From the NCBI GenBank assembly GCA_021785495.1, contig JAJYFB010000005.1:1-53277 (forward strand): a stretch of 53,277 nucleotides of DNA, in the 5' to 3' direction. This document shows positions 1-53,277 of this stretch, in pieces. Position 1 is the stretch's first letter. Each line of letters begins with the position of its first letter. Source of the stretch: Acidobacteriota bacterium (GTDB taxonomy: Bacteria > Acidobacteriota > Terriglobia > Terriglobales > Acidobacteriaceae). The position numbers were made by a program, and so were the translations under genes. The notes under the pieces are model-generated. The model was given only the letters and a program-made list of their open reading frames with translations. It ran no database searches and was not told the origin of the DNA.

Positions 1-750
1 ATCGTGGCCGACGGGGCGCGGATTCCGGCCTCCTGCACCGTCGGGCCCTACTGCACCATCGGGCCGGAGGTGGAGCTGGGCGAGGCGTGCAACCTGATCT
101 CGCACGTGGTTCTGGACGGCCGCACGCGCATCGGCGCGCGCAACACGTTTTATCCCTTCTGCTCGATCGGCGTCGCGCCGCAGGACTTGAAGTACGCGGG
201 CGAGCCGACGGAGACCCTTCTCGGCGACGACAACACCATCCGCGAAAGCGTGACCATCAGCCGGGGCACGGTGGGCGGCGGCGGCGTGACGCGGCTCGGA
301 TCGGGCAACCTGCTGATGACCTGCGCCCACGTGGGCCACGACAGCCAGGTGGGCAGCCATTGCATTCTGGCCAACGCGGCCACGCTCGCCGGCCACGTGA
401 CGATTGAGGATTATGTCACGCTGGGCGCTTTCTGCCCGGTGCATCAGCACTGCGTGGTCGGGGCGCACGCCTTTATCGGCGGCGGCACCATCGTTACGCA
501 GGACGTGCTGCCCTTCTCGCTGACCTCGTCGCGACGCGAGAACCGGGCCTTCGGCATCAACAAAGTCGGCCTCGAACGCAAGGGCTTTTCGCCGGAGCGG
601 CTCAAGCGGCTGCAAAAGGCCTATCGCTGCCTGCTGGCCGCCAAACTGAACACCTCGCAGGCCCTCGAAAAGATGCGCTCGATTGAAGGCGACGATGTGG
701 CCCTGCTGGTGCGCTTCATCGAACGCAGCGAGCGCGGGGTGATCAAGTAA
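1..750 (+). CDS. lpxA: UDP-N-acetylglucosamine acyltransferase (5' truncated by window edge)
   Basis: Cytoplasmic first enzyme of lipid A synthesis; transfers a 3-hydroxyacyl chain from ACP to UDP-GlcNAc. The visible 249 codons are a left-handed beta-helix built of hexapeptide repeats, followed by the C-terminal helical domain typical of LpxA. The segment around LLMTCAHVGHD carries the conserved histidines, the second being the expected catalytic base. The family is about 262 residues and begins roughly a dozen residues earlier, so the true start lies before the window; the GTG at 4 is not a real start. lpxA normally sits with other lpx genes, and lpxI follows here after an inserted repeat element. 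Confidence 0.95.
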   Translation: MVADGARIPASCTVGPYCTIGPEVELGEACNLISHVVLDGRTRIGARNTFYPFCSIGVAPQDLKYAGEPTETLLGDDNTIRESVTISRGTVGGGGVTRLGSGNLLMTCAHVGHDSQVGSHCILANAATLAGHVTIEDYVTLGAFCPVHQHCVVGAHAFIGGGTIVTQDVLPFSLTSSRRENRAFGINKVGLERKGFSPERLKRLQKAYRCLLAAKLNTSQALEKMRSIEGDDVALLVRFIERSERGVIK

Positions 751-890
751 GGACCATGGCCTGACTGTTCGGCGTTGGCGGCAAGGGGAGAATTTTCTGT
801 CGGCGACAATCGGGAAGGAATTGCGGAGACATTGCACAGGGAATGCTTCCCGATGGCGGCGACGATTGAACATCGATGGGCAGTGGAGAT

Positions 891-984
891 GTCCCGGAGG
901 GACAAAACGAGAATAGCCCAGGGTGAAGCGCAGCGGAACCCTGGGAAGCTGAAGGTGCGTTTGCGCCCGCCCCGGAGGGGCGGT
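891..984 (+). repeat. Left REP-like arm, three palindromes
   Basis: Palindromes at 891-903, about 916-945 and 968-983. The reverse complement of 891-945 matches 1521-1576 with only a few differences, so the two arms share an origin. Confidence 0.75.
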
Positions 985-1024
985 GTGAACTCGCAGGGCA
1001 TCGCGAATTCGGATGAGGGTCTTC

Positions 1025-1474
1025 ATGTCGCACACCTACTGCTCCTCGTTGTTTCATTGCGTCTTCTCGACCAAGGAACGCCGAAACACGATCCCGCCCG
1101 CGATGCAATCCCGCTTGTGGGCCTATATGGGCGGAATTGCGCGTGAGCACGGATACAAAGCGCTGGCCGTTGGCGGCGCGCAAGACCACGTGCATCTTCT
1201 GCTTTCGCTGCCCGCCTCGGTTCCGGTTGCGCAGGCGATGCGTGAAATCAAGAGCGCCTCTTCGCTCTGGATGCACCAATCGGGCGAATGTGAGCTGTTT
1301 GAATGGCAGGAGGGGTACGGCGCGTTTTCCATCGGAATGGCGCAGACCAGTGCGACGATCGCCCACATCGCGCGCCAGGAGGAGCATCACCAGCGGCGTG
1401 ATTTCCAGGCAGAGTTTGTTGCGTTCCTCAAGAAGCACCGCATCGACTACGATCCGCGGTACGTTTGGGGATAG
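1025..1474 (+). CDS. IS200/RAYT-type Y1 transposase, probably catalytically dead
   Basis: A 149-residue single-domain HUH/Y1 protein of the IS200-like family, which nicks and joins single-stranded DNA through a tyrosine. The HUH motif is HVH at residues 55-57, followed by LLLSLP. A WQEGYGAFSI segment (94-103) and the end motif IARQEEHH are characteristic of the group found beside palindromic repeats. In relatives the residue before the IxRQEEHH segment is the nucleophilic Tyr; here it is His114 (codon CAC), a one-base change from TAC. ATG 1025 was chosen because the family begins at MSHTY; an in-frame GTG lies at 1013. The gene sits between REP-like arms that it presumably mobilised in the past. 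Confidence 0.8.
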   Translation: MSHTYCSSLFHCVFSTKERRNTIPPAMQSRLWAYMGGIAREHGYKALAVGGAQDHVHLLLSLPASVPVAQAMREIKSASSLWMHQSGECELFEWQEGYGAFSIGMAQTSATIAHIARQEEHHQRRDFQAEFVAFLKKHRIDYDPRYVWG

Positions 1475-1480
1475 GGTTCG

Positions 1481-1576
1481 ACCGCCCCTACGGGGCGGAG
1501 GCGTTTTTTGGAGCTTCGCTCCCCCGGGTTCCGCTGCGCTCCACCCGGGGCTATTTTCGCGTCGTCCCTCCGGGAC
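1481..1576 (-). repeat. Right REP-like arm, inverted copy of the left arm
   Basis: Contains CCGCCCCTACGGGGCGG (1482-1498), a hairpin around 1522-1550, and a terminal palindrome near 1564-1576. Order and orientation are the mirror of the left arm. It begins 6 bp after the transposase stop codon. Confidence 0.75.
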
Positions 1577-1627
1577 GAGGGCCGCAATTTTGCGTTACAA
1601 ACAGATGTGATGGAACGGAGCATCGCC

Positions 1628-2476
1628 ATGAAACTCGGCCTCATCGCCGGCAATGGAAGGTTTCCTTTTTTGCTGCTCGATGCGGCGCGGGCCGAGGGGC
1701 TTGAGGTCGTTGTCGCTGCGATCAAGGAAGAGACCGACACGGAGATCGACCGAAGGGCCGCGGCCGATCGCGGCGTCAAGGTCTTCTGGCTCTCGCTGGG
1801 CGAGTTGTCGCGGCTGATCGAGAGCTTTCACAAGGAAGGCGTGGCGCGGGCCGTCATGGCCGGTCAGGTCAAGCACAAGCAGATTTTTTCAAGCATCCGG
1901 CCCGACTGGCGGCTGGCCAAGCTACTGCTGAACCTGCGCACGCGCTCGACGGACGCGCTGCTGGGCGCGGTGGCCAAGGTGCTTGGCGGCGAGGGCATCG
2001 AACTGATCAGCTCGACCGCGTTTCTGGAGCCGCTGCTGGCCGCCGAGGGCGTGCTCACGGACCGTGCGCCCAACGAGGATGAGCAGAAAAACATCGCCTA
2101 CGGCCGGGGCGTGGCCGGAGCTGTGGCCGGCTTCGACATTGGCCAGACGGTCGTGGTGGCGGCGCAGGCTTGCGTCGCCGTCGAGGCGATGGAAGGCACG
2201 GACGCGACCATTGAGCGCGCCGGAAGGTTGATGGCGACCCTGGAGGGCGATGCTTCGACGCTGGAGCGGCGACTGACTGTCGTCAAAGTCGCCAAGCCCA
2301 ACCAGGACATGCGCTTCGATGTTCCGGTTGTCGGCCAGGCGACGATCGACGCGATGATCCGCGCCGGTGCGAGCTGCCTGGCGATCGAATCCGGCCGTAC
2401 CCTGCTCTTCGACCGCGAAACGCTCGTGGCCGCGGCCAACCGGGCAGGGATTGCCCTTGTGGCCTCGCCACGGTGA
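1628..2476 (+). CDS. lpxI: UDP-2,3-diacylglucosamine pyrophosphatase (LpxI, DUF1009)
   Basis: Cleaves UDP-2,3-diacylglucosamine to lipid X plus UMP in lipid A synthesis; LpxI replaces LpxH in several phyla. The 282-residue product starts MKLGLIAGNGRFP, the N-terminal signature of the family, and ends with the second domain around FDVPVVGQATIDAM and CLAIESGRTLLFD. Length matches characterised LpxI (about 280). The reading frame is open upstream to 1508, but that stretch is repeat arm; ATG 1628 fits the family N-terminus and has a GGAG shortly upstream. Its pairing with lpxA supports the function. Confidence 0.93.
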   Translation: MKLGLIAGNGRFPFLLLDAARAEGLEVVVAAIKEETDTEIDRRAAADRGVKVFWLSLGELSRLIESFHKEGVARAVMAGQVKHKQIFSSIRPDWRLAKLLLNLRTRSTDALLGAVAKVLGGEGIELISSTAFLEPLLAAEGVLTDRAPNEDEQKNIAYGRGVAGAVAGFDIGQTVVVAAQACVAVEAMEGTDATIERAGRLMATLEGDASTLERRLTVVKVAKPNQDMRFDVPVVGQATIDAMIRAGASCLAIESGRTLLFDRETLVAAANRAGIALVASPR

Positions 2477-2482
2477 TATACA

Positions 2483-2584
2483 GGGAACAGGGAGCAGGTT
2501 TCAGGGGCCAGGGGTTAGCGACCGGCCGATGACTTTCAGGAACGCAGAGTTTTTCCCGACCCCTGAAATCTGCTCCCTGTTCCC
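2483..2584. repeat. 102-bp inverted repeat, 25-bp arms
   Basis: The arm at 2483-2507 (GGGAACAGGGAGCAGG...) is the reverse complement of 2560-2584 with one mismatch; the loop is 52 bp. It fills the space between lpxI and the peroxiredoxin gene. It could end lpxI transcription or be a small repeat element; no T-run follows, so a classical terminator is not assured. Confidence 0.75.
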
Positions 2585-2616
2585 CATTTCCTGAATCCAA
2601 CCACCGGAGGTTCCAC

Positions 2617-3150
2617 GTGAGCAAATTTCTTCTCGTTTCACTCGCCGTGGCGGTTGTGGCCGTTGTCGCCGCAACGCAACTCTTCAAGGTGCGCGCCCAG
2701 GGCGCGATGCCGGCCGTGGGCGAGGTTGCGCCCGCCTTCACGCTGCCCTCGCAGGACGGCACACCGATTTCACTGGAGCAGTACCGCGGCAAGTGGGTGG
2801 TGCTCTATTTCTACCCCAAGGACATGACCCCCGGCTGCACCATCGAGGCCCACAAATTTCAGAATGCGCTGCCGCAGCTCGAAGCCAAAAACGCGGTCGT
2901 GCTGGGCGTGAGCGTGGATACGGCCGCCAGCCACAAGCAGTTCTGCGCCAAGGACGGCCTGACCTTCCACCTGCTGGCGGACCCGGAGCATAAAGTGGTG
3001 AGCGCCTACGGTTCGCTGGCCTCGTTTGCCGGTTTTACCATCGCCAATCGCAACACCTTCCTGATCGATCCCCAGGGCAAGATCGCCAAGGTCTGGGTGA
3101 AGGTGAATCCGGCCCACGCGGCTACGGACGTGCTGGCGGCGCTTCCGTAG
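2617..3150 (+). CDS. Exported thioredoxin-dependent peroxiredoxin (Bcp/PrxQ type)
   Basis: Reduces hydrogen peroxide or organic peroxides using a thiol reductant. 177 residues: an N-terminal hydrophobic segment (about 4-20) followed by an AhpC/TSA domain. The peroxidatic cysteine is Cys74 in DMTPGCT. The common second cysteine five residues later is His79 here; Cys110 in QFCAKDG is the likely resolving cysteine, as in the alpha-3 subtype of PrxQ. GTG 2617 has GGAGG about 7 bases upstream (after 2605). The hydrophobic N-terminus is unusual for a Bcp protein and suggests a periplasmic or membrane-tethered enzyme. Confidence 0.9.
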   Translation: MSKFLLVSLAVAVVAVVAATQLFKVRAQGAMPAVGEVAPAFTLPSQDGTPISLEQYRGKWVVLYFYPKDMTPGCTIEAHKFQNALPQLEAKNAVVLGVSVDTAASHKQFCAKDGLTFHLLADPEHKVVSAYGSLASFAGFTIANRNTFLIDPQGKIAKVWVKVNPAHAATDVLAALP

Positions 3151-3809
3151 GCGATCCGCTCGCCGGTCGATGCGCGGCCACCAGTGTTCGTCGCGGTGCG
3201 CGCGTCCCTTCCCCGGACGCACGAAAACTGGCTGCACCGGCGGCCAGTGCGTTTTGGGGCTACGAAAGGCTTGTGCGCCCGGAGAGAAGTATCGCCCCTT
3301 GCGAATGCCGCAGCCTTCGAGCCCCTTGCAGAATTTGTCCTGCAGATGGCAGGTTTTGAAGGGGTGCGGCGGCAGAGGCCGCCTAAAAACCACAAAAGAT
3401 GGGTGAAAACGACAAGGACTGTGGCAGCAGGGGCTCAAGCCCCGCTCATTTTCCCCATGGTTACGGCCCGGCTGAAGCCGTGCCCTTGTTACACGACCGC
3501 GACAATCGAGTCTGCCCGCAGCCGCTTTACGGATCTGGCCAATTCATGGATCCGGGCCAAAAGAGTACGACGATGGCCGCCCCATCCAGACCGCGTTCCA
3601 TGCGGTTTGGATGGGAAAGCATGACCGCATCCTTTTCGCCGGATCAATCGCCAGAACATGGCAGCCGCAACACGGCCCTGTTTTGTGGCAAGGGCCGCCT
3701 CTGTTTTGTAACAACGGCACGATTTGAGCCGGGCCTGCGCCTTCGCAAAAAACTCCCAGGGCTTTAGCCCTGGGGAAAGGTCAAATCTGGTTTTTTGAAT
3801 TTTGCAAGA
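3151..3809. other. Non-coding, repeat-rich interval
   Basis: No convincing gene. Open frames here translate to low-complexity, Arg/Pro-rich peptides with no family signature. The stretch holds hairpin pairs such as GGGGCTCAAGCCCC near 3429-3443 followed by CGGCTGAAGCCG near 3470-3480, and CCAGGGCTTTAGCCCTGG near 3755-3773. These resemble the internal hairpins of the MITE-like element next door. A sequence much like an element end, TGAATTTTGCAAG, lies at 3796-3808. Confidence 0.6.
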
Positions 3810-3962
3810 GAGCCACTTGCAAAATTCAGTTCCGGTGTATTCTGCGAGAAGAAAAATCTCCCGCAGGGGCTAAAGCCCCATTCATTCCAGGTATTTTACG
3901 GCACGACTGAAGTCGTGCCCTTTCAAATTCAGCGATCATCGATTGAATTTTGCAAGTGGCTC
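3810..3962. mobile_element. MITE-like element, copy 1 (153 bp)
   Basis: Terminal inverted repeats of about 19 bp (GAGCCACTTGCAAAATTCA at 3810 and its complement ending at 3962). Two internal hairpins: GGGGCTAAAGCCCC (3866-3879) and GGCACGACTGAAGTCGTGCC (3900-3919). AAGA flanks both ends (3806-3809 and 3963-3966). A second copy of identical length lies at 45121-45273. It carries no coding capacity. Confidence 0.8.
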
Positions 3963-4004
3963 AAGAGGCAGCCTTCTCCACCGTTTTCGCGCTGGAGCCG
4001 GCGG

Positions 4005-4601
4005 CTACTTCTTCGACTTTTTCTTGGCGGCTTTCTTGGCGGCCTTTTTCGCAACCGCTTTGACGGCCTTCCCAGCGGTCTTCTTTGGAGCCGCCTGCAC
4101 GGCTTTCTTCGCCGCGCCCTTGGCCGCCTTCCTGGCCACGGCCATTTTGGCAGGAGCCTTTTTCGCCGCCTTCTTGGCAACCGCCTTGACGGCCTTTTTC
4201 GCCACCGCCTTTTTGAGCGGCGTCTTCTTTGCGGTCTTGTTTGCCGCAGCCTTTTTCACCGCTTCCTTCTTTGGGGCCTTCTTGGCGGGGGCTTTCTTGG
4301 CGGCCTTTTTCGCCGGAGCCTTGGCCGCGGCTTTCTTCACAGGCGCTTTCTTGGCCGCTTTTTTCTTGGCGGGCGTTTTACGGGCGGGTTGTGTCATGGG
4401 CGCTTCTTCGATCACTACGATTGTCTCCTCATTGATTACGTCTTCATCGTCGTCGGAAGAGGTAAGGATGCTGGCAGTCTCCAAGACGTCCTCCTCTTCT
4501 TCTTCGTCGGCATATTCATTGGTCTGAACGGCGTCCAGATCATCCGGCTCCCCAAAGGGATCGCCGTCACTCATTGCGTGCATCTTGAAGACTTCATCCA
4601 T
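4005..4601 (-). CDS. Histone H1-like Lys/Ala-rich DNA-binding protein
   Basis: 198 residues in two contrasting halves. Residues 1 to about 68 are acidic, with Asp/Glu runs. The rest is almost entirely Lys, Ala and Pro in KKAAKKAPAKKA-like repeats, as in eukaryotic H1 tails and bacterial HctB/AlgP-type proteins. Such proteins are thought to bind and compact DNA. ATG 4601 has a perfect GGAGG eight bases upstream; the frame is open to 4682 but without such a site. The repetitive half will vary in length between strains. A MITE-like element lies 42 bp past its stop codon. Confidence 0.8.
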   Translation of the reverse strand: MDEVFKMHAMSDGDPFGEPDDLDAVQTNEYADEEEEEDVLETASILTSSDDDEDVINEETIVVIEEAPMTQPARKTPAKKKAAKKAPVKKAAAKAPAKKAAKKAPAKKAPKKEAVKKAAANKTAKKTPLKKAVAKKAVKAVAKKAAKKAPAKMAVARKAAKGAAKKAVQAAPKKTAGKAVKAVAKKAAKKAAKKKSKK

Positions 4602-4765
4602 CCCATTAGCCTCCGGCGGATAGCCGCCGCTCAGTTTGGATTCGCGGGTGCGCAGAGCCGGTGAAACGAGCGGCTTGCGCAAGCGATTCTAGCTTTAGCT
4701 TGCACGGAAAGACCAGGAAAAGACAAGAAAAAACTCCTGGAGAGCTCGACTTTTCGGTGGATTTT

Positions 4766-6580
4766 TCATTTTTGCGCCTTGCCGCGCGCGCGCGTCGATT
4801 TGCGATGCGCTTTGCTCTGCGGTTTGGCGTGCGCTGCGGCCGCTTTGCGACGATGCGCGGAATTGTGCGCTGCGGCGGGCGCGGCCACGCGCAGGCGGCG
4901 TCCGGGAGCCACGCGAATCCCGGTGGGAATGTGGTTCCAGAGGCGCAGTTGGCTGAGCGAGACGCCGAAGCGGTCGGCGATGGTGATCAGCGTGTCGCCG
5001 CGGCGCGCGACGTAGAGCCGGGTGCGGGCCAGGGCCGTGGCGGCCAGCGGCACGGGGACGGCCAGCGCCGGAACGTCCGCCAGGCTGGCGTTTTCGTCGA
5101 GTTGGTTGGCCGAAGCCAGTTCGGAGGCGGAGACGCGATACTCCCGCGCCACCGAGGCCAGCGTGTCGCCTGACGCGACGAGATGATAGCGCCAGCAGTT
5201 GCGCCGCGCCTCGGGAATCAGCGCCACGCGCTCGTTGAAGAGCGCGGCTGTGCCGGCCGGCAGATGCAGATCGAAGGCGGCGTCGGGCGGCGTGACCATG
5301 CGCAGCAGGCTGGGGTTCAGCGCCTCGATCTCGTCGACCGGCGCACCCACCAGATCGGAGACCAGCCGCAGGTCGATCGAGTAGCCGATGGTCACCGTGT
5401 CCGTCAGCACCGGCGGATCGAGCGCCAGATCGTCGAAGCCGTACTGATGGGGATGGTTGGCGACGATGATGGTGGCCAGAATCTCCGGCACATAATTGGC
5501 GGTTTCCGTGGGCAGCTCGTGGCGCTTGTACAGCTCCCAGAAGTCGGCGTAGCCGGTGCGCTGGACCTCGCGCTGAATATTGCCCGCACCGTGGTCGTAG
5601 GCGGCCATGGCCAGGTACCAATCGCCCAACTGATCGTAGAGAAACTTCATGTAGCGGGCGTAGGCGCGCGTGGATTTTTCCGGGTCGAAGCGCTCGTCCA
5701 CGTACGCATTGCGCACGAGCCCGTAGTTGCCGTGCGGCATGAACTGCCACATGCCGCCGGCGTGCGAGCGACGATTCAGGGCGCGCGGATTGAAGCCGGA
5801 CTCGGCGACGGCCTGGTAGATGAGATCCTGCGGCACGCCTTCCTCGGCCAGCACGCGCTGAATCAGCGCCTTGTAGCGGCCGCCGCGCTCGAAGGAGTGC
5901 AGCAGCGTGTTATGCCCCTTCTGCGTGTTGGCGAAGAAGTTGATGAACGCGGCCACGTAGTCGTTCATCATCAGCGGCAGGTCGGACTTGGTGGTGGCCA
6001 GATCGGCCTGCGCCTTGGCCACCAGGCTGGGATCGACATTCGTGAACGTGACCTCGCTGGCGGCCTCGACGGGCGTCTCCTCGGGCGGCGGCGTAAAGCC
6101 GTTTCCCTTCTTGAGCGCCTCCATTTCGAGACCGTTGACCTCGTCAACGATCTTCTCGAACTCATCGTCGAGCTGCGGGTTGGTCTTGATGTCGATGCCG
6201 CTTTTGAGCATCCGGTCGACGGCGCGATCGAACTGGACTTTGGCTTCGGGCAGCAATCCTTTGCGATAGTCCGCATCGCCGGCGGCGTAATCGGCCTCCA
6301 CTTGCGCGATGAGCTGACGGACCTTCTGCTCTTCGACTGCCGTGGGCCGGGACAGCGCCGGAGACGCGGCTTGCCGCGCGGCCTGCTGTCCTTCGGCGGC
6401 GGCCACCGGCGGCGCCGTCGCCCGCGCCGGTTTCTGCCCCGGTCCGGCCGAGGTTCCCGTCGGCGTGCAACCAGCAAGCGCCAGCAAACCTGCGCCGGAG
6501 AAAGCCAAAAGCGTGGTGAAAAGCGCGCGTCGCGTGAAAATACACGACCGGAGCAGCCTCAATGGAATCGTTTTGAGCAC
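4766..6580 (-). CDS. mltD: MltD-like membrane-bound lytic murein transglycosylase with LysM repeats
   Basis: Cleaves peptidoglycan glycan strands in the periplasm. 604 residues from GTG 6580: hydrophobic N-terminus ending LALAGC (lipobox Cys38), a helical linker, a family 1 transglycosylase domain (about 245-345) with catalytic Glu260 in AVAESGFNP and the MltD signature GGMWQFMP, then two LysM modules (about 464-510 and 521-566) and a basic Ala/Lys/Arg tail. The open frame runs to 7159, but upstream it overlaps another gene in a different frame. GTG 6580 overlaps the TAG of the upstream gene by one base. The ribosome site is weak, so the exact start is uncertain. Confidence 0.88.
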   Translation of the reverse strand: MLKTIPLRLLRSCIFTRRALFTTLLAFSGAGLLALAGCTPTGTSAGPGQKPARATAPPVAAAEGQQAARQAASPALSRPTAVEEQKVRQLIAQVEADYAAGDADYRKGLLPEAKVQFDRAVDRMLKSGIDIKTNPQLDDEFEKIVDEVNGLEMEALKKGNGFTPPPEETPVEAASEVTFTNVDPSLVAKAQADLATTKSDLPLMMNDYVAAFINFFANTQKGHNTLLHSFERGGRYKALIQRVLAEEGVPQDLIYQAVAESGFNPRALNRRSHAGGMWQFMPHGNYGLVRNAYVDERFDPEKSTRAYARYMKFLYDQLGDWYLAMAAYDHGAGNIQREVQRTGYADFWELYKRHELPTETANYVPEILATIIVANHPHQYGFDDLALDPPVLTDTVTIGYSIDLRLVSDLVGAPVDEIEALNPSLLRMVTPPDAAFDLHLPAGTAALFNERVALIPEARRNCWRYHLVASGDTLASVAREYRVSASELASANQLDENASLADVPALAVPVPLAATALARTRLYVARRGDTLITIADRFGVSLSQLRLWNHIPTGIRVAPGRRLRVAAPAAAHNSAHRRKAAAAHAKPQSKAHRKSTRARGKAQK

Positions 6581-7032
6581 TATGCCGATGATAAGCGATG
6601 GGCCCCGAACGATGAATGCGATGAGCGGAACCGTTTGCCGCCGGGCCACGGCAGTTCCTGTTCGCGACTCCGCAGCGGCAAAAGACGAAGCCGTGTGCGC
6701 CTGGGATCGATCGTGATCAAGGCTCCTGCTTCCAGTTCCTCGCGCATCTGCCGCAGAGCCTGGATCACCTGGTTGCCGATGGAGACGGGCCGGAGATCCT
6801 CGCTGCGCACCTGAACGACGCTTGGCTTTTCCCGATTGGCGGTCGCCAAAGCAATGCCGAAGTCCAGATCGTTGGTCAGGATGACAAAATCCTTGGCGGC
6901 GGCATGGAGCAGGAGGACCGGATCCGGCGCGTTCGCCGGGCCGAGTTCCGACCAGTGAACTGCCTCCATCCCAGCCTCTTTCAGCAGCGTCGCCCATCCG
7001 GGCGAGAGATTCATGTCGACGAGAATCCTCAT
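6580..7032 (-). CDS. PIN-like toxin candidate (DUF5615)
   Basis: Begins MRILVDMNLSPGW and contains LTNDLDFG, the acidic motifs of the DUF5615/Mut7-C-like PIN fold, predicted RNases usually paired with DUF433 proteins. 150 residues; the last roughly 35, rich in Arg/Ser, extend past the usual length of about 115. ATG 7032 overlaps the upstream stop as ATGA, so the pair is translationally coupled. The stop overlaps the mltD start by one base. Function is from family context. Confidence 0.82.
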   Translation of the reverse strand: MRILVDMNLSPGWATLLKEAGMEAVHWSELGPANAPDPVLLLHAAAKDFVILTNDLDFGIALATANREKPSVVQVRSEDLRPVSIGNQVIQALRQMREELEAGALITIDPRRTRLRLLPLRSREQELPWPGGKRFRSSHSSFGAHRLSSA

Positions 7033-7259
7033 GCGCTGGCCAGAAGAATCTCCCGCTCGTCGGAGCGCCATGCGGCATAGCGCAGAGCTTGAAGGATGTC
7101 TTCACGTTCGAGATAGGGATACTCTCCGAGCAACTCGTCGATGGCGACGCCGGCGCCAATCTGGCCGACGATCATGCCAACGGTAACGCGCATTCCACGA
7201 ATGCAGGGCCGCCCGCCCATCATCTCCGGGCTCTGCGTGATCCGATCGAAATCCGCCAT
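7029..7259 (-). CDS. DUF433 antitoxin-like protein
   Basis: 76 residues beginning MADFDRITQSPEMMGGRPCIRGMRVTV, the canonical DUF433 start. These winged-helix-like proteins are proposed antitoxins of DUF5615 partners. ATG 7259 sits at the family N-terminus, with GGGAG (7265-7269) upstream. Stop and downstream start overlap (ATGA). Confidence 0.87.
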   Translation of the reverse strand: MADFDRITQSPEMMGGRPCIRGMRVTVGMIVGQIGAGVAIDELLGEYPYLEREDILQALRYAAWRSDEREILLASA

Positions 7260-7531
7260 GGGTGCTCCCTCTCGCAATGTATTGTCATGATAGAGCGTTG
7301 AAAGACGGGTTTCAACGGCATTTGCGGCGCGGAATCGCTTCGCGGCAGAAACGTCGCTCACCGGCTTTTGCGCCGTGCTCGCCTCCATGCCGCGCCTGGG
7401 ATCGATCCGGCGTATCGCCTGCGGCGAAGTTTCCCGCTCGTTTCGCAAAAACGCAGATGATAAGCTAGGACTGGAGGGGATGCGCCGGGACGCGAATCGC
7501 TCGCGCGCTAACCCATTGATTTTGAATACCT

Positions 7532-9343
<1,812 letters not shown>

Positions 9344-9936
9344 GCTCAATGCAACGCCGGCACATGGGCGTGCGAACCCGCTTGGCAAGGTGCTTCGTTA
9401 AGCAGTTCACGTGCCAATGTGCGCAAATGCACCGGCTTTTGTGAATAAAAATTTACAGGCGGTTGTGGAAAGCTGCCTGAACCGGTAAAAATCTTCTCCG
9501 TTGCACGCACGACTTGAACCGGCCGCAAGAGGGGCAGTTTTTCTCTGAAAATAAACAACTTAATCCGCGTATCAGATTTGGACACTCGCAGGCAAGAGGA
9601 AAAATACAGTTTTTACGCAAAAGTTTCTGGCGGAAATCCACAAAATTTTCCACAACAGAGCACAAAAAAGGTCAATCGGCATAGGGGGGAGCGGTTTCCC
9701 GCTCTCCCCGGCCACACCACCCGACAAGCGGGTCCGCATCCGGCGGTTCGAGAAGCTTCCATTCCACTCGTCAAACGGAACCGATATTTCCTGTTTCCTG
9801 GTCGAGCGGGATGACGCCAACCGGTGTTACTCTATCAAGACTATTCTGGATTTGGATCAAGCGTATTTCAATGCGCGGTTGATTGCACGCCCCGACAAGG
9901 AATAGCCCAACCCCTAGAAGGCCCTTCGTAGGCGTT
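9344..9936. other. Intergenic interval without a supported gene
   Basis: 593 bp between lepA and the acyltransferase. Base composition drops in 9420-9670 (A/T-rich, unlike its surroundings), which suggests foreign or regulatory DNA. The right part holds a structured segment described separately. Confidence 0.5.
9675..9760 (-). other. Possible group II intron 3' remnant (domain V/VI-like)
   Basis: Read on the minus strand, a stem around GCCGGATGCGGACCCGC (within 9725-9745) is followed by GGTGGTGTGG and a GC-rich hairpin (9684-9709) ending CCCCTATGCCGAT. This order resembles the 3' end of bacterial group II introns. No reverse transcriptase frame or 5' end is present, so at most it is a fragment. 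Pairing of the stem is imperfect. Confidence 0.35.
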
Positions 9937-11019
9937 ATGCTGAAACAACCCGCACGAAATCATTCCGTTTGTTTGCAACGACCCAACTGGCTTCCCAACT
10001 ATTTTCCCGAACTCGACGGACTGCGCGGACTGGCCATCCTGGCTGTTGTGCTCTACCACTGCAATCCGCGGCTGCGGGGCACGTGGCTCTACCGCGCCTC
10101 GCTCTGGGGATGGGCCGGCGTCATTCTCTTCTTCGTCCTCAGCGGCTTTTTGATTACGTCGATCCTGCTGACGACACGCGACAAACCGCATTACTTCCAC
10201 AACTTTCATGCCCGCAGGGCGTTGCGTATCTGGCCGGTGTATCTTCTGCTGCTGGCCGTGGTCTATCTCAACGCGCCATGGTTTGTCGGCCCCAGCGTGG
10301 GCGATGCCATCCGAACCGCGCCGTGGCTCGCCTACCTTTTTTGCGTGCAGAACCTCTTCCATCTGACGCTGCCACCGTCGCTCGGCCCCACCTGGGCGCT
10401 GGCCATCGAGGAACAGTACTACTTTCTTTGGGCGCCCGTGGTGCGCTGGTTGCGTCGGCCGTGGATGCTTTCCACGCTGCTGGCTTCCCTGCTCGTCGTT
10501 TCGCCCGCGCTGCGCCGTCTTCCTCCGCACTGGCTGACGCCCACGCACACGCTCATCCATCTCGACGGCATCGCCTGGGGCAGTCTGCTGGCCATCGGCA
10601 TCTACACGCTGCCGCTCAGCCGCCGCGCGTGGCTGGGCCTGGGCCTGGGCGGCCTGGCGATGGGCTTTCTCCTGGCAGGCACGCTTGCCGGCGGCACCGC
10701 CTATCTCGATTCCGCGCTGGCCGTGGGCTTCGCCGGCCTGGTGCTGGCGCTGGTCGCCTCAACCGGCGCGCGCAACCCGCTGAGCGCCGCGTTGCGCCGC
10801 GGTCCGGCCGCATTTTATGGGCGCATCAGCTACGGCCTTTACATGATGCACATCTCCGTCTTCATCTACCTCGGCTCCTTCGACGTAGCGATGAATCGCT
10901 ACGGCACGGAGGGCAACCTGGCCATCGTCGCCATGCGTCTGGCCGTCAGCACCGCGGTAGCCACCGTGCTTTGGTACGGTTTTGAGGCGCAGATGCTGAA
11001 GCTGAAACGCTACTTTTGA
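9937..11019 (+). CDS. Acyltransferase 3 family membrane protein (OafA/YrhL-like)
   Basis: About 360 residues with about ten hydrophobic segments. The diagnostic motif FPELDGLRGLAILAVVLYHC lies near the N-terminus, and RALRIWPVYLL in the next loop. These integral inner-membrane enzymes transfer acyl groups to sugars, often on O-antigen or exopolysaccharide. ATG 9937 was chosen; an in-frame ATG at 9883 would add 18 residues. The substrate cannot be inferred because no glycan genes are adjacent. The 3' end overlaps the convergent ATPase gene by 74 bp. Confidence 0.88.
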   Translation: MLKQPARNHSVCLQRPNWLPNYFPELDGLRGLAILAVVLYHCNPRLRGTWLYRASLWGWAGVILFFVLSGFLITSILLTTRDKPHYFHNFHARRALRIWPVYLLLLAVVYLNAPWFVGPSVGDAIRTAPWLAYLFCVQNLFHLTLPPSLGPTWALAIEEQYYFLWAPVVRWLRRPWMLSTLLASLLVVSPALRRLPPHWLTPTHTLIHLDGIAWGSLLAIGIYTLPLSRRAWLGLGLGGLAMGFLLAGTLAGGTAYLDSALAVGFAGLVLALVASTGARNPLSAALRRGPAAFYGRISYGLYMMHISVFIYLGSFDVAMNRYGTEGNLAIVAMRLAVSTAVATVLWYGFEAQMLKLKRYF

Positions 11020-11974
11020 CCTCGTCTTTCCGGTTTGCATCCGGCGCCAGCCGCGCAAAAAGTTTCTGCCAGAGGGCGCGAATCTCGGCGGCGAGGCCGT
11101 CGCCGGCGTACTCGACGATGGTCTTCTCCGCGATCTGCGCCTGTGTAGCCAACCGGTCGTAGCGCACCCGCCCGGCCAGGCTCAGGCCGCGCCTCAGCGC
11201 GTTCTCTTCGATGAGACCGGTCATCGCTTCGTTGAGATCCCACTTGTTGACGCAGACAGCGGCCGGAATGCGGAAGTGCGCCACCAGCGCGGCCACGCGC
11301 TCCATGTCGTGCAGTCCGCTGGGCGTGGGCTCGGTGACGATGAGCGCCAGACTCGCGCCGGTCACCGAGGCGATCACCGGGCAGCCCACGCCCGGCGAGC
11401 CGTCGATCAGCACGAGTGCCGAGCCGCGCTCGCTGGCGATCTCTTTCGCCGTGGTGCGAACTAGGCTGACGAGCTTGCCGGAGTTCTCCTCGGCGGCGCC
11501 GAGCCGGGCATGCACCATGGGGCCGAAGCGCGTTGCCGAGACAAACCACTCGCCGTTGACCGCCGGGTTCATCTGGATGGCCTGCGCCGGGCAGAACCAG
11601 GCGCAGACGCCGCAGCCCTCGCAGGCCAGCGGATCGACGCGACGGGTTGCGGCCCAAACCTGATCGCCCGGAGCCATCGCCTGAATGGCGTGAAAGCGGC
11701 AGAGATCCTCGCACCGGCCGCAGCCGGCGCACAGGCTCGGGTCGATCGCGGCCTGCTTGCCGCCGGTGAAGAACGCACGGCGCTCGATGCGCGGCGCGGC
11801 GACCAGATGCAGATCGGCGGCGTCGACGTCGCAGTCGGCGAGCACGGCGTTTTCCGCCAGCGCGGCAAAGCTGGCCACCAGCGAGGTCTTGCCCGTGCCG
11901 CCCTTGCCGCTGAGAACGACCAGTTCCTTCACCGGCCGCTCGCGCTCGGAATGAATGTGAATGAGTGCATTCAT
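10946..11974 (-). CDS. MinD-like P-loop ATPase with inserted ferredoxin domain (second of pair)
   Basis: 342 residues. Deviant Walker A KGGTGKT (24-30), then a 2[4Fe-4S] ferredoxin insert with cysteines 82/85/88/92 and 118/121/124/128, then the rest of the ParA/MinD fold. Such tandem ATPases occur with NifX/ORP-family proteins and are thought to handle metal clusters. ATG 11974 overlaps the upstream gene stop (ATGA), so the pair is cotranslated. The last 30 or so residues are Ser/Ala/Arg-rich, lie beyond the family core and overlap the convergent acyltransferase gene. It matches the DVU2103/2104-type proteins of the Desulfovibrio ORP cluster in architecture. Confidence 0.9.
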   Translation of the reverse strand: MNALIHIHSERERPVKELVVLSGKGGTGKTSLVASFAALAENAVLADCDVDAADLHLVAAPRIERRAFFTGGKQAAIDPSLCAGCGRCEDLCRFHAIQAMAPGDQVWAATRRVDPLACEGCGVCAWFCPAQAIQMNPAVNGEWFVSATRFGPMVHARLGAAEENSGKLVSLVRTTAKEIASERGSALVLIDGSPGVGCPVIASVTGASLALIVTEPTPSGLHDMERVAALVAHFRIPAAVCVNKWDLNEAMTGLIEENALRRGLSLAGRVRYDRLATQAQIAEKTIVEYAGDGLAAEIRALWQKLFARLAPDANRKDEVKSSVSASASAPQNRTKARWLPRC

Positions 11975-12882
11975 CGGCGCGCCGCCTCGCTTTCCGTCCG
12001 AGATTGTTTTCTGTCGGCCGACGACAGGCGATCGAGAACCGCCTCGATGGCCTGCCGGAAAGCGGGCACGGCATCGAGGGCCAGTTCGCCGCGCGAGTAG
12101 GCCTGGGCGACGCGGCGATCATCGGCGATAGCTGCCCAGAGCGGAATGTTTTTCGCTGCGCAAAAGGCGCGCGTCTTCTCTTCGTTTTCGCCAGCGCGAT
12201 TGATCACGGCGGCCATCGGCAGGCCGACGGCCTCCAGCGTCTCGACCGCCAGGCCGAGATCGTTCAGCCCGAAGGGCGTCGGCTCGGCGACGAGCAAAAC
12301 AAGGTCCGCGCCACGCACGCTCTCGATCACCGGGCAGGATGCTCCGGGCGGGCAGTCGAAAATCGCGAGTTCCTCGCCGCCGAGTTCCTCTTTCAACTGG
12401 CGGATCAGCGGCGTGCTCATCGCCTCGCCGATGCGCAGCGTTCCCTGCGCAAAGCGGAGGGGCGCGTCGGCTTCGGCCCGGTCTGCGCCCGCGTGAACCG
12501 AACCGGTTTCGACTACGCCGATCTGCCGCTCGACCTCCGCAATCGCGCCCGGCGGACAGACCCGCGCACAGCCGCCGCAGCCATGGCACAACTCCGGGTA
12601 GACAAGCACCTGCCCGCCGATGCAGACGATGGCGCTGAACTGGCAGATCGCACCGCACTGATCGCAGTGCGTACACTTGCTCTCGTCAACGCGCGGATGC
12701 AGGCGGAGGGCCGCGCGCGAGGCGTCAATGCGCGGCCTGAGGAAGAGATGCCCATTCGGCTCCTCCACGTCGCAATCGAAGTAGGCGACACGCAGGCCGC
12801 GCCTCGCCGCGGCAAGAGCCAGATTGGTGGCGACCGTCGTCTTTCCTGTTCCGCCCTTGCCGCTGGCGATGGCGATTCTCAT
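11971..12882 (-). CDS. MinD-like P-loop ATPase with inserted ferredoxin domain (first of pair)
   Basis: 303 residues starting MRIAIASGKGGTGKTT, a deviant Walker A at the extreme N-terminus. The ferredoxin insert has cysteines 70/73/76/80 and 99/102/105/109 for two [4Fe-4S] clusters. The C-terminal half is ParA-like (PPGASCPVIESVRGAD and VVINRAGEN-type switch segments). ATG 12882 follows an AGGAGG-type site (12899-12904); the longer frame to 12984 would read back through the upstream gene. Middle gene of a three-gene leftward operon; paralogous to the next gene. Confidence 0.92.
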   Translation of the reverse strand: MRIAIASGKGGTGKTTVATNLALAAARRGLRVAYFDCDVEEPNGHLFLRPRIDASRAALRLHPRVDESKCTHCDQCGAICQFSAIVCIGGQVLVYPELCHGCGGCARVCPPGAIAEVERQIGVVETGSVHAGADRAEADAPLRFAQGTLRIGEAMSTPLIRQLKEELGGEELAIFDCPPGASCPVIESVRGADLVLLVAEPTPFGLNDLGLAVETLEAVGLPMAAVINRAGENEEKTRAFCAAKNIPLWAAIADDRRVAQAYSRGELALDAVPAFRQAIEAVLDRLSSADRKQSRTESEAARR

Positions 12883-12889
12883 GATTTTC

Positions 12890-13336
12890 CTACCGGCCTC
12901 CTTGTTGTCGCCGTCTTCGTTTCCCTTGCGCGCCGGGCGCAGCGGAACGCGCGCAGCCGGACGTGAATCCCGCCGGCCACGCATCCTCGCCGCCTCGCCA
13001 ACGGCGGCAGCCGGGCATGGCCCACTGCGGCTCGGCGAGCCTTCCGTTGAGGCAGGCGGCCAGCACCTCGTCCACCGTTCCGCAGAGAAAAGCGGCCACG
13101 CGCATCCCGGCGCCCTGAATGCGAAGCTGCAACGGCGCCGAGATCGCTCCGCAGATCAGCAGGTCCACGCCGCTGTCGGCCAGTTCTGCGGCGCGATCGG
13201 CCGGCGCAATCTCCGCCAGGGATTTCTCCTCGCGCCGCGCGATGCGGCCCGCTTCCACGTCGACCAGCAGCAACTGCCGGGCGGCATCGAAGACCGGCGC
13301 GATGCGCCCTTGCCAATGTGGAATGGCGATCCTCAT
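12890..13336 (-). CDS. NifX/NafY-family metal-cluster-binding protein, leader gene of the left operon
   Basis: 148 residues beginning MRIAIPHWQGRIAPVFDAA, the RNase H-like dinitrogenase iron-molybdenum cofactor fold (MTH1175/NifX/NifB C-terminal family). The C-terminal 45 residues after the fold are Arg/Gly-rich with two cysteines (PGCRRW, SGCARS). No nif structural genes are present, so a role in nitrogen fixation is not implied. It lies 7 bp upstream of the first ATPase. A sigma-54-type promoter lies directly in front of the ATG. Confidence 0.85.
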   Translation of the reverse strand: MRIAIPHWQGRIAPVFDAARQLLLVDVEAGRIARREEKSLAEIAPADRAAELADSGVDLLICGAISAPLQLRIQGAGMRVAAFLCGTVDEVLAACLNGRLAEPQWAMPGCRRWRGGEDAWPAGFTSGCARSAAPGAQGKRRRRQQGGR

Positions 13337-13349
13337 CGCCAGAGAGGGT

Positions 13350-13366
13350 TGCATCTGACGGGCCAA
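13350..13366 (-). promoter_or_regulatory. Sigma-54 (-24/-12) promoter of the left operon
   Basis: Minus-strand TTGGCCCGTCAGATGCA matches the consensus YTGGCACGN4TTGCW at 15 of 17 positions, with the obligatory GG and GC 12 bases apart (-24 at 13363, -12 at 13351). The implied transcript start is about 13339, only about 3 nt before the ATG, so the message would be nearly leaderless. That is the one awkward feature of this call. Confidence 0.65.
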
Positions 13367-13421
13367 ATGCTCGAATGAGCGCAAAAACACAAAGTTACGA
13401 ACTCATCGAGTCACGCAATCC

Positions 13422-13465
13422 TTGCAAAATGCAATTCCTGTGCGCGCGATCACGGCAAAATGCAA
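13422..13465. promoter_or_regulatory. Paired activator-site candidates (TTGCA-N3-TGCAA)
   Basis: A perfect site TTGCAAAATGCAA at 13422-13434 and a partial one (GGCAAAATGCAA core) at 13453-13465, 31 bp apart, about three helical turns. They lie 59 and 90 bp upstream of the leftward -24 element and within the leader of the sigma-54 activator gene. The same motif pair recurs before the right operon. Confidence 0.65.
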
Positions 13466-13491
13466 TGCAATGCGCGCATCTTCGGATCAGG

Positions 13492-14859
13492 ATGAATGCG
13501 CGCGCTCCTTCGAACTCCGTTGCACCGGGCCGAACCCCTCGTGCAACGATCGGCGAGCCGGTCGACGACCCGATCCTCGACTCGATCAACGAGGGCGTCT
13601 TTACCGTCGATCACCAGTGGCGCATCACGGCCTTCAACCACGCCGCCGAGCGGATCACCGGCGTGCGCCGCCAGGATGCGCTCGGCCGCCGCTGCTCGGA
13701 GGTCTTCCGGGCCAATATCTGCGAGGAGAACTGCGCGCTGCGGCGCACGCTCGCCAGCGGCAAGCCCGTCGTGGGCGCAACGGCGCGCATCATCGGCGTC
13801 GATGGCAGCCAGATTCCCATCCGCCTCTCGACGGCGCTTTTGCGCAAGCCCGGTGGCGAGGTTGCCGGCGGCGTCGAAACCTTTCAAGACCTCACGGCCG
13901 TCGAGCAACTGCGCAAGGAACTGGAGGCGCGGTACACCTTCGAGGACATCGTCGGCCGCAGCGCGGCCATGCAGAGCCTCTTCGAGATTCTGCCGCAGAT
14001 CGCCGCCAGCGCAAGCACGGTGCTGATCGAAGGCGAGAGCGGCACCGGCAAGGAACTTTTCGCCCGCGCCATCCATCACCTTTCGCCGCGCGCCAAAAAG
14101 CGCTTTATCGCCGTCAACTGCGCTGCCCTGCCCGACGCGCTGCTCGAATCCGAACTCTTCGGCTACAAGGCCGGCGCCTTTACCGACGCGAAAAAAGACA
14201 AGCCGGGCCGCTTCGCGCTGGCCGATGGCGGCACGATCTTTCTCGACGAGATTGGCGACATTTCGGCGGCCCTGCAGGTGCGGCTGCTGCGCGTTCTGCA
14301 GGAGCGGTACGTCGAGCCGCTGGGGGCCACCGAACCGGTCAACGTCAACGTTCGCGTCGTCGCGGCCACCAACAAAAATCTCGCGCAACTGGTTCAGGAG
14401 GGCAAGTTCCGCGAGGATCTCTTTTACCGGATTCGCGTCATCCACCTGCGCATTCCGCCGCTACGGGAACGGCGCGAAGACCTGCCGCTGCTGGTCGATC
14501 ACTTGGTGGAAAAATTCAATCGTCTGCAAGAAAAGGAGATCGTCGGCGTTTCGTCCGCAGTGATGGCCCGCCTGATGGATCACAACTATCCGGGTAACGT
14601 CCGCGAGCTGGAGAACATTCTGGAGCAGGCATTCGTGCTCTGCCGCGGCGGCCTGATCGAACTGGAGCATCTGCCGCTGGAGCTTCGGCCCGCGAATCGG
14701 AATGCTGCCGCTTCGGCGTCGGCAACCAATCTGCGCGCGGCCCAGCGGCAGATGATCGAAGCGGCGCTCCAGCGCAACCAAGGCAATCGCCGCCAGGCGG
14801 CCCGTGAGCTGGGCATCGATCCGAGCACGCTCTACCGGCGGCTGAAAGCCGCGGACTGA
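13492..14859 (+). CDS. Sigma-54-dependent transcriptional activator (PAS-AAA+-Fis)
   Basis: 455 residues from ATG 13492. A PAS domain (about 25-140) contains the cluster Cys68, Cys77, Cys81, suggesting redox or Fe-S sensing. The AAA+ domain has Walker A GESGTGKE (181-188) and GAFTDA (228-233) in place of the usual GAFTGA loop that contacts sigma-54. A Fis-type helix-turn-helix ends the protein (RRQAARELGIDPSTLYRRLK). It sits between two operons of metal-cluster proteins and very probably controls both. The frame is open to 13318 but that would cover the promoter region; the start remains slightly uncertain. Its position and type match the ORP regulator DVU2106 of Desulfovibrio. Confidence 0.92.
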   Translation: MNARAPSNSVAPGRTPRATIGEPVDDPILDSINEGVFTVDHQWRITAFNHAAERITGVRRQDALGRRCSEVFRANICEENCALRRTLASGKPVVGATARIIGVDGSQIPIRLSTALLRKPGGEVAGGVETFQDLTAVEQLRKELEARYTFEDIVGRSAAMQSLFEILPQIAASASTVLIEGESGTGKELFARAIHHLSPRAKKRFIAVNCAALPDALLESELFGYKAGAFTDAKKDKPGRFALADGGTIFLDEIGDISAALQVRLLRVLQERYVEPLGATEPVNVNVRVVAATNKNLAQLVQEGKFREDLFYRIRVIHLRIPPLRERREDLPLLVDHLVEKFNRLQEKEIVGVSSAVMARLMDHNYPGNVRELENILEQAFVLCRGGLIELEHLPLELRPANRNAAASASATNLRAAQRQMIEAALQRNQGNRRQAARELGIDPSTLYRRLKAAD

Positions 14860-14868
14860 CCTGCGGAA

Positions 14869-14913
14869 TCGCACTTTGCCTGTATCTGCGGCCAGCAGCG
14901 TTGCACTTTGCAA
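14869..14913. promoter_or_regulatory. Paired activator-site candidates before the right operon
   Basis: A perfect palindrome TTGCACTTTGCAA at 14901-14913 (extended to CGTTGCACTTTGCAACG) and a degenerate copy TCGCACTTTGCCT at 14869-14881, spaced 32 bp. They lie 100-144 bp upstream of the -24 element at 15013, a normal enhancer distance for sigma-54 promoters. Confidence 0.7.
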
Positions 14914-15009
14914 CGCTTTCCGCCGGTTTGCGCCAGTTTGTCCTCGCTCCACAACCAGAAACATCCGTATTTTCAACGTAACTTTCGCATCGAGCGCCCT
15001 CGGACGGCC

Positions 15010-15026
15010 TTGGCACGCCACATGCT
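15010..15026 (+). promoter_or_regulatory. Sigma-54 (-24/-12) promoter of the right operon
   Basis: TTGGCACGCCACATGCT matches YTGGCACGN4TTGCW at every position but one; GG (-24) and GC (-12) are 12 bases apart. Predicted transcript start about 15037, leaving room for the GGAGA ribosome site before ATG 15055. Confidence 0.8.
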
Positions 15027-15054
15027 TTCTCCCTTTGCGGAGAAGAACAAAAAC

Positions 15055-15414
15055 ATGAGAGTGGCAATCACATCCGTTGGCGAAGATCTGGATGCGGCCG
15101 TTGATCCGCGCTTTGGCCGGGCCAAATACTTTGTGGTCGTCGATCTGGAGACGAATGCGGTCCAGACGGCGAGTAACACGGTCAATCTCAATGCCGCGCA
15201 GGGCGCGGGCATTCAGGCGGCCAAAACCGTCGCCGGCCTCGGCGCAAAGGCGCTGCTGACTGGCCACGCCGGCCCGAAGGCTTTCGCCGCTCTTCAGGCC
15301 GCAGGCATTGCCATCTATCCCATTGCCGGCGGCACGGTCGCCGAAGCGCTCACGCAGTTCCGGTCCGGCGCGCTTGAGCCCATGAAGCAGGCCGATGTGG
15401 AAGGCCACGGGTAG
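15055..15414 (+). CDS. NifX/ORP-family metal-cluster-binding protein
   Basis: 119 residues, MRVAITSVGEDLDAAVDPRFGRAKYFVVVD, a full-length single-domain member of the MTH1175/NifX fold. This is the size and type of the orange protein (ORP), which binds a Mo/Cu-sulfide cluster in Desulfovibrio. Conserved FGRA and the GxGI loop are present. ATG 15055 has GGAGA upstream (15039-15043). First gene of the right operon. Which metal it carries cannot be read from sequence. Confidence 0.88.
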   Translation: MRVAITSVGEDLDAAVDPRFGRAKYFVVVDLETNAVQTASNTVNLNAAQGAGIQAAKTVAGLGAKALLTGHAGPKAFAALQAAGIAIYPIAGGTVAEALTQFRSGALEPMKQADVEGHG

Positions 15415-15520
15415 CAGCGGCGTTGGCGGCGCTCGTTTTTTCACGCGCTTTGCGGCGCGAGGAAGACGATCCGCCAGCCCATCAATCATCCACCGAAAAC
15501 GAAACCGAAAGGAAGAAAAG

Positions 15521-15859
15521 ATGAAAATTGCCATTCCAATCGCCGACGGCAAACTGGCCATGCACTTTGGCCATTGCGAACGCTTCGCCCTGCTCGATGT
15601 GGATGAGGCGCAGAAGAAGATCGTGGCGCGCAACGATGTTGAAGCGCCGCCGCATCAGCCCGGACTCCTGCCGCCGTGGCTGGCCGAGCGGGGCGTCACC
15701 ACGGTCCTCGCCGGAGGCATGGGCCAGCGCGCGCTGGGCCTCTTTGCCGAGCAGGGCATTCAGGTGGTCATCGGCGCACCGGCCGAAGCGCCGGAAACAA
15801 TCGTTGCCGACTACCTGGGCGGAACCCTCGTCACCGGAGCGAACCTTTGCGACCACTGA
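15521..15859 (+). CDS. NifX-family metal-cluster-binding protein (second of right operon)
   Basis: 112 residues, MKIAIPIADGKLAMHFGHCERFALLDVD, with the GHC segment and a C-terminal NLCDH seen in Cys/His-bearing members of the family. Possible metal ligands are His15, His18 and Cys19 plus the terminal Cys-Asp-His. AAAGGAAG lies just before ATG 15521. It follows the first NifX-like gene by 106 bp on the same strand. Confidence 0.88.
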   Translation: MKIAIPIADGKLAMHFGHCERFALLDVDEAQKKIVARNDVEAPPHQPGLLPPWLAERGVTTVLAGGMGQRALGLFAEQGIQVVIGAPAEAPETIVADYLGGTLVTGANLCDH

Positions 15860-15915
15860 TCCGACCACTGAACTGGGCAACGCGGAGACCGCCAACCTTC
15901 TGGAGGAGAAACATC

Positions 15916-16824
15916 GTGAATTGCGGAATACGTTCTGTTCTTTCCTGCCTGCTTCTGTTCGTTCTCGCGCTGGGAGGGCGGCTCGGCTTTGCCCAGTCCG
16001 CGCCGTCGATGCTGGTTTCGACCGACTGGCTGGCCGCGCACCTGAAAGACGCCAACCTGGTCTTGCTCGACATCGGCAATGATCGCGGAGCCTATCTTTC
16101 CGGCCACATTCCCGGGGCGCAGTTTCTCGCTCTGCGCCAGATTGTCAACAGCAACTCCGGCGGCTGGCTGGAGCTTCCGCCCGCGGCCTACCTCCAGTCG
16201 CTCTTTGCCCAGGACGGGATCAGCAACCGTTCGCGCATCGTGCTCTACGGCGATTTCAAAGGGATGTTTGCGGCCCGCGCCTACTTCACGCTGGATGCGA
16301 TCGGCCTCGGCGGGCGGACGGCGCTGCTTGACGGCGGATTGGAGAAGTGGTCGGCCGAGCATCGTCCGCGCAGCAGCGACGAAACGATGCCTCGCGCGGC
16401 GACGCTCGCCGTAACGCCTCATCCCGAGGTCGTCACCGATCTTGCCGCCGTGTTGCGCGTCGTCGCCAGCCACAGCACACCGCTGATCGACGCCCGTCCG
16501 CCGGCCGAGTTCGTCGGCGCGCAAGGCGGCTACGGCGCCGCACGTTCCGGCCACATTCCCGGCGCAAGGAATGTCTTCTGGGTGGAGAACCTGGCCGATA
16601 CGGCGATTCCCGTCTTCAAGCCCGCCGCTGCTTTGCGCGCGCTCTATACGGCGGCCGGTGTGCCACCGGGTGGCAAGGCGATCGTTTATTGCCATGCGGG
16701 CCTGCAATCCTCGGTGGATTACTTCGCCCTGAAGCTGGCCGGTTTTCAGCCAGTGCTGTACGCGGGATCATTTTCCCAGTGGGTCTCCGCGCCCGGCGCG
16801 CAGGTCGCAACAGCCGGCGAGTGA
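15916..16824 (+). CDS. Secreted tandem-domain rhodanese (thiosulfate/3-mercaptopyruvate sulfurtransferase type)
   Basis: 302 residues from GTG 15916, which follows a strong GGAGG (15902-15906). Residues 1-26 form a signal peptide ending near GFAQSA. Two rhodanese domains follow. The first has Asp where the active Cys would be (LYGDFKGMFAAR); the second has catalytic Cys259 in VYCHAGLQSS. This inactive-active order is standard for TST/SseA enzymes. It acts in the periplasm, transferring sulfane sulfur to a thiophilic acceptor. Placed 56 bp after the NifX-like gene, it may supply or remove sulfur for the cluster proteins, though they are cytoplasmic. Confidence 0.88.
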   Translation: MNCGIRSVLSCLLLFVLALGGRLGFAQSAPSMLVSTDWLAAHLKDANLVLLDIGNDRGAYLSGHIPGAQFLALRQIVNSNSGGWLELPPAAYLQSLFAQDGISNRSRIVLYGDFKGMFAARAYFTLDAIGLGGRTALLDGGLEKWSAEHRPRSSDETMPRAATLAVTPHPEVVTDLAAVLRVVASHSTPLIDARPPAEFVGAQGGYGAARSGHIPGARNVFWVENLADTAIPVFKPAAALRALYTAAGVPPGGKAIVYCHAGLQSSVDYFALKLAGFQPVLYAGSFSQWVSAPGAQVATAGE

Positions 16825-16918
16825 CCGGGCGTTGACATGCGGCGGATCCAAATCACGCACCATCGCGCCCGTTCGCGCCCGCTGCTCGCTCCACGCTCGC
16901 GGGTGCTAAAATCATCTA

Positions 16919-17015
16919 GTGCCGGGTCCTACGCGACGTAATCCCGCCAACCCCGCCAGGTCCGGAAGGAAGCAACGGTAACGGGCTCGTACGGGCGCAG
17001 TAGGTCACCCGGTAC
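16919..17015 (+). ncRNA. ffs: Signal recognition particle RNA, small bacterial (4.5S) type
   Basis: Contains the highly conserved SRP apical sequence CCAGGTCCGGAAGGAAGCA (16960-16978). Closing stem pairs GTGCCGGGTCCTAC (16919-16932) with GTAGGTCACCCGGTAC (17000-17015). About 97 nt, the single-hairpin form without an Alu domain. It forms SRP with Ffh to target nascent membrane proteins. Confidence 0.95.
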
Positions 17016-17021
17016 TTTTTT
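17016..17021 (+). terminator. T-run after the SRP RNA stem
   Basis: Six T residues directly follow the closing stem of the SRP RNA, so stem plus T-run acts as an intrinsic terminator. Confidence 0.6.
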
Positions 17022-17136
17022 GGCGTCGTGGGCGCTTTTGCTGTTTCTCGCCCATCCGCATGGGTCGTGAACCGCCCTCGAACCGAACGCGGCATGGCGC
17101 GGTGCTGTGCGCCCGTGCTCCGCAAGGAGATTGGAA

Positions 17137-18177
17137 TTGAGCCTGAGCCTTCGCCCCGTGGTGGGCCGCCGCGCCAAGATTTCGGCGCTAGGCGCCTATG
17201 TTCCTCCCGATGTGATCACCAATCAAGACCTGGAAAAAATGGTCGAAACCAGTGACCAGTGGATCACGGAGCGCACGGGGATCAAGACGCGCCACAAGCT
17301 GGCCGCGGGCAAGGGCGTCAGCGACATCTGCGTGGAGGCGGCGAAGAAATGCCTGGCGGCGCGCGGCATTGGCCCCGAGGCCATCGACGTGATCATCGTC
17401 GGCACGGTAACCCCGGACATGATGTTTCCCTCGACGGCCTGCCTGGTGCAGCACAAGCTGGGTGCCTCGCACTGCTGGGGATTCGATGTTTCCGGCGGCT
17501 GTTCGGGATTCACGTACGCCTTGCAGGCCGGCATCCGCATGGTCGAGAGCGGCGCTTACAGCAAGGTTCTGGTCTGCGGCGCGGATGCCAACACGCGCAT
17601 GACCGACTACACCGACCGCACCACCTGCGTGCTCTTCGGCGATGGCGGCGGCGCGGTGCTCATCGAGCCGACCGACGAGGGCGAGATCGGTTTCATCGAC
17701 GGCCTGAACGAGATCGACGGCGCGGGCGGCGTCAGCCTCAACCTCAAGGCCGGCGGCAGCCTGCATCCGGCCAGCCACGAGACCATTGATAACAAGTGGC
17801 ATTCCATTTATCAGGACGGCCCCGCGGTCTACAAATTCGCCGTGCGCAAAATGTCCGAAGCGACCATCAAGCTGCTGGAACGAAACGGCATCACTGGCGC
17901 CGACCTGGGCTGCTTCATTCCCCACCAGGCCAATCTGCGCATCATCCAGTCCACGGCCGAGCGGCTGGGACTCACTGCCGATCGCGTGATCGTCAACATC
18001 GAAAAGTACGGCAACACCTCGGCGGGAACCATTCCGCTGGCGATGGAGACGGCCGTCGAAGAGGGCAAGCTCAAGAAGGGCGACCTGGTGCTGCTGGCTG
18101 CCGTAGGCGCGGGCTTCACCGTCGGCTCCGTGTTGCTGCGCTGGGAAATCGAGACGGCGGCTTTGACGGTCCCGTAG
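17137..18177 (+). CDS. fabH: 3-oxoacyl-ACP synthase III
   Basis: Starts fatty acid synthesis by condensing acetyl-CoA or a branched acyl-CoA with malonyl-ACP. 346 residues; catalytic triad Cys122 (SGGCSGF), His263 (IPHQAN) and Asn293 (YGNTSAG). TTG 17137 was chosen: it lies 6 bases after AAGGAGA, and the alternatives (TTG 17131, GTG 17107) are less well placed. The N-terminus is slightly longer than E. coli FabH. Monocistronic, convergent with hslU. Confidence 0.95.
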   Translation: MSLSLRPVVGRRAKISALGAYVPPDVITNQDLEKMVETSDQWITERTGIKTRHKLAAGKGVSDICVEAAKKCLAARGIGPEAIDVIIVGTVTPDMMFPSTACLVQHKLGASHCWGFDVSGGCSGFTYALQAGIRMVESGAYSKVLVCGADANTRMTDYTDRTTCVLFGDGGGAVLIEPTDEGEIGFIDGLNEIDGAGGVSLNLKAGGSLHPASHETIDNKWHSIYQDGPAVYKFAVRKMSEATIKLLERNGITGADLGCFIPHQANLRIIQSTAERLGLTADRVIVNIEKYGNTSAGTIPLAMETAVEEGKLKKGDLVLLAAVGAGFTVGSVLLRWEIETAALTVP

Positions 18178-18234
18178 CGCATGTGCCGTCTCCTTATTCC
18201 CTGGGGCCGGCACTCCTGATTGAACGACAGACTG

Positions 18235-19737
<1,503 letters not shown>

Positions 19738-20089
19738 TTTCGTCTTCGTTCTATTCTCTCAGGCTTTGCCGCCCGGCGCGAGACCATGGCTTCCTCCCGC
19801 GGAAATTGAGCGACCCGGCTTTGCCGCCCAGCGCCGCCAATTCCCGCCGGCCATGCGCACCGCTTCGCCGGCCATGCGCGCGCCGTCTTCGGTCCTGCGG
19901 CCTGATCCGGTTGACCAAACCGCGTCGGCTGCGTCTACCTGCTTGTGCACAGGGATTCCTCCGGGAGCGAAACCAATGGATGCGGAGGCCGGCAGCATCG
20001 CACTACCCCCGGTTCATGCGGCGGCCCTCTTGGCCCAGCCAGCAGGGCTGAGGATACAATCCTCTCCAGGCATGGCTGCGACGAGGGCA
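19738..20089. other. Divergent intergenic region hslU / ECF sigma
   Basis: About 350 bp without a supported gene. Contains short direct repeats: GGCTTTGCCGCCC at about 19762 and 19819, and GCCGGCCATGCGC at about 19847 and 19868. An open frame runs through it on the plus strand but lacks any family signature before residue 109. Promoters for both flanking genes must lie here. Confidence 0.5.
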
Positions 20090-20749
20090 ATGAGCGAGGC
20101 GAACCGGGAAATCTTGAACCGGAACGGCGAAAACCGGGACGACGCGGCCCAGGTCGAGGAACGCGCGGCGCAACGCGCGCTCGAAACGGAACTGATCCGC
20201 GAGGCGCAAGGTGGATCGCGAGCCGCCTTTGATGCGCTGGTGCGGCAGTACGAGCACCAGGTGCTCCGCCTGGCGCTGCACCTGACCGGATCGGAACACG
20301 ACGCCGAGGACATTTACCAGGAGGCGTTCCTGAAGGCCTTCCGGTACATCGGCAACTTTCGCTTCGAGTGCTCGTTTTATACGTGGATCTACCGGATCGT
20401 CACCAACCTGTGCCTGGATCAGTTGCGGCGGCGCAAGACGCGCCGCGAGGATCATGCCACGGCGACCGGCCGCGACGGCGACGAGGTCGATCTGCTGGCC
20501 TCGGTCTCCGACGACCGGCCGTTTTCCAATCCCGCCCGCGAACTGGATCGCAAGCTCATGGGCGAGAAGATTCAGGAGGCGCTCGGCAAGCTGACGCCAC
20601 GCGAGCGGATGGTTTTTGAACTGAAGCACTACCAGGGGCTCCGGTTGCGCGCAATCGGAACCATGTTGAACACCACGGAAGAGACCGCCAAGAATACCCT
20701 TTTTCGCGCCACCAAAAAATTGCGGGCGCAACTGGCGGAGTTGCGATAG
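20090..20749 (+). CDS. RNA polymerase ECF-type sigma factor
   Basis: About 219 residues. Region 2 includes HDAEDIYQEAFLKAFR and SFYTWIYRIVTNLCLDQLRRRK; region 4 includes LTPRERMVFELKHYQGLRLRAIG...TEETAKNTLFRA. No region 3, as in ECF (RpoE-like) factors. ATG 20090 follows GAGGG; ATG 20072 is also possible. The following gene encodes a zinc-finger anti-sigma-type protein, so the pair forms a regulated switch. Confidence 0.9.
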   Translation: MSEANREILNRNGENRDDAAQVEERAAQRALETELIREAQGGSRAAFDALVRQYEHQVLRLALHLTGSEHDAEDIYQEAFLKAFRYIGNFRFECSFYTWIYRIVTNLCLDQLRRRKTRREDHATATGRDGDEVDLLASVSDDRPFSNPARELDRKLMGEKIQEALGKLTPRERMVFELKHYQGLRLRAIGTMLNTTEETAKNTLFRATKKLRAQLAELR

Positions 20750-20923
20750 GAACAGACTTTTTGTTTCGAGCTTTGAGTTTTTGCCGTTTCTGAGGACGAC
20801 CGGGCTGGATCGAGCAGACCCGGCAAGCCCGAAAAATGGAAGAAGCTCGGCCTCCACACGGCGAGCAAACGGCGCAAAGCTGCATCACAAAGCTCCATTT
20901 TGAGGCGCAAAGGACGTAACACC

Positions 20924-21934
20924 ATGCACTGCGAGATTGCAAAGGAACGGATTGCGATGGCCGCCTACGGCGAGCTGCCCGGCGAATTCATCGACGAGTT
21001 GGAGCGGCACCTCTTCCACTGCGCGGCTTGCCGCGCGGAACAGGAGCAGGTGCTGGCGCTGCTGCGCCTGGCCGACGCCTGCCCCGCGACGATGCCCAGC
21101 CCGAATCTGGTTGCCCGCGCGCGGCTGCGTCTGGACGAGGCGCTCGATGTCTTGCCGCCTCGGAGCTGGCGCGAGCGGCTTGGCGCAAGGCTGCGAAACA
21201 ACCTCGCCGGTCTGCGCGCAGCCCCGGTGGCGGCGCTGCTGCTGGCCGCCACCGGCGCCGGGGCGGGGCTGCTGGCTGGCGCAAGGCTGGCGCAAGACCG
21301 CTCCGTAAACGCGCGGATTGCGCCGACGGCGAACCCCGCGCAGAGCGCAACGCAGTTCCGGCCGACCGGCGCAACACAACCGGACGCGACACTGCCGGCG
21401 CTAGCGAATGTGGCCAGCATCTCCGGAATCGTGCGCCATCCGCACAGCCAGATTGTCGATGTGCGCTTGAACCAGATCGTGCCGCGGCAGATCGAGGGCT
21501 CGCTCGACGATCCGCAGATGCGCAAATTGCTCCTGCTGGCCACGCAAAAGGCGCCTTCGGCCGGCGTGCGCGGCGACTCGGTGGCCCTGCTTGCGGACGA
21601 GTGCCGCACGGGCCGCGGCTGCCAGACCGCCGACATGCGCGAGGCGCTGATGGTGGCGTTGCGCACCGACCGCAGCCCCGCGGTGCGCGAAAAGGCGCTT
21701 TTGGGCCTGCAGCCGTATGTCGCTGTGGACATGCGCGTGCGCGACGCGATTCTCAAGGCTGTGCTGAACGACAACGATCCGTCGATCCGCTCGGCGGCGA
21801 TCGGCCTGCTGACGCCGGACGAAGCCGACACCAGCGTGCGCCAGGTGCTTTATTCCGTCTCCAACTACGACAATAGTCCGCAGATCCGAAACGTTTCCCG
21901 GCAGGTCCTGAGCCAGGTTCCGGAGATTCAATGA
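20924..21934 (+). CDS. zf-HC2 anti-sigma-type membrane protein with HEAT-like repeats
   Basis: 336 residues. An N-terminal putative zinc finger (His-x3-Cys-x2-Cys pattern in RHLFHCAACRAEQ, about 29-41) is the anti-sigma domain fold. One membrane segment (about 98-117, APVAALLLAATGAGAGLLAG) follows, then a C-terminal domain with HEAT-like helical pairs (for example MREALMVALRTDRSPAVREKAL). It should hold the preceding sigma factor at the membrane. ATG 20924 has AAGGA upstream. Its stop codon overlaps a potential start of the PDZ gene (ATGA at 21931). Confidence 0.82.
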   Translation: MHCEIAKERIAMAAYGELPGEFIDELERHLFHCAACRAEQEQVLALLRLADACPATMPSPNLVARARLRLDEALDVLPPRSWRERLGARLRNNLAGLRAAPVAALLLAATGAGAGLLAGARLAQDRSVNARIAPTANPAQSATQFRPTGATQPDATLPALANVASISGIVRHPHSQIVDVRLNQIVPRQIEGSLDDPQMRKLLLLATQKAPSAGVRGDSVALLADECRTGRGCQTADMREALMVALRTDRSPAVREKALLGLQPYVAVDMRVRDAILKAVLNDNDPSIRSAAIGLLTPDEADTSVRQVLYSVSNYDNSPQIRNVSRQVLSQVPEIQ

Positions 21935-22008
21935 AGGCGTGGCACCGGCCGGGAACGGCGCCGCCGCAACGAGCGCGGACCGGACGGCGAACCACGGGAA
22001 ACCAAATC

Positions 22009-23016
22009 ATGAAATTTCTTTTGAGGCCCCGCCGCGCCATCGTTCGAACCCTTGGTTCGCTCGCCTTTGGCTGCATGGCGCTGTCCGCGCCGGGCTGGCT
22101 GCTGCCGACGCTCAGCGCCGCACAGGCTCAGGCGCACGCTCTGGCCGACGGCATGGCAGCTCCCCATCCACTCGTCGCCGAGGCCACCCCGTCCGGCTAT
22201 CTTGGCATCGAGGTAGTCGATCTGGATGCGGAAAAGGCGCAGGCGATCAAGCTGAAGGAGACGCAAGGCGCGCTCGTCACGCTGATCGATCACGATGCGC
22301 CCGCCTGCCAGGCCGGCCTCAAGGTCAACGACCTGATCCTGAGCATCGATGGCCAGAGCGTGGCCGACGCCGCACAGTTGCGCGGCATTCTGCGGCAGTT
22401 TCCGCCGGGACGCACCATCGCCATCGCCTTCGATCGCAACGGCAGCGTGCAAACCTTGAATGCGCGGCTGGCCGACCGCCGGGCGATGGAGCGAAGCATC
22501 TGGTCGCGCATCGGCGTGGAGATCGGCGGCCTTGCCGCGGCGGTGCCGGGCATGCACAGGATGGGCGGAGGCGGCACCTCGGCCGAGCCCAGCCATTTTC
22601 ACGTTCCCTTCTTTGGCGGAGCGCCGAACGCCGGCGCGACGGTTGAGCCGCTGACGGCGCAGATGGCCGCCTATCTGGGCGTCAGGGGCGGCGTGCTGGT
22701 CAAGGCCGTCGCGCAAAAGAGCGAGGCCGCCGCCGCCGGCCTCAAGCCTTTTGATGTGGTCGTCAAAGTCGGGAGCGCGGCGATCGCCACCTCGGCCGAC
22801 TGGACGCGCGCCCTGCGCGCAAACCAGGGCAAGCCGGTCGCGGTCACCATCCTGCGCGACAAAAAAACGCAGACGCTCACACTCGATGCCAACTCCAGCC
22901 AACGCAGCGCCGTCGAGTTTGACCACCCCTTCGCAAACGGCGACGCACTGCGCATGGCGATGCGCAAAACGCATGGTGAAGAAAGTTCGGGACCGCTCCG
23001 TTCAACAAATGCCTGA
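22009..23016 (+). CDS. Secreted tandem PDZ-domain protein (DegP-like without protease domain)
   Basis: 335 residues. Signal peptide (1 to about 42, ending AAQAQA), first PDZ domain (about 60-150, GYLGIEVVDLD...AGLKVNDLILSIDGQ) and a second (about 205-300, YLGVRGGVLVKAV...AGLKPFDVVVKVG). No trypsin-like protease domain. Likely a periplasmic adaptor or sensor of misfolded proteins tied to the sigma/anti-sigma pair upstream. ATG 22009 gives a clean signal peptide; ATG 21931 overlaps the previous stop and would add 26 residues. Confidence 0.78.
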   Translation: MKFLLRPRRAIVRTLGSLAFGCMALSAPGWLLPTLSAAQAQAHALADGMAAPHPLVAEATPSGYLGIEVVDLDAEKAQAIKLKETQGALVTLIDHDAPACQAGLKVNDLILSIDGQSVADAAQLRGILRQFPPGRTIAIAFDRNGSVQTLNARLADRRAMERSIWSRIGVEIGGLAAAVPGMHRMGGGGTSAEPSHFHVPFFGGAPNAGATVEPLTAQMAAYLGVRGGVLVKAVAQKSEAAAAGLKPFDVVVKVGSAAIATSADWTRALRANQGKPVAVTILRDKKTQTLTLDANSSQRSAVEFDHPFANGDALRMAMRKTHGEESSGPLRSTNA

Positions 23017-23370
23017 ATGGACGATTTTGCTACGGTTTTGTCTCGCTCCCCTGCGCTGCGCAAAGGAGAGATTCTTGTCGCTGCAAAGTCAATCATCTAG
23101 GAGTCTGTCGGGTATAGAAGGGGGACGGGAGCTACATCGGGGCTGGATTCGTGTGGTTTACGTTGTGTCCATGGGCCAGAACTTTCAGCTCTTTGCGAGA
23201 AAGTGTAAGGCCCCTTGTTTTTGCTGAGGATTTGAGGGGTTGCGTTTTCTGGCCGTTTTACGCGGCTTTCTGAGTTACTTCTCCGCGAGCGATAGAATAG
23301 CCGAGGCGCAGCGGCGGAGATGTTGCCCGGCGCGATGGTTGAAGGCGCGCAAGGTGCGGAATTGACGGGG
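23017..23370. other. Intergenic interval, no gene seen
   Basis: About 350 bp, lower in GC than its neighbours between 23130 and 23290. No frame shows a family signature. It must hold the promoter of the nucleoside phosphorylase gene. Confidence 0.5.
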
Positions 23371-24234
23371 ATGAACGAGTACGATCGGGTTCGAGAAGCG
23401 GCTGAATTTTTGCAGGCGCGCCTGGGCGGAGCGGCCCCGCGCGTGGGCATCGTGCTCGGCTCGGGACTGAATGCGGCGGCCAGGGCCGTTGAGAACGCCG
23501 TCGTCGTGCCTTACCGCGAGATACCGCACTTTCCGCAATCGACGGTGGAAGGCCATGCCGGCCAGTTTGTCGCCGGCCTGCTCGACGGCGCGCCGGTGGT
23601 TCTGCTGCAGGGCCGCGTGCATTTGTATGAAGGCTACGCCCCGCACGAGGTCGTTTTTCCGGTGCGCGTGCAGGGCCTGCTGGGCGTTCGCGCGGTTGTG
23701 CTGACGAATGCAGCGGGCGGCATTGCCGAGGGACTGCGCGTGGGCCAACTGGCGCTATTGACCGATCACATCAATCTGATGGGCTCAAATCCGCTGACGG
23801 GACTGAACGAACCTCGCTTTGCCACGCGGCCAGGAGCGGGATTGCGCTTCTTCGATATGACTGAAACGTACAGCAAGCGGTTGCGCACTCTGGCCCAGGC
23901 CGCTGCGCGCGAGGAGGGGTTCGCGCTCGAAGAAGGCGTCTACCTGGCCACGCCGGGACCGAGCTTCGAGACCCCGGCCGAAATTCGCGCCTTCCGCGCG
24001 CTCGGAGCCTCACTGGTGGGCATGTCCACCGTGCCCGAAGCCATCGCCGCGCGACACATGGGCCTGGAAGTGCTCGGCATCTCCTGCGTCACCAATCTGG
24101 CCGCCGGACTGGGCACGACTCCGCTCAGTCACGAAGAGGTCCAGGAGACTGGACGCAGGGTGGAGGCGCGGTTCGCCAGTCTGCTCAAGCGCCTTGCGCC
24201 GCGCATCGCCGCGCTGCTGGACGCTCAGCCGTGA
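23371..24234 (+). CDS. Purine-nucleoside phosphorylase (trimeric, PNP/MTAP family)
   Basis: Phosphorolysis of inosine/guanosine in purine salvage. 287 residues; GIVLGSGLN phosphate-binding loop, REIPHFPQSTVEGHAG, GRVHLYEGY and LTNAAGGI are all typical of the trimeric class. The base-binding region includes GVYLATPGPSFETPAEIRAF and VGMSTVPEAIAARH. ATG 23371 fits the family start; ATG 23335 is possible. Its stop overlaps the GTG of the kinase gene (GTGA), so the two salvage genes are coupled. Confidence 0.93.
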   Translation: MNEYDRVREAAEFLQARLGGAAPRVGIVLGSGLNAAARAVENAVVVPYREIPHFPQSTVEGHAGQFVAGLLDGAPVVLLQGRVHLYEGYAPHEVVFPVRVQGLLGVRAVVLTNAAGGIAEGLRVGQLALLTDHINLMGSNPLTGLNEPRFATRPGAGLRFFDMTETYSKRLRTLAQAAAREEGFALEEGVYLATPGPSFETPAEIRAFRALGASLVGMSTVPEAIAARHMGLEVLGISCVTNLAAGLGTTPLSHEEVQETGRRVEARFASLLKRLAPRIAALLDAQP

Positions 24235-24887
24235 ACGCCGCGTCCGCAGCGCCTCAACTTCCCTTCCCGCCCACGGTGCTCGGCATCGCCGGCTGCTCGG
24301 GCTCCGGCAAGACGACGCTGGCCAGCGAACTGGCCCGTCTCTTCGGCGGCCTGCGCTTTCCTCTCGACGATTACTATCGCGATCTCGGCCCGATGCCCTT
24401 GGCCGAACGCATCCTTCAGAACTTCGACGACCCGGCCGCCATCGAGATTCCCCTGCTCGCGCAGCACCTGGCCGCCCTCGCGCGCGGAGAGGCCATCGGC
24501 CGGCCGGTCTACGACTTCGCCTCGCACACGCGCTTGGCGGGCCGCACCGAGCGCATTGTCCCCGGCCGGTTTCTGATCGTCGAGGGCATCTTCGCGCTCC
24601 ACTACGAGCAGTTGCTTCCGCTCTACCACCTGCGCATCTTCGTCGAGACTCCGGATGCGCTCTGCTTCGAGCGGCGTCTTCAGCGCGATCGGAACGAGCG
24701 CGGACGCAGCGAAACCTCGGTCCGTGCGCGGTGGGAGAACTGCGTACGGCCGTCGGGCGAGCGCTTTGTACGACCTTCGGCCGCTCACGCCGACCTCCTG
24801 CTCGACGGCACGGGCGCGCTGGACTGGAAGGTGGAGCGCGTGATGGCCGAGATGCAGAGGCGTGGGCTGCTCATCGGAGCGGAGTGA
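24231..24887 (+). CDS. udk: Uridine kinase-like P-loop kinase
   Basis: 218 residues with Walker A GCSGSGKTTLA (21-31), then FPLDDYYRD (substrate-binding Asp-Asp-Tyr), FDDPAAIE, GRPVYDFASHTR and the lid RLQRDRNERGRS. These match uridine/cytidine kinase, which phosphorylates uridine in pyrimidine salvage. GTG 24231 overlaps the preceding stop. The pairing with a nucleoside phosphorylase supports a salvage role. A phosphoribulokinase-type relative is less likely. Confidence 0.85.
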   Translation: MNAASAAPQLPFPPTVLGIAGCSGSGKTTLASELARLFGGLRFPLDDYYRDLGPMPLAERILQNFDDPAAIEIPLLAQHLAALARGEAIGRPVYDFASHTRLAGRTERIVPGRFLIVEGIFALHYEQLLPLYHLRIFVETPDALCFERRLQRDRNERGRSETSVRARWENCVRPSGERFVRPSAAHADLLLDGTGALDWKVERVMAEMQRRGLLIGAE

Positions 24888-24980
24888 AGGCATCTCCACG
24901 CGCGCCCGCAAAAAACGGCCGGGCTCTTGCCTGCGCACAAGAGCGGGAGGCAAAGTCGGAGCCCCGAATTCCCGCCCGCT

Positions 24981-25346
24981 TCATCCCTCGCCAATGATGC
25001 GGCTGGCCCGCGCCAGCGAGCCCAGATTGAAAACCCTTGTATAGCCGCTGGCCACCAGCTTGCGCCGGGCGACCGCGCTGCGCATACCGCTCTGGCAGTG
25101 CAGCAAAAGCACCGCATTCTTGTCGGGAATCCGCTTGGGCAGCAGAGATTCGATCCGGTCCAGAGGAAGATGGATCGCCTGCGGCAGATGGCCCGCCGCA
25201 TACTCATCCTGCGTGCGCACATCGATCACCACGGCGCCGTTCTTCAGACATTCGCGCGCGGCAGCCGGAGCAATCTGGCCGGCCCGGCGCAAAAGATCAA
25301 CCAGCGCCAGCAAGGCCGCAAACAGGAGAGGAGCCATCCATTTCAT
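24981..25346 (-). CDS. Small membrane-anchored rhodanese
   Basis: 121 residues. An N-terminal hydrophobic segment (about 4-19) followed by one rhodanese domain with DVRTQDEYAAGHLPQAIHLP and active Cys84 in LLHCQSGMRS. Probably a sulfurtransferase or persulfide carrier facing the periplasm. ATG 25346 chosen from family length; the frame is open further upstream without signature. Confidence 0.87.
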   Translation of the reverse strand: MKWMAPLLFAALLALVDLLRRAGQIAPAAARECLKNGAVVIDVRTQDEYAAGHLPQAIHLPLDRIESLLPKRIPDKNAVLLLHCQSGMRSAVARRKLVASGYTRVFNLGSLARASRIIGEG

Positions 25347-25482
25347 GCTCTCAGTGTAGAACACAGACAGGATTTTCGAGCTTTCTTCGTCTTCTTGTGA
25401 TGGCCGCAGCCACGTCGCGTCGGGCAACGGCGTCTCTGGTCGCCGTTGCCGCCACATTCCGTCCGCTGCGCGACACTCCGCC

Positions 25483-26139
25483 TCAATCTCTCCACGTCCG
25501 CGCCGGCGTCCAGAGCGGCGCCATCGCCACGCCAAAGAGAAAGCCGCCGACGTGCGCCAGGTAGGCCACGCCGCCACTCTGCACCGCCGCCACCGAACCC
25601 ATCGCGTTGAGCAGTTGAAACAGAAACCAGAAGCCAATCAGCAACGAAGCGGGAACGAAGGTCACCCGGAAGAAAATGAAAATGATCACCAGCGAACGGA
25701 TGCGGTCACGCGGATAGAGCACGAGAAACGCGCCCATGACGGCCGCAATGGCGCCGCTGGCACCCAGGCAGGGCACATGCGAATGGGGACTGCCCGCCAC
25801 CTGCGCCAGCATGGCCACCACGCCGCCGGTCAGATAGAAAACGAGGTAGCGCGTCCGGCCCATGGCGTCCTCGATCGCGGGTCCGAAGGCCCACAAAAAA
25901 ACCATGTTGCCCAGAATGTGCAGCCACCCGCCGTGCAGAAAAGTGCCCGTGACGAGCGTCAACCAGTGGCGGCCGTGGTCAATCTGCGCGGGGATGACCG
26001 CCCAGTGGCGTACAAAACGGCTTCCTTCAATCCGTTCGCGCAGAAACACGTACGCATTCGCCAACACGATCAGCAGCGTGACCAGCGCAAAGCGGCGCCG
26101 GCGGCGCGCGATGTCACCCAGCGGGATCAGCGTGGCCAT
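25483..26139 (-). CDS. Rhomboid-family intramembrane serine protease
   Basis: 218 residues with six hydrophobic segments. Catalytic Ser128 in GASGA and His196 in LAHVGG form the rhomboid dyad; the loop 1 motif FLHGGWLHILGNM (67-79) is also present. Cleaves membrane proteins within the bilayer; substrate unknown. Same strand as the small rhodanese, 136 bp apart. Confidence 0.93.
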   Translation of the reverse strand: MATLIPLGDIARRRRRFALVTLLIVLANAYVFLRERIEGSRFVRHWAVIPAQIDHGRHWLTLVTGTFLHGGWLHILGNMVFLWAFGPAIEDAMGRTRYLVFYLTGGVVAMLAQVAGSPHSHVPCLGASGAIAAVMGAFLVLYPRDRIRSLVIIFIFFRVTFVPASLLIGFWFLFQLLNAMGSVAAVQSGGVAYLAHVGGFLFGVAMAPLWTPARTWRD

Positions 26140-26175
26140 AGAGTCTGACTGTAGACTACCCTGACCGCGCCGGCG

Positions 26176-26571
26176 TCAGCCGAGATACTGCGCGTCGCTC
26201 ACCTTTTCGAGCCAGTCGACGGTCCTGCCCTCGAACCGCTCCTGAATGGCGATGTGCGTCATTGCTGTCGTGGGCGCTGCTCCGTGCCAATGCCTCTCGC
26301 CGGGCGCGAACCAGACCACATCGCCCGGCCGAATCTCCTCGACGGGCCCGCCCCAGCGCTGCGCCCGTCCGCAGCCAGAGGTGACCACAAGCGTCTGGCC
26401 GAGCGGATGCGTATGCCAAGCCGTGCGCGCGCCGGGTTCGAAGGTCACGCTCGCGCCCTCGACGCGGGCCGGCTCCGGCGTCGCCATCAGCCGGTCGACG
26501 CGCACAACTCCGGTGAACCAATCCTCCGGCCCGCGCAGCGAAGCCTGCGTCCCCGCTCGTTTGATCTCCAT
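26176..26571 (-). CDS. Cupin-domain protein
   Basis: 131 residues. Cupin motif 1 [17 protein letters not shown] and motif 2 [15 protein letters not shown] supply metal-binding histidines (WHTH, and H in the second motif). Small cupins of this kind are often encoded beside aldo/keto reductases and dehydrogenases. GGAG (26581-26584) lies upstream of ATG 26571. Catalytic activity unknown. Confidence 0.88.
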
Positions 26572-26607
26572 GGTCGTTTTCTTCTCCTTGTTGCGGCCAG
26601 CCGCCGT

Positions 26608-27621
<1,014 letters not shown>

Positions 27622-27679
27622 TCAAATTGAACGGGACGCACGGCAGCGCGCGCCAGCAGCCACGCGCCGCCGCCGTGGT

Positions 27680-28738
27680 TTATTCGGATTGGAGCGAGGC
27701 CATGTCGATCGAGAAGCGGTATTTCACGTCCGATCGCAGCAGCCGCTCATAGGCTTCATTGAGCTTCTGAATGGGAATCACCTCGACATCGGCGACAAGG
27801 TTATGCGCGGAGCAGAAGTCGAGCATCTCCTGCGTCTCGGCGATGCCGCCAATCAGCGAGCCGGAGAAGCTGCGCCGCCGGAAGAGCAGGCCAAAGACGC
27901 TCACCGGCAGCGGCTGCTCGGGCGCGCCCACCATGGTGAGGTTGCCGTCGCGGGCCAGCAGGTTGAGATAAGCGTTGAGGTCGTGCGGCGCAGCCACGGC
28001 GTCCAGAATGAAGTCGAAGCTGCCGGCGTGCTTCGCCATCTGGTTGGCGTCCTTCGAGAGCACGACCTCATCGGCGCCGAGCCGCAGCGCGTCTTCGACT
28101 TTGCTGGATGAAGTGGTAAAGACGACCGTGTGCGCGCCCAGCGCATGGGCGAACTTGACGCCCATGTGACCCAAGCCGCCGAGGCCGACCACACCCACCT
28201 TCTTGCCCTTGGTCACGCCCCAGTGGCGCATCGGCGAGTAGGTGGTGATGCCCGCGCAAAGCAGCGGCGCCGCGCCGGCCAGATCGAGATTTGCTGGAAC
28301 GCGCAGGACAAAGTGCTCCTTGACGACGATGCTGTCGGAGTAGCCGCCGTAGGTGACGCCGCCCAAGTGTTGATCGGGAAAGTTGTACGTCAGCGTAAGG
28401 TTGGAACAGAACTGTTCGAGGCCGGCCTTGCACTCCGGGCAGACGCCGTCGGAATCGACCATGCAGCCAACCGCAGCCAGATCGCCCACCTTGAACTTCG
28501 TGACGGCGGAGCCGACCTTCGTCACGCGGCCGACGATCTCGTGGCCGGGAACGCAGGGATAAACGGTCGGCATCATGCCGCTCCACTCGTTGCGCGCCTG
28601 GTGCAGGTCGGAGTGGCAGACGCCGCAGAAGAGAATCTCCATCTGCACGTCGTCGGCGCCCGGATCGCGCCGCTCGATGGTCGCGGAATGAAACGGCGAT
28701 GTGGCGCTTGCTACAGAATAGGCTTTCGCTTGATACAT
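27680..28738 (-). CDS. Zinc-dependent alcohol dehydrogenase (YahK/cinnamyl-alcohol type)
   Basis: 352 residues. Catalytic zinc ligands in CGVCHSDLH and PGHEIVG; structural zinc cysteines in CMVDSDGVCPECKAGLEQFC; Rossmann motif GLGGLGHMG. NADPH-dependent reduction of aldehydes is typical of this YahK-like branch. Divergent from an AraC-type regulator with 211 bp between, and upstream of the aldo/keto reductase gene on the same strand. Confidence 0.93.
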   Translation of the reverse strand: MYQAKAYSVASATSPFHSATIERRDPGADDVQMEILFCGVCHSDLHQARNEWSGMMPTVYPCVPGHEIVGRVTKVGSAVTKFKVGDLAAVGCMVDSDGVCPECKAGLEQFCSNLTLTYNFPDQHLGGVTYGGYSDSIVVKEHFVLRVPANLDLAGAAPLLCAGITTYSPMRHWGVTKGKKVGVVGLGGLGHMGVKFAHALGAHTVVFTTSSSKVEDALRLGADEVVLSKDANQMAKHAGSFDFILDAVAAPHDLNAYLNLLARDGNLTMVGAPEQPLPVSVFGLLFRRRSFSGSLIGGIAETQEMLDFCSAHNLVADVEVIPIQKLNEAYERLLRSDVKYRFSIDMASLQSE

Positions 28739-28949
28739 GAATTCACCTCAGTGGATGGGTTGCGTTGGGGATGCGCCAGGCAAGCCCCGGCGGCGATCTC
28801 TTCCTTCTGATGCCAAGAGTACGAAAAAGCCGCTGGAAGGCGGTATCCCGATTCTGCCTTTTTCTTGCCCATTTCTGCCGAAAGACAGATTTTCATGCAC
28901 GAGCGCGCAAATTTCGCCGTAAGCTGAAATCCAGAGGGACAGGTTGACC

Positions 28950-29945
28950 ATGAGCGAGCCCGGACGAACGAAGCCAAAAATTGCCGACAATGCCGCGCGC
29001 CTCGTGGAGGCGCGCTCAGCGCTCGCCAAAAAGATCGTCGGCCACTTTGCCGGCGAGGGGCTGCTCGAAACCGCCGTGCCCGGCCTGGGCCTCTATCGTC
29101 AGTCCACGCCCACGACCTGCTCTTCGGCCGCCTACAAACCGCACCTGGTCATCTTCGTGCAGGGACAAAAACGCATCAACGCCGGCGCGGCGTCGTATCT
29201 CTGCGACGGCTCGAATTTTCTCATCGCCACCGTCGATCTGCCGGTCCTGAGCCAGGTGGTGGCGGCCACGCGCGACAAGCCTCTGCTGAGTCTGCTGCTC
29301 CGGCTGGAGATGCCGCTGGTGCGCAGAATTCTCGGCGAAGAGGAGTTTTCCTGGGCCGAGGATGCGCCGGCAGATACGGCTGAGGCCCACGGCCTGACCG
29401 TGGGCACGACGACGCTCGCGATGCTCGACGCCTGTTCGCGGCTGATCGATCTGCTCGACGCGCCCCAGGAGATCGGCTTTCTGGCCAGCCTGATCGAACG
29501 CGAGATCGTCTACCGGCTGCTGCGCAGCCCGCAAGGCAAGCACCTGCGGGCCATCGCCACGCTCGGCGAGCAGAGCCATCGCACGGCCAAGGCCATCGGC
29601 TGGTTGCGCGCAAACTACGCCAAGCCGCTGCGCGTCGAAGAACTGGCGGAGATGGCGCAGATGGGCGTCTCCACGCTGCATCACCATTTCCGCACGCTCA
29701 CCGCCATGAGCCCGATTCAATACCAAAAGCAGTTGCGCCTGCACGTGGCGCGCGGGCGCATGATGAACGACGGCCTGGATGCCGCCAGCGCGGCCTTCGA
29801 GGTCGGCTACGAAAGCGCCAGCCAGTTCAGCCGCGAGTACAGCCGCTTCTTCGGTCAGCCGCCGATGCGCGATGTCAAAGCCCGCCGTCAAGCGATTGCG
29901 CCATCCACGGCCGAGGCCTTCCATGGAAACGCCGCCGTGCGCTGA
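28950..29945 (+). CDS. AraC-family regulator with AraC_N sensor domain
   Basis: 331 residues. An N-terminal domain of the AraC_N type (PHLVIFVQGQKRI, LIATVDLPVLSQV) and two C-terminal helix-turn-helices (LRVEELAEMAQMGVSTLHHHFRTLTAMSPIQYQKQLRLH and SQFSREYSRFFGQPP). The same domain set occurs in YqhC, which senses aldehydes and controls yqhD and dkgA. ATG 28950 chosen; TTG 28944 just upstream is possible. Confidence 0.9.
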   Translation: MSEPGRTKPKIADNAARLVEARSALAKKIVGHFAGEGLLETAVPGLGLYRQSTPTTCSSAAYKPHLVIFVQGQKRINAGAASYLCDGSNFLIATVDLPVLSQVVAATRDKPLLSLLLRLEMPLVRRILGEEEFSWAEDAPADTAEAHGLTVGTTTLAMLDACSRLIDLLDAPQEIGFLASLIEREIVYRLLRSPQGKHLRAIATLGEQSHRTAKAIGWLRANYAKPLRVEELAEMAQMGVSTLHHHFRTLTAMSPIQYQKQLRLHVARGRMMNDGLDAASAAFEVGYESASQFSREYSRFFGQPPMRDVKARRQAIAPSTAEAFHGNAAVR

Positions 29946-30029
29946 AATGCCCCCAGCCGGGAGACTTCCGCGTACGAATCCATCGAACGAGAGGCTCGAT
30001 GGGGATGCTTCAGTTCGTTGATGCGGCGG

Positions 30030-31376
30030 CTATGGCTTTGTGTGCAGTTCGTCGAGCCAGTCTTGCATGTGGCCAAGCGAGCGCAGCAGGTCGAGTCGCG
30101 TCTTGCTCAGATCGAGGCCGGCTTCGAGCGATTCGATGTACTTCTGCCGCTCGCCGATGAGCGCCCGCTGTTTGGCCGCGGGCGAAAGCTGCGGCGTAGC
30201 ATTCGGTCCCGCGCTTGAGCCGTTGCCCAACTCCATTTCAGCCGTCACGCTTTTGAGCTGTTCGGCGGCGATCTGCTGCTTCAGGCGGGCAATCTCGGCC
30301 CGCGTATCCAGTTCGCGCAGGCTCGCGTTCAAACGCAGCATCTCCACATCGTTCTGCTGCCGCGCCTCGTCGGCTTCGACACGCGCGCGCACGGCCTCGG
30401 CGGCCGATTCGCGCGACTTGGCGTGGAGGCCCATGTTGAAGAACGGGACGGTGATATTGAAGCCACTGCTGAAATTGTTCACGGGAAGATGATTGCCGAC
30501 GAAGTATTGGCCGATGCTGTTCAAAAGCTGTGTATCGCGGTTGTATTGCGCGCCGAAGCTGATCTCCGGCAGCAGCCAGAGACGCTGTTCGTCGCCCTTG
30601 GCCTGACGCAGCCGCGAGGCAGCCAGGGCTTGCGCCGCCATGACTCCCAGCGGCTGGCGTGGCTCGATGTCGCCCGTTACGGCAGGGATTTCCGGAATAC
30701 TGGCGCGATCAGGCGCCATGGCTCCGGCGGGCAGTCCGGTCAGCACCGCCAGTTGTTGCGCGAGCGTAGCGGCGCGGGTTTCCAGGTGCAGACGAGCCAG
30801 CTTGATTTGCGCGGCCGCGAGTTGCGCTTCGAGCAGCGCGCTGAGCGGATCGACGCCTGCCTCGGCGCGTTGCTGCTCGATGGCGACCAGCCGCGCCGCA
30901 TCCTGTTCCTGCTCGTGCGCGGCGGCCAGCTCGCGGTTGACCGTGTCCAGTTCGATGTAGGCCGTCGCGGCGTCGAGGGCCGCCTGCTCGCGCGCGTCCT
31001 TGAGCGCAAGTTCCGCCGATTGAAGGCCTGCGCGCGCGGCGTGGATGTACTGAAACTGCGGCATCGAGAAGACCATCGACTCAACGGTGCTGTCCCAAAT
31101 CGTGGGCATCGCGCCCGTGAAGCCGACTTCGGGGAAAGCCGGCAGCCCCGAGCCGAAGGAGATCGAGGGGATGAAGACATCGCGACTTTCCTGCAGCCGG
31201 GCTGTGGCCTTGCGCACGTCGGCTTCGGCCAGCCGCACGGAAGAGCTGTTCTGCCGGGCCAGGTCCACCACCGTGGCGAGCGAGACCGGCGTCTGCGCCT
31301 GAACGGCAGGAGATGCAAGCGCTGCCGCGGCCAGGATCGCCAGCCACGTTTTTCCCGTTTTCCTTGCGTTTCTCAC
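30030..31376 (-). CDS. TolC-family outer-membrane efflux channel
   Basis: About 448 residues. Signal peptide (ending SPAVQAQ), then two repeats of the outer membrane efflux protein domain with long coiled-coil helices (LAEADVRKATARLQES; RESAAEAVRARVEADEARQQ). GTG 31376 follows GGAG by 6 bases and lies 13 bp after the upstream stop; the longer frame overlaps that gene. Third gene of a minus-strand operon with an adaptor and a TPR lipoprotein. Confidence 0.9.
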   Translation of the reverse strand: MRNARKTGKTWLAILAAAALASPAVQAQTPVSLATVVDLARQNSSSVRLAEADVRKATARLQESRDVFIPSISFGSGLPAFPEVGFTGAMPTIWDSTVESMVFSMPQFQYIHAARAGLQSAELALKDAREQAALDAATAYIELDTVNRELAAAHEQEQDAARLVAIEQQRAEAGVDPLSALLEAQLAAAQIKLARLHLETRAATLAQQLAVLTGLPAGAMAPDRASIPEIPAVTGDIEPRQPLGVMAAQALAASRLRQAKGDEQRLWLLPEISFGAQYNRDTQLLNSIGQYFVGNHLPVNNFSSGFNITVPFFNMGLHAKSRESAAEAVRARVEADEARQQNDVEMLRLNASLRELDTRAEIARLKQQIAAEQLKSVTAEMELGNGSSAGPNATPQLSPAAKQRALIGERQKYIESLEAGLDLSKTRLDLLRSLGHMQDWLDELHTKP

Positions 31377-31389
31377 GCTCAACTCCGCC

Positions 31390-32379
31390 TCACCGGTTGG
31401 CATCCTGCGCCGGGTTGAATTCACGCGCCATCGCCGCCGCCGCGGCGAACTCCTGTCGCGCTCCGGCTGCGTCGCCGAGCTGCTGCTCGAGCCGCGCCAG
31501 CCGGATGCGCGCCAGAAACGCGGGAGCTTCGTCGCTCTTGGACGAACCGGCCAGATAGCCTGTCAGCATCTTTGCGGCCAGCGCCGGGTTCCGATGAGCC
31601 GCAATCAAAACGCCCGCTCCGTCGTAGAGCGCCACGCCGGGACGGCAATCGTGCGCGGCAGCGGCGGCGCATTGCTTGACGGAGGACTCCATCTCGCTCC
31701 AGCGCTGCCGCTGTCGATAAAAATTGGCCAGGATCGACCACTGCTCGGCCGGGTGCGGACTGGCCGCAATCGCCTGTTTATAGCTGCGCTCGGCCGCGCC
31801 AAAGTCTTTGCGCACGAGGGCGATGTTGCCGCGCAGTTCCCAGGCTTTGGCGGGATTCACCTTGTCCAGTTGCGCGGCGATGGCCTCGGCCTTATCGAGG
31901 CCGCCGCCCACGATGCCCGGCGCGTCGGTGTCGAACTCGCCCAGATCGGCGAGCGCGTCGGCGTTACGCGGATCGAGCCGAACGGCCTGCTCAAACTCCT
32001 GGCGCGTGCGTTTGCCGAGCGAGTAGGCAGTCAGAAACGACGCATGACCGGCCTTTTGGCCGAGCGCCCGTCCCAGCCACAGATGGTAGCCGGAGCGGTT
32101 CGGCTCCAGGCGAACCGCCTGTTCGCAGGCGGCGACGGCCGCGTCCCATTGCTGCAGGGTGAAGCGCACGCGGCAAAGCAGGTTTTGCGCCTCGGCTGCG
32201 CCCGGCCCCTGGTTAGGCAGCGGCGCAAGCAGGCTCAACGCCCGGTCCGCCTCGCCGGCCTGGAGCGCCTCGTTCGCCTGTCGGAGCGCAGTCGAGGAAA
32301 TCTGCGCGCACGCGGAGACGGACGCTGCCAGCATCACCAGCGCTGCCGCGCCAAGCACCGCTCGCGTTAAACCTCTCAC
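31390..32379 (-). CDS. TPR-repeat lipoprotein
   Basis: 329 residues from GTG 32379, which overlaps the upstream stop (GTGA) and has AAGGAAG nearby. The hydrophobic N-terminus ends LAASVSAC, a plausible lipobox. Then about six TPR-like units, for example LLCRVRFTLQQWDAAVAACEQAVRLEP and LVRKDFGAAERSYKQAIAAS. Probably an envelope scaffold. Encoded between the adaptor and the channel genes, so it may assist pump assembly; no direct evidence. Confidence 0.85.
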   Translation of the reverse strand: MRGLTRAVLGAAALVMLAASVSACAQISSTALRQANEALQAGEADRALSLLAPLPNQGPGAAEAQNLLCRVRFTLQQWDAAVAACEQAVRLEPNRSGYHLWLGRALGQKAGHASFLTAYSLGKRTRQEFEQAVRLDPRNADALADLGEFDTDAPGIVGGGLDKAEAIAAQLDKVNPAKAWELRGNIALVRKDFGAAERSYKQAIAASPHPAEQWSILANFYRQRQRWSEMESSVKQCAAAAAHDCRPGVALYDGAGVLIAAHRNPALAAKMLTGYLAGSSKSDEAPAFLARIRLARLEQQLGDAAGARQEFAAAAAMAREFNPAQDANR

Positions 32380-33614
32380 CGTACTTCCTTGATCGGCAGG
32401 CCCTCCTGCAAGGGTTGCCCGTCGACGGTTCCCGTGGCGACGAGATCGCCCGCCTGGAGACCGGAAAGAATCGGCGCCTGGGTCAGTGTCGGCGAGCCGA
32501 TGGCGACATTCACACGCTGCAATTGGCCGTCCACAACCTTGTAGACAAAGTACGTACCGTTCTGTTCGTGGAGCGCCTCGCGCGGCATGGTCAGCGCATT
32601 CGGCTGACTGGCGATGGTCACCGTCAGCGTAACATTCGTGTCCGGCAGCAGACCGTCGTCGCCGCCGTCCAAATCGACCAGCGCCTCGCCGACATTGCGC
32701 GTCGTGTACGTGACGACGGTGACCGGCAACCGCGCAAGATGTCCACGCCAAACACGATTCGGCTTGGCGTCCCAACGGATCGACACCGGCTGGCCAAGAG
32801 CCAGACGGCCCAGGTCTGGTTCATCGAAGTAGGCGCGAACCCGTTCCTTGTGCAGGTCGGCCATCTCCACCAGAAGTTTTCCGGCTTCGGCGTACCCCGA
32901 AGGCGCGGCGTCCAGCGTATAAATCGTTCCCGCAACCGGCGCGACGATCGTGGTTTGCGCCTCGACGCGCCGTGCGGCGTCGAGCGAAGCCCTGGCCTCG
33001 TTGAGGGCCGACTGAGCGCGGGCGATCTCGGCGGGAGAATAACGATGCTGCGCGCTCTGCTCGGCGGCGTGAAGACTGTCCTCCGCCGAGGCCAGTCGCG
33101 ATTGCGCCGCAGCGACTTCGCTCGGCGCGGCGGCTCCGGTCGCAGCCAGCCGGTTCAGCGCGTCGAGATCGTGCTTGGCCTGGTCGAGCGTCAGCCGGTC
33201 CTGCGCGATCTCCGCAGTCGCAGCCTGCCGCTCGGCGAGTGTCCCATTGTGCATCGCCGCATCCTCGGCCGCCTGCGCCGCCTTGACCGCGCTTTCGGCG
33301 CTGGCCACCTGCGCCCGCGCGGCCACGTCGTCCAGCTTCAGAATCGTTTTTCCGGCCGAAACCTGTTCGCCTTCCTGCGCATAGACGGCTTGCACCGTGG
33401 TGGCAAGCGGGCTGTAAAACTGGTAGTTTCGAACCGGCTCCACGCGGCCGTTCGTACTGACCGTATTGCTCAGTGGGGTGTAATCCACCCGCGCCACGCG
33501 CACCGGCAGCCGGTCCCGCAAAAGAAATCGCGCCGCCAGAAACACGGCGATCAGAGCGACCGCCGCACCGATCCAGAGCCATTTGCGGTCCATTTGCCTT
33601 CTTGCTTGAGCCAT
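32376..33614 (-). CDS. HlyD/RND-type periplasmic adaptor (membrane fusion protein)
   Basis: 412 residues. One N-terminal membrane helix (about 11-30), lipoyl half-domains flanking a long alpha-helical hairpin (about 95-225, AQVASAESAVKAAQAAEDAAM...), then beta-barrel domains. Connects an inner-membrane transporter to TolC. No ABC or RND transporter gene is adjacent, so its partner is encoded elsewhere or the operon is incomplete. Confidence 0.9.
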   Translation of the reverse strand: MAQARRQMDRKWLWIGAAVALIAVFLAARFLLRDRLPVRVARVDYTPLSNTVSTNGRVEPVRNYQFYSPLATTVQAVYAQEGEQVSAGKTILKLDDVAARAQVASAESAVKAAQAAEDAAMHNGTLAERQAATAEIAQDRLTLDQAKHDLDALNRLAATGAAAPSEVAAAQSRLASAEDSLHAAEQSAQHRYSPAEIARAQSALNEARASLDAARRVEAQTTIVAPVAGTIYTLDAAPSGYAEAGKLLVEMADLHKERVRAYFDEPDLGRLALGQPVSIRWDAKPNRVWRGHLARLPVTVVTYTTRNVGEALVDLDGGDDGLLPDTNVTLTVTIASQPNALTMPREALHEQNGTYFVYKVVDGQLQRVNVAIGSPTLTQAPILSGLQAGDLVATGTVDGQPLQEGLPIKEVR

Positions 33615-33802
33615 GCCGTTAACCTAAGTCAGTATATAAGACTCGAAACCCGTGGAACCGATCCAGACAGATCGTTCCAGAAGCAACTCGTTCCATGAGC
33701 ATCGCCGCGGGAAAACGCCCTGTTCGTCGGCGGCAAACGACGCTGTTCTCTGCCGGCGCGATTCGATGCTCCAGCCGACTGGCCAGGCAGCCGGCCAGAG
33801 TT

Positions 33803-36616
33803 TCATGCGCTGTGCTGCCGCCGCAGCGCGGGATCGATAGCCCGCAGGGCAGCGGCCCGGTCGAAGGGCGCGCCGAGAAATTTTTCCAGCCTCTGCGCCG
33901 TGGCGGCAGCGTCAGCCAAAGCCTCGTCATAGCGCACCGCAAGCACCGGAATCTCCGGATGCCGCTCCAGCCATTGCTGAATCTGCACAAGCTGCCCGGC
34001 GTAGGTTCGCCGCAGACGCCCAGACTCAAGCGCCGCGCCTTTGCGGCCCAGCCGCTCGAGCATGGCCCGCTGCGAGGCCGCCACTTCGTTCAGATCGCGG
34101 TGCATGAAGACGATGCGATAGCGATGCCCCGGCGGCAGATAGGGCACGAGGTGCGCAACGATCTTGACGGCCTTGCCGCGCGCCTCGGCCAGCCAACTGG
34201 AATCGGTGTGCAGTTGGGTCGCCTTCTCGTGCTCGAAGTAGCCGCGCGGATTGTCGCTGTCGGGGGTGCGGCGGCCGTCGGTGAAGGGCGTCAAACCGGC
34301 CGCGGCCAGCATCTGCATCATCATCGAGGTGCCGCTGCGCGGCAGGCCGGTCACAATCACGCACTCGTCCGTCCGGCTGGCCGGCGCGCCGCCGCGTTCG
34401 AAGGCCGGCAATCCGGCGGCGGGTTTTTCCATTTTCGCCGCGGACCGGGCGGACGCCGCGGCGGCCTCGGCCATGCGCCGCGTGCGCTGCTCTCTGGCCA
34501 ACCGCTTCAGTTCGTCGGCGCGGGCCATGTGCATGGCGCCCTCGCCGATCCGTTCCCGGTCGCGCGCCAGAATCCGCCCCAGGGCGCTGTGCGCCGCGGC
34601 AAGATCGGGCGCCAATTGGATGGCGCGCCGGAAAGCCTGCTCAGCCTCAGCCTTTTCTCCCATCCGCAACAGGGCCATGCCGAGCAGATGATGCAGCGCC
34701 GGCTGCGCATAGACCAGCGAAAGCGACTCGATGGCGCGGCTGGCGGCCATCGCATAGTTTTTGGCCTGCAAATGGATTTGCGCCTCCAGCCGCATCGCCT
34801 CCCAGTTGTCGCGATCCTTGCGCCGAGCCTTGTCCAGGCAGTCGAGCGCCCGGTCGTAGTCCTTGAGGGCCGCGAAACCGCGTCCGAGAAAGAGCATGAC
34901 GCCTTCGGGCAGGCGTCTTTTGCCGGCAATCTCTTCGAGCAGCGCCCGCGCCTGCTGGCGGTGGGCTGAACGGGGCTGGTGGAGGGCCAGTTGGCAGTGC
35001 ATCAACAGTCGCGATTCGGCGAATCCGCCAGCTTTTTCGGCAAGCTGACGCCGCTCGAAGACCTCGCGGCGCTCGCCCGGCCGCTCCTCGCGCTCGCCTG
35101 GCTCGGGCAGCGGATTTTCCTTGAGGCGGCGCTTCAGTTCCTCGGCCGCGCGGGGCGCGAACCCGGCAGCCGCCTTGTCGAAGGCGTCGAGCACGCGAGC
35201 GGCTTCGGCGCAGTCGCCCATCTGCAGGAGATAGCTGAACAGGTGCATGGAAAAACGGCCCTGTTCGGGCTCCTGCGCCGCCAGTTCGCGCAACGTCACG
35301 ATGGCCAGGTCGGGCCGCCCGGCGTCGGCCTGCGCGCGGGCCAGGTTATAGCGAAGTTCGATCATCGCTTCTTCGACCGTACGCCGTTCGTCCTCTCCCG
35401 GCGGCGCCACATAGCCCAGATCGACAAGCTGCTTGAGCGATTCGGCGGCGGCCGCGCCGTCGTACGCATCTTCGTTCCGGTGGCGGCCGGCGTCGCCCTC
35501 GATCGCCTCCCAGCTCTCGACCGTCTCCACGGGGCGCTCGTCGCCGAAGGCGTTCAGCAGCACCTTGCCGTCCATGTCCAGGCCGACGGGAATGCCCAGC
35601 AGGTGCAGCGCCGTCGGCGTCACGTCCAGAACGCTGGCGCCGAAGATCTGCTCGCCCTGCCTGACGCCCGGCGCCCTCATGCAGAAGATGCCGAAGGAGC
35701 GATGCTCGACGGCCGGGCCCGCATTTTCGGCCGGAATATAATCCGGCAGCAGCGCGTCGGAGTGAAAACCGTGGTCGCTGATCAGGATCAGGCCGCACTC
35801 CGGCCCTGCCAACTGAAGCAGCCGGCCGAGCATGGTGTCGTGATAGCGATAGGCATTCTCGACGACCGGGGCGAAGATCTCCGCGGTGGAATCGTTTTTG
35901 CGGCGCGGCTTGCCCGCGTGATAGCTCATGAAGCGGTGGGAAAAGTGATCGATGCCGGCATAGAAGATCGCCGCCAGGTCCCACTCCTCGGTGGCCATCA
36001 ACTCCGTCGCCGCGCAGTGCATGCTGACCGTTTCTGCGATGATGCCGGCCAGATCGTTCACGCTTCTGTCCTTCTCTTGATCGACCTCGGCCCAGCGCGG
36101 AGCGAACATGCTCAGAATCTCGCCCGTCAGCTCGGAGGGATGAACGCGCATCTCGGCCAGCCGTGCGGCGATCGAAGGCGGATAGACCGTTCCCGGCGGC
36201 ATCGGCGCGCCCGCCGGCTGTTCGCCCTTGAGCGGAAACAGATCGGAGACCATAGCGCCATGGATCGGCTCGGCCGGGTGCGATGGCCACCAGCCGGCGA
36301 CGATGCTGCGCCGGCCCTTCTGATGGAGAATGTTCCAGATCGCCTTGGTGCGCCGGCCCAGGTTGGTCACCGGCCGCACCGAAAGGCCGTCCGGCGCCGG
36401 CTCCATGAAGCCCAGAATTCCGTGCTTGACCGGACGCACGCCGGTCGCAATCGAGGTCCAGACCATGGGGCTGAACGGCGGCTGAATCGTCGCCAGGTTG
36501 CCGCGCACGCCGCCGGCCAGAATTGAGGCCAGCACAGGCATCTCGCCTTTGGCCAGCAAGGGATCGATCACCTTCCAGTCGGCCGCATCCCATCCCACCA
36601 GCAATAACTTTTTCAA
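33803..36616 (-). CDS. Phosphodiesterase/AlkP-fold – TPR – sulfotransferase fusion protein
   Basis: 937 residues from TTG 36616 (GAGGAA just upstream). Residues 1 to about 400: type I phosphodiesterase/nucleotide pyrophosphatase fold, with metal-ligand motifs GWDAADW (Asp10), MVWTSIATG...KHGI, YAGIDHFSH and ISDHGFH. About 420-720: TPR-like helices (ALLRMGEKAEAEQAFRRAIQLAP). About 750-937: sulfotransferase domain with PAPS 5'-phosphosulfate loop TGLPRSGTSMM and 3'-phosphate motif HRDLNEVAASQ. No signal peptide. All three domains look intact. Substrate unknown; a joint role in sulfated or phosphorylated metabolite turnover is inference. Confidence 0.85.
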   Translation of the reverse strand: MKKLLLVGWDAADWKVIDPLLAKGEMPVLASILAGGVRGNLATIQPPFSPMVWTSIATGVRPVKHGILGFMEPAPDGLSVRPVTNLGRRTKAIWNILHQKGRRSIVAGWWPSHPAEPIHGAMVSDLFPLKGEQPAGAPMPPGTVYPPSIAARLAEMRVHPSELTGEILSMFAPRWAEVDQEKDRSVNDLAGIIAETVSMHCAATELMATEEWDLAAIFYAGIDHFSHRFMSYHAGKPRRKNDSTAEIFAPVVENAYRYHDTMLGRLLQLAGPECGLILISDHGFHSDALLPDYIPAENAGPAVEHRSFGIFCMRAPGVRQGEQIFGASVLDVTPTALHLLGIPVGLDMDGKVLLNAFGDERPVETVESWEAIEGDAGRHRNEDAYDGAAAAESLKQLVDLGYVAPPGEDERRTVEEAMIELRYNLARAQADAGRPDLAIVTLRELAAQEPEQGRFSMHLFSYLLQMGDCAEAARVLDAFDKAAAGFAPRAAEELKRRLKENPLPEPGEREERPGERREVFERRQLAEKAGGFAESRLLMHCQLALHQPRSAHRQQARALLEEIAGKRRLPEGVMLFLGRGFAALKDYDRALDCLDKARRKDRDNWEAMRLEAQIHLQAKNYAMAASRAIESLSLVYAQPALHHLLGMALLRMGEKAEAEQAFRRAIQLAPDLAAAHSALGRILARDRERIGEGAMHMARADELKRLAREQRTRRMAEAAAASARSAAKMEKPAAGLPAFERGGAPASRTDECVIVTGLPRSGTSMMMQMLAAAGLTPFTDGRRTPDSDNPRGYFEHEKATQLHTDSSWLAEARGKAVKIVAHLVPYLPPGHRYRIVFMHRDLNEVAASQRAMLERLGRKGAALESGRLRRTYAGQLVQIQQWLERHPEIPVLAVRYDEALADAAATAQRLEKFLGAPFDRAAALRAIDPALRRQHSA

Positions 36617-36907
36617 TGGTTCCTCGCTCGGGCTATCGATCCGTCTTCAAAGGCTCGTATCGCGTTTGCGCTTCCCTCTCAGCATGGAAGCAGAAACGTT
36701 TGGGGAAGAACGTCGCATCTTCTCGAAGCCGGATCGATCAAGAAATCAATTGTCGTCCTAAGCATATCTTGCCGGCGCAAACCAAGCAGAAAAAACATCC
36801 GCGCCGACAAATCTCCGCAACGAAAATGCACATCGAGAATGCGCTGCAAAATTTCCGGAACCGGACCAGTCACAGCGGCGTATAACTGCTTTGTGGAGGC
36901 AATGGCC

Positions 36908-37543
36908 ATGAAAACAACCTCGTTTGCTGGCGTCGCCGGCATGATTGCCAGCCTGATCCTGGCCGCAAGTGTGGCCGGATGCAGAATTCACGAGCAAAAA
37001 GGCGCCAACGGTCAGGACGCCGGCGTTCAGGTCGATACGCCCTTCGGCGGCGTTCACGTACATACCGGCCAGATCAAGGCCGCCGATCTGGGCCTGCCGG
37101 AGTATCCCGGCGCGCAGTTGGCAAAGGGCCGTGACGGCCAGGATTCGGCAGACGTCGACATGGGCTTTGGCGATTGGCAGTTGCACGTGCGTACCGCCTC
37201 CTACCAAACCGGGGACGCCACGGACCGGGTCGTCGCCTTTTATAAGCAGGCCCTCGGCAGCCGCTACGGCGACGTGCTCACCTGCCAGGATAACGCCCCT
37301 GTTGGCGCGCCCACGCGCACCAGCCAGGGACTGACCTGCGACGACAATGGACGCCCGCAGGTGCAGATCGACAATCAGGGCGCAACCTACGGGTACCACT
37401 CCGGCAAGTATGGACTTGAGTTAAAAGCCGGCTCCGAGCGCCATCAGCATATTGTCGGCTTCGAGGCTCCCGGCGTCGGCCAGACCCGCTTTGCGCTGGT
37501 GACCCTCGACTTGCCGTCGCATGCTGCAAAAGCCTCGCAGTAG
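36908..37543 (+). CDS. Putative secreted lipoprotein, unknown function
   Basis: 211 residues. ATG 36908 has GGAGG eight bases upstream (36895-36899). Signal peptide ending AASVAGC gives lipidated Cys at about 25. The mature part has GLPEYPGAQL and VVAFYKQALGSRYGDVLTC, a pattern seen in acidobacterial proteins of unknown role. Two cysteines (CQDN and TCDD) could form a disulfide. Confidence 0.75.
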   Translation: MKTTSFAGVAGMIASLILAASVAGCRIHEQKGANGQDAGVQVDTPFGGVHVHTGQIKAADLGLPEYPGAQLAKGRDGQDSADVDMGFGDWQLHVRTASYQTGDATDRVVAFYKQALGSRYGDVLTCQDNAPVGAPTRTSQGLTCDDNGRPQVQIDNQGATYGYHSGKYGLELKAGSERHQHIVGFEAPGVGQTRFALVTLDLPSHAAKASQ

Positions 37544-37659
37544 AACCGCAGCCGAACCATCGATGCGGAACCTGCGCGGTCCTTGCCTGTATGCTTTTCC
37601 CGCAATTTTTGCGGGAAATTTCTTCGGCGGATGGTTTACCGCCTGCTCTCGGGAATCTT

Positions 37660-38091
37660 TTACGCCAGCGCCATCACAATCGCTCCGGCCGTGATCAGCA
37701 GGCCGCCGGCAATCGCACCTGGGGTGATCTTTTCACCGAGCAGCAGCCAGGCAAAGAGCATCACCAGCGGCACGCTGAGCTTGTCGAGCGGCGCCACGCG
37801 CGAGGCCGGTCCCAACTGCAGGGCGCGAAAGTAGCAGAGCCACGAGAGCCCCGTGGCGACGCCTGAAAGCACGAGAAACAGCACCGTGCGGCGGTCGAGC
37901 AAGCGAACCTCGCCATGCTTGCCGAGAGCGATCGCAAGGCCCCAGGCAAAAATCACCACCACGCTGGTACGCAGGGCCGTGGCCAGATTCGAATCGACGT
38001 GCGCAACCCCCACCTTGGCCAAAAGCGCCGTGGCGGCGGCAAATACGGCGGCCAGCAAGGCCCAGAAAATCCAGTTCGCGCTCCAATTCAT
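37660..38091 (-). CDS. EamA/DMT-family half-size membrane protein
   Basis: 143 residues with five hydrophobic helices forming one EamA domain (WIFWALLAAVFAAATALLAKVGV; LSGVATGLSWLCYFRALQLG; LLLGEKITPGAIAGGLLITAG). Half-size members are thought to dimerise to make a transporter for metabolites. ATG 38091 matches the family N-terminus. Confidence 0.88.
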   Translation of the reverse strand: MNWSANWIFWALLAAVFAAATALLAKVGVAHVDSNLATALRTSVVVIFAWGLAIALGKHGEVRLLDRRTVLFLVLSGVATGLSWLCYFRALQLGPASRVAPLDKLSVPLVMLFAWLLLGEKITPGAIAGGLLITAGAIVMALA

Positions 38092-38162
38092 ACCCTGAGG
38101 ATACGCGCATCGCTGGAAAGAACGCGCCGCGGCGGGCGAATTCCGCACGATAGAATGGCCAC

Positions 38163-38684
38163 ATGCGCTCCTTCGCCGCCGCCCTCGCCACGCTTCTGGT
38201 TCTACTTGCGAGCGGTTGCGGCTATCACACACTGGGCGCGGCCGCGCATCTGCCGCCTGATGTGAAAACCCTCGCCGTTCCGGTCTTCGCCACACGCACC
38301 GAGACCAGCGGCGTCGAGACGGCATTGACCGAAGCGGTGGTCCGCGAACTGCTGGCGCGCACGCGCTTCCGCATCACAACGAACTCCGGCGCAGATGCCG
38401 ACGCCGTGCTGCACGGCACGATTCTCAAGCAGGCCGTCACGCCGCTCACCTACAATGCGGCCACACAGCAGTCGTCGAGTTTCCTCGTCACCCTCGTGGC
38501 CTCCGTCACGCTCACCGCACGCGATGGCCGCGTGCTCTATCAAAACAAAAATTACGTCTATCGCGAGCAGTACCAATCCTCGACCGACCTGCCCACGTTC
38601 ATTCAGGAAGATCCGGCGGCGATTCAGCGGATGGCCCGGGAGTTCGCGCGACAGATCGTGGCCGATATTCTCGAAGGGCTGTAA
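38163..38684 (+). CDS. lptE: LPS-assembly lipoprotein LptE-like
   Basis: 173 residues; lipobox LLASGCGYH (Cys19) followed by TLG and PPDVKTLAVPVFATRTE, the usual LptE beginning. The rest alternates strands and a C-terminal helix (RMAREFARQIVADILEG). LptE plugs LptD in the outer membrane and helps insert LPS. Consistent with the lpx genes at the window start. Confidence 0.88.
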   Translation: MRSFAAALATLLVLLASGCGYHTLGAAAHLPPDVKTLAVPVFATRTETSGVETALTEAVVRELLARTRFRITTNSGADADAVLHGTILKQAVTPLTYNAATQQSSSFLVTLVASVTLTARDGRVLYQNKNYVYREQYQSSTDLPTFIQEDPAAIQRMAREFARQIVADILEGL

Positions 38685-38765
38685 AGATCGACGAAATTTT
38701 TGAAAAACGGACGCACGCGCGCAACGACTGCCTTGCGGACATAGCCCATCGACCGCGTTCGAGAG

Positions 38766-39131
38766 TCACAACTTGTACGGAATGCGAACGCCGGGTGAGG
38801 AAGCTGGAAAATCGCGCGAATTGCGCGTCAACAGCACGCGACCATGCGTCTGCGCTGTCGCCTGGATCATGGCGTCGGGCAACTTGAGCCTGCCGAGGCG
38901 TCGAATCTCGACGGCGCGCGCGGCAATCTCCAGGGTAAGTGGCAGGAGCTGGAAGTTCAGAAGAAAGGTGCGCACATCGTCGTCGACCAACGGCGCGCCT
39001 ACAAGAATCTCCATCCATGTGACGATGCTGATGGCGCGATCGGCGTGCCGACCGCACTCGGCGCGAGCTTGCGGAATGCCTCTCAGGTAGTCAATGAGAA
39101 TGCAGGTATCGAAGAGAACCGGGGAATTCAC
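38766..39131 (-). CDS. vapC: PIN-domain RNase toxin (VapC-like)
   Basis: 121 residues; acidic active-site positions in LFDTCILIDYLRG, WMEILVG, LKLPDAMIQA and LLTRNSRDF. VapC toxins cleave specific RNAs. GTG 39131 overlaps the antitoxin stop (GTGA). Confidence 0.88.
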   Translation of the reverse strand: MNSPVLFDTCILIDYLRGIPQARAECGRHADRAISIVTWMEILVGAPLVDDDVRTFLLNFQLLPLTLEIAARAVEIRRLGRLKLPDAMIQATAQTHGRVLLTRNSRDFPASSPGVRIPYKL

Positions 39132-39343
39132 CACTCGCCGCGCACTCTCTGCTGATAGGCCAGTCCGTCCTCTTTCATCGCCGTCCACGCGCCAAAGGCC
39201 GCATGATCCATCTTCTGCCGGTAGGGCGTAAGCGAGGTGCGGATGGCCTGCCGGATCAATTCGGCGCGGGAGATCTCCCTGCGTTTGCTGACCCGGTCGA
39301 GCAGTTGCAAATCGACCTGCGGAATATCGACAAGAATGCGCAT
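39128..39343 (-). CDS. vapB: Ribbon-helix-helix antitoxin (VapB/CopG-like)
   Basis: 71 residues, MRILVDIPQVDLQLLDRVSK...SRAELIRQAIRTSL, a clear RHH DNA-binding fold followed by a tail (FGAWTAMKEDGLAYQQRVRGEW) that should bind the toxin. ATG 39343 follows GAGAGG. Autoregulation is likely through the inverted repeat just upstream. Confidence 0.88.
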   Translation of the reverse strand: MRILVDIPQVDLQLLDRVSKRREISRAELIRQAIRTSLTPYRQKMDHAAFGAWTAMKEDGLAYQQRVRGEW

Positions 39344-39354
39344 GACGACCTCTC

Positions 39355-39373
39355 GATATATCAAGAGTATATC
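39355..39373. promoter_or_regulatory. Inverted repeat operator candidate of vapBC
   Basis: GATATA-N7-TATATC, a perfect 6-bp inverted repeat 11 bp upstream of the vapB start codon, in an A/T-rich patch within GC-rich DNA. A normal place for RHH antitoxin binding. Confidence 0.55.
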
Positions 39374-39486
39374 ACTCGTTTCATGCAAGTAATATACCTG
39401 CTCACCCGACAGACCGGCGATGATTCGGAGGCGGCCATTCCGAACCAAACGATTGCGATCAAGCAGGCTTGGCCAATCGGCCGCGC

Positions 39487-40263
39487 TCAGCCCGCCATCG
39501 CCTCGGCCATCTCTTTGAGGATGTCTTCGGCGGCTTGAGCCGGCTCCTTGGCCTGCACGATGGGCCGGCCGACGACCAGAAAGCTGGCGCCATCGCGCAG
39601 CGCGGCCGCCGGCGCAGCCAGGCGCTTCTGATCGCCGGCATCTGCGCCCTGCGGACGAATGCCCGGAACGACGAGAACCCCCGCAGGGCCGGCGAGCGAG
39701 CGCAGATGCGCAACTTCGTGCGGCGAACAGACAAAGCCGTTGAGGCCGGCTTCCAGGCCCATCGCCGCCAGCAGCGCAACCTGATCGGCCGGCGAACGGT
39801 CGACTCCCGCGGCGTGAAGCTGCGCAGCATCCATGCTTGTCAGCACGGTCACGGCCAGCAACTGTGGCGGATCGGCAAGGCCGTCGAGCGCGCTGCGGGC
39901 CGCAGCGAGCATGGCCGGGCCGCCGGAGGCGTGCAGCGTCATCATGCGCACGCCCAGCGCGGTCGCCGAACGCACGGCCCCGGCCACGGTGTTCGGAATG
40001 TCGTGCAGCTTGAGGTCGAGAAAAATCGAGTACCCGCGCGCGGCGAGCCTTTCAACGATGGCTGGACCGGCGGCCGAAAACAGCTCCAACCCGACTTTGA
40101 ACCATTGGCAGGAGCCCTCGATCCGCGTCACAATCTCCTCGGCGGCGGCTGCGTTCGGTGCGTCGAGCGCGACGATGAGGCGATTGCGCGCTGCGGCGAG
40201 AAGGCCGGGATCGTTGATGCGCGCAGAGGCAAACGAAGGGTTCAAACGTTCGGGAATGGGCAT
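39487..40263 (-). CDS. pyrF: Orotidine 5'-phosphate decarboxylase
   Basis: Last step of UMP synthesis. 258 residues; catalytic Asp-x-Lys-x-x-Asp in FLDLKLHDIPNTV, N-terminal LIVALDAPN, and the phosphate-binding PGIRPQGADAGDQKR and VVGRPI at the C-terminus. Group I bacterial type. Divergent from the secreted TPR gene by 54 bp. Confidence 0.96.
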   Translation of the reverse strand: MPIPERLNPSFASARINDPGLLAAARNRLIVALDAPNAAAAEEIVTRIEGSCQWFKVGLELFSAAGPAIVERLAARGYSIFLDLKLHDIPNTVAGAVRSATALGVRMMTLHASGGPAMLAAARSALDGLADPPQLLAVTVLTSMDAAQLHAAGVDRSPADQVALLAAMGLEAGLNGFVCSPHEVAHLRSLAGPAGVLVVPGIRPQGADAGDQKRLAAPAAALRDGASFLVVGRPIVQAKEPAQAAEDILKEMAEAMAG

Positions 40264-40317
40264 AGAAAAATGCTAAATGAAAGCGGCGGCCGCTACCATG
40301 AGAGCAAGGAGCGAACG

Positions 40318-41535
40318 GTGAGAGCGAGGCAAAGTTGCGTGCGCTGGGGAGCGGTGGGCATTCTGTGGCTGGCTGCGTCGCTGTTGGCGCAGGCCGCGAC
40401 GGTCGACACCAACCCGATGAATTACGACCCGCAGGTGCGCGCGGCCTACGATCGCTTTTACAACCTCGACTACCCGGCCGCCGTGGCCGAGTTCGAGCGG
40501 TTTCACGCCGAGCATCCGGGCGATCCCCAGGCGACAGCCTATCTCGTGAATGCGCTGATCTTTCAGGAACTCTACCGGCAGGATCTGCTCGACACCACGT
40601 TTTACGCCAACGACGGATTTTTATCCGGGCGTCACGCCACAGAGGAGAATCCGGCCACGCGCGACCGCATCTTCGCCCTGGCCGACGAGACAGTGCGTGA
40701 GGCCGACTGGCGCTTGAGCCAGAATCCTCGCGATGTGGACGCGCTCTTTGCCCGCGCCTGGGTTCGCAGCCTGCGCTGCACCTACGTCGCCATGGTCGAG
40801 CGGTCCTTTGGCGCGGGATTCCGGCTGGCGATCAAAGCCAAGGACGACGCCAATCGCGCCCTGGCGATCGATCCCCATTACGTGGACGCCAAGCTGATTG
40901 CGGGCGTCTATCAATACGTCGTCGGCGCGCTGCCCTGGCCCTTCAAGCTGATGATCGGCTTTGCGGGAATCACAGGATCGAAGTCCACCGGGCTGGCCAT
41001 GCTGCAAGACGACGGCCAGCGCGGCGTCATCACCCGCGTCGAGGCGCGCACGGCGATGGCGCTGTTTTTGCGGCGCGAGGCGCGTTACAAAGAGGCCATC
41101 GCCGTGGTGCGCACGTTGCAGAGCCAGTATCCGCGGAATTTTCTTTTCTGCTTGGAAGAGGCCAACCTGCAAAAGGACGCCGGCGAGGGAATGGTCGCCG
41201 TGGAAGCCTATCGCCAGTTGCTGGCCAGGGCCGCACGGCCGGGGTACTTTGCCTCGTCGAAACTGGAACTGGCCGAATTCGGCCTGGGCGACGCGCTGCG
41301 CGGCCAGCGCCACGACGGCGAGGCCGCCGAGGCGTATGAGCGAGCCGCCGAGGCCGCCGGCGTGGGGCCGGAACTGAAGATTCGCTCGCTGCTCGCTGCC
41401 GGCCAGTGCCGCGACCTGAGTGGACAGCGCACCCTGGCCGTGCGCGATTACCGCGAAGCACTCGATGCGGGGCCGAACACCTCCCGCGCGGGCGAGGCGC
41501 GCAAGTATCTGCGCTCGCCCTACCGAGGAAATTGA
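40318..41535 (+). CDS. Secreted TPR-containing protein, unknown function
   Basis: 405 residues from GTG 40318, six bases after a perfect AAGGAG. Signal peptide (ending LLAQAATV). TPR-like repeats begin at FYNLDYPAAVAEFERFHAEHPGD and recur to the end (ALFLRREARYKEAIAVVRTLQSQYP). The type is common in Acidobacteriota and of unknown role. The frame is open far upstream, antisense to pyrF, which is not coding. Confidence 0.82.
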   Translation: MRARQSCVRWGAVGILWLAASLLAQAATVDTNPMNYDPQVRAAYDRFYNLDYPAAVAEFERFHAEHPGDPQATAYLVNALIFQELYRQDLLDTTFYANDGFLSGRHATEENPATRDRIFALADETVREADWRLSQNPRDVDALFARAWVRSLRCTYVAMVERSFGAGFRLAIKAKDDANRALAIDPHYVDAKLIAGVYQYVVGALPWPFKLMIGFAGITGSKSTGLAMLQDDGQRGVITRVEARTAMALFLRREARYKEAIAVVRTLQSQYPRNFLFCLEEANLQKDAGEGMVAVEAYRQLLARAARPGYFASSKLELAEFGLGDALRGQRHDGEAAEAYERAAEAAGVGPELKIRSLLAAGQCRDLSGQRTLAVRDYREALDAGPNTSRAGEARKYLRSPYRGN

Positions 41536-41626
41536 TCGGCCTTGCGCAAATTCTTGCAGCGCGTCAGGACCATGCGCCGGCGCGGCTTTGCGCCGCGCAT
41601 ATACTGAACTCGTACTTCCTCGCTCT

Positions 41627-42568
41627 ATGCGTCCAGAGTTGACCCGAGCTTCGGAGCTGTTGCGCGACCGCTCGCCGGAGGCGGTCGCCCAGGCGATTGG
41701 CCTGCTGCAAAACACGGTCTTTTCCTTCAGCATGAAAATGTGCGGCCATCGTGAGGATGCCGAGGACACGGCGCAGGAGGTGATCTTCCGCTCGCTCCGG
41801 CACCTGCACAAACTGCAAGAGCCTTCGGCTCTCGCCGCATGGCTCTACACCGTCACGCGCAACCGCTGCCGCCGCATGCGCGGCGCAGCCGCCGATGCGC
41901 CCGAGCGCAGGCTCTCGCTCGACGAGCTGATGCCCGGCGAGGCGGAACTGGGCCGGCTGCTGCTCGATGCTGGCGACTCGCCCGAAGACCGGCTGCTCGC
42001 CAGCGAGGAACACCGCTTGCTGCACCGGGCGCTGCTGCAGATTCCCGCGCCGCTGCGGCTGGTCCTCGTTCTGCATGACATGGAGGATCTCGAAACCGAA
42101 CTGGTTGCGCGCATTCTCGATCTGCAGGCCGGAACCGTGCGCGTGCGGCTGCACCGGGCGCGGCTGGCGCTGCGCAAACAGATCGCGCTGCTGCTTCAAG
42201 GCGAAAAAAAAGGCCGCGCCGCAACGGCCAGAAAGAGCGCGGCCCTCGAAAAAACGGGCTCAGCCGCACGACAGCCAAAGCAGCCCGTCGCGCGGCCGCG
42301 CGAGTGCCGCGAACTCTTCGCCAGCCTTTCGGAGTATCTTGACGGAAAGATTGAGCCGGAAAGCTGCGAAAAAATGCGCGCGCATATCGAAAGATGCCCG
42401 GCCTGCGTGGCGTTTCTGCGCGATCTGCGCGCCGCTATCGATCGCTGCCGCGCGATGAATCTGGCCTGCGATCCGGCCGTGGCCGAGCGCTTGCAGGCAA
42501 TGCTCACCCGCGAATATCTGCGCATGACCGGCAAGGCCGATGCGGCGACAAACAGACGCACGCGGTAG
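41627..42568 (+). CDS. Sigma factor with C-terminal zinc-finger (anti-sigma-like) domain
   Basis: 313 residues. Region 2 (CGHREDAEDTAQEVIFRSLRHL, AWLYTVTRNRCRRMRG), region 4 (LLQIPAPLRLVLVLHDMEDLETELVARIL...TVRVRLHRARLALRK), a linker rich in Lys/Ala/Gln, then a zf-HC2-like module (CRELFASLSEYLDGKIEPESCEKM, HIERCPAC, about 230-280). The last module is what normally forms a separate anti-sigma factor. ECF factors with such built-in tails can be metal- or redox-gated. ATG 41627 matches the domain start; ribosome site weak. Confidence 0.85.
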   Translation: MRPELTRASELLRDRSPEAVAQAIGLLQNTVFSFSMKMCGHREDAEDTAQEVIFRSLRHLHKLQEPSALAAWLYTVTRNRCRRMRGAAADAPERRLSLDELMPGEAELGRLLLDAGDSPEDRLLASEEHRLLHRALLQIPAPLRLVLVLHDMEDLETELVARILDLQAGTVRVRLHRARLALRKQIALLLQGEKKGRAATARKSAALEKTGSAARQPKQPVARPRECRELFASLSEYLDGKIEPESCEKMRAHIERCPACVAFLRDLRAAIDRCRAMNLACDPAVAERLQAMLTREYLRMTGKADAATNRRTR

Positions 42569-42645
42569 AGGCTCGCGGGATGCGCTGCGACGGGCGCTCG
42601 GCTACTTGTGGAACTTCTTCTCCAGGCGAGTTTCCTGCTTCGTTT

Positions 42646-43350
42646 TTACCGCTTGTCCCTGGCGCGGCAGAGCGGCTCCAGAGTGCAGACGCCGCACCGG
42701 GGATGGCGCGCCAGACAAACCTGGCGGCCATGATGAATGACCTGATGCGAAAAACCGATCCAGCGCGCGCGCGGCAAAAGGCGCATCAGCTCCTGTTCGA
42801 CCTTCTGCGGCGTCTCGCCTTGGGCCAGTTCCAGCCGCCGTGCGATGCGGAAGACGTGCGTATCGACGACAACGCCCTCGGCCTTGCCGAAGCCAACGCC
42901 GAGCACGACGTTGGCGGTCTTGCGCGCCACGCCGGGCAGCGTAATCAACTCGGCAAGCGTCTGCGGAACTTCGCCGCCGAACTCCGCGAGAATCTTGCGC
43001 GCCGCGCCCTGAATCGACTTGGCCTTGTTGCGAAAAAAACCCGTCGACTGGATTTTTTCCTCGATTTGTTCGAGAGTCGCCGCGATCATCGCCTCGATCG
43101 TCGGAAACGAACGGAACAGCTCCGGCGTCACCTTGTTCACGCGCGCGTCGGTGCATTGCGCGGAGAGAATGGTCGCCACCAGCAGTTCCCACGGCGAGCG
43201 GTGATCGAGCGCGCACGCGGCATGCGGATAGGCTTCATCGAGCTGCTGCAAAATGGCAGCCACGCGCTCGGGCGCGAGCGCGTGGCGCGGAGAGCGGCGG
43301 GATCGCGCCGATTTTACCTGCGTCGAAGCGGTTGATTTGCGCGGCGGCAT
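42646..43350 (-). CDS. nth: Endonuclease III (DNA glycosylase/AP lyase)
   Basis: Base-excision repair of oxidised pyrimidines. 234 residues; helix-hairpin-helix LPGVARKTANVVL with catalytic Lys, catalytic Asp in VVDTHVFR, and a C-terminal [4Fe-4S] loop CLARHPRCGVCTLEPLC (Cys-x7-Cys-x2-Cys-x5-Cys; the first gap is one residue longer than the usual x6). ATG 43350 chosen; the basic N-terminus is about 25 residues longer than E. coli Nth. Confidence 0.94.
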   Translation of the reverse strand: MPPRKSTASTQVKSARSRRSPRHALAPERVAAILQQLDEAYPHAACALDHRSPWELLVATILSAQCTDARVNKVTPELFRSFPTIEAMIAATLEQIEEKIQSTGFFRNKAKSIQGAARKILAEFGGEVPQTLAELITLPGVARKTANVVLGVGFGKAEGVVVDTHVFRIARRLELAQGETPQKVEQELMRLLPRARWIGFSHQVIHHGRQVCLARHPRCGVCTLEPLCRARDKR

Positions 43351-43381
43351 GATTCGCAGTGTACTTCCTTGGCGTGGCCTT

Positions 43382-44212
43382 CTACAGCTTGCCTTCCAGC
43401 CACGCGCCCAGCGTTTCAAGCGGCAGCCGCAGGCCGAGGAAGAATTGGCCGAAGAGGCCGTAGACGGCGCTGACCTCGTCGAAGCGCATCTCGTAGATGA
43501 GCTTTTTGAAGATCGCCGGATCGTCGCCGAAGAGGGTGACGCCCCACTCCCAATCGTCCATGCCGATGGAGCCGGTGATGATCTGCTTGACCTGGTCGGC
43601 GTACCTTCTGCCGATCGTCCCGTGCTCGTGCATCATTCTCTGGCGCTCGGCAAAGGGGACCGTGTACCAGTTCGCCTGCTCGCCGCGTTTGCGGTCCATC
43701 GGATAGAAGCAGAGAAATTTCGCGTCGGGAATGGCTGGGTAGAGGCGGGGTTTCATGGCCTCGGCGCCGCGTGCAAGCGAGTGGGCGATCTCGGCCGTCC
43801 ACTCGGCCGAGTGCGGCTCCAAGCCCTTGGCCGCGGCGGCCTCGTAGGTTTTGCGGCTCGACTCGTAGAGGCCCAGTTCGACCACTGAAACATACGAATG
43901 CGTAGGCGCGAGGAAGTCGAAGAGCCGTGTCTGCGCCAGGTCAAGTTCGGCCTGATTCAGGGCTTCGAACGAGTCGCGAAAATGCAAAAAGATCAGGTCG
44001 CCCTTGTGGCCCAGTTGCGAAAAAATCGCCGTCCGCGCAGGAGCCTCCGGGCTGGAGCGTTCGAGAGAGCGCAGGGCGGCGTCGGCCTGGGCGAGAATCT
44101 CCTTGCGCTCGCCGTCCGCGCAAGACCGCCAGGATTTCCAGTCAAAGCGGAAGAACTGATGGAGAGTCGCCGAGCCTTCGAGCGTCAGCGGAACGGGGGG
44201 AAGATCGGACAC
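43382..44212 (-). CDS. hemQ: HemQ / coproheme decarboxylase (chlorite dismutase-like)
   Basis: 276 residues. Carries FYPMDRKRG (catalytic Tyr), MMHEHGTIGRRY (heme ligand region) and GMDDWEWGVTLFGDDP, the signature of ChdC/HemQ, which makes protoheme from coproheme with peroxide. GTG 44212 has AGGAGG seven bases upstream, deciding the start. Heme is therefore made by the coproporphyrin-dependent or a mixed route, an inference from this gene alone. Confidence 0.92.
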   Translation of the reverse strand: MSDLPPVPLTLEGSATLHQFFRFDWKSWRSCADGERKEILAQADAALRSLERSSPEAPARTAIFSQLGHKGDLIFLHFRDSFEALNQAELDLAQTRLFDFLAPTHSYVSVVELGLYESSRKTYEAAAAKGLEPHSAEWTAEIAHSLARGAEAMKPRLYPAIPDAKFLCFYPMDRKRGEQANWYTVPFAERQRMMHEHGTIGRRYADQVKQIITGSIGMDDWEWGVTLFGDDPAIFKKLIYEMRFDEVSAVYGLFGQFFLGLRLPLETLGAWLEGKL

Positions 44213-44403
44213 GAAAAAACCTCCTGAGAAAACAGCGGAGCTGGCGAAGCCAGCGGGGGAACGAGACCGGACAGGAGACGCAAAGCAATCTCCGATTCCT
44301 GGCCGGGAAGTGGGCCATCCGCTGCACAAGTGAAGCGCCGGCAGCCGGCCACCCTCTTCATCCTAACCCGGCACGGCGGCCATCGCTCCTGCGCTGCGGC
44401 CGC

Positions 44404-44943
44404 TCACCGCAGATAATGCACGTGGGGCTTGGTGCCAGCCTCGGGAAGGAGCACATGACTGGATCGCGTGAGAAGCAGGCGGCTGACCTCCGATTCCGGA
44501 TCGTCCAGATCGCCAAAGTGCATACAGTGGGTCGAACAGACGGAAACGCACGCCGGATCGAGCCCCTTCTCGATGCGTGGGAGACAAAAAGTGCATTTGT
44601 CTCCGTAGCCATCGGGATGAATGTACCGTGCGCCGTAGGGACAGGCCGTCAAACAAATCTTGCAGCCGATGCACTTGGCCCGGTCGATCACCACGATGCC
44701 GTCGCGGGCATGAATATGGCTGGCCCCGGTCGGGCAACAGGCCACGCAGGGCGGAATCTCGCAGTGGTTGCATCGCTGAGAGAGCATCTCGATGCGCACG
44801 CTGGGATAGGCGCCGTACACCCTTTCTGCAATCCAGGAACGGTGATACCCATCGGGAACGTTGTTCTCGGTTTTACAGGCCACAATGCAGTTCTGGCAGC
44901 CCGTACATCGCTGTATGTCGATTGCCATGGCATAACGCGTCAT
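44404..44943 (-). CDS. Four-cluster ferredoxin-type electron-transfer subunit (DmsB/NrfC/PsrB family)
   Basis: 179 residues with four cysteine groups, including CTGCQNCIVAC, CNHCEIPPCVACCP and CIGCKICLTACP, for up to four [4Fe-4S] clusters. This is the beta subunit type of molybdopterin oxidoreductases such as DMSO or polysulfide reductase. No catalytic or membrane subunit is adjacent, so its partner is elsewhere. No Tat signal. GGAGA precedes ATG 44943. Confidence 0.9.
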   Translation of the reverse strand: MTRYAMAIDIQRCTGCQNCIVACKTENNVPDGYHRSWIAERVYGAYPSVRIEMLSQRCNHCEIPPCVACCPTGASHIHARDGIVVIDRAKCIGCKICLTACPYGARYIHPDGYGDKCTFCLPRIEKGLDPACVSVCSTHCMHFGDLDDPESEVSRLLLTRSSHVLLPEAGTKPHVHYLR

Positions 44944-45082
44944 TTTTCAGTCTCCGCATTGCCGGGTACGAAGTATACATCCAGATCCTCTCCTGAATTT
45001 CAACGCCCGGATCGATCGCGCCGATCCCTGTCTGAAAGTTCTGCTGTCTGGAAGTTATGTTCCCGGACGCGGGCTGCAAACA

Positions 45083-45096
45083 GTGATACGGATCAC
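45083..45096. promoter_or_regulatory. CRP/FNR-type binding site candidate
   Basis: GTGATACGGATCAC is a perfect inverted repeat, GTGAT-N4-ATCAC. It keeps the TGAT-N4-ATCA core of FNR sites and the GTGA-N6-TCAC core of CRP sites. It lies about 140 bp upstream of the Fe-S protein start (minus strand), next to the MITE-like element. Confidence 0.45.
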
Positions 45097-45120
45097 CTGT
45101 GTGATTTTTGCCCTAGAGTT

Positions 45121-45273
45121 GAGCCACTTGCAAAATTCCGTGCCGGCGCATCCGCAAGCAGAAGATCGTCCATCAGGGGCTAAAGCCCTCATTCATTCCA
45201 GGCGACTTACGGCACGACTCAAGTCGTGCCCTTTCAATTCCTGCGCACGTCTATCGAATTTTGCAAGTGGCTC
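45121..45273. mobile_element. MITE-like element, copy 2 (153 bp)
   Basis: 18-bp terminal inverted repeats GAGCCACTTGCAAAATTC, the same hairpins as copy 1 (GGGGCTAAAGCCC near 45177 and GGCACGACTCAAGTCGTGCC near 45212), and a 5-bp direct duplication GAGTT at 45116-45120 and 45274-45278. Length equals copy 1. No coding capacity; any movement would need a transposase supplied from elsewhere. Confidence 0.85.
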
Positions 45274-45448
45274 GAGTTGATGCAGATTTTCCTCTTCTTG
45301 CGGGAAATCGCTCAAAAGATCGTCCTTGGCCCAGCCCGGATTCCGCGTGGGGGCGGGGCATCCCGCCAGACGCCTTAACCGTTAAACCATGAAGAACTTC
45401 CCGGAAACTCCTGCGTTTGCCCGGCCGCTGGCGTAATCTGAAAACACG

Positions 45449-46297
45449 ATGAAAGATTCCGCCGTTCTGCTGATCGACTGCCCGGATCGAAAGGGTCTGG
45501 TGGCGCGCGTCTCCGGCCTGCTCTACGAGCGGGGGGCGAATATTCTGCACGCCGACCAGCACCGCGACCAGGATCTTGGCCTGTTCTTCATGCGCGTCGA
45601 GTTCGAACTGGACGGCTTCGATCTCGAAGGCTTCCGCACCGTCTTCGCCGCGCTCGCCGGGGAACTGGCGATGACCTGGAAGCTGACGGCCAGCACGCCG
45701 CGGCCACGGGTGGCGCTCTTCTGCTCGCAGGTTCTGCACTGCATGGCCGACCTGCTGCATCGCTGGCGCACGGGCGAGTTGCACTGCGAGATTCCCCTCA
45801 TCGTCTCCAATCACCGCGACGTGGCCCCTCTCGCGGCCTTTTACGGCGTTCCCTTTGCGCACGTTCCCGTCACCGCCGCGACCCGCGCGATGGCCGAGGC
45901 CCGGCAACTGGAACTGCTGGCCGAAAACGCAATCGAGCTGGTGGTGCTGGCGCGGTACATGCAGATTCTTTCTCCGGCCTTTGTGGCGCGCTATCCTTCG
46001 GCGATCGTCAACGTGCATCACTCGTTTCTGCCGGCCTTCACCGGCGCGCGCCCCTATCACGCGGCCCATGCGCGCGGCGTCAAGCTGATCGGAGCCACCA
46101 GCCACTACGTCACCGAGGTTCTCGACGACGGTCCGATCATCGAGCAGGACGTGGCGCGCATCTCCCACCGCGACCAGGTGGAAGACCTCGTCGCGCGCGG
46201 CCGCGACCTGGAGCGGATGGTGCTTTCGCGCGCCGTGCGCTGGCATCTCGACCGGCGGATTCTTTGCTATGGCAACAAGACGGTGGTCTTCGATTAG
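45449..46297 (+). CDS. purU: Formyltetrahydrofolate deformylase
   Basis: Hydrolyses 10-formyl-THF to formate and THF, balancing one-carbon pools. 282 residues: N-terminal ACT domain (about 5-80, LLIDCPDRKGLVARVSGLLYERGANIL) then a formyltransferase-type domain with NVHHSFLPAFTGA (catalytic His) and GATSHYVTEVLDDGPII (catalytic Asp). Length and motifs match PurU, not PurN. Confidence 0.95.
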   Translation: MKDSAVLLIDCPDRKGLVARVSGLLYERGANILHADQHRDQDLGLFFMRVEFELDGFDLEGFRTVFAALAGELAMTWKLTASTPRPRVALFCSQVLHCMADLLHRWRTGELHCEIPLIVSNHRDVAPLAAFYGVPFAHVPVTAATRAMAEARQLELLAENAIELVVLARYMQILSPAFVARYPSAIVNVHHSFLPAFTGARPYHAAHARGVKLIGATSHYVTEVLDDGPIIEQDVARISHRDQVEDLVARGRDLERMVLSRAVRWHLDRRILCYGNKTVVFD

Positions 46298-46315
46298 CGC
46301 CCGGCGCGCCGGGCG
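46298..46315. terminator. 18-bp perfect palindrome after purU
   Basis: CGCCCGGCGCGCCGGGCG starts right after the purU stop and is followed by TTCTT. A strong hairpin with a weak T-run; probable terminator. Confidence 0.5.
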
Positions 46316-46579
46316 TTCTTGACGGCGCTGCGCCGCTCCTTCGACAATGCTTTCGTAGCCATGCGCCGCTGGTTCTCCATCCCCCGCTCGCCACGCCTCA
46401 AGCGGTTTCGCCGCGGCCATCGCGACCGTGGGCGCTACCGGTTTGCGCTGCATCTCCCGTCTCAATGAGGATTGGCCTTGATTCCCCGCTTGCACAACTC
46501 CCTGCAAGCCGTTGGGCGTCATGGCTCTAACTTCGCTGGCCTCGCGAAGGCCGCTAGTTCCGCTCAAGAGGATTTTCCG
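46316..46579. other. purU–acnA intergenic region
   Basis: No gene seen. Contains an inverted repeat GCTTGCA-N8-TGCAAGC (46487-46493 and 46502-46508), about 70 bp before the acnA start, a possible operator. Confidence 0.4.
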
Positions 46580-49363
<2,784 letters not shown>

Positions 49364-49411
49364 CGTTTGGATCGAAGTCTCCGCAGCCAGATTCCGCGCT
49401 ATACTTTCCTC

Positions 49412-49627
49412 ATGCGGAATGAATTCACGGCTGTCATCGAGCGCGACGGCGACTGGTTTGTCGCCTGGTCACCGGAGATTCCCGGCGCCAACGGCCAAGG
49501 CCGCACCATTGAAGAATGCCGCGCAAACCTGGGCGCTGCGATTCAATTGATCCTCGAAGACCGTCGCGAAGACGGTCTTCGAGGAGTACCGTTCGACGCG
49601 CTCCGCGAAACGGTTACGATCCAGTGA
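49412..49627 (+). CDS. hicB: HicB-family antitoxin
   Basis: 71 residues, FTAVIERDGDWFVAWSPEIPGANGQGRTIEECRANLGAAIQLILE, the HicB partial RNase H-like fold. No C-terminal DNA-binding domain, the short subtype. ATG 49412 chosen by homology. Stop overlaps the hicA start (GTGA). Confidence 0.88.
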   Translation: MRNEFTAVIERDGDWFVAWSPEIPGANGQGRTIEECRANLGAAIQLILEDRREDGLRGVPFDALRETVTIQ

Positions 49628-49827
49628 AGCGCGATCTCTTACTGCGTCATCTGCGCCTGCACGGCTGCTATCTCAAGCGGGAAGGCGCAGCGCATTCTTT
49701 GTAGGCCAATCCGCAAACGGGAAAGACCGAAGCCGTGCCGCGCCACGTGGAAGTTGCGGATGTGCTGGCGCGAAAGATTTGCCGTGGGCTCGCAGTTCCA
49801 GACATTGGCCGTCCGCAACCATCGTAA
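49624..49827 (+). pseudogene. hicA: hicA toxin gene interrupted by an in-frame amber codon
   Basis: GTG 49624 reads KRDLLLRHLRLHGCYLKREGAAHSL and then meets TAG at 49702-49704. The same frame continues with NPQTGKTEAVPRHVEVADVLARKICRGL and ends at 49827. The whole is a normal HicA (double-stranded RNA-binding-like mRNA interferase), with the active His retained in GAAHS. The stop falls where relatives have IYxNP, so TAG replaces the Tyr codon or an adjacent one. The toxin is probably inactive; sequencing error cannot be excluded. Confidence 0.82.
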
Positions 49828-49840
49828 AAGCCTTCATATC

Positions 49841-50158
49841 TCACGATTCGCTCTCCCGATTGTCGTCCTCCAGCACTTCGTCGAGCAACAGGCGCAGGCT
49901 CACCGCTCGCGCGCGTCCGGCGCGGGGATCAGCCTCGCGCGCCTGCGTAAGCTCGTCGGCCAGATTCAACGCGGCCAGCACGGCCACGCGCAGCGAGTCC
50001 GCAGTCTTTCCGTGCTCGGCCACGGCGCGCATCTTGGCGTCGACCATCGCGGCCAGTTGGCGCAAATGCTCCGGCTTGGGCCCGGAGAGATGATAGATCT
50101 GGTCGTAGATCTCGACCGTCACGTATTCGTCCGGATTGTTGCGCGGGGAAGTGGTCAT
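49841..50158 (-). CDS. zapA: Cell division protein ZapA-like
   Basis: 105 residues: VTVEIYDQIYHLSGPKPEHLRQLAAMVDAKMRAVAEHG followed by a C-terminal helix, the ZapA fold that bundles FtsZ filaments. ATG 50158 is 7 bp after the stop of the coiled-coil gene. The C-terminal part is acidic. Position downstream of pheT is common in Acidobacteriota. Confidence 0.88.
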   Translation of the reverse strand: MTTSPRNNPDEYVTVEIYDQIYHLSGPKPEHLRQLAAMVDAKMRAVAEHGKTADSLRVAVLAALNLADELTQAREADPRAGRARAVSLRLLLDEVLEDDNRESES

Positions 50159-50165
50159 CCGTGCC

Positions 50166-50618
50166 TCACAGCCCCAGGGCGTCGAGTTGCTTGAGCAGCC
50201 GGTCGACGCGCTGACGAACCTCGTCGCGCTCGGCCCGCAGCGTATCCCGTTCGGTGCGCAGGCTCTGGATCTCGCCTTCAAGCCGCTCGACGACGAGCGA
50301 ATGCGCCTGCAACTGCGCCTCGGCCTGCACAGCGCGCGCCTCCCATTCCGCAATCCGGGCCTCGGCCGACGCGCCCACCTGCCGGCCCTGTTTCACCATC
50401 TCGACGGCGCGATAGATACGTTCTTCGAGCGCGGCAAAATCGTCCTCGCTCACCGCCAAAGCGGCTGGTTCGGCGGTAGCGCTCCGGGGCTCCTCCAGAT
50501 GGTTCGTCTGGCTGCTCGCCTGCTCCACCATTGCCGTCTGCCCCATCGCCTGTTCCTCGCCCTCCGTCAGGCTGACAGCCGGCGCTGGAGCCAACGGCTC
50601 CCATAAAGATTCGGACAT
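50166..50618 (-). CDS. Coiled-coil protein, possible ZapB-like division factor
   Basis: 150 residues. Disordered N-terminal half, then a long coiled coil (about 75-150, ERLEGEIQSLRTERDTLRAERDEVRQRVDRLLKQLD). Found between pheT and zapA, so a division role is suggested by context. AAGGA precedes ATG 50618. No enzymatic motif. Confidence 0.75.
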   Translation of the reverse strand: MSESLWEPLAPAPAVSLTEGEEQAMGQTAMVEQASSQTNHLEEPRSATAEPAALAVSEDDFAALEERIYRAVEMVKQGRQVGASAEARIAEWEARAVQAEAQLQAHSLVVERLEGEIQSLRTERDTLRAERDEVRQRVDRLLKQLDALGL

Positions 50619-50782
50619 TCCTTCTCAACCTCCGTCCCCTTTGAGGACTGTTTTCGTCTGAGTATAGCGCCAAAGTCGCTGCAATTTCGTTGCGCCGCTG
50701 GATGGGTTTCCGGCCCGCCTTGCGCAACGGAACGTCTTCCCATTGCGAACGGGCGCCGCTGACGGGGCAGTTGCGCTAATTT

Positions 50783-52921
50783 TCAAGCGCGCAATCTCGC
50801 CCCCACCGTTCCAACCGCTTCAATCACCTGCGCATGAAACCGCTGCAACTCCTCGTCGCGCAAGGTTCGATCCGGCGCCTGGAAGGTTGCTCCAAGCAGC
50901 AAGGCATACTCGCCCTTGCCGAGCCGCGGATCGCAGAAGACCTCGCGCACGCGCCACTCCGCCAATTCGGGGATTGGAAGCGCGGCCATGGCGCGATCGA
51001 TGCGCTCCCAGTCGATGCTCTCGTCCAGAACCAGCGAAAAATCGCGCCGCACCGGCTGGTAACGCGAAAGTTCTCGCGCCAGAGGCCGCCGAAGCGCCAA
51101 TTTGTAGAGTCGGTCGAGAAAAATCTCGCCGACGAGCACAGCGTCTTTGCTCTTGTGAATCTTGCGGGCCGCAGCCTCGCGCGGATGCAGTTGGCCGAAC
51201 CAGCCCACCGTCACGCCCTCGGCCACCACGCGCGCCGCACGATAGGGATGCAGCCACTCCGGCGTCAGCCCGGCGTCGGGGGGAAAGCGGTCGAAGTACA
51301 CACTGCGCATTTCGAAACGCGCCAGCACCTGCTCAACCACGCCCTTCGCGTCGAAGAAGTCCATGCTGCGGCCGGCGTGCATGGCGCTCTCTTCGGGCCA
51401 CGCGCCCACCGCGCCCAAGGCCAGCGCCGGGCGCTCTTCGACCTTCTCCGTCGTGCCGCTGAAGACCGTTCCCATCTCGAAGAGGCGCACATCGGCCACA
51501 TCGCGATTGAGGTTGCCGGCGATCATCGCCAGCATTCCCGGCGCCAGCGACGGGCGCAGCATCCCGGCCTCTTCGCTGAGCGGGTTGCCGAGCGGCACCG
51601 CCTGCGCGGGCTGCGGCGCGGCCAGCGCGGCCTCAGCCGCCGAGCAGAAGGTGCTGCCGATCGACTCATGAAAGCCCGCGGCGAGCATCGCGCCGCGCAC
51701 GGCGGCCTCTTTTTCCGCCCACGGCAGCGCGCGCACGCCTCCGGCGAAGGCCGGCAGCGTATTCGCAAAGCGGTTGTAGCCGTAAACGCGCGCAATCTCT
51801 TCGATGAGGTCGATCTCGCGCTCCACGTCGAGCCGCCAACTGGGCAGCGTGATCTTCCACGAGCCTTGGCCAAAGGAATGCCCCACCGCAGGTGACGCCG
51901 CTTGTACTCCGCATCCCAGCGCAGCCAGCACGGATTCGACGGTCGCCGCCGTAATGCCTTCCTCGTCCACCGTCTTGCCGAGAATGCGATGCACCTCGCT
52001 CAACGCCAGCGCGACAGGTTTGCGATTCGCGGTGCGGGCTTCGATCGCCGCCACGCGCACGTCCACCAGTTCGCCTTCGATCCATCCGCCGTTGGCCAGC
52101 AGAATCGCGCTGACCATCGCCGAGGCTTTGGGTGCGGCGTTGAAATCCGCGCCGCGCTCGAAGCGATGGCTCGCGTCCGTATGCAGGCCGTGACGCCGCG
52201 CCGTCTGCCGCACCGCCACGGGATCGAACCACGCCGCCTCGACGAGCACGTTCTTCGTCTCCGGCGTAATCATCGAATCCCATCCGCCCATCACGCCGGC
52301 CAGCGCCAGCGCCTTCTTGTGGTCGGCGACGACCAGATCGTTCGCATCGAGCGTGCGCTCCACGCCGTCGAGGGTCTTCAGCCGCTCGCCCTTCCGCGCC
52401 CGGCGCACCACGATGCCGCCCTCGATCTTGTCGAGATCGAAGGCGTGCGTGGGCTGGCCCATCGCCAGCCAGGCGAAGTTCGTGGCGTCGACCGCGTTTG
52501 AGATCTTTTTTTGCTCCAGAAGATCGAAGTAGGTCGAGACTTCGGCGCCCGCGAACCAGTCGCGCGACTCGCCGAGGACGACCTCGCGCAAAACACGAGC
52601 CGTGAAGCGGCCGCAAGCGTCCTCGGCTTCGATCTTCACCGAAAAAGGATGGCCGCATGGGCGGGGATTCGCAAGCGCGAACGCCAGCGCGGGAAGCGCC
52701 AGCCCGTAGATCGCAGCCGCCTCGCGCGCCACGCCGTAATGATTCATCGCGTCCACGCGGTTGGTCGTGATGTCCATCTCGAAGAGCGAGCCTGAGCCCT
52801 CGCCGAGCGGATAAATGCCGTCCACGGCGATGCCGCGCAGCGTCAAATCCTCAGCCAGTTGCGCATCGTCAACGGGAAGACCGGGCAGATAACTGCGCAG
52901 CCATTGGGTCAGTATATTCAT
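50783..52921 (-). CDS. pheT: Phenylalanine–tRNA ligase beta subunit, lacking the EMAP-like tRNA-binding domain
   Basis: 712 residues against about 795 in E. coli. The B1 start (MNILTQWLRSYLPGLPVDDAQLAEDL) runs at about residue 45 straight into DITTNRVDAMNHYGVAREAAAIYG, so the roughly 110-residue OB-fold tRNA-binding insert is absent. B3/B4 editing (TKNVLVEAAWFDPVAVRQTARRHGLHTDASHRFERG) and B5 are present, and the C-terminal anticodon-binding domain is intact. Forms an alpha2-beta2 enzyme with PheS, encoded next to it. Confidence 0.96.
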   Translation of the reverse strand: MNILTQWLRSYLPGLPVDDAQLAEDLTLRGIAVDGIYPLGEGSGSLFEMDITTNRVDAMNHYGVAREAAAIYGLALPALAFALANPRPCGHPFSVKIEAEDACGRFTARVLREVVLGESRDWFAGAEVSTYFDLLEQKKISNAVDATNFAWLAMGQPTHAFDLDKIEGGIVVRRARKGERLKTLDGVERTLDANDLVVADHKKALALAGVMGGWDSMITPETKNVLVEAAWFDPVAVRQTARRHGLHTDASHRFERGADFNAAPKASAMVSAILLANGGWIEGELVDVRVAAIEARTANRKPVALALSEVHRILGKTVDEEGITAATVESVLAALGCGVQAASPAVGHSFGQGSWKITLPSWRLDVEREIDLIEEIARVYGYNRFANTLPAFAGGVRALPWAEKEAAVRGAMLAAGFHESIGSTFCSAAEAALAAPQPAQAVPLGNPLSEEAGMLRPSLAPGMLAMIAGNLNRDVADVRLFEMGTVFSGTTEKVEERPALALGAVGAWPEESAMHAGRSMDFFDAKGVVEQVLARFEMRSVYFDRFPPDAGLTPEWLHPYRAARVVAEGVTVGWFGQLHPREAAARKIHKSKDAVLVGEIFLDRLYKLALRRPLARELSRYQPVRRDFSLVLDESIDWERIDRAMAALPIPELAEWRVREVFCDPRLGKGEYALLLGATFQAPDRTLRDEELQRFHAQVIEAVGTVGARLRA

Positions 52922-52968
52922 CGCTTGTGTTTCTCACTTCGCTGGTTGGCGCGCAGTGCGCGAACTTG

Positions 52969-53277
<309 letters not shown>

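Follow-up and report, generated by a model that had tools for sequence, protein, structure and literature searches.

A predicted NPP-type hydrolase, TPR and sulfotransferase fusion of an Acidobacteriota bacterium, genetically linked to a family of exported, sorted proteins

Gene and domain architecture

The window, i.e. the whole stretch of DNA that was analysed (53,277 nucleotides of contig JAJYFB010000005.1, assembly GCA_021785495.1), carries a gene of 937 codons at 33803..36616 with a TTG start and its stop at 33803-33805. The gene lies on the minus strand; the sequence-only reading had named none. A GAGGA found by eye four bases 5' of the TTG (36621..36625, minus) is the likely ribosome-binding site, and full-length homologues of the protein exist. 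Pfam and an AlphaFold2 model both bear out the earlier proposal of three domains on a single chain. Residues 1-410 (35387..36616, minus) form a predicted NPP-type alkaline-phosphatase-superfamily domain, placed by PF01663 and a fold alignment. They are followed by a TPR superhelix at residues 410-725 (34442..35389, minus), with several Pfam TPR families between about residues 420 and 690 and helical hairpins in the model, by a low-confidence linker at residues 726-744 (34385..34441, minus) and by a predicted PAPS-type sulfotransferase domain at residues 745-937 (33806..34384, minus), matched by PF13469 and PF00685. The model has a mean pLDDT of 92.6 and a pTM of 0.81, the only poorly modelled stretch being 728-734 of the linker (pLDDT <50), just before the last domain. 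By eye, no hydrophobic leader is seen at the N-terminus, in agreement with a cytosolic chain, as had been suggested.

A scan of named genomes gave 519 stretches encoding a relative, of which the best 80 were picked by similarity to two fused proteins. The fusion is one ORF at 78 of these 80 loci and a pair of adjacent genes at the other two, which is not a frequency since the loci were chosen by that similarity. Since 78/80 loci combine these three domains in a single ORF and key residues are identical in 81/81 aligned fused proteins, a chance or frame artefact is excluded, and the motifs of both enzymes are intact, as they had appeared to be. The best 80 loci spread over 10 taxonomic groups, and cultured carriers include Desulfoluna spongiiphila AA1 and Cerasicoccus frondis NBRC 105381, neither known as a pathogen. 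On viral contigs, none of 95 pattern matches was a relative. None of the 53 plasmid records with a match covered 80% of the query; the 40 matches listed cover at most 45% of it, starting from the hydrolase side, and those that bear an annotation are named ‘alkaline phosphatase family protein’. The distribution of the fusion is wide and patchy. Wide occurrence together with an assigned function would have made the architecture less striking than first proposed; it is indeed widespread, but a literature search for the hydrolase-TPR-sulfotransferase architecture found no paper and no assigned function.

Hydrolase domain

PF01663 matches residues 4-285 with 91.2 bits against a cut-off of 23. The predicted metal ligands are D10, D223, H227, D281, H282 and H305, whose roles are assigned after the AlkP/NPP two-metal set. 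Ser49 stands at the nucleophile position, aligned with a Thr of Xac NPP (2gsn) that we take to be the NPP nucleophile. This residue is Thr in NPP and Ser or Cys in other branches of the superfamily, Ser acting as the nucleophile in other AlkP-superfamily enzymes. All seven catalytic positions (six ligands and Ser49) are invariant in 81/81 fused proteins. In VIA-align, where rows with Z within 1 of each other count as tied, the hydrolase model matches 2gsn (Z 25.7, rmsd 2.8, 269 aligned), ENPP7 (Z 26.4, rmsd 2.8, 272 aligned) and the phosphomonoesterase PafA (Z 26.3), the top fold matches being mostly phosphodiesterases. By fold and two-metal ligands, the N-terminal domain is a predicted NPP-type member of the AlkP superfamily. 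It has this fold and predicted ligand set in common with the ENPP family and Xac NPP, and differs from them in having Ser for Thr at the nucleophile position and no visible export signal, and in being joined to a TPR array and a sulfotransferase.

Sulfotransferase domain and PAPS supply

The C-terminal domain matches PF13469 with 53.9 bits (cut-off 27) and, at residues 752-920, PF00685 with 26.6 bits (cut-off 22); PF13469 is also matched by 28/28 related sulfotransferase domains at E<=0.01. Residues 757-764, GLPRSGTS, we take to be the 5' phosphosulfate loop, and R840 and S848 the 3'-phosphate Arg and Ser. G757, P759, R760, G762, T763, S764, R840 and S848 are identical in 81/81 fused proteins, while the loop varies at L758 (kept in 79) and S761 (in 77). 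In a profile search, the best sequence matches among solved structures (E 2.9e-5) are what we class as SULT1-type, presumably small-molecule enzymes; protein-tyrosine sulfotransferases were matched too, in the loop only (E 0.001-0.002). Profiles and motif residues identify the domain as a putative PAPS-type sulfotransferase. It has the phosphosulfate loop and the 3'-phosphate-binding Arg and Ser in common with PAPS-dependent sulfotransferases (Sulfotransfer_3, Sulfotransfer_1; SULT1, TPST). Compared with SULT1 and TPST it is short (about 190 residues), part of a multidomain chain, and equipped with its own invariant set (D780, R783, D786, N789, E795 and K818).

An APS kinase (PF01583, E 8e-64) is encoded in the window's genome, so that a PAPS supply is present; since this enzyme also serves assimilation, its presence is weak support. 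An APS kinase gene lies directly after the fusion at locus L074 (E 1.7e-67) and, at L126 of genome G410, after the partner gene described below (E 1.7e-44). Among 12 loci viewed around stand-alone sulfotransferases, in GC-rich DNA where antisense ORFs are often called, L193 (G094) alone was informative: there, the sulfotransferase relative and an ATP sulfurylase-APS kinase are encoded on one fragment.

An exported protein family beside the fusion

A family of exported proteins with C-terminal surface-sorting signals is a frequent neighbour of the fusion, an association that is new here. Single-linkage clustering of neighbours placed this partner at 47 of the best 80 of 519 loci. Such cluster counts (clusters of at least 4 loci) are lower bounds, because the crude gene caller often picked antisense ORFs in GC-rich DNA. 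A partner profile match (E<=1e-4) lies within 1.5 kb of the fusion at 57/80 loci (63/80 at a more lenient E-value), on the same strand in 54 of the 57; 38 of these loci fed the profile and 19 come from the 41 that did not. The 0.21 Mb close to the fusion hold 71 matches and the remaining 0.67 Mb of flanks hold 11, with a profile that was built from partners of fusions and is biased toward matches there.

The genomes of the 33 loci outside the partner cluster were searched at E<=1e-3, and a partner-family match was present in 27/33 (two of them weak) and absent in 6/33. Within the window's own phylum, the partner (E<=1e-6) occurs in 2/2 genomes with a full fusion, the centre genome G000 included, vs 1/394 others, whose fusion status rests on the matches listed; the sole exception, G413, has a weak match (1.2e-8) in an ORF of 1479 aa. 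In a sample of Verrucomicrobiota, the partner is found in 8/9 hydrolase-TPR genomes (with matches spanning at least about 480 N-terminal positions; G606 is the one without) vs 16/185 others, with seven further matched genomes (sulfotransferase only; G514 also a short piece) left uncounted (Fisher p 1.4e-7, ignoring phylogeny). Leaving out the centre genome G466, which was chosen as a fusion carrier already known to have a partner match, gives 7/8 (p 1.0e-6, likewise ignoring phylogeny). Six other neighbour clusters comprise 4-7 of the best 80 loci each, and by eye include no glycosyltransferase. The fusion is genetically linked to an exported sorted-protein family, across different sorting tails.

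The partner is typically 217-325 aa long and beta-rich, with a recurrent motif around K/R-L-x-S-Y/L-x-A in its leader. Among 39 members, Pfam identifies a PEP-CTERM tail in 18, a T9SS tail in 7 and an IPTL-CTERM tail in 5, and the Pfam families matched by at least 5 of the 39 are these sorting tails. The NCBIfam models matched describe sorting tails or families of PEP-CTERM and T9SS proteins, the full-length ones scoring below cut-off in the one member shown in full. The model of the L042 partner (pLDDT 82, pTM 0.70) gave no Foldseek match at E<=0.001; its best VIA-align matches, BfrB (Z 6.3, rmsd 4.9, 128 aligned) and HmuY-type proteins (Z 5.4-5.5), are too weak to assign a fold.

Position 183 of the partner is Tyr in 36/39 members, with acidic neighbours in 25/36 compared with 70/389 for all partner Tyr residues. 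As a sulfation site this Tyr was dropped, since it does not follow the presence of the sulfotransferase. A loss of Tyr where the sulfotransferase is lost is seen at L164 (sulfotransferase broken, Trp in both partners) and at L180 (degenerate hydrolase, no sulfotransferase, no Tyr at position 183). However, Trp is also present in two partners at L167, where the sulfotransferase is sound, and Tyr persists without a sound sulfotransferase at L127, L168 and L171 (a variant by eye, with no hydrolase profile match). Being nearly invariant independently of the sulfotransferase, the Tyr indicates no acceptor residue.

Variants of the fusion

Several loci retain only part of the fusion. L164 (G600) has an intact hydrolase site and a sulfotransferase without the P-loop part, while at L166 (G479, contig C9) the hydrolase is intact and the sulfotransferase domain is missing; a partner gene adjoins in both. 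At L127 (G039), the hydrolase-TPR protein lacks both the metal ligands and a sulfotransferase, the partner lying about 30 bp upstream, and degenerate hydrolase relatives stand beside partner genes at L180 and L168. The L127 pair indicates that catalysis may be dispensable for the fusion-partner link. A coordinated loss of the two activities was considered and set aside: L127, L168 and L180 lost both, but L164 and L166 lost the sulfotransferase only, and the cases are too few. Among 30 hydrolase-relative loci, 25 gave an ORF and 13 of these ORFs bear the hydrolase motif, some of the remainder being antisense ORFs. One of the 13 is the fusion L013; the other 12/12 have no sulfotransferase motif.

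The window's genome and known systems

A single partner gene (P0003, E 5.9e-28) was found in the window's genome at E<=1, and it does not lie beside the fusion. Its PEP-CTERM motif (PF07589) scores 22.0 bits against a cut-off of 20.7, and an exosortase is encoded as well (E 3e-76). The genome is, as predicted from these matches, a user of the PEP-CTERM/exosortase system, of which the fusion is not thereby a defined part. PEP-CTERM tails occur on fusion partners in many lineages; the fusion is not tied to exosortase, since it also goes with T9SS and IPTL tails.

Downstream of the fusion, Pfam identifies an HlyD-type membrane-fusion protein (32376..33614, minus; 188 bp away), a TPR gene after it (within 31390-32775) and an outer-membrane efflux protein (30030-31424). 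These genes are absent from every neighbour cluster of at least 4 loci and are probably not part of the fusion system. A RaxSTAB-like operon, considered on account of the HlyD and outer-membrane genes, was rejected, as they do not recur in relatives. In the available passages on RaxST/RaxX/RaxAB of Xanthomonas, a bacterial sulfotransferase is likewise genetically linked to an exported product. There, RaxX is a 60-residue precursor (PMC6637879), in contrast to the longer, beta-rich partner with its C-terminal sorting signals. No RaxST-RaxAB-type peptide ABC transporter or membrane-fusion gene recurs in at least 4 of the best 80 loci, as called by the crude gene caller, with the exception of an ABC ATPase-like cluster at 7/80 loci, at distances of up to 7 kb. 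The secondary SecA/HlyD/M50 locus (Kamneva 2015, PMC4452313) has, in the accessible part of that paper, a phyla list similar to that of the fusion, and HlyD and outer-membrane genes also lie downstream of the fusion in the window. A link to it was rejected: SecA_DEAD has a single match in the window's genome, a second SecA occurs in 10/33 fusion genomes, and families of that locus are not among the recurrent fusion neighbours (clusters of at least 4 loci).

Possible function

The fusion and its surface-protein neighbour together suggest a form of chemical surface modification in bacteria that is so far undescribed. Tentatively, and with a little less than even confidence, we regard the fusion as a two-headed enzyme of the cytosol whose dedicated role is to modify proteins displayed on the surface or their glycan or lipid carrier. 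The exported partner, or a complex that surrounds it, would be bound by the TPR superhelix ahead of export, and an acceptor would receive sulfate from PAPS through the C-terminal domain. On this target, the NPP-type hydrolase might cleave a phosphodiester or a similar ester, either earlier than sulfation or irrespective of it, with the partner or its anchor as the putative substrate. According to the available passages of PMC1569441, TPR domains may guide covalent modification; that paper does not contain the word ‘phosphatase’, and its passages with ‘sulf’ concern no sulfotransferase. Against modification of surface proteins or their carriers speak the partner's occurrence without the fusion in the 16/185 Verrucomicrobiota genomes, its absence from 6/33 fusion genomes and from G606, its unlinked position in the window's own genome, a Tyr that does not follow the sulfotransferase, and the persistence of the L127 pair. 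A more specific form appears unlikely, namely a horizontally spread system of about ten phyla in which the fusion recognises one exported family, perhaps by its leader, and sulfates it ahead of export, regardless of whether exosortase, an IPTL-type machine or T9SS later displays it.

Somewhat unlikely, too, is an enzyme acting on a small molecule, a lipid or a precursor of exopolysaccharide, such as a protein anchor, the partner sharing only the surface structure and the operon. The SULT1-type matches of the sulfotransferase part and a partner Tyr that does not track the sulfotransferase would fit this, and NPP-type hydrolases act mostly on small phosphodiesters. Exosortase/PEP-CTERM systems also go with exopolysaccharide, as described in part of PMC1569441. 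On the other hand, a single partner family accompanies the fusion again and again, regardless of the sorting tail that it bears, and the other neighbour clusters hold no glycosyltransferase by eye. In addition, small-molecule enzymes do not usually carry a protein-docking TPR array of some 300 residues. The loss of both activities at L127, the degenerate relatives at L180 and L168 that still adjoin partner genes, and the recurrent leader motif would suit a hydrolase-TPR part that serves mainly in escort or quality control for partner export, with catalysis secondary. This reading is quite improbable; a pure escort would not need seven catalytic positions identical in 81/81 proteins. The sequence-only reading had raised the idea that the hydrolase processes the PAP released by its own sulfotransferase. 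Both active sites are intact in all 81 fused proteins and, among the variants examined, none combines a dead hydrolase with a sound sulfotransferase. However, L164 with its broken sulfotransferase and L166 with none both retain the hydrolase, which also stands without a sulfotransferase motif in the 12/12 ORFs, so its job needs no PAP from its own chain. PAP is, moreover, a phosphomonoester, and its usual clearance is by CysQ-type enzymes, which have a different fold, whereas the top fold matches are mostly phosphodiesterases, though with PafA among them; PAP clearance as the purpose of the fusion is therefore weakened and improbable, although PAP may still be one of the substrates.

To our knowledge, few cases of sulfated proteins or glycans on bacterial surfaces have been described. 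A hydrolase-sulfotransferase tied to one sorted surface family across phyla that use different sorting machines is a testable candidate for a general pathway, and the link offers a first functional lead for this family of PEP-CTERM, IPTL-CTERM and T9SS proteins. In some Verrucomicrobiota without the fusion (L170, L177), the partner adjoins a subtilase-family protein.

Domain structure and active sites

The fusion is encoded on the minus strand at 33803..36616 by an ORF of 937 aa with a TTG start, 4 bases 5' of which lies a GAGGA. Pfam places PF01663 at residues 4-285 and PF13469/PF00685 at residues 752-920, above cut-offs, with TPR families at about residues 420-690, some of these TPR models scoring below cut-off. 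The sequence-only reading of a three-domain fusion in a single chain is therefore borne out. An AlphaFold2 model built from 73 sequences (mean pLDDT 92.6, pTM 0.81) gives the hydrolase an ENPP/NPP-like fold. In the fold comparison, ENPP-type phosphodiesterases and Xac NPP score Z about 25-26 against this domain at 15-23% identity, and the phosphatase PafA is equally close (Z 26.3). Since the first two domains took up the matches of this comparison, the sulfotransferase part is assigned by sequence alone.

Aligning the hydrolase domain with Xac NPP and phosphonoacetate hydrolase puts Ser49 on a Thr of Xac NPP, taken here to be the nucleophile. Seven hydrolase positions (D10, S49, D223, H227, D281, H282 and H305) and seven sulfotransferase positions (P759, R760, G762, T763, S764, R840 and S848) are identical in 81/81 fused proteins, so that the motifs of both enzymes do appear intact, as had been noticed earlier. 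Position 54, a Thr near Ser49, is less conserved (75/81).

Distribution of the fusion

A scan of named genomes retrieved at least 519 stretches encoding a relative, the best 80 of which were used. The match spans residue 1-3 through at least 919 in all 80 loci, and the architecture search recovered the same fusion as one ORF in 78 of these best 80. At the remaining two loci the sulfotransferase has a gene of its own, which lies 6 bases (L091) or 30 bases (L110) past the final sense codon of the preceding gene. Within the same genus, 18 of 24 genomes have matches, centred on the TPR region, the widest (genome G001) reaching residue 818 and being interrupted by four stop codons. No hydrolase match is among the matches listed for these 24 genomes, which indicates that the fusion gene is sporadic in its genus. 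Across 396 genomes of the phylum, the matches listed contain one further full fusion, in G410 (locus L013). Text searches of open-access papers turned up none on a hydrolase-TPR-sulfotransferase architecture, and the family is apparently undescribed.

In a tree of 81 fused proteins, the window's protein lies closest to that of L042, from an Acidobacteriia bin (65% identity), both within a mostly acidobacterial subclade. Ten taxonomic groups require 22 changes on this tree; shuffling gives 51.3 on average, and the minimum is 9. The tree is thus clustered yet patchy, a pattern compatible with horizontal transfer, though this is no proven cause. The majority of the records are metagenome bins; two of them, L064 (Desulfoluna spongiiphila AA1) and L121 (Cerasicoccus frondis NBRC 105381), carry strain titles, however, so the architecture is not explained by errors of binning.

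Some loci carry additional genes. L065 has two fusion copies (8001-10847 and 11999-14788) in different subclades, and in L099 a further PF01663-TPR ORF (11003-13075, 57.9 bits) directly follows the fusion. In the Planctomycetota loci L054, L055, L060 and L061, an ORF of about 540-560 aa directly downstream of the fusion looks by eye like a degenerate hydrolase, the one of L055 having TPR as its sole Pfam match. The extra ORF in these five loci is perhaps a pseudoenzyme subunit.

An exported partner family

Clustering of the neighbours in flanks of up to 8 kb around the 80 loci yielded one outstanding family, the partner, with 58 genes in 47/80 loci; the other families each occur in at most 7/80. 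Of its genes, 54/58 are on the fusion's strand, mostly less than 0.7 kb away. The partners (median 273 aa, middle four fifths 217-325) start with an N-terminal leader. Their core is rich in beta structure and contains YGW and (W/Y)AY motifs that hardly vary, whereas the sorting signal at the C-terminus differs in kind between members; among 39 partners, Pfam recognizes 18 PEP-CTERM, seven T9SS and five IPTL-CTERM tails. The model of the L042 partner has a pLDDT of 82.

With a 39-member profile (E<=1e-4), a partner is found within 1.5 kb of the fusion in 57/80 loci, 38 of which contributed to the profile and 19 of which come from the 41 other loci. Matches number 71 in 0.21 Mb near the fusion versus 11 in 0.67 Mb further out. 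For loci outside the neighbour cluster, 27/33 genomes have a partner match somewhere (E<=1e-3), some matches being weak. One weak match, G434:C245:1-99, probably represents the terminal part of a partner truncated by the contig edge immediately ahead of the L044 fusion; the contig numbers are in agreement. In the window's relatives L042, L043, L050 and L075, the partner ends where the fusion gene starts. L116 has a row of four partner-family genes (6162-10018) after a single fusion gene. Another, small family, with members about 170-205 aa long that look acetyltransferase-like by eye, occurs in 4/80 loci, with the L065, L073 and L088 copies just upstream of the fusion; the L065 member has no Pfam match.

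The window's genome (G000) has, at E<=1, a single partner gene (C54:178-834, E 5.9e-28, 221 aa from ATG), with a PEP-CTERM motif above cut-off and on a different contig from the fusion. It also encodes an exosortase and an APS kinase. An APS kinase gene adjoins the fusion/partner system in L074 and G410/L126, and L193 has an ATP sulfurylase-APS kinase fusion near a stand-alone sulfotransferase relative.

In the own phylum, the partner is found in 3/396 genomes (E<=1e-6), namely the fusion carriers G000 and G410 plus one weak match. Among relatives it occurs in 2/41, G000 and G039, the latter with a hydrolase-TPR protein lacking the sulfotransferase and a partner about 30 bp upstream. In Verrucomicrobiota, 8/9 genomes with a hydrolase-TPR protein have the partner versus 16/185 without (Fisher p 1.4e-7; 7/8 and 1.0e-6 without the centre genome; uncorrected for phylogeny). 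Those 16 indicate that the partner family also exists independently of the fusion. In L170 and L177, Verrucomicrobiota without the fusion, the partner's neighbour is a protein about 790-840 aa long that Pfam assigns to the subtilase family (PF00082); for L173, L176 and L181 the same neighbour is presumed from size and position. These loci are possibly a second system sharing the partner core domain.

Proposed function

The fusion family is real and conserved and has a new genetic partner; its function is predicted. Given the observed domains, residues, genetic linkage and co-occurrence, we favour a cytosolic enzyme that modifies an exported protein, or its carrier, before display. The TPRs would dock the exported protein in the cytosol, the sulfotransferase would add sulfate to it or to the carrier, and the hydrolase would cut an ester on either, in an order that we can only suggest. 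A conserved partner Tyr was tried as the specific modification site and failed the test.

It had been suggested that the hydrolase might instead process the PAP released by the sulfotransferase of the same chain. This is disfavoured, as the hydrolase is intact in L164 (G600), where the sulfotransferase lacks the P-loop part and two partners lie upstream, and in L166 (G479), where the sulfotransferase is absent and a partner lies downstream, pointing to a hydrolase role independent of the sulfotransferase. In L167, a sound fusion stands in tandem with a split pair, and partners accompany them. L127 (G039) has lost the hydrolase ligands and the sulfotransferase and retains its partner, and in L168 and L180 degenerate hydrolase relatives adjoin partners; the pairing can thus survive loss of both activities.

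Other observations

A further SecA_DEAD protein (ORF roughly 630-860 aa) was found in 10/33 fusion genomes (G434, G435, G439, G444, G446, G454, G456, G458, G463 and G464); G000, G039 and G410 lack it. Of the 42 control genomes, G061 alone has a possible one, in pieces, and the comparison is confounded by phylum. The protein resembles the secondary SecA of Kamneva et al. 2015 (PMC4452313). In the window, 41420-42568 (+) is one ORF joining a sigma-70-type factor to a C-terminal zinc-finger (zf-HC2), resembling a sigma/anti-sigma fusion. The stretch 38766-39448 (-) holds a PIN-domain gene preceded by a short ORF (39128-39448), the two possibly forming a toxin-antitoxin pair, the second gene being judged by eye.
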